Shown: positions 1 to 27,384 of the stretch, piece by piece
Layout: every line of letters begins with the position of its first letter
Numbering within the stretch: the first letter of the stretch is position 1
Virus record (IMG/VR): IMGVR_UViG_3300032524_000097
Span: 1-27,384 of that record
Direction: 5' to 3' (one strand)
Length of the DNA stretch: 27,384 nt
DNA from: a virus
Position numbers and translations under genes: made by a program
Notes under the pieces: model-generated
What the model saw: the letters and a program-made list of their open reading frames with translations, nothing else
The model's database searches: none
Told to the model about the DNA's origin: nothing

Positions 1-37
1 AACTCGGGGTCGTTTTCACGCCTGGCAATGGGCAGGG

Positions 38-73
38 AGAAGCCCGCCGGGAAGGTGAGACCGACGGGCTTCT
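38..73 (-). terminator. Hairpin downstream of the last tail gene
   Basis: Two 13-nt arms (38-50 and 61-73) pair along their whole length with one G-U pair and a 10-nt loop. On the minus strand they read AGAAGCCCGTCGG and CCGGCGGGCTTCT. It lies 71 nt after the stop at 144, the place where an operon terminator is expected. There is no long T-run, only the TTCT in the stem, so factor-independent termination is plausible but not certain. The rest of 1-143 shows no gene. Confidence 0.6.
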
Positions 74-143
74 TGGATCGGGTATGTGAGAACCGGGATT
101 GCGTGAAGTGTAGTCGACGCGTCCCTCGGGCGCAACCCCTACA

Positions 144-437
144 TCATGCGGGGCTAGATTCGCCGGCAACAGTCACCGACGAGGGGTCCATCGCCTCGCG
201 CATATCCCGTACCTGACCCAGGGCGCCGGCGAGACGGTCCAGGTTCTTGACAGCGACATCGAGGCGCGCGGAAGCGTCCCTCGCGGCTTCGCCCTCCTTC
301 GCTATCAGACCCCGGTAGTGCGCTTCGCGGGCTTCGAGGTAGGTTGCTACGCAGAATACATCCCCGGAGGGCGTGGTGGGCGTCTCAGGCGCGATATCGC
401 GTGGCGTATCCTTGGAATCGTTCAGCCCATCGCTCAT
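144..437 (-). CDS. 97-aa hypothetical protein, coiled-coil-like
   Basis: The last gene of the operon in this window. The N-terminal 25 residues are Pro/Thr/Asp-rich and probably disordered. The rest is one long helix with heptad-like Leu/Ala spacing (YLEAREAHYRGLIAKEGEAARDASARLDVAVKNLDRLAGALG), compatible with a coiled coil. There is no signal peptide or membrane segment. The start overlaps the preceding stop (ATGA). The function is unknown. Confidence 0.65.
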   Translation of the reverse strand: MSDGLNDSKDTPRDIAPETPTTPSGDVFCVATYLEAREAHYRGLIAKEGEAARDASARLDVAVKNLDRLAGALGQVRDMREAMDPSSVTVAGESSPA

Positions 438-670
438 CTGCTTGTGATCCCTTCTGCTACGCGCGCGGCCGCTTCGATAGCGTCTCGCTGCGCCGTAACC
501 GTGCGGGTGTCGTCACGACTCGGTCGCTCCAGCTCTACCCACGCGGTAAGCGATGGGTCGCCGGCGTCGGCTTTGAGGTAGTGAGCTTCGTAGGTCTCCT
601 GTTCCACAGTCCCATCAGCGGCGTAGGTCGTCTCGCGAATCTCGCGCAAAGCAAGGATTAGTTTCGGCAT
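434..670 (-). CDS. 78-aa hypothetical protein
   Basis: A small protein after the fibre gene, with AGGAG five bases before its ATG. The first half is predicted beta (LILALREIRETTYAADGTVEQETYEAHYLKA), the second helical (VTAQRDAIEAAARVAEG). The stop overlaps the next ATG as ATGA. It resembles the short proteins that often follow fibre genes, which may be chaperones or tail-tip parts, but no family is recognised. Confidence 0.65.
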   Translation of the reverse strand: MPKLILALREIRETTYAADGTVEQETYEAHYLKADAGDPSLTAWVELERPSRDDTRTVTAQRDAIEAAARVAEGITSR

Positions 671-678
671 AGTGTCTC

Positions 679-1644
679 CTATGCAAGCGTGTAGAATGGA
701 ATGAAGTAGTCCCCGTCGGTTATTCCTCCGCTACCCGTGGCGGTCTCATCTATGATATTGAACATGAGGAACCCCGCCCGCGTAGCCGTAGACACACTAG
801 CCTCAATCACTAGCGAACGGTTGAGATTCGCGGAGGTAGACGTCCCTCGTGCGCCGACAAACTCCTGATCAATATCGCCCTGGTCGAGCGTCAATACCGG
901 TCTACCACCTGTAGCACTGGACTGGTCGACCTTCAGCGCGCCCCCGAACGACGATGTCCCTATGGAGACACGTTGATCGCTGCCTATCAGCATCGCAAGC
1001 GCCCCATCACCGGAGTAGAGCTTGAGTTCCCCGCCGGTGCGATACGAACCGATGCGTAGATCGTTCGCCCCACCGTCATAGACGATACGCGCCGAGGTGG
1101 GGTCAGCGACATCTCCGAACGCGATTTGCGCGTCGTCACCGTTCGGCGTGAGCAAGGAGAAGCCCACATTCGTCGCCCCCTCGAGCACGAGATCATCGTG
1201 GCCCGTGTCAGCCGTAGCGCCAGAGTCGCCCGTCGCGATGTTGATGCTGGCGCCGGTCATCGAAAAGCGGTTGTCGGTGAACACGGCTGCGGGCGTCGCC
1301 GCGTCGTTGATGATGAACCCATCGCCGGCGTCGTCGTAGCCCAACACCCATTTGTCCGTCAGGCTCGCGCCGTCGTTGTCCTGGAATAGCAGCGTGGCAT
1401 CGGTGTTCGCCGTAATCGACGCAATCCGCCCGCGCGGCGCCGCATCGGCCGACGATATCAACGTCCCTGCGTTCCCGGCGGCGAGCAGGAAGTTGTCCGC
1501 CGATGCGTGGTAAGCCGCGAGTGCGGTCATGCCCTTGTTGAACCGATCCCGTAGATTCTCGATGTCGCGCGTATAGGAGAACTTGTCAGTGATAGCAGGG
1601 ACGGGGGTGTAGTGTTCACCCGTCGTCGTGTAGTCATTCGCCAT
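679..1644 (-). CDS. Tail fibre / receptor-binding protein
   Basis: A 321-residue protein. After a short helical N-terminus (ITDKFSYTRDIENLRDRFNKGMTALAAY) the sequence consists of repeated beta segments of the type 'G-F-x-L-L-T-P-N-G-D-D-A-Q-I-A-F-G-D', 'A-R-I-V-Y-D-G-G-A-N-D-L-R-I-G-S' and 'VLGYDDAGDGFIINDA', the pattern of trimeric beta-helical phage fibres. The last 70 residues (RPVLTLDQGDIDQEF to DYFIPFYTLA) form a separate head or tip domain. The gene is at the end of the tail module and likely contributes host recognition. The ATG overlaps the hub stop by 11 nt. Confidence 0.8.
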   Translation of the reverse strand: MANDYTTTGEHYTPVPAITDKFSYTRDIENLRDRFNKGMTALAAYHASADNFLLAAGNAGTLISSADAAPRGRIASITANTDATLLFQDNDGASLTDKWVLGYDDAGDGFIINDAATPAAVFTDNRFSMTGASINIATGDSGATADTGHDDLVLEGATNVGFSLLTPNGDDAQIAFGDVADPTSARIVYDGGANDLRIGSYRTGGELKLYSGDGALAMLIGSDQRVSIGTSSFGGALKVDQSSATGGRPVLTLDQGDIDQEFVGARGTSTSANLNRSLVIEASVSTATRAGFLMFNIIDETATGSGGITDGDYFIPFYTLA

Positions 1645-3145
1645 CGGGCGCTCCTCTCACATCAAGGGTGACGAGCTGTTCCGCCACGCCCACGTATTTC
1701 AGAATGTCGGTCGTGCGAAACCCGCCACCGGATACGTCGAGCCGGCGCCCCTCGATCATATACAGCCCACGATAGCCCTCGTCGGGTAGGTCAACCTCGA
1801 CGATGTCGAACGGCAACACGCTCAGGATGCCGGGCGACTGTATCTGGATTCGTTGATGAGGGTAGGCGCGGTGCGCGGCCTGACTGTCGGAATAGCTCTC
1901 GCGGTCCAGCGTGTAGCGCCCGTATTGCGTCCCGGAGACCGACTGCGTTGAGCGCGGAACCTCAGCCAGCCCCCCGAGCGAATACGTCCGCCAACGGAGC
2001 CCGTATTCCGCGACCGATTCCCCGACCGTCGCGTCGCTTGTTGAGCCCTCGCCCAATTGCGAGAACTGGAGCGTCTCCAATTCCTGGAACGACAGCGCGC
2101 TCAGGTCGATAAAATCCCGTAGGTTCGATTCCGGCGTAGTGCGCGAACGGACCTCATTCACCACCAGGGTTGATTCAACCGCCTGCACGTTTACCACGTT
2201 GTGCGGCGAGAAACGGAACGGGCGTAACGTCGAGAACTGCCGACGATTCGGCCAAAATGGAGAGAGATTGTAGTGCGTCGGGAGTCCGGTAGGCCATATC
2301 GAGACCGACGACCGTAGCGGGAGGTCGTTGAGGTTATCATAGGGGCCTGCATCAATCCATACGGGATTACCAGGCGTCCCGAGATCGCTATTCCGATGGG
2401 CCGACCATATTGGATTATCGTCGGAGAACGTCACCAGCAACTCACCACCGGGCGACAGATATCCTATCAACTGCGCCGAGCGGAGCAAATCGGATATCTC
2501 ATCGAACAACGTCCCGCGCTCGTTGCTGACACTCGGGTATTGTAGGATGCCGGTCCCGTTCACCGCCAGCACGTCGCCTGCCGATAACAGGTCGTCCAGT
2601 AGATGGCGCACGTCGTCAGGCAGCCCATCCTCGTCACCGCCCGATAGCGTCTCGTATGCCGTCACGAAATCCGTCGAATCCGAGGGCTCCGAGTAGGGCA
2701 ATTCCTGCAACCGACGGAGGGAGTCGAAACACGAGAGGGTATAGCTGCGACTGGCAACGCCGGCCTTGACGTTCTCTACCGTGCCACGAAACACGGTGAT
2801 GAAATTCGCCGGGTCGACGCCGAGACCAATCCAGATAGAGTCACCAGGCTTCGGCTCCCGCGCCATGTCCGACGATGCGACCTCGACTACGCAGTTCCCC
2901 GAGACCAACGTATGGTCGCCGTATTGCCCGGTGTCGAATCCCACCCGGATAGAGACGGACACAACATCGTGCAGCGTGTCGCCATCCGGCGCCGAGTGCC
3001 CACCGCGTAACGCCACGATGGCCGTTGGATTCCGCACGGGCGCGGACTCGACGATGCGGGCCTTGTCGTAGCGCGGCAATTGGCTCGACGATAAGACACT
3101 AAACCACGATGCGTAGTGCAGGCTACGGTCTAGGAAATTCGCCAT
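1634..3145 (-). CDS. Tail hub / baseplate-like minor tail protein
   Basis: A 503-residue protein. The region DVVSVSIRVGFDTGQYG to RSYTLSCFDSLRRLQELPYS (about residues 60-155) has the layout of tail hub domains: a short barrel with a F-x-G-x-V-E/D strand (here VFRGTVENV), followed by a Y-x-L/x-C-x-D strand. The end (LPFDIVEVDLPDEGYRGLYMIEGRRLD) also fits hub domains, in which a final strand carries an 'I-x-x-x-x-x-D/Y' pattern. The ATG at 3145 shares one base with the preceding stop (TAATG). An in-frame ATG at 3241 would only duplicate the upstream gene. It likely forms the trimeric hub under the tube and holds the fibre. Confidence 0.65.
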   Translation of the reverse strand: MANFLDRSLHYASWFSVLSSSQLPRYDKARIVESAPVRNPTAIVALRGGHSAPDGDTLHDVVSVSIRVGFDTGQYGDHTLVSGNCVVEVASSDMAREPKPGDSIWIGLGVDPANFITVFRGTVENVKAGVASRSYTLSCFDSLRRLQELPYSEPSDSTDFVTAYETLSGGDEDGLPDDVRHLLDDLLSAGDVLAVNGTGILQYPSVSNERGTLFDEISDLLRSAQLIGYLSPGGELLVTFSDDNPIWSAHRNSDLGTPGNPVWIDAGPYDNLNDLPLRSSVSIWPTGLPTHYNLSPFWPNRRQFSTLRPFRFSPHNVVNVQAVESTLVVNEVRSRTTPESNLRDFIDLSALSFQELETLQFSQLGEGSTSDATVGESVAEYGLRWRTYSLGGLAEVPRSTQSVSGTQYGRYTLDRESYSDSQAAHRAYPHQRIQIQSPGILSVLPFDIVEVDLPDEGYRGLYMIEGRRLDVSGGGFRTTDILKYVGVAEQLVTLDVRGAPDGE

Positions 3146-4800
3146 TAGAGCGGCAACTCCTCGAATACCGATGACCGTAGCGTCGAGAGCGACAGCGACA
3201 GCCGCCGATCGTGCGCGCTCAATGCGCCAGTGTGGAACCACGATTCCGGCAACGCCTCGATCTGAACCAGGAACTCGCGCGAATACCGTACCGCTACCTG
3301 CGCCTGTCCAATTTCGCCGATGGTCGCGTTGGGCGACGGGACCGCCAGGGCAATACCACTGGGTCGAGGCATGTAATCAGCGCCCGCCGTCAGGGTCGTT
3401 GGTGGGCGCACGTAGAGAGCCGGGTCCGTCCCGCGTGAATCCAGCACTGCATACGTGATGGCGATCGGGTCGTCCTGAAAGTCGAACACGTTCACCCCAA
3501 GCGTGCCCATTGAGGACGCCTGGGTATCGCGATAGTCGAAGCCGGAGTTTCCGTAGGCCGCGAGGTTCTTCAACGTGAGCTTTGACCCGCTACCGCGCTG
3601 GGTCTGCCGTGTGCGGAACAGCAACTCTAGCGGTAGGTTCGCGACAGAGTCATCGCGGAGCGCGTCGAGTAGGTTCGTCCCTCGGAAATCCAGCACGGTT
3701 GGGTGAACGCCACTACGTGGGACGGTTTTCACCCGCCGCCACACGGTTGTATTGTTGTCCCACGCCCAAACGTCGAACCCAGATTTGCCCACGCCGGTTG
3801 ACCGCACCTCGGACACCGCATCGAACGACACCGTTACCGCTGTATCCCATATCCCGACGTTCGCATGACTCGTGGGCAAACTGAGACGGCAATACCCATA
3901 CATGGAGTCATTCGAGGTCGTGAACGATGACCCGACAGACGATCCCACGTTCGCGAACTCCGTCGCGCCCCACGAGGCCGTCCCGGTAACGCTGAAATCC
4001 GTCCCGCTCGGTAAGAGCGAATGCATGAAGGTCTCGGCGAATACTCGCCCTGCCGTGAAGTGCGTCCCGAGGTTCGCCCACGTAACGCTCCCTTTCGCGA
4101 ACGTCGGAAATACCTCTTGGTTGTCCGGGACTTCGCCATCATCTAGCCGTAGCGCCTCCGAGCGGTAGAAAAACTGCTGGAGCCGGTCGTAGCTCGCGCC
4201 GTCTAGCGTGGACCATGAGAGGTTGTGCGTGTAGTGCCGTTGCAACACGTCCACCACCCGACGGCCGGAGAGCGTCGCGTGCGTCGCCTTGATCGCGGTC
4301 ACGTTGCGCGTGATCTGATCCGGGTCCATCAGCAAGACGTTCTCGTTGAGCGCCGCCTCGTTTACCAGCAGCTCACCGTCGATGTTGTTCCCCTGACAGA
4401 TGCGGGTCTTTACGCTCGTCGTCCCGGAGGGAACCGTAACAGTGACGGCGGCCCGCTTCCAATCGTTATAGGTCGTCGAGAAGGCCGAGGACGCGAAATT
4501 CGTCGATCCAATCACCGTATCGGCCTGGTCCAACACACTGAGGTTGATCGTCTGCGAGGAGTCCGCCGTCTTGTAGAGCATGTCGGCCCGCACCGGGAGC
4601 ATCGACCCGACCAGGGTAATGGCGGGCGACAACGCGCCTACCAGCGTCGAGGCCGAGATAATGCGCAACGCGCTTTGCGCCGTGATCGTCGTGGCATTGG
4701 CATTGATCGACGATCCCGCCTCCGCCGCCCAATCCTCGTTGCTCGCTACGAAGTTCTGCCGACCGCTCACCGTCGGGAATAGCTTGATCCCGTGACTCAT
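3145..4800 (-). CDS. Tail-tip structural protein (distal-tail candidate) with carbohydrate-binding-like domains
   Basis: A 551-residue beta-rich protein directly after the tape measure, in the position of the distal tail protein. Residues about 20-155 have a jelly-roll, carbohydrate-binding-module pattern (starting NFVASNEDW and ending in AALNEN). Residues 160-230 include a MDPDQITRNVTAIKATHATLSG segment and HYTHNLSWSTLDGASYDRLQQFF, which resembles tail-tip ring proteins. A second beta-sandwich follows (about 260-400). It may link the tail tube to the hub and bind host glycans. No catalytic motif is visible. Precise family is not recognised. Confidence 0.65.
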   Translation of the reverse strand: MSHGIKLFPTVSGRQNFVASNEDWAAEAGSSINANATTITAQSALRIISASTLVGALSPAITLVGSMLPVRADMLYKTADSSQTINLSVLDQADTVIGSTNFASSAFSTTYNDWKRAAVTVTVPSGTTSVKTRICQGNNIDGELLVNEAALNENVLLMDPDQITRNVTAIKATHATLSGRRVVDVLQRHYTHNLSWSTLDGASYDRLQQFFYRSEALRLDDGEVPDNQEVFPTFAKGSVTWANLGTHFTAGRVFAETFMHSLLPSGTDFSVTGTASWGATEFANVGSSVGSSFTTSNDSMYGYCRLSLPTSHANVGIWDTAVTVSFDAVSEVRSTGVGKSGFDVWAWDNNTTVWRRVKTVPRSGVHPTVLDFRGTNLLDALRDDSVANLPLELLFRTRQTQRGSGSKLTLKNLAAYGNSGFDYRDTQASSMGTLGVNVFDFQDDPIAITYAVLDSRGTDPALYVRPPTTLTAGADYMPRPSGIALAVPSPNATIGEIGQAQVAVRYSREFLVQIEALPESWFHTGALSAHDRRLSLSLSTLRSSVFEELPL

Positions 4801-7800
4801 GCGAATAGCCCTTCTTGGCGCCCAATATCCGCCATCGTGCGAACCAGTGTCCTCAACGATTCCTCACTCGATATGAGCGTGTCGACGTTGACGTTCAGGG
4901 TCACCGCCGCCTGGCGCGCCTGCGCGTCCGATCCCGTGATTTGCCCCAACAGTCGCGCGTTGGTGTTCCCGTCCGTTGTCAGGTTGGACAGATCGGCGCT
5001 CGATAATCCAGCATCGGCGGCGAGACTGTTGAACTGACTTCCGAGCGTAGCTAACTCCCGCATCGTGATCTCATCCGCCTCGTCGATCATCCCCTCGCCC
5101 GTTTCGTCCAGGATGTTCTCGAACCGCACGGCCGCCGCGCCCTTGAGGAACTGTGAAAAGAGGTCTTTGGCGCGGAGCTGCTTGTCCCTAACCGTGGACG
5201 CCTGACTCTGCTGACTCTTCTCGTAGTGATCCGCCTGCGACTGATTCAGCGCGGCGTCCGCCGCTGCATTCTGTGCGCTGACTATGGCGGCCTCTTGCTG
5301 CGGTCGGAACGCTATCACTGCTTGCGCGGCGGCGTTCGGACCCGATTGAGCGAATATCGGCAAATACACATCTAGCTCGGCCTGGGTAAGGTCAGGGAAC
5401 GTATCGCGCGCCATCGCCTCCGCGTTGGTCATTGTTGCGAGAACGCCGTCAGAGCCTTGCACAACGCGGAGCATCCCACGCGCTATTTCCGACCAAAACT
5501 CGGGCAATCCTATCACCGACGCCGTAAGTAGCCCCTCCTCCATTAAGCGCAACGCGAGCGCAGTCGGCTGGATGCGGTGCGCGGAGCCCTCGTGAAAGAT
5601 GCGATTCGCCGTCTCGACGTATGCCGTCAGATCACCGTTGCGCGTCGCGCCAGCCGCGAACGACACGCTGAGCGCGTATCTCCACGACGACCGCTTGTGC
5701 GCCAACACCAACACGCGCATCGTGCGGCTGTCTGCCGCCGAAATCCGCTCACCGTTCGGGTTGAACATCCGCTGAACATCATTCGGTAACGAGGACCAGG
5801 GTATTGTCTTCCCGGTCGCGCGCCAATCGTTCCCCTCCGCAGCGAGCGCGGCCACAACCAGCGCAGCCCATACCCCGACCCCGACAATAGCCACCGTGGG
5901 AAGAGCGCCAAGGGCAGCCGCCCCGGCCCTCGCCGCGCCGGTCCCTCCACCCGCACCTGCCCCCGCACCTGCTCCCGAACCTGCTCCCGCGCCCGTGCCC
6001 TTGGCCGCCTGGCCAAGCCCGAACGCCTGAGTTGCCATCGCCCCTAACTGCGCACCAATCGGCGTTAGGAACTCCGACGCGAACGCAGACGACATATCGG
6101 ACAGCGCGTTTCGTAAGGTCGTCTTCAGTCCATCTGTAAAGAGGGTCCACGTCCCTTTGAAGGTCTCTTGCCCCGTGACTATCCCTGCGAACGCCTCACC
6201 GAACAGATTAGGGATTGCCGTCTCAAACGCGCTCCCTAGCACGCCCTCGACCGCAGCCTGTAACTTCCCGACTTCCGTAGTCGCCTCCCTCGCGGCTTTC
6301 GGGACACGTGCGAGCACATCCTCGAATGTATCGTCGCCCGGCTCGACGTGCCGGTTCTGCATGTATTTTTCAGCGTTCGCGACAAGGTGGTCAGTGAGGT
6401 CGATGAGGTTCTGCTTCTGAATGGCGTCGTCCTCTTGAAACCTCATCTGCCCTACCGTGTCCATCCCGAGTTGGATAATCGCCCGCGATAACTCCCCCTC
6501 TTTGTCAACTAGATCGCGCGCAGATACCCACGCGCGCTCATGAGACATCTTAATGCCATCGCCGCCAGCTAGATGGTTTTCGTAGGCGGTCGCGAGAGGG
6601 CCGAACGCAAGCCGCTGCTCGTCCATGTTCGCCTTCACATCGAGCATGTGCTGGCCAAGGTCGCCCGTGGCAATAGATGCGCTGTATAGGTCGGGCTCTA
6701 GCTCCGCTAGACGCGAGCGATGCGTTCCGATCTCGGTGTCTAGTTTCAACATCGCTGTGCGCGCTAAGTCCTGCTCTATCTTGAACAGTTCCGTGGACAG
6801 TTTGGCTCCATCCACACTGGTGACTTGCTCACCCCATGCAACGCCTAACCTCCCGAGGGTCTCTCGGAACTCCGACTCCGGCCCGGTAGGCGACGCCATA
6901 TCCTTCAGTATCTTCTTCCGAAAGTCGAGCGCCTCCGTAGCGGCTTCCACGTCTTTCTGTGACACCCTAACAGGCCGCTCGGCTTCGGGCGGGATGTCCG
7001 TCTTGTCTCCGAATGCCTCATCGACAAGAATCCCCATTGCAGTGCTGAAATCGAGAACGGCGTCCTTCGCGTCCTTCGTGCGACTGTAGAACTGCGCCAG
7101 CCCGAGGTTATTGTTCTCGTCGTTGAGCGGCTCTAACTTCGTGGACAGCGTCCCGAGATACTCTCCGAGTTCTTTCGCACCCACTACTAGGGCCGCCCCG
7201 GTCCCAATGACTAGCGCCGCAGCGCCGAGCGCGATCGCGAACCCACCAAGTAGCCCGCCCTCGATGCCCAACGCGATCCCGGTGGCATTTACCAACGGGA
7301 GCAACGCCAGCCCCATATTCGTCATCCCGGCTGCCAACGCACCGACCCCGAGAGCCAAAGCGCTGCCGACGCCAACTTCAACAATCGCCTTCTTTGTCGC
7401 ATCGGGGAGCCCGTTAAACCAGTTCGTGATAGCGGTGGCCTGCTCTGCCCATTCCGTTAGTTTCGGAAGTAACACTTCGCCTAGGGAAATCGCCAGCGTT
7501 TCAACCGATCCCTTGAATTGCTCAAGCCCGCCCTTGAGACCCTTCATCTTACCCGCCGCCACATCCGCCGCTGTGGTGCCTTCGATCTGTTCGCGAAGTT
7601 TTCTGACTCCTTCGGCGCCCGTCTTTGCCGCTGCCATCGCCGCTCGGAACGCATCTGTCCCAAATGCCTGCTTGAGAAGATAGATGCGCTCCGACTCGGT
7701 CAAGTCTTCTATGGCAGTCTGAAGTGTCCCCGCGATACTCTCAAAACCAACGATGCTGCCCTGCGCGTCGATGAACTTGTTACGGCCATCGTCGGAGATG

Positions 7801-8564
7801 ATCCCAAGCGTCTCCATCGCCGTCGTCGCGTCCTTCGTCGAAGGCATTAGATTGATGAACATGGTCTTGAGAGACGTCCCGGCGTCAGCCCCCTTGAGAC
7901 CGTTTTCCGCGAGCGCGCCCAAGGCGAGCGCCAGATCTGTAAATTCGAGACCTGCGGTCGCGGCCGCCCCACCACCTTGGGACATCGCAGCAGCGAACTG
8001 ATCAACATTCGTGGTAGTAGCGTTCGCAATCCCCGCGATGTTGTTGACCACACCCTCCAGGGCTTCCGCCCCGAGATCAAACATGGACATAGCATCGGCC
8101 ACGACTTGCGCCGCGCGCGGAAGGTCTATTTCGCCAGCAGAGGCTAGGTCGATAGTAGACAAGGCCGCGCCTGCCATGATCTCCTGAACCTCAGCCCCGC
8201 CTTTTGATAGCTCAGTCATCGCAAGCGCAGCCTGCCCCGCCGAGAACACGGTATCGGCGCCGAGCTTCTTCGCGAGGTCGGCGAGGCCCTGCACTTCGGT
8301 CTCAGTAGCGCCCGAGATCACGCCGAGCTTGTTAATTTCCGACTCGAATTCCAATGCCGCTTTCGTTATCCCGCCGAGCCCAACCGCTGCGCCAGCGAAC
8401 GCTACACCCAGGCCGACCGCCATAGTGGCCGACGCACGCTTGATGTTGCCGAACCGATTGTCGATGTCGCGCTCGGTCTGCCCGAGGGTGGCGTTAAAGC
8501 CCTCCGTCTTGAGACCGAGTTCCACGAAGAGGCTACCGAGACTCAGTGCGTTGGAGGCCGCCAT
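4797..8564 (-). CDS. Tape measure protein
   Basis: A 1255-residue protein, the longest gene here, directly after the chaperones. Residues about 70-300 carry the TP901-type tape measure core (EINKLGVISGATETEVQGLADLAKKLG, VFSAGQAALAMTELSKGG, QFAAAMSQGGGAAATAGLEF). Hydrophobic Gly/Ala-rich segments follow at about 390-465, then long helical charged stretches, a Gly/Ala/Thr repeat run (about residues 845-880) and another hydrophobic segment (VAIVGVGVWAALVVAALAA). The protein spans the tail lumen and sets its length. At the usual scaling near 1.5 angstrom per residue the tail would be about 190 nm, an estimate only. No muralytic domain is recognised. The stop overlaps the next start (ATGA). Confidence 0.93.
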   Translation of the reverse strand: MAASNALSLGSLFVELGLKTEGFNATLGQTERDIDNRFGNIKRASATMAVGLGVAFAGAAVGLGGITKAALEFESEINKLGVISGATETEVQGLADLAKKLGADTVFSAGQAALAMTELSKGGAEVQEIMAGAALSTIDLASAGEIDLPRAAQVVADAMSMFDLGAEALEGVVNNIAGIANATTTNVDQFAAAMSQGGGAAATAGLEFTDLALALGALAENGLKGADAGTSLKTMFINLMPSTKDATTAMETLGIISDDGRNKFIDAQGSIVGFESIAGTLQTAIEDLTESERIYLLKQAFGTDAFRAAMAAAKTGAEGVRKLREQIEGTTAADVAAGKMKGLKGGLEQFKGSVETLAISLGEVLLPKLTEWAEQATAITNWFNGLPDATKKAIVEVGVGSALALGVGALAAGMTNMGLALLPLVNATGIALGIEGGLLGGFAIALGAAALVIGTGAALVVGAKELGEYLGTLSTKLEPLNDENNNLGLAQFYSRTKDAKDAVLDFSTAMGILVDEAFGDKTDIPPEAERPVRVSQKDVEAATEALDFRKKILKDMASPTGPESEFRETLGRLGVAWGEQVTSVDGAKLSTELFKIEQDLARTAMLKLDTEIGTHRSRLAELEPDLYSASIATGDLGQHMLDVKANMDEQRLAFGPLATAYENHLAGGDGIKMSHERAWVSARDLVDKEGELSRAIIQLGMDTVGQMRFQEDDAIQKQNLIDLTDHLVANAEKYMQNRHVEPGDDTFEDVLARVPKAAREATTEVGKLQAAVEGVLGSAFETAIPNLFGEAFAGIVTGQETFKGTWTLFTDGLKTTLRNALSDMSSAFASEFLTPIGAQLGAMATQAFGLGQAAKGTGAGAGSGAGAGAGAGGGTGAARAGAAALGALPTVAIVGVGVWAALVVAALAAEGNDWRATGKTIPWSSLPNDVQRMFNPNGERISAADSRTMRVLVLAHKRSSWRYALSVSFAAGATRNGDLTAYVETANRIFHEGSAHRIQPTALALRLMEEGLLTASVIGLPEFWSEIARGMLRVVQGSDGVLATMTNAEAMARDTFPDLTQAELDVYLPIFAQSGPNAAAQAVIAFRPQQEAAIVSAQNAAADAALNQSQADHYEKSQQSQASTVRDKQLRAKDLFSQFLKGAAAVRFENILDETGEGMIDEADEITMRELATLGSQFNSLAADAGLSSADLSNLTTDGNTNARLLGQITGSDAQARQAAVTLNVNVDTLISSEESLRTLVRTMADIGRQEGLFA

Positions 8565-8920
8565 GATTCCTTTCCTCGTGTTTGCGACACCATCGACAGC
8601 AGGTTATAGCGCGTCTCGGTCCGACCGTCGGGAAGCTCGTGCTTCTCCATCGGGGCCCGCTTTGCATATCCCCTCGCCGGGGCATCGGCGTCTCGCGCGC
8701 CCGCTGACCGCTTCGGTAGCGGCGCCTTGCCTGCCCGCGCGTCAGCTTCTTGCCCTACCCGCGCCCCTAGCGCCGACCAGTAGGCCCGAATCTGGCTGAA
8801 TGTCAGCCGTCGCAACACGTCCGGCGTCCAACCGTATTCATGCGCGAGTCGTTCGAGAATCTCTAGCAGCGATACGCCGGGCCCGCGCTCTAAGCTTTCC
8901 CCTTCGCCGCCGACTTCACC
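8543..8920 (-). CDS. Tail assembly chaperone T-type extension (made by -1 frameshift)
   Basis: A coding frame one base back from the upstream chaperone frame. It is open from 8935 to the stop at 8543 and encodes GEVGGEG..., then LLEILERLAHEYGWTPDVLRRLTF, the widely conserved core of the second chaperone frame. That core starts upstream of the first possible start codon in this frame (a GTG at 8818, inside the conserved block), so an independent start would break the domain. The natural product is a G-T fusion of about 286 residues made by -1 frameshifting. The 3' end overlaps the tape measure start by 22 nt. Confidence 0.75.
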   Translation of the reverse strand, partial: GEVGGEGESLERGPGVSLLEILERLAHEYGWTPDVLRRLTFSQIRAYWSALGARVGQEADARAGKAPLPKRSAGARDADAPARGYAKRAPMEKHELPDGRTETRYNLLSMVSQTRGKESWRPPTH

Positions 8921-9402
8921 AAAGGGTGAGCCGCCTCAACCTTCGCCGCATCGTCAGGCAACACCGGCATGCCCGCTGCATCTAGCGTGATGTCTTCCGA
9001 TGCCGACTGTAGTCGGCGCTTCTGCTCCGCGAGTAGCTTTTCGATACTGACCGCGAAGTCGTCTTGCCCGAACGCCCGGAGGATGGCCAACAGATAGGCG
9101 TGCAGCGTCGACGCCGTGATCGCGGCCTGACAGCGCCGGAGGGTGTGGTCTTCTTCACGCCCGTCTGCGAACGCGTCCTGATTGACATAGGCCCACAGCA
9201 TGGTCGATAGGCGCGTCGCGCCCCGCGTCTCCCAGAAGCTGGTCCACGTCGAGTCGTCCATCAGGTTGGCGTCGAGCGCCTCTTCGATCATCGCGTATGC
9301 AACGACGGTCGCCGACCCCGGCTTGATCTTGGCTGGCGTCGGGATGCCCTTCGGCGGCCCGATACTCCCTACGACATCGCCCACGGTTAGTTCGTCTGCC
9401 AC
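8890..9402 (-). CDS. Tail assembly chaperone, G-type (upstream frame)
   Basis: A 170-residue helical protein starting at GTG with GAAGGAG upstream. It precedes the tape measure gene, has an acidic/helical middle (ATVVAYAMIEEALDANL, AAITASTLHAYLLAILRAFG) and a basic end. This matches the first of the two chaperone products of long-tailed phages, which bind the tape measure protein during tail assembly. The 3' part contains a C CCT TTG slippery heptamer at 8926-8920, from which a fraction of ribosomes would move into the next frame. The stop TAG is at 8890-8892. Confidence 0.8.
   Translation of the reverse strand: MADELTVGDVVGSIGPPKGIPTPAKIKPGSATVVAYAMIEEALDANLMDDSTWTSFWETRGATRLSTMLWAYVNQDAFADGREEDHTLRRCQAAITASTLHAYLLAILRAFGQDDFAVSIEKLLAEQKRRLQSASEDITLDAAGMPVLPDDAAKVEAAHPLVKSAAKGKA
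8920..8926 (-). promoter_or_regulatory. Programmed -1 frameshift site (slippery heptamer)
   Basis: On the minus strand, C CCT TTG is an exact X XXY YYZ heptamer in the frame of the upstream chaperone and lies within the narrow window (8935-8890) where both frames are open. A second, less perfect candidate, G GGG AAA, is at 8902-8896. Either would shift ribosomes by one base into the T frame. Confidence 0.6.
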
Positions 9403-9429
9403 AGCTTCGCTCCTTCACGGGATAGGGTA

Positions 9430-9453
9430 GGGACGGGGCCGAAGCCCCGTCCC
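9430..9453 (-). terminator. UUCG-tetraloop hairpin after major tail gene
   Basis: On the minus strand GGGACGGGGC, TTCG, GCCCCGTCCC forms a perfect 10-bp GC-rich stem closed by a C(UUCG)G tetraloop, one of the most stable RNA hairpins. It lies in the 76-nt gap between the major tail and chaperone genes. There is no T-run after it, so it may act as a partial or factor-assisted terminator, or protect the 3' end of the tail protein mRNA from exonucleases. Confidence 0.7.
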
Positions 9454-9478
9454 GGTGACACGTATCGCACGGAGACGC

Positions 9479-10009
9479 CTAGAGTTCGTGGAAGATGCTC
9501 CACACGTCGTCGGATGCGTCTGCGAGCAACGTCAGGTTGATGTCCATCGTCGAGAAGTCCGTCCGCGCCACGGTTGGGTTGACCGACGTTGCGAACCCGT
9601 TGTGCACCAAGACTTGGAATATCTTGTCGTCCGCAGTGTTCGTCCCGTGGAGCAACCACTCACCTTTGAGCGGCTTGGAGTTCGTCGACAACTTGTCCTC
9701 GCGCGCCGCCGCAGCGCCGCCGTGTAGCGTAGTCGCCGAGGTGTGTGTCCCGTTCATCAGCTTCGCCATCGCGACGCTGGAATCGAACGAGAACCCCGGA
9801 ATCGTCATGCTGACTTCGCGGTCGTGAAACACGACATGCTTGGCCACACGATCCTGACCTCGCCACGTTGCGGTCGCCGAAACGTCGCTGATCGTTGGCT
9901 CGCCCCTGAATTCACCGATCAGGTTGGCGGCAACCGGAGTCGCCCCCGCCGTCAGGGTGTTGAAATACAGGACCAATTGCTCAACGCCGTAAGGATTTTC
10001 CGCAGCCAT
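9479..10009 (-). CDS. Major tail (tube) protein
   Basis: A 176-residue, mostly beta-predicted protein placed between the terminator candidate and the chaperones, the usual position. Features such as DRVAKHVVFHDREVSMTIPGF with SFDSSVAMAKLM and the closing STMDINLTLLADASDDVWSIF fit tube proteins that polymerise into a hollow tail tube. Its ATG has GGAGAT directly upstream. It is followed by a strong hairpin, consistent with high expression of this gene relative to the next one. Confidence 0.8.
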   Translation of the reverse strand: MAAENPYGVEQLVLYFNTLTAGATPVAANLIGEFRGEPTISDVSATATWRGQDRVAKHVVFHDREVSMTIPGFSFDSSVAMAKLMNGTHTSATTLHGGAAAAREDKLSTNSKPLKGEWLLHGTNTADDKIFQVLVHNGFATSVNPTVARTDFSTMDINLTLLADASDDVWSIFHEL

Positions 10010-10021
10010 ATCTCCGCCTTC

Positions 10022-10474
10022 CTAGACGTTATCCTGAACCATGTAGCCCAGGGAGATTACTGTGTAGCCTTCATCTGGATCGCTACGATCGAAGACGGGG
10101 CCGGATTCCTGGTAGGCGCCGAGACGATGAACCGTCCCGCCAGTGATGGTGGGGCGGCTTGTGGCCGCGAGGGTGTGAACCCGCGCACACATTGTGGAAA
10201 TCAGTGGGAAGTTGAAGCTGCTGTTTTCGTTCAGCGCGGTATACGCGACGATCATCGCGGGCGTGTGGTCCGTCTTCAACATCGTCGTCGACCCCGCGAA
10301 GTCACCTCCGTGGACCCTCGTCGGCACGTGGACAGTGATCGCGGGGAGCGCAAGGCCATCCGGGCGCTTCGGCCCCTTCACGATTCGCCCCGTCGACCCG
10401 CAGATCGACCGGAGAGTCGTGTCGTCGTTGAGCCACGTCCAATAGCCCGTGAGAACGTCGTTCATCGGGATCAT
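10022..10474 (-). CDS. Tail terminator / tail-to-head joining protein candidate
   Basis: A 150-residue protein in the slot between the gp10-like gene and the major tail gene, where the tail terminator (lambda gpU / SPP1 gp17 type) is found. A short helical N-terminus is followed by beta/alpha segments (LPAITVHVPTRVHG, TPAMIVAYTALNENS, LISTMCARVHTLAAT), ending in a strand (YTVISLGYMVQDNV), which is the expected fold outline for that family. It would stop tail-tube growth and dock the tail to the head. The assignment rests mainly on order and size. Confidence 0.6.
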   Translation of the reverse strand: MIPMNDVLTGYWTWLNDDTTLRSICGSTGRIVKGPKRPDGLALPAITVHVPTRVHGGDFAGSTTMLKTDHTPAMIVAYTALNENSSFNFPLISTMCARVHTLAATSRPTITGGTVHRLGAYQESGPVFDRSDPDEGYTVISLGYMVQDNV

Positions 10475-10968
10475 GTGATGCTATCCAGTTCTCGGCGACC
10501 GAAGACGAACTTAGCAAACGCCTTTCGGCCTTCGTCTGCCATCTCTGCCCGTAGTCTACCCCGCACAGTGGCCATCGGCGCGAGTAAGACCGAGCGCGAC
10601 GACTTCGCCTCAACATGGAGCGCGTAGTCCGGCGGCGCGAACACGACCGCATACTCCCCCGTCCCGACCCTCATCCCCGAGCGATAATCGTGATCGTTGA
10701 ACATCGTCGGCGACCCGTCTGCGTGATGCCCTACGAATGGCTTGGCCCCGACGACGTTCTCCACCTGGAACGAAATCGAGGCCCGCAGATTCGCCGTGAC
10801 ATCGTTCCACGCCAAGGCGCGCTCCTGGTTCTTCGATTCGTTCACTATGAGACGGCACGCGGCCTCGACCGCCTGCGCGAACATGTGCTTTTCGACAGCC
10901 TTCCGCACGTTCTTGATATTCCGCGCCACGATGTCTTGACCACGGAGGATCGCGCCTGTCTCAGCCAT
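10471..10968 (-). CDS. HK97 gp10-like neck/tail completion protein
   Basis: A 165-residue protein. The helical N-terminal half (VARNIKNVRKAVEKHMFAQAVEAACRLIV) leads to YALHVEAKSS and LLAPMATVRGRLRAEM, the pattern of HK97 gp10-like proteins in which a Y-x-x-x-V-E-x segment and a closing 'L-x-P-A' helix are conserved. Such proteins form part of the head-tail joint. I chose the ATG at 10968, which has GGAGG 9 nt upstream. The longer version from 10995 has no supporting site. The stop overlaps the next start (ATGA). Confidence 0.7.
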   Translation of the reverse strand: MAETGAILRGQDIVARNIKNVRKAVEKHMFAQAVEAACRLIVNESKNQERALAWNDVTANLRASISFQVENVVGAKPFVGHHADGSPTMFNDHDYRSGMRVGTGEYAVVFAPPDYALHVEAKSSRSVLLAPMATVRGRLRAEMADEGRKAFAKFVFGRRELDSIT

Positions 10969-11365
10969 AGCGATGTTCCTCCGCTGCGCGCGCACGGCGC
11001 ACTATGGCCGCGCCGTATGGTCCTTGCGGCTGACCTAGACGCGTCGACGAGAAGTGGCTGTAGTCCTTCATAGGAACTATGATGCCATCGGCGTTCACCA
11101 TCAGTGACCCCGCCCAGGTCACGCCGGCCCAATCTTGCCGATATGCCTCGCGCCTCTCCGGGGTAGCTGGGGGAAGGGAGACCTCCCCACTGGACGAGAA
11201 AGGCCCGTCCGCGCGGTTCGATAAGTCGGCACTCGCGCCCCACGTATAGGGCGCGTCCTCCACAGTCTTAGGACGCCGTCGCACGGGAATGGCAGATGCC
11301 CCGCGAGCGAAAGCCGCCACCAGGAACGTTCCGAGAGAGGTTTTCAGAAAGTCGCGCCTATCCAT
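10961..11365 (-). CDS. Hypothetical protein with twin-arginine (Tat) signal
   Basis: A 134-residue protein. The N-terminus carries the Tat consensus RRDFLK at residues 3-8, then a moderately hydrophobic stretch (LGTFLVAAFA, 11-20), then RGASA ending with an AxA site near residue 25. The Arg at 21 fits the Sec-avoidance charge of Tat signals. The mature part (about 109 residues) is Gly/Ser/Arg-rich and unrecognised. It would be exported folded across the inner membrane if the host has a Tat system. The ATG overlaps the upstream stop by one base (TGATG). Its location among connector genes is unexpected for an exported protein. A structural protein with a chance RR motif is the alternative. Confidence 0.65.
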   Translation of the reverse strand: MDRRDFLKTSLGTFLVAAFARGASAIPVRRRPKTVEDAPYTWGASADLSNRADGPFSSSGEVSLPPATPERREAYRQDWAGVTWAGSLMVNADGIIVPMKDYSHFSSTRLGQPQGPYGAAIVRRARAAEEHRYG

Positions 11366-11709
11366 CAGCTCCCCCCTGCTTCCATGTCGAGTTCAAGATG
11401 CGTCTTGAAGTCCCGCACGTTCCTCACCTGAAACGTGTTCACGCCCGAGACGCATACATCCCCCTCTGCCGGGACGGTGGACGGGATATCGAAGAAACCT
11501 TGATGCGTGATCTGGTAGTCCGCCCCCGTAGCCGTCGCGCGGAACGCACCCGTCGTGGGGCGCATAGGCTGGATGTCGCCCTTCACGGTGTGGGCGATTG
11601 TCGTCGCCGCCGTCACGTAGTCACCGCTCGCATCCGGGCCGGTGGACTCCCGCATGAACCGAATGCCGGTTAGGAGCATGTCTGGGTCGATGGAACTGGA
11701 GAACGCCAT
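11365..11709 (-). CDS. Probable head-tail stopper protein
   Basis: A 114-residue beta-rich protein. The segment TGADYQITHQGFFDIPSTVP followed by GDVCVSGVNTFQVRNVRDF resembles the small beta-barrel of SPP1 gp16/HK97 gp9-like stoppers, in which a strand carries the measured 'D-x-V...G-x-x-Y/F-x-V' pattern. Such rings close the connector after packaging. The ATG starts two bases after the methyltransferase stop region, with GAGGAGG upstream. The stop overlaps the next start (TGATG). Family assignment rests on pattern and position. Confidence 0.65.
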   Translation of the reverse strand: MAFSSSIDPDMLLTGIRFMRESTGPDASGDYVTAATTIAHTVKGDIQPMRPTTGAFRATATGADYQITHQGFFDIPSTVPAEGDVCVSGVNTFQVRNVRDFKTHLELDMEAGGS

Positions 11710-11718
11710 CGCTAGGCC
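11703..11718. repeat. 16-bp junction repeat, copy 2
   Basis: The sequence ACGCCATCGCTAGGCC occurs here and at 13072-13087, exactly the same and in the same orientation. On the minus strand it reads GGCCTAGCGATGGCGT and holds the stop codon of the upstream gene (TAG) and the ATG GCG start of the downstream gene. The two copies bracket the endolysin and methyltransferase genes. Confidence 0.75.
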
Positions 11719-12467
11719 TCCTCTGCGTGCGTCATACGGACCATCCAGATGGCCGACGCATACGGATTATCAGAGAGGCCGTCGGGATCAATGATGAACT
11801 GCCCCACTTCGCCGCTACTGATACGGAAACGGTCGCGCGCGGATATGTGAATGGACGTCTCCGGGTCGCGGTTGAACTGATAGCACTCGACCTCAGCGCA
11901 GAAGCCGTCCAATAGCCGACTCAGCATCTCGACGTCGTAGTGCCGGGTGTTGTCATGGATAAACGACCGCGATGCCGCCGGCACCATGAGATAAACCGTA
12001 CCGCCCGGCGCGAGGAGCGTGCGGATCTTCGCCATCGCCTCGACGTCGCCCTCGAGGTTTAGCTCCGAGTGACCGTGCGCAGTCGGAATCCCGAAGTGCT
12101 CAATGCTCGACAGCGCGATGATGGTGTCGAACGAACCCGGCTCGTATTTCGCGAGCGCGAAGTCTCCATGCGTGAACTTAAACGTGATGCCCTGATCGTG
12201 GCAGATGTGCGGAGGCCATTCGGGCGCCGGGACAACGATCCGCGCGCCGTAGGTGGATTCGTCCAACGGGACGGTGATGGGGAAGTCGGTCGATTCGCGA
12301 TACGGGAGCAAGTCGCATCCGTGCGTATCGAACCCGAGCGTCGACGCGGCGAGCACAACGTCCGACGAGGAACAGCCCACGTCTAACAGCCGCTCAGGCT
12401 CCTCGTCGAAGACGCTCAATAACGCCGCGTGTTCGTGGCAGAAGACGTGTAGCGTGAATAGTCTCAT
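11712..12467 (-). CDS. SAM-dependent methyltransferase (class I, DUF268-like)
   Basis: A 251-residue class I methyltransferase. Motif I is LLDVGCSSSDVVLAA at 27-41, the acidic end of beta-2 is HGCDLLPY (49-56), motif IV-like SFDTIIALSSIEHFGI is at 112-127 and the post-motif LLAPGGTVYLMVP at 151-163. The SSIEHFG block followed by GDVEAMAKI is typical of sugar/nodulation-type and DUF268-like methyltransferases, often found in glycan clusters, which fits the glycosyltransferase gene upstream. The ATG overlaps the endolysin stop as ATGA, so the longer ORF from 12593 is not needed. The substrate is not known. Confidence 0.82.
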   Translation of the reverse strand: MRLFTLHVFCHEHAALLSVFDEEPERLLDVGCSSSDVVLAASTLGFDTHGCDLLPYRESTDFPITVPLDESTYGARIVVPAPEWPPHICHDQGITFKFTHGDFALAKYEPGSFDTIIALSSIEHFGIPTAHGHSELNLEGDVEAMAKIRTLLAPGGTVYLMVPAASRSFIHDNTRHYDVEMLSRLLDGFCAEVECYQFNRDPETSIHISARDRFRISSGEVGQFIIDPDGLSDNPYASAIWMVRMTHAEEA

Positions 12468-13078
12468 TCGGCACCCCATAGCTTGGACTGGAAATGCACC
12501 CGCTCGATGAACGAGGTCCAATAGCCTGACCACTCGATCCCGATATCGGTCGCGATAGCGCCAAGCTGATCCCACACGGCGTCGTCGTTCCACGCGAGCT
12601 TTCCGTCGATGATAGCCACGCAGTCGAACGCAAGCCCGACATTGTGCGCCGACATCCCCGGCAAAGCATTTGTGACGACGCGCGCGCCCATCTGCGGACC
12701 AACGCTCTCAATCATCGCCGCCTGCCAATGCCAGAGACGCGCCGCGAGCGCAGAGGGCGGGGCGGGGCGCGCTTCCCCCTCGAGCGGTTCACGTAGCGCG
12801 GCCAGGAAGTTCACCAGACGCGCGGCCGCGCGAGCGTCGTGGGCATGGACCGCTTCGGGGATCGTGACGAGTGCTTGCGAGCGGTCCCTTAGCGTGTCCA
12901 CGAAGCTCCGAATTGTACTCCCCGAGCGGCCTTGCCGCCAGAGTCGCGCTTGCTCCTCGGGGGAGCGCTTCGTGCAGTAGACCAACACCTCGATGCCGTC
13001 GCGCCTGGCAGCATCCACGAAGTCGCGCGCCTGCGAACAAAAGGGCTGCTGAAGTGCTGATAGAATTCGAGACGCCAT
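12464..13078 (-). CDS. Endolysin, M15 (VanY-like) peptidase
   Basis: A 204-residue peptidoglycan hydrolase of the M15 metallopeptidase type, predicted to cut peptide cross-links or stems in the host wall at lysis. VLVYCTKRSPEEQARLWRQG (31-50) is the start of the fold. GMSAHNVGLAFD (141-152) carries zinc ligands His145 and Asp152, IEWSGYW (181-187) the catalytic Glu182, and ERVHFQ (192-197) the last ligand His195. Between residues 50 and 136 there is an insertion of roughly 80 residues, longer than in most relatives. No signal peptide is present. The gene lies among head-tail joining genes, not in a lysis cassette. Only the 42-aa membrane protein near the terminase could serve as a holin. Confidence 0.85.
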   Translation of the reverse strand: MASRILSALQQPFCSQARDFVDAARRDGIEVLVYCTKRSPEEQARLWRQGRSGSTIRSFVDTLRDRSQALVTIPEAVHAHDARAAARLVNFLAALREPLEGEARPAPPSALAARLWHWQAAMIESVGPQMGARVVTNALPGMSAHNVGLAFDCVAIIDGKLAWNDDAVWDQLGAIATDIGIEWSGYWTSFIERVHFQSKLWGAE

Positions 13079-13087
13079 CGCTAGGCC
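13072..13087. repeat. 16-bp junction repeat, copy 1
   Basis: This is an identical copy of the repeat at 11703-11718. It spans the stop of the adaptor candidate and the start of the endolysin. Recombination between the copies would remove the endolysin and methyltransferase genes cleanly and put the adaptor stop directly before the stopper start. Confidence 0.75.
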
Positions 13088-13677
13088 CTCTCAATATACG
13101 GACGCCTACGATTCAGATACAGCCCACGCGCCGCGTAGAGATCCACCTTCAACTTGATCGTCCGGCTCACCTGCCCGCGCGTGCGCTGCGTGTCGTATTC
13201 GCGCCCGGTGTCGGGCGTCTCTAGCAGCAGGTCCGCCGCCGCGAGCCACGGGTTGAAGACGGTCCCGCTGACGTAGAGTTCCTTCCCCGGCGCGGTCGAG
13301 AACGCCCACGACCCTGCCACAGCGTTGACCGCCGATGGAGACTGAGCAGCGCCCGACTCGTCAGCCTGGTCGCGGATCACCCATCCCGTGTCGAAGTGGC
13401 CAACACGATAGAACGCGGAGAAGTCGGGGCCGCTCCAGCTAGCGGGCGGGGAGTCGCGCACCCCCGCCAACGCTTCGCGCATCGTTCCCTCGCTCCTGCC
13501 CTTCGCCTCGTAGATGTGGTAGTCGAGATCGTGGCGAAGCGGCGTCCAGTCGATGCGGACGGAGTGCTGATCCAACGCGTCGACAATGGGCGCCGTAGAT
13601 GACCACGTCGTGGCCGCAACATCGGACAGGAGGTTTCGCGTAAAGGCAACGATGGAATCTAGCTCAGTCCTTGCCAT
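13081..13677 (-). CDS. Probable head-tail adaptor/connector protein
   Basis: A 198-residue protein that I cannot place in a family with certainty. The central part is rich in Trp/Phe/Asp and predicted beta (FYRVGHFDTGWVIRD, GKELYVSGTVFNPWLAAADLL). The end is basic (RTIKLKVDLYAARGLYLNRR), a feature of ring proteins that contact neighbours. The position between capsid and stopper genes supports an adaptor role. The ATG at 13677 lies inside the 3' end of the glycosyltransferase gene (14-nt overlap), with GGGGGGA 6 nt upstream. Another ATG six bases earlier is too close to that site. Confidence 0.5.
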   Translation of the reverse strand: MARTELDSIVAFTRNLLSDVAATTWSSTAPIVDALDQHSVRIDWTPLRHDLDYHIYEAKGRSEGTMREALAGVRDSPPASWSGPDFSAFYRVGHFDTGWVIRDQADESGAAQSPSAVNAVAGSWAFSTAPGKELYVSGTVFNPWLAAADLLLETPDTGREYDTQRTRGQVSRTIKLKVDLYAARGLYLNRRRPYIERA

Positions 13678-16600
13678 GTTCATCCCCCCCACGCGCGTCG
13701 CCCACGACAGGCGGCGTAATAACATGGACACGACCCGGAACCGGGGTGAATACCATGCCAGCCCCGCCGCCCTTCGGCCGATTATGCGTCGCAATGGCCG
13801 CTACTCGTGCCGCGTCGTCAGCATCATCCACGGTCTTAGGCGCGTCGTCGCCCCAAGTGATCTCCGGTCTGACACCGTGGGCCGCGATACGTTTCAGCAC
13901 GTCGGCGACGTAGATCGCGTGGTGTTCGGACGTAGCGAACCGATACCGTGTCCCGACCATCTCCTCGGTCTGCGGGTCGAACTCCGCAACGAGGAAGTCG
14001 CTTCCCATGTCCAGCAGCCGCAGCGTGTCTTGGTAGACCTCGAATGCGGGCTCCCAATAGACGCCGCTCGGGTCGAAGAAGCTCTCCGACAGAATCGCCA
14101 GCCCGCGAAGCAGGACGTTACGGTTCCTCTCGACGCGCGGGTGCGGATTCCCGGTCTTGCGCCGGATGTCCTCGATCTCCCACTTCGCGTAGTTCGCGTA
14201 TTCGCGGGCTTCCAGAAGCGAGCCTAGAACGCGGTCGGGGTTCTTCTCGCGATCCCACATAAGGAGCGGGATGTTCCGACCCTCGCACTTGACGCGCCGA
14301 AGCCGCTCGTTGATGTAGCCGAGGTGGATGATGTCGCCGCCCACGACCTGTAACGCCGGTTGAATCAACTCATTCATCGACGGCTGGAAATGTTCGTGTA
14401 TCACGCCCTGGCAGGTGTAGGTCATCCCGGACTGCTTTCCACCCGGCACACGGCGGAACATGCGGATCGGGCGGTCGAAGCGATACGGTGCGTCTTTCAT
14501 CACATGGCACTGCTTGAGACTCAGCCCGTTGAACGGCGAGTCGGTGAGATAGCGCGCCACGACCTCGGGCATCTCCAACGCCTCGTCCGTGTCGATCCAG
14601 AGAATCCAGTCCGCCGTCGTGTGCTTGATGGACTCGTTACGCGCCCAGCCGAAGTCACCAGGGGGCGGCGCGCCAGGGGGAGCGTCGGGACATGTGCCGA
14701 TGTCGAACACCCCACCGCCCCCCGTCGTATACGGAAGCGCGATCTCCTTGGTCGCGTCTGTCGAGCCAGTGTCCGCAACCCATATCTCGTCGGCCAACGT
14801 GTCCACCGACTTAAGGGCGCGGACGATGTCGTTCTCGTTGTCTTTCGCAATCATGCACACTGCGACGGTATCGCGTGGGCGCATCCGCCGAATCTTGCGC
14901 TCGATGTCCGGCGTCCCGATGGCCGTATCGTCGCGTTGCCATCTGAATAGGAAATGCCCATACAGCGTCGAGCGCAACGTCTCGCCCATCCTGGCGTGAA
15001 CATCGTCGAATCCCGGCTTGTGGCCGACCATCGCCTCGATGTCGCGCTTCTCGAAACAGAACCGATGACCGCGGACTTCCTTCGTCCAGTCAAGCGAATT
15101 GCGATGCATCAACTCGGCGAACGCGCCCTGCGGCACAGTCAGGAAGACAAACCCGCCCGGCTCGTCAGTAATAGGCGGGGTAGCAAGCTGCTCAAGCTCC
15201 GCGATGAACGTCTCCGGGTATTCGTAGTGCTCCGCGATCTCGCCCGCGACCACGAGGTCATAGACCCCCTTCTCTACGTCCTCCATTGATCCGCAAAGTT
15301 GGAAGTAGCGATCCGCGTGCGCGCCTTCCTCGAAGTCTTTATCGATGAACTCCTTGCCGGCATCGAGTAGCTGCTGCGAGTAGTCCACGTCGAGGACGGT
15401 CGCACAGGGGAAGGTCTTGAGAAGCACGGCCGCGAGAGACCCGTTCCCAGCTGCGTAATTGACGATGCGAAGCTCGCGCGTCTCCCAATCGGGGTAGAGG
15501 TTCCGCAGTGCGTAGTTAACCACGCGAAAACGCGGCGAGTTCGCCAACTCATGGCTCGGCGGGACGGCGTTATCGAAGAAGGAGTCCGGGTTGTCGTTCG
15601 ATCCCTCGTCACGTTCGAGGATGGCGGCCTTCGCGTCATCGTCGTCGTAGTTCCGCGCAACGAGTTCGCGCATGGAGCGGAGGTCGTCCTGCATCGCGAG
15701 ACGCTTGAAAACCCCGCCCGGTCGGGCCTTGAATCGCGCCGCGAACATGTCGAGTAGCTTCGACTCCCACTGCTCGGCGATCTTCGCCATGTCGTAGGTA
15801 GTTGCCCACGATAGCCCGTGCGATTGTGCGACCCGGTATGCAAGCGAGGTTTCGCCGCCCGGCTCCGTCTCCAGTAGGGTCATCGCGGCGTTGACGAACT
15901 CGGCTTGATACTCCCCCGTTGACGAGTCCCCGTCGATGAGTCTCCCCGCTTGGGGGTGGAGCGTCTCCGGTAGGGCGCCGATATTGGTCGCGATAAGCGG
16001 TGTCTGGCACAGCTGCGCCTCGGTCGCCGCAACGCATCCTGTCTCGGCGAAGCCAGGGATACCGGGATAGAGCATCAGCGCAGCTCCCGCGATCGCCTTA
16101 TACAGGTCGTCCTTCCCGAGTTCGCCCAACCACTCGACGCCGTCCTCGGCCTCGACGAGTTCGTCCGCGCGCTTGCAGACCGACGCGACGCCAGGGCTCT
16201 GCTCATACATGGAATGGTAGCGGCAGATGCCGAGCGTCAGCTCTGGGTCGCGCTGGCGCATCTTGCGGAAGACTTCGAGCAACGGCGAGCCGTCACCGTA
16301 GACAAGCGCGCGCTCCGGTCGAGATATGTGAATCAGGCGCTTCGGGTCACGCTCCACCCCCTCGATGGCGGCGAAGACTCGGTCACAGTCGACGGGATTG
16401 ACCGTCGTCCACGTCAGGTCAGAGATGTCGGGGAGCGCGCGGACGTATTGCTCGCGCTGGTAGTCGGAGACAAAGGCGTGCGCGTCCGTCTGCCACGCGC
16501 TGGCGAGGTATTGCCCCGGCGTCTTGAGTAGGTCTTCGTTCCACAGCAGCCGCAGCTTCACGTCAATGAGGTCGGCCCAGTTCATCACCGGGAAATGCCG

Positions 16601-16915
16601 CAACGATACGAACACCTCCGGTTGCCGCGCCCGGATGATGGACGACACCATGTCGTTGTCGTTCGGGAAGTAGTAGACGCCGTCGACGCACTTCATCTGC
16701 GCCTGGTCGATGGTCGTGTCTTCGGGAAGGTCGAACTTCGTGTAGATCACGACCGTGTTCCCACGACGTGCCAACCCCTTGGCCAGCATGATCATCGCGG
16801 ACTCCGAGCCGCCCAAGGACTTGCGGAGTTCGATGGTGTCCCCCGAGAAGGGGACCGAGTCACAGTAGAAGTGGATCTCGATAGGGGCGTTACGCCCGCG
16901 CTTTTCCGTGGTCAT
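13664..16915 (-). CDS. Trifunctional GT4 glycosyltransferase - SAM methyltransferase - GT2 glycosyltransferase
   Basis: A 1083-residue protein with three enzyme modules. Residues 10-395 are a GT4-type (GT-B) glycosyltransferase, with LGGSESAMIMLAKGLARRG at 34-52 in the acceptor domain and the E-x7-E motif at Glu291/Glu299 in YPGIPGFAETGCVAATEA for the nucleotide-sugar donor. Residues about 480-660 are a Rossmann methyltransferase, with motif I NYAAGNGSLA at 486-495, an acidic residue at VLDVDYS (about 509-513), and YDLVVAGEIAEHY at 552-564. Residues about 683-900 are a GT2-type (GT-A) glycosyltransferase, with MIAKDNENDIVRALKSV, DTGSTD at 715-720 and the DxD Asp775-Thr-Asp777. The C-terminal 180 residues are unrecognised. 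Key residues are present in each module, so all could be active. The substrate is unknown: a virion glycan, or a host or phage surface polymer. Confidence 0.88.
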   Translation of the reverse strand: MTTEKRGRNAPIEIHFYCDSVPFSGDTIELRKSLGGSESAMIMLAKGLARRGNTVVIYTKFDLPEDTTIDQAQMKCVDGVYYFPNDNDMVSSIIRARQPEVFVSLRHFPVMNWADLIDVKLRLLWNEDLLKTPGQYLASAWQTDAHAFVSDYQREQYVRALPDISDLTWTTVNPVDCDRVFAAIEGVERDPKRLIHISRPERALVYGDGSPLLEVFRKMRQRDPELTLGICRYHSMYEQSPGVASVCKRADELVEAEDGVEWLGELGKDDLYKAIAGAALMLYPGIPGFAETGCVAATEAQLCQTPLIATNIGALPETLHPQAGRLIDGDSSTGEYQAEFVNAAMTLLETEPGGETSLAYRVAQSHGLSWATTYDMAKIAEQWESKLLDMFAARFKARPGGVFKRLAMQDDLRSMRELVARNYDDDDAKAAILERDEGSNDNPDSFFDNAVPPSHELANSPRFRVVNYALRNLYPDWETRELRIVNYAAGNGSLAAVLLKTFPCATVLDVDYSQQLLDAGKEFIDKDFEEGAHADRYFQLCGSMEDVEKGVYDLVVAGEIAEHYEYPETFIAELEQLATPPITDEPGGFVFLTVPQGAFAELMHRNSLDWTKEVRGHRFCFEKRDIEAMVGHKPGFDDVHARMGETLRSTLYGHFLFRWQRDDTAIGTPDIERKIRRMRPRDTVAVCMIAKDNENDIVRALKSVDTLADEIWVADTGSTDATKEIALPYTTGGGGVFDIGTCPDAPPGAPPPGDFGWARNESIKHTTADWILWIDTDEALEMPEVVARYLTDSPFNGLSLKQCHVMKDAPYRFDRPIRMFRRVPGGKQSGMTYTCQGVIHEHFQPSMNELIQPALQVVGGDIIHLGYINERLRRVKCEGRNIPLLMWDREKNPDRVLGSLLEAREYANYAKWEIEDIRRKTGNPHPRVERNRNVLLRGLAILSESFFDPSGVYWEPAFEVYQDTLRLLDMGSDFLVAEFDPQTEEMVGTRYRFATSEHHAIYVADVLKRIAAHGVRPEITWGDDAPKTVDDADDAARVAAIATHNRPKGGGAGMVFTPVPGRVHVITPPVVGDARGGDEHGKD

Positions 16916-17126
16916 CGGCAGTGGGTTCCTTCGGTCGACGGCGGGGAACTAAACGCTCCGCCTTGAGGGTGTCCCTTAGCTCATCGATGACCGCGAACGG
17001 GTTTGGGGAATTCGCGAGCTCGTGAGCCGTCTGACGTAGTTCAGCAGCGAGCCGAGGGCTGAGAGGAGAATCCCCCCTCAGCCCTTGCAGTTGTTCGAGG
17101 AAGAGCTGCCACGCGTCCGGGGTCAT
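16890..17126 (-). CDS. 78-aa hypothetical protein
   Basis: A small, probably all-helical charged protein (AWQLFLEQLQGLRG, LAAELRQTAHELANS, AVIDELRDTL) with a basic end RRRPKEP. The ATG has GAGGGAGACGGAT upstream. Its 3' end overlaps the start of the glycosyltransferase gene by 26 nt. The function is unknown. The phrase HELANSPN recurs in a similar form (HELANSPR) in the following glycosyltransferase, probably by chance. Confidence 0.6.
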   Translation of the reverse strand: MTPDAWQLFLEQLQGLRGDSPLSPRLAAELRQTAHELANSPNPFAVIDELRDTLKAERLVPRRRPKEPTADDHGKARA

Positions 17127-17146
17127 ATCCGTCTCCCTCGATGCGG

Positions 17147-17521
17147 TTACGCAGTGAATCCCGACATCGTGAGGTCGCCGTTAAACGACGTCACGTTGAT
17201 CGAGCCGGTCGCGGCGGTCGCGTCCGTCACCTTCACGGGGTTCGTGAAGATAATGTCGCGCGAGTTGTGCACCTGGTGGCGGTTGATCGTCCCGTCCAGG
17301 TTCAGCATGAGGATGTCGATGTGCGCGGCGTCGAACGACGCGTGCACGGCGGTGATGTAGTGGGCCTTCCCGGTGACAGCCGCCTTCGATACGGACGCGA
17401 TAGCGCCCGCCACAGCCGTCGCCGTAACAGTCCACTCCGACGCCACGGGGACGTTGACCAGCGCGGACGCGTCCTGATCGCTAGTCCGTTGCGTTGATAC
17501 GCGTTCTTCGGTCAGAGACAT
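17147..17521 (-). CDS. Probable capsid accessory (decoration-type) protein
   Basis: A 124-residue protein directly after the major capsid gene, with a strong Shine-Dalgarno (GAGAGGAGCGG). After a polar N-terminal 22 residues the sequence is almost all predicted beta strand (Ala/Val/Thr/Ile alternation, ITAVHASFDAAHIDILMLNL, closing INVTSFNGDLTMSGFTA). Position and beta-rich composition fit a capsid decoration or head-stabilising protein. I know no specific family for it, so this is an inference from context. Confidence 0.55.
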   Translation of the reverse strand: MSLTEERVSTQRTSDQDASALVNVPVASEWTVTATAVAGAIASVSKAAVTGKAHYITAVHASFDAAHIDILMLNLDGTINRHQVHNSRDIIFTNPVKVTDATAATGSINVTSFNGDLTMSGFTA

Positions 17522-17545
17522 GACTTGCTCCGCTCCTCTCCGTGG

Positions 17546-18691
17546 TTAGCCGGTGATGTAGCCGCGCACCATCGTCGCTGAGCGACGGACTTCGGTAGTG
17601 TATTCGCCGACCAATTCGCCTTGCTTGGCGTCCTTGGTCTCGGCGTAGTTTTTGAGTTGGAACGACCGACCGTTGAGCGGCAGAACCGCAATGTCGTCGG
17701 ATCGTCCGATGATGAAGCCGCGCGCGTCCATCTGACGCGTGTTGATCACACGAAGTGGCGTGTCGCTCAGGCCGCTGTTGTATTCCGTGACCTTAGTGCC
17801 GATCCCGTGATCGCTCCGGGCCTGGACAATCGCCGCGCCCGGCAGACGGTCGAACCCGAGCTTGACGCGAGGACCGCAGACGATGAAGTCGTACGACGAC
17901 CCACCGGCCAGGAAGCCCGCGAGGATGGCGTTGTCGATGAACGACTGCGTCAGCGTCACCGCCGTGTGTGTGGATGTGATCCACCGCCAAATACCCTTGA
18001 CGGTTCGGCGAGTCGTCCCATCCCCGATGGTCTCGACAGACGCGCCCATCAACGCCGAGGATTCGAGGTCGCGGATCGCGGTCTCGATGCGGTCAACGGC
18101 CTGGCGGTTATACTCCGAGCCGATCCCGCCCTCCTTGTTGACAGCCTCCATCGTGGCCGAGACCTCAATGGGCTTGGCGTAGTATTGGACGAAGTTCTTC
18201 TTCTGAACACGCACGCTGGAGATGTCGCCCTTGCGATCCTCACCTTCCAGCTTTGCGTTACTGACGAAGCCCAACGTCCCACCCGCTGCTAGCGAGTAGT
18301 TCGTAGTCCCGCCAAAGGCACGCGACACGAGGATCGAGTTGACCCCGACCGCGCTGGTCACGACGAGGTGCTCCTCCGTCGTGTCGAAACCGCCGAGGCG
18401 TAGGATGTCCCCCTCTTGGACGCGGGCTCCCCAGCCGTTGACCTGAATCCCCGTCGCCGCCGTCGCGGAGTTGATAGCGGTCGAGACAGTCAGGGTGAAG
18501 TTAGGCGTGAGCTCATCTTCGAGCCAGATGTGCTCAGTTGAACCCACCGCGACGTTGCCCGCGCGCGCCGGGTCGCCGATGAAGTCGAGGAACGGGGTCG
18601 CCCTCGGTGAGAGAAGAGAGATCGTCGGGGAGACGTCCTTCTGCACCTCTACCGAGAAGGCTGCGTATGTGGCTTTCCCTGAGAATGCCAT
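17546..18691 (-). CDS. Major capsid protein (SU10/DUF5309 family)
   Basis: A 381-residue protein matching the SU10-type HK97-fold capsid family. It has SVEVQKDVSPTISLLSP with TPFLDFIG near residues 13-40. A beta-rich insertion follows (about 60-150). The diagnostic long-helix region KNFVQYYAKPIEVSATMEAV continues into EYNRQAVDRIETAIRDLESSALMG (about 165-225), and the C-terminal part includes FIVCGPRVKLGF and an ending GEYTTEVRRSATMVRGYITG. No N-terminal delta domain or protease is visible, which fits a separate scaffold. AGGAG lies 10 nt before the ATG. It should form the icosahedral shell. Confidence 0.92.
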   Translation of the reverse strand: MAFSGKATYAAFSVEVQKDVSPTISLLSPRATPFLDFIGDPARAGNVAVGSTEHIWLEDELTPNFTLTVSTAINSATAATGIQVNGWGARVQEGDILRLGGFDTTEEHLVVTSAVGVNSILVSRAFGGTTNYSLAAGGTLGFVSNAKLEGEDRKGDISSVRVQKKNFVQYYAKPIEVSATMEAVNKEGGIGSEYNRQAVDRIETAIRDLESSALMGASVETIGDGTTRRTVKGIWRWITSTHTAVTLTQSFIDNAILAGFLAGGSSYDFIVCGPRVKLGFDRLPGAAIVQARSDHGIGTKVTEYNSGLSDTPLRVINTRQMDARGFIIGRSDDIAVLPLNGRSFQLKNYAETKDAKQGELVGEYTTEVRRSATMVRGYITG

Positions 18692-18719
18692 GCCAGTCTG
18701 CTCCTAAGAGAGACGACTG

Positions 18720-19514
18720 CTACTCGGTAACCTGCGAGATGTGTGCCCCGAGGTGCGCGGCCAGGTTTTCCCGGTTGGGCTTCTTAGCCGCCCGATCTCG
18801 GAGCGCGTCCAGTCCGTCCGACGGTGGGCTGCTAGGGGTTGGCGTCGAGCCACTGCCCCCCTTAGCGGGCTTCACGAGGAACGGATGCGCTTTCAGTAGT
18901 CCCGCGACCGTAGCATCAATCGTCAGTGGATTGCCAGAGGCGTCGTATGCTCTCTCCCCGCTCTCTCCGAGTGGATACACGGTAGCGCGCCGCGTCTCCG
19001 GATCGAAGGTCACACCGAGCCGCCCACGTAGCTTCTCGGCGAAGGTCTCCGACGCCCCCTCGTGGAGTTGGTCGGCTACCGCCGCCATCGCAGACTGCGT
19101 GGACGTGTCGAGAAGCGTCGCCTCGAAGAGTTTTTGACTCGTCTCAAGCGCCGTGTCTTTTGCGCGGAGTCGTTCGTCGTAGTCGGTCCGGAGCTTGTCT
19201 AGGTCACCGCTCTTTACCAGCGCGGCGTCCTTCGACGCTTGCTCCTTCTTCGCAGCCTCACCACGTAGCGCGTCTAGCTCCGAGGCCTTTGCCTTGAGGG
19301 AGTCCAGCTCATGCTTCGTGGCGAACTGCGCCTCGGCTCGTGCGAGCCGTTCACCGACTACTCGATCTATATCCGCTTGGGTGAAGGTCTTGCTCGCGTC
19401 GTCGCCGTCACCGCCTGGCGTCGGAGTGGGGTCGGCGTTATCCCCGTCATCGGCGTGAGCGGATTTGATCCAGAACGCCCCGCGTAGGAAGCGCCCGAGG
19501 TTTCTTAGGAACAT
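18720..19514 (-). CDS. Capsid scaffold protein
   Basis: A 264-residue, highly charged protein directly before the major capsid gene, the standard scaffold position. Residues 1-20 are basic/hydrophobic, 25-50 are an acidic Asp/Gly linker, and 50-150 are almost entirely Lys/Glu/Ala/Leu-rich helix with coiled-coil character (a GP20/DUF4355-like pattern). The C-terminal third has a Gly/Ser/Pro linker followed by a basic helical end, the kind of region that binds capsid subunits. It should direct procapsid assembly and then leave. The ATG at 19514 has GGAGG 7 nt upstream. The upstream in-frame codon at 19589 has no such site. Confidence 0.8.
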   Translation of the reverse strand: MFLRNLGRFLRGAFWIKSAHADDGDNADPTPTPGGDGDDASKTFTQADIDRVVGERLARAEAQFATKHELDSLKAKASELDALRGEAAKKEQASKDAALVKSGDLDKLRTDYDERLRAKDTALETSQKLFEATLLDTSTQSAMAAVADQLHEGASETFAEKLRGRLGVTFDPETRRATVYPLGESGERAYDASGNPLTIDATVAGLLKAHPFLVKPAKGGSGSTPTPSSPPSDGLDALRDRAAKKPNRENLAAHLGAHISQVTE

Positions 19515-19665
19515 GCGTTCCTCCGTTGTGAGGCCCGTCGGCCGTGGGTTATGGGTTGAGCGACGGGGCAAGCAGCGCGTCCCGCTCAAGGAACGCGCGC
19601 CGCCCCTTACCCTAAACCCGTTCAGTAGTCATATAACGCAAGGATACCACTTCGTTCAATCGAAA
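19515..19665 (-). promoter_or_regulatory. 151-nt leader of scaffold/capsid genes with weak promoter candidate
   Basis: This is the longest non-coding gap inside the cluster. Read on the minus strand, its first part is AT-richer than its surroundings. It contains TTGAAC (19659-19654) and, after an 18-nt spacer, TATATG (19635-19630), each four of six matches to sigma-70 boxes. The hairpin described separately lies downstream, and a GGAGG sits before the scaffold ATG. A promoter here would allow strong expression of scaffold and capsid. The match is weak and the host sigma factor is unknown. Confidence 0.35.
19565..19606 (-). other. Stem-loop in scaffold gene leader
   Basis: On the minus strand a 9-bp stem (GCGCGTTCC with GGGACGCGC, one G-U pair, 6-nt loop, 19575-19598) is extended across an internal loop by an outer GGGGC/GCCCC stem. 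There is no T-run after it on the minus strand, so a classical intrinsic terminator is not clear. It could be an attenuator, an mRNA-stabilising 5' structure or a processing site for the abundant capsid transcript. Confidence 0.45.
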
Positions 19666-19932
19666 CTATACTACGACAGAAGCCTTCTCGGAGTCACACC
19701 AACGTGCCAGGTCAGATGCACAGACGAGATAAGCGCCGCGACCGTTGAGCGATACATGAATCGCCGGGATCAGGTCCGCGCGTATCATCTGCCCCACGCG
19801 CTCAGGCGTCCGATCCAGGCGTGTAGCGACCTCGGAGACCGGGAGAAGGTCTGTCCCTATCCGTGATAGGAACGCGGACGCGAGCGCGTCGGTCGGGAGC
19901 CCAGCGGCGACGGAATAGGCGTGGCTATCCAT
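19666..19932 (-). CDS. Small HTH (excisionase/MerR-like) protein
   Basis: An 88-residue protein. Residues 30-52 (LPVSEVATRLDRTPERVGQM) form a winged HTH start typical of helix_turn_helix_17/excisionase-like proteins. A wing (IHVSLNGRGAYLV) and a closing helix (ASDLARWC) follow, which is the full fold. The ATG shares one base with the minor head stop (TAATG). An in-frame ATG at 20010 only extends into that gene. A DNA-binding protein between the minor head and scaffold genes is unusual. It is followed by the only gap above 100 nt within the operon, which holds a weak promoter candidate, so local regulation is possible. Confidence 0.7.
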   Translation of the reverse strand: MDSHAYSVAAGLPTDALASAFLSRIGTDLLPVSEVATRLDRTPERVGQMIRADLIPAIHVSLNGRGAYLVCASDLARWCDSEKASVVV

Positions 19933-21089
19933 TACGACCCTTCTCGTGCGCGCCGTCGCGGCCTCGGGATGTTCCCCTCGACGGTCGCCGTCTGTAACGC
20001 GTCCTGCCACATGTTGGCCTTGATACCGCCCGCGTGGAATAGCTCGGTTGACAGTTGCCCCGCGTTCGCGGCCATGCGCGCCGTCAGGTGGAGACGTTCG
20101 GAAATAGGGCGCCCCTCAACCCACTGCGAGAGGTCGTTGGGCGCCCACTCACCGCCAGCGCCGATCTTGCCACGTATTCGCGCAGGCAGGCCGTCTTCAT
20201 GGATGACGAGCGCCGGGGGGTTCAGCGGCTGCGGCGGCCGCGGCTTCTCCCAATCATCAACGTCGCGGAGCACGTCTTCGAGCCAGCACATGCAGTTGGG
20301 GTGCGGCTTCGGTGGGAGCGTGCCGGTAGGGTAGATGCCGGGTCCGAGGTCGTATGACGCGTTCCACGCCATCATGTCGCACGCGTCCCACAGCTTATGT
20401 GACGTCGAGAGATTCCACCGCTGGCCCTCGACTATCGACGATGACGCCGCCGAGAGCGCCGAGGCTTCCCAATACGCCGTGTTGATCTCCGTGCGCGCCA
20501 GGCGTTCAGCCTTCGCCCTGACACTCATGCCACCCGCGCCCTTGCCACCGAGAACGTGCTTCTCTAGGTCGAGCCCGAGAGACTTCGCCGACTGCCCACG
20601 CGCGATACCGGCCGCTATCTTCAACTCGATCTTCTGAACCTGATCCGCGGACCAGACACCAGGAGACAGGACCAACGGCGTGCCGGTGACGGATGTGCGC
20701 TGGATGAACTGCTCCAACGCCAGCCGTGGGACGTGCGAAAAGGTCGGGTCGATCCGCACCTTGTTTGCCGTCACGATGCGCGACGTCGCCGACTGGTAGC
20801 TCCCAGGGACATCCTTCTGTGTGTCCTTGATCTCGTCGACGATACTGTCGGCTAGCTCCTCGCCGAGTTCGTTCCAGACCTTCTCCAACGCCCGCATTCT
20901 ACTACGCGCCACGCGCTGCGCCAGTAGCCCGCTTATTTGCCCGTCGTCGAGAATCTTCGCGGTATCCACCCACGCCTTGTGCACGGCGTTTCGCGTCGCC
21001 CCTACCGTCGACAGGGTTCGCCCCAGCGCGCGCATACGGGCATCGAATAAGGCCTCGTGATAAGCGTTCAACCCGCGAGCAGCGCTCAC
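19932..21089 (-). CDS. Minor head protein (Mu gpF / SPP1 gp7-like)
   Basis: A 385-residue protein. Residues 198-206 (ARTEINTAY) and the block from Trp225 to Glu271, with DACDMMAW and the closing KPHPNCMCWLE, are the signature of the Mu-F-like/SPP1 gp7 minor head family. That family sits on the portal and affects DNA ejection. The DxC...HPNC pattern resembles a metal site or a degenerate toxin-like fold seen in the family. The gene follows the portal with a 4-nt overlap, the expected order. The C-terminal 110 residues after the family signature (about 272-385) are an extension that I do not recognise, with a basic end. Confidence 0.85.
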   Translation of the reverse strand: MSAARGLNAYHEALFDARMRALGRTLSTVGATRNAVHKAWVDTAKILDDGQISGLLAQRVARSRMRALEKVWNELGEELADSIVDEIKDTQKDVPGSYQSATSRIVTANKVRIDPTFSHVPRLALEQFIQRTSVTGTPLVLSPGVWSADQVQKIELKIAAGIARGQSAKSLGLDLEKHVLGGKGAGGMSVRAKAERLARTEINTAYWEASALSAASSSIVEGQRWNLSTSHKLWDACDMMAWNASYDLGPGIYPTGTLPPKPHPNCMCWLEDVLRDVDDWEKPRPPQPLNPPALVIHEDGLPARIRGKIGAGGEWAPNDLSQWVEGRPISERLHLTARMAANAGQLSTELFHAGGIKANMWQDALQTATVEGNIPRPRRRAREGS

Positions 21090-22615
21090 ACGTTAGCCCC
21101 CTGGTCCTCATCCTCGACCGCGTCCGCGAAGGGCCTCTCCTCGAGCCCGTCTGCGCCCACGCGCCCGAGCGCTGCGACTTCGTCCTGCGCATTTTGCAGG
21201 TTGTCCTTCAACTCCTGCAAGACGATCGCCGCCGTCGCGGCGTCCATGTCGTCGGTGATGCGCTGCGCCAGGTCGAACAGGTAGGTAGCGAGGAACGTCG
21301 GCGAGGCCGTCCCGTAGACGTCCCGCACATTCACCGCCACCGCCATGTCATCGTTAAGGCTGCGGAGGTTGTAGTTGTCCGGGTAGTCGATCTCTTCGGA
21401 CGCCTTGACATCCATCCCCTGCCACTGGAACCAAAGCGCGGTCGCCGACTGCTCCGCGACTTGGAGGCTGTCCGCGAGTGACGCAAGGACCGCGTTTTGC
21501 TCCTCAAAGTCAACCATCTTGGACACACCCGACTGCGCCGAGTTGATCGCGCCCTCGGCCCGGATGTCCTTCTGGGTCGCGAGCCGGAACAACTCCCACC
21601 GTAGCTGCTGGATATGGGCGAAACACTGGTCAGCGCCGCTCACGTCGGGCGCGATGAACGACGGCGCGTCCCCCTCGGCGGGATACTCAAGGATTGACCC
21701 GTCCTTGAACGGCTGGGCGCCGCCCTCGTCGGTAGACATCTGGGACAGGGTAGAGACCGCGATGGTCAGGATTTGCAGCATGTTCTTGCTTAGAAAGCCG
21801 TCAACCTCGCTGACCTTGTTCGCCAGCATCCGGTTGATTCTCGCGAAGTCGTCCATGAAGCTGACGCCCGCAAGCTCGTTGACATGGTCGTCCTCTTCCG
21901 GCTCCTCGAAGCGCATTATCACGAGCGGCACGACGCCTAGCGGGTGATCCCCCTGGCTCGTGATCTCTCCCTGGTCGGTGACTACCATCCATGACTCGCG
22001 TGTCCAGACGCGCCATTGCATCACGTCCACCGGCTCATCGAGCGGCGTCGGGGCGACGCTCTGGGTCTCCTCGATCCGCACCCATTCAAAGGCCCCGTCA
22101 GCGTCTAGCTTCCAGTCCACGATCTGGCGCGGCGATATGTGGACAAAATACGGCACGATGCCCGCCGCTATCTGGTCGGCCTTCGTCTGGATGTCGACCT
22201 GATCCTGGGGCATGTCCACGAGGACAGCGGACCATCCGTATAGCAGTTGGCGCGATACCACCCCGCCCCAGAAGCGGTTAGCGTCCGCGCCCCGCCGGTT
22301 GACGTCTTTGAGAAACTCGACATACGTCGGCTCAGTCTCGGGACGCGCGATCCCGTCGCCGTTTCGGAAGATGTGGTCGCGATACGTCCGGATGATGGGC
22401 CGGACGTAGTTCGGGTAGACCGCGCGCGACAGGCGCCGCTTGAAGTCGGATTCGGTCTCCCGGGGCTCGAGGCGAAACAGATTCTTCGCGAGGTAGGGCG
22501 CGCCACCCATGTAGGCGGATCGGAGAAAGTCGTATGTGCCACGGAGCCGCTGATACTCCTTGTGGCGCTTCTTCATCCGGTTCGCAATCTGATCCGTCGC
22601 GGTCGTGTGCATCAT
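21086..22615 (-). CDS. Portal protein (DUF4055-like)
   Basis: About 509 residues. The N-terminal part, with a long YLPR/ESD-type segment (FRLEPRETESDFKRRLSRAV) and then YPNYVRPIIRTYRDHIFRN, is characteristic of DUF4055 phage portal proteins. A central wing/stem region and helical C-terminus follow. Twelve copies should form the ring at the capsid vertex through which terminase pumps DNA and to which the connector binds. A GTG at 22645 would add ten residues, but it has no well-spaced Shine-Dalgarno sequence. The ATG at 22615 has GGAGG 8 nt upstream, so I chose it. The stop overlaps the next start as ATGA. Confidence 0.85.
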   Translation of the reverse strand: MMHTTATDQIANRMKKRHKEYQRLRGTYDFLRSAYMGGAPYLAKNLFRLEPRETESDFKRRLSRAVYPNYVRPIIRTYRDHIFRNGDGIARPETEPTYVEFLKDVNRRGADANRFWGGVVSRQLLYGWSAVLVDMPQDQVDIQTKADQIAAGIVPYFVHISPRQIVDWKLDADGAFEWVRIEETQSVAPTPLDEPVDVMQWRVWTRESWMVVTDQGEITSQGDHPLGVVPLVIMRFEEPEEDDHVNELAGVSFMDDFARINRMLANKVSEVDGFLSKNMLQILTIAVSTLSQMSTDEGGAQPFKDGSILEYPAEGDAPSFIAPDVSGADQCFAHIQQLRWELFRLATQKDIRAEGAINSAQSGVSKMVDFEEQNAVLASLADSLQVAEQSATALWFQWQGMDVKASEEIDYPDNYNLRSLNDDMAVAVNVRDVYGTASPTFLATYLFDLAQRITDDMDAATAAIVLQELKDNLQNAQDEVAALGRVGADGLEERPFADAVEDEDQGANV

Positions 22616-22657
22616 CCTAGCGGCCTCCGCTGGTAGTGCCGTCACAGTCGCGGGAAC

Positions 22658-22882
22658 CTAATCCTCACGCACTGGATCAGCCTTCGGGTTAGGGCGGTGC
22701 GTGCTTAATGATGGCGCAGTCGTAGACGCGCTGCAACCTAGCGCCATCTCGGCCTCCTGCGTGTGGAACTGATGGCGCATCGCAAGCCATTCCTCACAGG
22801 CCGCATCCATCTCAGCGTAGCCACGGGCCTCATTCACTCGCGCCAATGCGATTTGGTGCGCCTGCCGGGCAACCAGCGTCAT
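22658..22882 (-). CDS. 74-aa hypothetical protein
   Basis: A small protein of unknown function. The first 50 residues are predicted helical and Ala-rich with a conserved-looking amphipathic pattern (ARQAHQIALARVNEARGYAE), and the last 20 are Ser/Pro-rich and probably disordered. The ATG overlaps the previous stop as ATGA and a GTGGAG lies 8 nt upstream, which decides against the longer in-frame start at 22966. It ends about 40 nt before the likely portal start. Confidence 0.6.
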   Translation of the reverse strand: MTLVARQAHQIALARVNEARGYAEMDAACEEWLAMRHQFHTQEAEMALGCSASTTAPSLSTHRPNPKADPVRED

Positions 22883-23109
22883 ACAGTGAACTCCACGAAG
22901 GCGGACGAGTCGCCGTCCTGCTTGATCGACACGTCGAGCCGCTTCACGATGAACCACTCCGCACATAGCTCCGTGACACGATTCTTGCGCCCCTCGTCGC
23001 CCGTCGCGAGTGCCATGTTGACGGTGCTGAACAGGTCCGCCAGGACATCGCGCTCCGTGCGTCGCGGACGCCTTACCGCCGTCATCACTGCCTGCATACC
23101 GCCGCTCAT
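22879..23109 (-). CDS. 76-aa hypothetical protein
   Basis: A small soluble protein that I do not recognise. The N-terminus is basic (VRRPRRTER), residues 20-55 look helical, and the end (SIKQDGDSSAFVEFTV) looks like beta strands. An upstream ATG in the same frame exists at 23154, but the ATG at 23109 overlaps the preceding stop as ATGA and has AAGGGGA in front of it, so I prefer the shorter form. The location between terminase and portal genes is common for small phage genes of unknown role. Confidence 0.65.
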   Translation of the reverse strand: MSGGMQAVMTAVRRPRRTERDVLADLFSTVNMALATGDEGRKNRVTELCAEWFIVKRLDVSIKQDGDSSAFVEFTV

Positions 23110-23234
23110 TCGCGTCCCCTTCGCGTCATGCGCGATGTAGCGACCAGCAGGCATACGAACGCGCCGATCCCGCCCAGGTTAAAGCCAGCCAGGACACCCA
23201 TTAAGAATGCCGTTCGTGCTGTGATCTCAGGCAT
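23106..23234 (-). CDS. 42-aa single-pass membrane protein
   Basis: The ATG follows the terminase TAG with no gap and the TGA overlaps the next ATG (ATGA), so the frame fills the space exactly. Residues 9-33 form one hydrophobic segment rich in Gly, Ala, Leu and Val. It is followed by a basic tail (RMTRRGRE), which predicts an outside N-terminus and cytoplasmic C-terminus. The function is unknown. As the only obvious small membrane protein seen here besides the endolysin partner question, a holin-like role is possible but unproven. Confidence 0.6.
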   Translation of the reverse strand: MPEITARTAFLMGVLAGFNLGGIGAFVCLLVATSRMTRRGRE

Positions 23235-24623
23235 CTACAGTCCCTCCACGTTGCGCGAGCGATGTCGCCCTGTCCGAAGCTTCTCGACCAGCATCACCAT
23301 GTAACGCATGGCGTCCATCCCGTGGTTGTTCACGTCAAGCGGTAGCTCATCCGGACTGCGATTATCGCGCGGACCGGGATAGGTGTAGACGCCGGCCTCT
23401 TCAATGGTAGACGTCGGGAGACCCGCCGCCAACAGTCGCCGATCAAGGTGGACCGTGCAGTCCCGGTGGAAGACCATCCGCGGCTTGCCTGTCGTCGGGT
23501 CGGGCCGCATACGAACGGAGACCGCGCTGATTCCCTCGCGAATCGTCTTCTCCGCCGGCGCGCTCGCGATCTGGTGCTTCACCTCGAGCTCCGCACGGTT
23601 CTCCGCGTCGTGGTCCGCGACCGTCCCGACGAGGCGCTTGTCGTGCTTCGACAGTTCGTTGATCTGCGGCCCGAGGTCCGATACCAGTTGGTGACTCATG
23701 TAAATCTCCCGGTAGAGATGGAGCACGTCGTCGGGCGAGAGCGCCCACCACTGGCATACGAAGGGGTTATTGAACCCGAAGTCAATCGAGCGGAACTTCA
23801 TCCAGTCGTCAGGGATCGGGAACGCGTCTATCACATGGATCGTAGGACGGAACTCCATGTAAACCAGGCCTTCATGTGCGACAGACCACGAACCCTCCAG
23901 CAGCATCAACCGCTCACGCTCGGGCAGGGCTTCCAGGCGCGCCATGTAACCGGGGTCGGCTTCCATCAGCGAGGGGTTGTCGTCAACCCGCGCGGGGATG
24001 AACTGGCGAGAGCGGGCGTTCTTGGTCGTCTCCCCAACCTCGACATCATGCGCGCCGTCACGGACGAACCAGCGCATCGTATACGGCGCTAGCCGGTCGA
24101 TGAATCGGGACTTAACCCACGAGTGCCCTGCGCCGCCTGGGTTCGTCGCGCTGCGCACGCGGTTGAAGACCCCGGCCGTGTTCCGGTTCCGTGAGAGCAT
24201 GTATTCGTATTGGTATTGCGTGAACGACGTGAGTTCATCGAAGCCGATAAACGCGAACGCAGCCGACTGGTAGCGTCGGACGTCCAACTCTCGCTGAATG
24301 TGGGCGAACATGACGCGCGCGCCGCTAGGAAACACCCACGTATGCTGCGCTTCGAGATACCGCCCCTTATCGCCGTAGAGGTCGCGGGCGCGGTCAATCA
24401 GCGACATGTTCAACTCAGGGAACGTGCGGCGAAACAGGATGCCGCGATACCCCGGATGGTCGATGTCGCGAACGGCCTCGACGAGCAACGCGTCGGACTT
24501 CCCACCACCGGCCGCACCACCGTAGAGCACCTCATCCGCGTTGGATTCGAGGAACGCCCACTGCGGGCCAGGATGCGGCGCCCATTCGTCGAGCGTCGTC
24601 GCGATGGTGGGTGCGTCGATCAT
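23235..24623 (-). CDS. terL: Terminase large subunit (DNA packaging ATPase/nuclease)
   Basis: A 462-residue protein with the two-domain terminase layout. ATPase: Walker A GGAAGGGKS at 35-43, Walker B FAFIGFDE at 123-130 ending in the catalytic Glu, and the coupling motif SATNPGG at 158-164. Nuclease (RNase H fold): SIDFGFNN around Asp281, VADHDAEN around Asp337/Asp339, and NNHGMDAMRY with Asp437 as candidate metal ligands. Length is normal for the family. It pumps DNA into the procapsid through the portal and cuts the concatemer. An in-frame stop lies four codons upstream of the ATG, so this start is firm. The packaging type (cos or pac) cannot be told from the sequence. Confidence 0.95.
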   Translation of the reverse strand: MIDAPTIATTLDEWAPHPGPQWAFLESNADEVLYGGAAGGGKSDALLVEAVRDIDHPGYRGILFRRTFPELNMSLIDRARDLYGDKGRYLEAQHTWVFPSGARVMFAHIQRELDVRRYQSAAFAFIGFDELTSFTQYQYEYMLSRNRNTAGVFNRVRSATNPGGAGHSWVKSRFIDRLAPYTMRWFVRDGAHDVEVGETTKNARSRQFIPARVDDNPSLMEADPGYMARLEALPERERLMLLEGSWSVAHEGLVYMEFRPTIHVIDAFPIPDDWMKFRSIDFGFNNPFVCQWWALSPDDVLHLYREIYMSHQLVSDLGPQINELSKHDKRLVGTVADHDAENRAELEVKHQIASAPAEKTIREGISAVSVRMRPDPTTGKPRMVFHRDCTVHLDRRLLAAGLPTSTIEEAGVYTYPGPRDNRSPDELPLDVNNHGMDAMRYMVMLVEKLRTGRHRSRNVEGL

Positions 24624-24646
24624 CAGCCGGAGAACTCATTAGGCAT
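24623..24646 (-). other. 7-codon leader ORF upstream of terminase
   Basis: An ATG with a well-spaced GAGGAG six bases upstream opens a seven-codon reading frame (MPNEFSG). Its TGA shares one base with the terminase ATG (TGATG). The terminase ATG itself has no convincing Shine-Dalgarno sequence within range, so ribosomes may load on the leader ORF and re-initiate at the terminase start. This is inferred from sequence layout only. Confidence 0.4.
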
Positions 24647-24649
24647 CGG

Positions 24650-24961
24650 TCACTCCTCGGCCCTGTCTTGCAGCCAGTCCTCGGCCTTGACCTGCGTCCG
24701 GAAACGCGCCACAACCCCGCCGTCGAACACGGTCACCGTCCACGGCTTGGCCTGCTCCTCAAACGTCGCGTCATCAGGGACGTCCTCATAGCGCAGCATG
24801 TAGGTCATGCCCTTGGGGAACTTCCGCCACCGATTACACCGCTCGGCGTCATGCTCTCGACGGGTCATCTTCGGCCCTGGGATCAAGCAACACCGGCACA
24901 TGGTCCCGTGAGACTCGAATCCAAGCACCCCATCACATTGCGAGCAACGCGCCTTAGCCAT
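24650..24961 (-). CDS. Small four-cysteine (zinc-finger-like) protein
   Basis: A 103-residue protein with C6-x-x-C9 and C22-x-x-C25 near the N-terminus, followed by a basic stretch (residues 31-48) and a C-terminal half with a beta-rich WTVTVFDGGVVARF segment. The four cysteines would hold one zinc ion. It lies directly upstream of the large terminase gene and its last two codons (GAG GAG) form a Shine-Dalgarno sequence for what follows. The function is unknown. HNH endonucleases often occupy this position and start with paired CxxC motifs, but no HNH catalytic motif is visible here. Confidence 0.7.
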   Translation of the reverse strand: MAKARCSQCDGVLGFESHGTMCRCCLIPGPKMTRREHDAERCNRWRKFPKGMTYMLRYEDVPDDATFEEQAKPWTVTVFDGGVVARFRTQVKAEDWLQDRAEE

Positions 24962-25127
24962 TCATCCGCCCCTCTCGTCGTCGCACCTTCCGTGCCTGGC
25001 GCTTCACGCCCCGCTCGTGCGCCCTTCGCGCAGCGCGACCCACACCGTGTGGCGTCTTCTCAGCGGCATCAGGTGGGAGCGCCGCCCGCTGCTCGGCTTC
25101 GGCGCGTAGTCGATCCAGATCAACCAT
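24954..25127 (-). CDS. 57-aa basic hypothetical protein
   Basis: A short ORF that fills the gap between two coding genes. Its ATG lies inside the 3' end of the HTH gene (8-nt overlap) and its TAA lies inside the start of the following gene (8-nt overlap), the packing seen in the rest of the operon. The protein is strongly charged: an acidic/Arg N-terminal helix is followed by an Arg/Lys-rich half (residues 31-54) with a run of R and K. It resembles nothing I can name. The basic tail suggests nucleic-acid or terminase contact, which is inference only. Confidence 0.6.
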   Translation of the reverse strand: MVDLDRLRAEAEQRAALPPDAAEKTPHGVGRAARRAHERGVKRQARKVRRREGRMNG

Positions 25128-25539
25128 TCCGCTTCCTCTCAGGGACAGATATCACGCGTATCGAGCCGCCGTGCGTGACATCAACGGTCGTATGGTCCTG
25201 CCGGTCTGCGGACTGAACGACGATGGCCGCCGCTCGAAGACGCGTGTGCATTGGGATAGGCTTCTGCGCCGCGTCCTCGGGCCGTAGCGCCTGCCGTAGC
25301 ACGTTCAACGCCTCGGCATAGGCGTCCGTCTTGATTGCGGACGTGAACTCGGCTACGTGCGCTCGGTATTCGTCGTCTTCGCGCTCCCAACGCCAAATCG
25401 TGCGAGGGTCGATGTCGTGCTTCTTCGCGACGGAGAGCTTAGACGCGCCGGCGGATCGTTCAGCGGCAACCGCGAGCTTAACCGCGTTGGGTATCCTGCC
25501 TAATTTTTTACGCTCGGACTGTTTCGGACGCCTTGCCAT
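25120..25539 (-). CDS. HTH DNA-binding protein, probable small terminase subunit
   Basis: A 139-residue protein. The basic N-terminus leads into a helix-turn-helix at about residues 33-53 (SKLSVAKKHDIDPRTIWRWE), the resolvase/transposase-type fold also found in small terminase subunits. After it come a helical region (about 60-95) and a Thr/Val-rich C-terminus. Size, HTH and a position two small genes upstream of the large terminase make it the best TerS candidate, which would recognise the phage DNA packaging site. A transcription regulator is the alternative. Its start shares one base with the zinc-ribbon stop, and its stop overlaps the next gene by 8 nt. Confidence 0.65.
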   Translation of the reverse strand: MARRPKQSERKKLGRIPNAVKLAVAAERSAGASKLSVAKKHDIDPRTIWRWEREDDEYRAHVAEFTSAIKTDAYAEALNVLRQALRPEDAAQKPIPMHTRLRAAAIVVQSADRQDHTTVDVTHGGSIRVISVPERKRNG

Positions 25540-25799
25540 CAGTCAGCCCCCTCCGGCATTGCACTCTCCCCCAGGACCCTTCCGTCTGGGACAGCCTCCT
25601 CTCCGCGTTGACTCGGGAACAGTGCGGGGTGCCCATCGAGAACATTCGGCTGATGGCACTCAGGGCAAAGCCAATCGCTCGTAGCCCCGACGCTAATATC
25701 CCCGCTCTCAAGCACCGCCCGAAGCCCACAGCATGCACACGAAACCTTAAGTCCCACGTAAGCCGTCGGATCAGTAAAGCCAGTCTGTAGAATAATCAC
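25539..25799 (-). CDS. Small zinc-ribbon protein
   Basis: An 86-residue protein with two cysteine pairs, C21-x-x-C24 and C45-x-x-C48, as in a rubredoxin-like zinc ribbon. The tail after residue 55 is Pro/Gly-rich and probably disordered. I chose the GTG start at 25799 because it overlaps the nuclease stop as GTGA and has a GAGAGGAG Shine-Dalgarno sequence just upstream. The frame stays open further upstream, but that part is an Arg-rich shadow of the nuclease gene. The function is unknown. Small zinc ribbons near phage packaging genes are usually assumed to bind DNA or a partner protein. Confidence 0.7.
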   Translation of the reverse strand: MIILQTGFTDPTAYVGLKVSCACCGLRAVLESGDISVGATSDWLCPECHQPNVLDGHPALFPSQRGEEAVPDGRVLGESAMPEGAD

Positions 25800-26245
25800 C
25801 CTAGCTGCTCCTCTCCGAGCCATTCCCACTCGTCGGGGCGCTTCCCGCCGACGTAGACGTTGGCGTGGCCGTTGACCACGAGGGCGCGGTTCACGTTCTG
25901 CATCGTGCCGCCCTTGCCCTCGATCCACAGCGTCACCATGTAGCGCCCGTATTTGCCGGTGCGCTCGTCGACGTCGCCACTTCGCCGGACGATCTTGTGC
26001 GTCTCGACGACGACGGCTTTCCCGACCCTACCAGCACGGACGAGCAAGTTCTTGAGATAGGCTTTCGCGGCCTCTCCCTTCACCTGCTCGGTCTCGGATG
26101 CGCGCGAATGCGACTCCGGGGTGTTGACCCCCATGAGCCGGACCCGATGCGAGACGGTCGTATCGAAGCCAAGGTCGATGTCCAGGTCGAGCGTATCGCC
26201 GTCGATCACGGTCCAGCGTTTCACGCGGTAGAAGTAGTAATTCAT
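25796..26245 (-). CDS. Staphylococcal-nuclease-like (SNase/TNase) nuclease
   Basis: A 149-residue protein with the SNase OB-fold signature. It has VIDGDT at 13-18 (calcium-binding aspartates), RLMGVNTPE at 36-44 giving the catalytic Arg36/Glu44 pair, and GKYGR at 97-101 giving the second catalytic Arg101. These correspond to Arg35, Glu43 and Arg87 of Staphylococcus aureus nuclease. All expected catalytic residues are present, so it should cleave DNA and/or RNA with calcium. There is no signal peptide, so it should act in the cytoplasm. It overlaps the methyltransferase stop (ATGA) and the next start (GTGA), so it is probably translationally coupled to both. The position next to packaging genes fits host DNA degradation or DNA processing, but this role is inferred. 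Confidence 0.88.
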   Translation of the reverse strand: MNYYFYRVKRWTVIDGDTLDLDIDLGFDTTVSHRVRLMGVNTPESHSRASETEQVKGEAAKAYLKNLLVRAGRVGKAVVVETHKIVRRSGDVDERTGKYGRYMVTLWIEGKGGTMQNVNRALVVNGHANVYVGGKRPDEWEWLGEEQLG

Positions 26246-27384
26246 GCCTGCGTCTCCTCGGGGAACGGCATCCCGTCGCTCTCACGCGTGGCGACTTGCC
26301 CGGTGGCGTTCATCCATCGGCGCACGGCAACGTCGACGTATTTCGGCTCGATGTCCATGCCGAAGCATTTACGCCCGAGCTTCTCGGCGGCAATCATCGT
26401 GGTGCCGCTGCCCAGGAAGGGGTCATAGACGGATTGCCCTGGGTTAGTGGCTGCGTCGATATATGCTTCTGGTAGGGCGGCGGGGAACATGGCCGGGTGC
26501 GGATTACCTGCTCCAGACTGGTAAAGCCCACGATACACGCTCCGAAGCTGCCGGTGAGTCCCTAATACAATCTCCTTCGCGGAACTAATCGACCCGTCGG
26601 CCTGGCGTGTGTTCGGCGCCGCATGTTTGACCCGCCCTGCGTGGGCATTCGGGACAGTCCTGTTAATCTCCCGAGGGCTCCCAAATACGAATATGAACTC
26701 ATGCTCAATAGCAAACATCGCGGTAGCTTGCGATATAGACCCCGCGAACGTCCGGTCCCACACGTTCCACGATAGCAACTTCCACCCAGCGTCTTTGGCG
26801 GCGTCTATGTAGGCGTCCCAATAGGTAACCACCTCGTGGTCACGACGGGCTATGCCTAGATTAACGCAGAACAGGTTGCAGAACGGCGATGCCGCCGGGA
26901 TAACCCCCGCGAGATGTTCAGGTGCTAGGTTGACATCCCCGCCGTAAACCCTTTGGTCGGAATAGGGCGGGGAAGTGAAGCAGAGCGACACGTCCGCTGG
27001 GAGCAGCCCCGCAACGGTATCAGCATCCGTGCTATCCCCGCACATCACCCTATGCTCGCCGCATATCCACACGTCGCCGCGCACGGTGATAGGGTCGTCG
27101 GGCGTATCGGGAACGTCGTCGCCGTCGGTCAGCAGGGCGTTGTCGCCGTCGGGATAGAACGCTAACTCTTCGAGTTCTACCAGCGTGAACCCGGTGCCGT
27201 CGAGATCGGGCAACGCGGACAAGCCTTCGACCAGGCGGTCCAGTTCCCACTCGCTCTTGTCGGTGTGGCGGTTGTTCGCGATGGAATACCGCTTGCAGGC
27301 GTCGAGGTCGGCGAAGTCGAACTCCACCACCGGCACGTCATCGATGCCCATCTGCTCGGCGGCGCGGAATCGTCCTTCGCCCGC
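26242..27384 (-). CDS. ParB-like domain / DNA methyltransferase fusion (5' truncated by window edge)
   Basis: The reading frame is open through the right window edge, so the start is missing and 380 residues are visible. The first residues (AGEGRFRAAEQMGIDDVPVV) match the end of a ParB/sulfiredoxin nuclease-like fold, where a G-x-G/H-R motif precedes the DEVPVV strand. Counting from the first in-frame ATG (27351), an SPPY catalytic motif lies at 127-130 and the SAM-binding DPFLGSGTT at 310-318. Catalytic motif before SAM motif is the beta-class amino-methyltransferase order, and SPPY with a preceding T is commonest in N4-cytosine enzymes, although N6-adenine activity is possible. ParB-methylase fusions of this kind are frequent in phages and may protect phage DNA from host restriction. 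No restriction endonuclease gene is next to it. Its stop overlaps the next start as ATGA. Confidence 0.9.
   Translation of the reverse strand, partial: AGEGRFRAAEQMGIDDVPVVEFDFADLDACKRYSIANNRHTDKSEWELDRLVEGLSALPDLDGTGFTLVELEELAFYPDGDNALLTDGDDVPDTPDDPITVRGDVWICGEHRVMCGDSTDADTVAGLLPADVSLCFTSPPYSDQRVYGGDVNLAPEHLAGVIPAASPFCNLFCVNLGIARRDHEVVTYWDAYIDAAKDAGWKLLSWNVWDRTFAGSISQATAMFAIEHEFIFVFGSPREINRTVPNAHAGRVKHAAPNTRQADGSISSAKEIVLGTHRQLRSVYRGLYQSGAGNPHPAMFPAALPEAYIDAATNPGQSVYDPFLGSGTTMIAAEKLGRKCFGMDIEPKYVDVAVRRWMNATGQVATRESDGMPFPEETQA

Follow-up and report, generated by a model that had tools for sequence, protein, structure and literature searches.

A phage-encoded GT4-methyltransferase-GT2 fusion protein, conserved behind capsid genes, that probably glycosylates virion proteins

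Why would a phage keep two glycosyltransferases and a methyltransferase in a single polypeptide among its morphogenesis genes, and what might such an enzyme modify? The question is raised by a locus in IMG/VR virus record IMGVR_UViG_3300032524_000097, of which positions 1 to 27,384 (27,384 nucleotides, here called the window) were analysed. An earlier note on this DNA had described a GT4, a methyltransferase, and a GT2 domain joined in one protein, and this fusion is borne out: an open 1083-aa frame runs without interruption through 13664-16915 of the minus strand (frame 1 of the plus strand contains stops), and the three domains are recovered by Pfam. The protein is organized as follows:

13664..16915, minus strand: tri-domain GT4-MT-GT2 protein, 1083 aa (ORF, Pfam, AlphaFold2)
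15701..16915, minus strand: GT4 (GT-B) domain, residues 1-405, with E291-x7-E299 (Pfam; Foldseek to MshA, HepE, BshA, and PimA; conservation)
14921..15595, minus strand: SAM-dependent methyltransferase domain, residues 441-665, with E559xxE562H563 conserved and N486 replacing D in motif I
14201..14902, minus strand: GT2 (GT-A) domain of the GmaR/SunS/ThuS type, residues 672-905, with DTGSTD, DxDE, GVIHE, and HLGY
13871..14200, minus strand: helical C-terminal region past GT2, residues 906-1015 (AlphaFold2 secondary structure)
13667..13870, minus strand: predicted disordered tail, residues 1016-1083 (pLDDT < 50)

Pfam matches to Glycos_transf_1 (residues 212-329, 1e-8, 35.3 bits versus a cut-off of 26.4), Methyltransf_23/11 (residues 476-640, 3e-6; Methyltransf_11 27.9 versus 21.2, Methyltransf_23 27.5 versus 27), and Glycos_transf_2 (residues 686-780, 2e-9) all lie over their respective curated cut-offs. 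The AlphaFold2 model of the whole protein has a pLDDT of 87.8 and a pTM of 0.89. Its GT4 domain has a GT-B fold that matches HepE, BshA, and PimA in Foldseek with target-normalised TM values of 0.65-0.73. In a profile search, the GT2 domain matches GmaR (4e-43), SunS (5e-29), and ThuS (5e-27) over the whole domain (profile 639-843); these closest solved relatives are all protein or peptide glycosyltransferases. AlphaFold2 also predicts C-terminal helices at 870-968, where Pfam gives no TPR match. A search of BFVD yielded no full-length three-domain structural match, and the top multi-domain matches there superpose badly (query TM 0.29). The protein has no transmembrane-like segment (top 19-residue mean hydropathy, 1.4), and a membrane-embedded, serotype-conversion (gtr-type) glycosyltransferase is therefore rated low.

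The motifs had also been called intact in each domain. This holds for GT4 (E291-x7-E299) and GT2 (DTGSTD at 715-720 and D775-T-D777-E). In an alignment of 67 full-length relatives, residues R199, R202, K268, E299, F755, R759, N760, D775, D777, E778, H840, E841, and R880 are invariant, and position 291 is E in 66 and D in one; R199, R202, and K268 are basic donor-site residues of the GT4 domain. However, it does not hold for the methyltransferase: its SAM motif I, VNYAAGNG, carries Asn486 at a position that is Asp in 65/67 relatives, although G490 and G492 are retained. Consequently, methyl transfer by this copy is less certain. The domain could be a non-catalytic spacer in an enzyme that adds sugars only, given that relatives L196 and L199 depart from the ExxEH motif too and that GT4-GT2 proteins lacking a methyltransferase occur in L093 (Armatimonadota, prophage-like) and L295. 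We consider this unlikely, but worth keeping in mind: D511, E559, E562, H563, and H617 are kept here, the domain is modelled at high confidence, and the nearest relative, L172, has D in motif I.

The genes surrounding the fusion, all on the same strand, are those of a morphogenesis region:

23235..24623, minus strand: terminase large subunit
21086..22645, minus strand: portal protein (phrog_145)
17546..18691, minus strand: major capsid protein, SU10_MCP / phrog_1328 (profile matches)
17147..17521, minus strand: gene for a 124-aa protein containing Ser/Thr, located after the capsid gene and ahead of the fusion
16890..17126, minus strand: small, 78-aa gene immediately before the fusion
13081..13683, minus strand: gene next after the fusion, 200 aa from its conserved start, of a family that keeps this position in related phages
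4797..8564, minus strand: tail tape measure protein

Two small genes thus separate the fusion from the SU10-type capsid gene upstream. The 124-aa protein is a possible decoration protein and acceptor; at the position of the 78-aa gene, relatives L173-L175 also have small genes (61-86 aa). The placement of the fusion between capsid and connector genes, as originally proposed, stands on the capsid side. On the other side, the product of 13081-13683 has no PHROG or PDB match and no profile match to the adaptor of the phrog_1005 lineage, and its AlphaFold2 model reaches a pLDDT of 32; a connector assignment thus found no support in sequence or structure. In the phrog_1005 lineage, the gene next after the fusion encodes a Mu-gp36-type head-tail adaptor.

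The same three-domain order is present in other phages. Alignment-based scans were required, since pattern scans with single proteins (P0001, capsid, portal) gave almost no matches. The family recovered, clustered at 95% aa, numbers 71 distinct members, every one GT4-MT-GT2 in order and from an uncultured viral contig. Among 50,697 annotated phage records there is no three-domain fusion and no record that covers at least 80% of the protein; every matching PHROG or NCBIfam model covers just a part of it, and a single scan of bacterial genomes gave no three-domain ORF. Matches to Listeria and Enterococcus "phage" or plasmid sequences were rejected as members because they cover the GT2 part only, and the Listeria gene has flagellar genes as neighbors, which fits GmaR. 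Three deltaproteobacterial MAGs with GT4 genes (one also with a GT2-related gene) were set aside, being without phage context by HMMs. The fusion gene is under purifying selection, with dN/dS of 0.09-0.27 in close pairs.

The family is closely linked to capsid genes. Among members with at least 4 kb of upstream sequence, 43/49 are preceded within 4 kb by a capsid gene in the same orientation, the median gap being 622 bp. These capsids belong to two families, phrog_1005 and SU10, and in the tree the two capsid lineages split at a single branch with full support. When sampling was seeded with the phrog_1005 capsid, the fusion was present in 34 of 38 new contigs having at least 4 kb downstream; the association is weaker for the SU10 capsid, which returned it in 2 of 7. 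Control GT2 loci without the fusion have a phrog_1005-type capsid in 0/52 cases and an SU10 type in 2/52, and both of the latter have other GT2-GT4 genes near the capsid. Enzyme and capsid distances are correlated (r = 0.85, n=35; r = 0.90, n=18), but those of the enzyme correlate similarly well with adaptor and tail-gene distances (r about 0.86), as phages move as modules, and so the capsid is not singled out. Synteny with the capsid gene could reflect late expression only.

What, then, does the enzyme modify? Our preferred reading, to which we give a probability of roughly 0.7, is that it is a soluble phage enzyme that attaches a short, methylated glycan to proteins of the phage's own particle, most likely to the capsid or a capsid-associated protein. 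With a nucleotide sugar as donor, the GT2 domain would attach the initial sugar to a residue of a virion protein, the GT4 domain would add the second, and the methyltransferase would cap the glycan by methylation. Location within the late operon would allow enzyme and substrate to be produced together. We infer the protein acceptor, the order of these steps, the identities of the sugars, the virion protein hit, and methyl transfer by the N486 copy. A virion target is well supported by sequence comparison: the slot beside two capsid families is conserved, the enzyme co-diverges with the capsid, carriage is near-constant in the phrog_1005 kin sampled, and the GT2 is of a protein-glycosyltransferase type.

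The same observations bear on the other targets. The earlier note favored the virion over superinfection exclusion, and we concur. Surface glycans are commonly built by GT4 and GT2 enzymes, and other phage glycosyltransferases have been interpreted as modifying them (PMC8008677); late in infection, such an activity could exclude superinfecting phage or protect released virions from binding debris. Such a role is improbable, however, for a soluble protein without a membrane segment whose GT2 is of the protein-acceptor (GmaR/SunS) type and whose gene, unlike scattered accessory genes, holds a fixed head-module slot in nearly all sampled phrog_1005 kin. A tail or fibre protein as the main target is the strongest competitor, though still a minority prospect. 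In a T4-like group (L033, L038, and kin), whose target may be a different one, the fusion lies near tail-sheath and RCC1-like genes, together with genes for a TPR protein and a sulfotransferase. In addition, some phages have glycosylated tail tubes (PMC10877033). Yet most members have the capsid upstream and the adaptor downstream as their closest virion genes.

In T4, GT-B enzymes glycosylate modified bases, and modified bases are glycosylated in some other phages as well. A comparable hypermodification of DNA by the fusion is highly implausible, since its GT2 type and conserved capsid slot point to proteins and no DNA-base-hypermodification genes were recognised beside it.

To our knowledge, phage virion glycosylation is known in few cultured phages. 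The presence of the same three-part gene after the capsid in dozens of divergent uncultured viruses suggests that they probably place methylated sugars on their own particles. More tentatively, at odds somewhat short of even, whole lineages of uncultured environmental phages would carry a near-obligatory capsid-glycosylation gene, coinherited with the capsid in two families, that starts, extends, and methyl-caps a head glycan. If so, glycan-coated heads would be the rule in these phages, not an oddity of the few cultured examples, and virion glycosylation would become a widespread trait. The fusion gene would then serve as its virome marker and would supply enzymes that make methylated protein glycans with one polypeptide.

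The idea of an undescribed system thus survives for the enzyme family, given the partial models and phage-set coverage, but not for its kind: viruses that encode the glycosylation of their capsids, and multi-domain glycosyltransferase/methyltransferase enzymes, are already known. The closest analogue is PBCV-1 A064R, likewise a single viral polypeptide, whose two glycosyltransferases and one methyltransferase build and cap a capsid-protein glycan (PMC9614988, PMC7826918). However, A064R is a 638-aa protein of a eukaryotic giant virus (a chlorovirus), its domains are GT34-like and of a new family, and it extends an N-glycan without starting one. Its order is GT-GT-MT rather than GT4-MT-GT2, making it an analogue in architecture and not a member. 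The parallel suggests that very different viruses may have arrived at fused enzymes for capsid glycans. GmaR, which adds GlcNAc to flagellin (PMC9638930), shares the DxD, GxxHE, HxGY, and RN motifs with the GT2 domain, as do SunS and ThuS. None of the three has a fused GT4 or methyltransferase (GmaR combines GT2 with TPR, linker, and antirepressor domains), and the acceptors known for them are flagellin or peptides of the glycocin type.

Glycosylation of phage capsids has precedents, cited in PMC11256854 and PMC10877033. The former cites Freeman et al. 2023 for phage-encoded glycosyltransferases and for glycans on the major capsid proteins of mycobacteriophages (Che8, Rita); glycosyltransferase genes are reported near the genome 3' end (Maravista), rather than as a tri-domain gene behind the capsid. 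Closer in layout is ctKR88 (MW202524), in which an SU10-type capsid gene is followed by a small gene (165 aa) and a GT2/GT4 fusion. This protein has the reversed domain order with TPR present (GT2-TPR-GT4), and methyltransferases are separate genes, found with more glycosyltransferase genes after it. The different, GT2-TPR-GT4 architecture also occupies the same post-capsid place in L080 and L081.

The fusion gene is read from the minus strand as one ORF of 1083 codons without interruption (mechanical ORF calling), along which Pfam places Glycos_transf_1, Methyltransf_23/11 and Glycos_transf_2, in that order; PHROGs and NCBIfam models each cover part of the protein only. It sits within the head-tail module of the window, a record of 27,384 bases that is probably a fragment. 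The module runs terminase, portal, SU10-type major capsid protein, two genes of 124 and 78 aa, the fusion, a gene of 200 aa, a VanY-type peptidase and finally the tail genes, including that of the tape measure protein. The fusion and other genes of the window discussed here are:

10961-11365, minus strand: tail-module ORF opening with MDRRDFLKTSLGTFLVAAFARGASA, which resembles a twin-arginine signal peptide
11712-12593, minus strand: stand-alone second methyltransferase (Methyltransf_23 / DUF268), sharing the operon of the fusion
12464-13078: VanY-type peptidase gene, preceding the second methyltransferase
13664-16915, minus strand: GT4-methyltransferase-GT2 fusion
25796-26245, minus strand: by sequence, apparent staphylococcal-nuclease-type thermonuclease
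26242-27351, minus strand: adenine-specific DNA methyltransferase-like protein, with CcrM-type model matches far under the cut-offs

In tblastn against 50,697 phage records the protein gives only partial matches, and queries from other fusion branches found no phage record at 80% coverage. Scanning viral contigs with a GT2-domain alignment recovered loci with the three domains in one ORF, and the contigs were then rescanned with a full-length alignment, with matches scored by domain HMMs. The rescan gave at least 100 loci, and all 100 listed have the GT4-methyltransferase-GT2 order, mostly in 930-1090 aa. Removal of repeated contigs leaves 82 loci, and clustering at 95% identity leaves at least 71 distinct members, window included, a lower bound since the scans were pattern-based and the count covers the matches listed. 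The closest relative among these members (locus L172) is ~50% identical. A scan of bacterial and archaeal genomes, driven by one GT2 motif and so not proof of absence, found the three-domain ORF in 0/79 loci listed. The almost identical sister contig L002 (IMGVR_UViG_3300033064_001887), which agrees at 100% in the capsid N-terminus and 99% in the portal, stops inside the capsid gene, before the fusion.

The gene occupies a recurrent position. In lineage A, the order is portal, protease, scaffold, phrog_1005 capsid, fusion, Mu-gp36-type adaptor, Neck1 and tail protein; in lineage B, which includes the window, an SU10-type capsid gene is followed by one or more small genes, the fusion, and one of two conserved genes without assigned function. 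A same-strand capsid gene lies upstream in 52 of the 71 members and is inverted in one; another 13 have <4 kb of upstream sequence and no capsid match. Among the 49 with >=4 kb upstream, 43 have the capsid gene within 4 kb. The six exceptions are L033, L191, L199, L209, L217 and L234, of which L199 retains an upstream head-tail adaptor and a downstream tape-measure-like gene. In nine loci (L015, L018, L195, L197 and kin) an HNH endonuclease gene directly precedes the fusion, with the capsid gene on its other side, and a radical SAM protein with a SPASM-like C-terminus is encoded nearby in 11 (L198:6184-6918 and 10 more).

Sampling seeded by capsid alignments alone, with known contigs left out, gave 38 new lineage-A contigs with >=4 kb downstream. 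The fusion is complete in 34 (in 31 <4 kb away on the same strand), partial in three, of which two run off the end of the stretch, and absent from one; SU10-seeded sampling found it in 2/7 new contigs. These figures are rates among near kin, because the capsid alignments were built from fusion-carrying contigs and the 80 best-scoring matches were retained. Of 52 control viral loci without the fusion, taken from the same GT2 scan, none matches the phrog_1005-lineage capsid HMM and two match SU10 capsids. Both encode GT2-TPR-GT4 proteins near the capsid gene, in one case (L081) adjoined by a separate methyltransferase, and phage ctKR88 is arranged similarly; therefore, the post-capsid position holds the same activity set in a second architecture. 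At L295:2140-8178, GT4-GT2 tandem repeats without a methyltransferase follow a phrog_1005-type capsid gene.

One branch of the fusion tree (SH-aLRT 100) separates phrog_1005 carriers from SU10-type and T4-like carriers. Fusion distances, taken pairwise, correlate with capsid distances (r = 0.85, n=35; r = 0.90, n=18) and about equally well with those of adaptor and tail genes; thus, the fusion travels as part of the entire morphogenesis module. Close pairs have dN/dS of 0.09-0.27.

The AlphaFold2 model (pLDDT 87.8, pTM 0.89) has a disordered tail, and a sequence check reveals no apparent membrane segment in the window fusion. Structural matches are MshA, HepE, BshA and PimA for GT4, and SunS and ThuS for GT2. 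By profile, the best solved relatives of GT2 are GmaR (4e-43), SunS (5e-29) and ThuS (5e-27), in alignments that span the whole domain, GxxHE and HxGY motifs included. GmaR transfers GlcNAc to flagellin (PMC9638930), and PDB titles name SunS and ThuS as glycocin S-glycosyltransferases; it is mainly these relatives that suggest a protein acceptor. Across 67 sequences, the motif residues of GT4 and GT2 show little or no variation, and methyltransferase residues E559, E562, H563 and H617 are retained in 65. Residue 486, in SAM motif I, is N in the window and D in 65/67.

As a virion glycosylation enzyme, the fusion would initiate a glycan on a virion protein through GT2, lengthen it through GT4 and cap it through the methyltransferase; the late-module location would supply enzyme and substrate together. 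Companion genes support this mechanism: a cytidylyltransferase gene between capsid and fusion in locus L174, a sulfotransferase and TPR protein alongside T4-like copies, and additional GT4 or methyltransferase genes adjoining some copies. Glycans occur on mycobacteriophage capsids, as cited in PMC11256854, and on phage capsids and tail tubes, as cited in PMC10877033. The nearest analogue is PBCV-1 A064R, whose three domains (GT-GT-methyltransferase) assemble the terminal part of the N-glycan on a capsid protein (PMC9614988, PMC7826918). Domain order and families differ, and the fusion is therefore an analogue of A064R rather than a member. The 11712-12593 product could act as another glycan methyltransferase, standing to the fusion as A061L does to A064R.

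The T4-like carriers (L033/L226-L228, L038, L221, L231, L232, L234 and L239; L228 is on a 372-kb contig) have the fusion near tail-sheath genes, several with sulfotransferase, TPR protein and RCC1-like repeats. A prophage-like region in an Armatimonadota MAG (L093:9827-13930, CP070816.1) encodes a GT4-GT2 fusion without a methyltransferase; genes of adaptor and tail type come next, and the region is a possible hint to the host.
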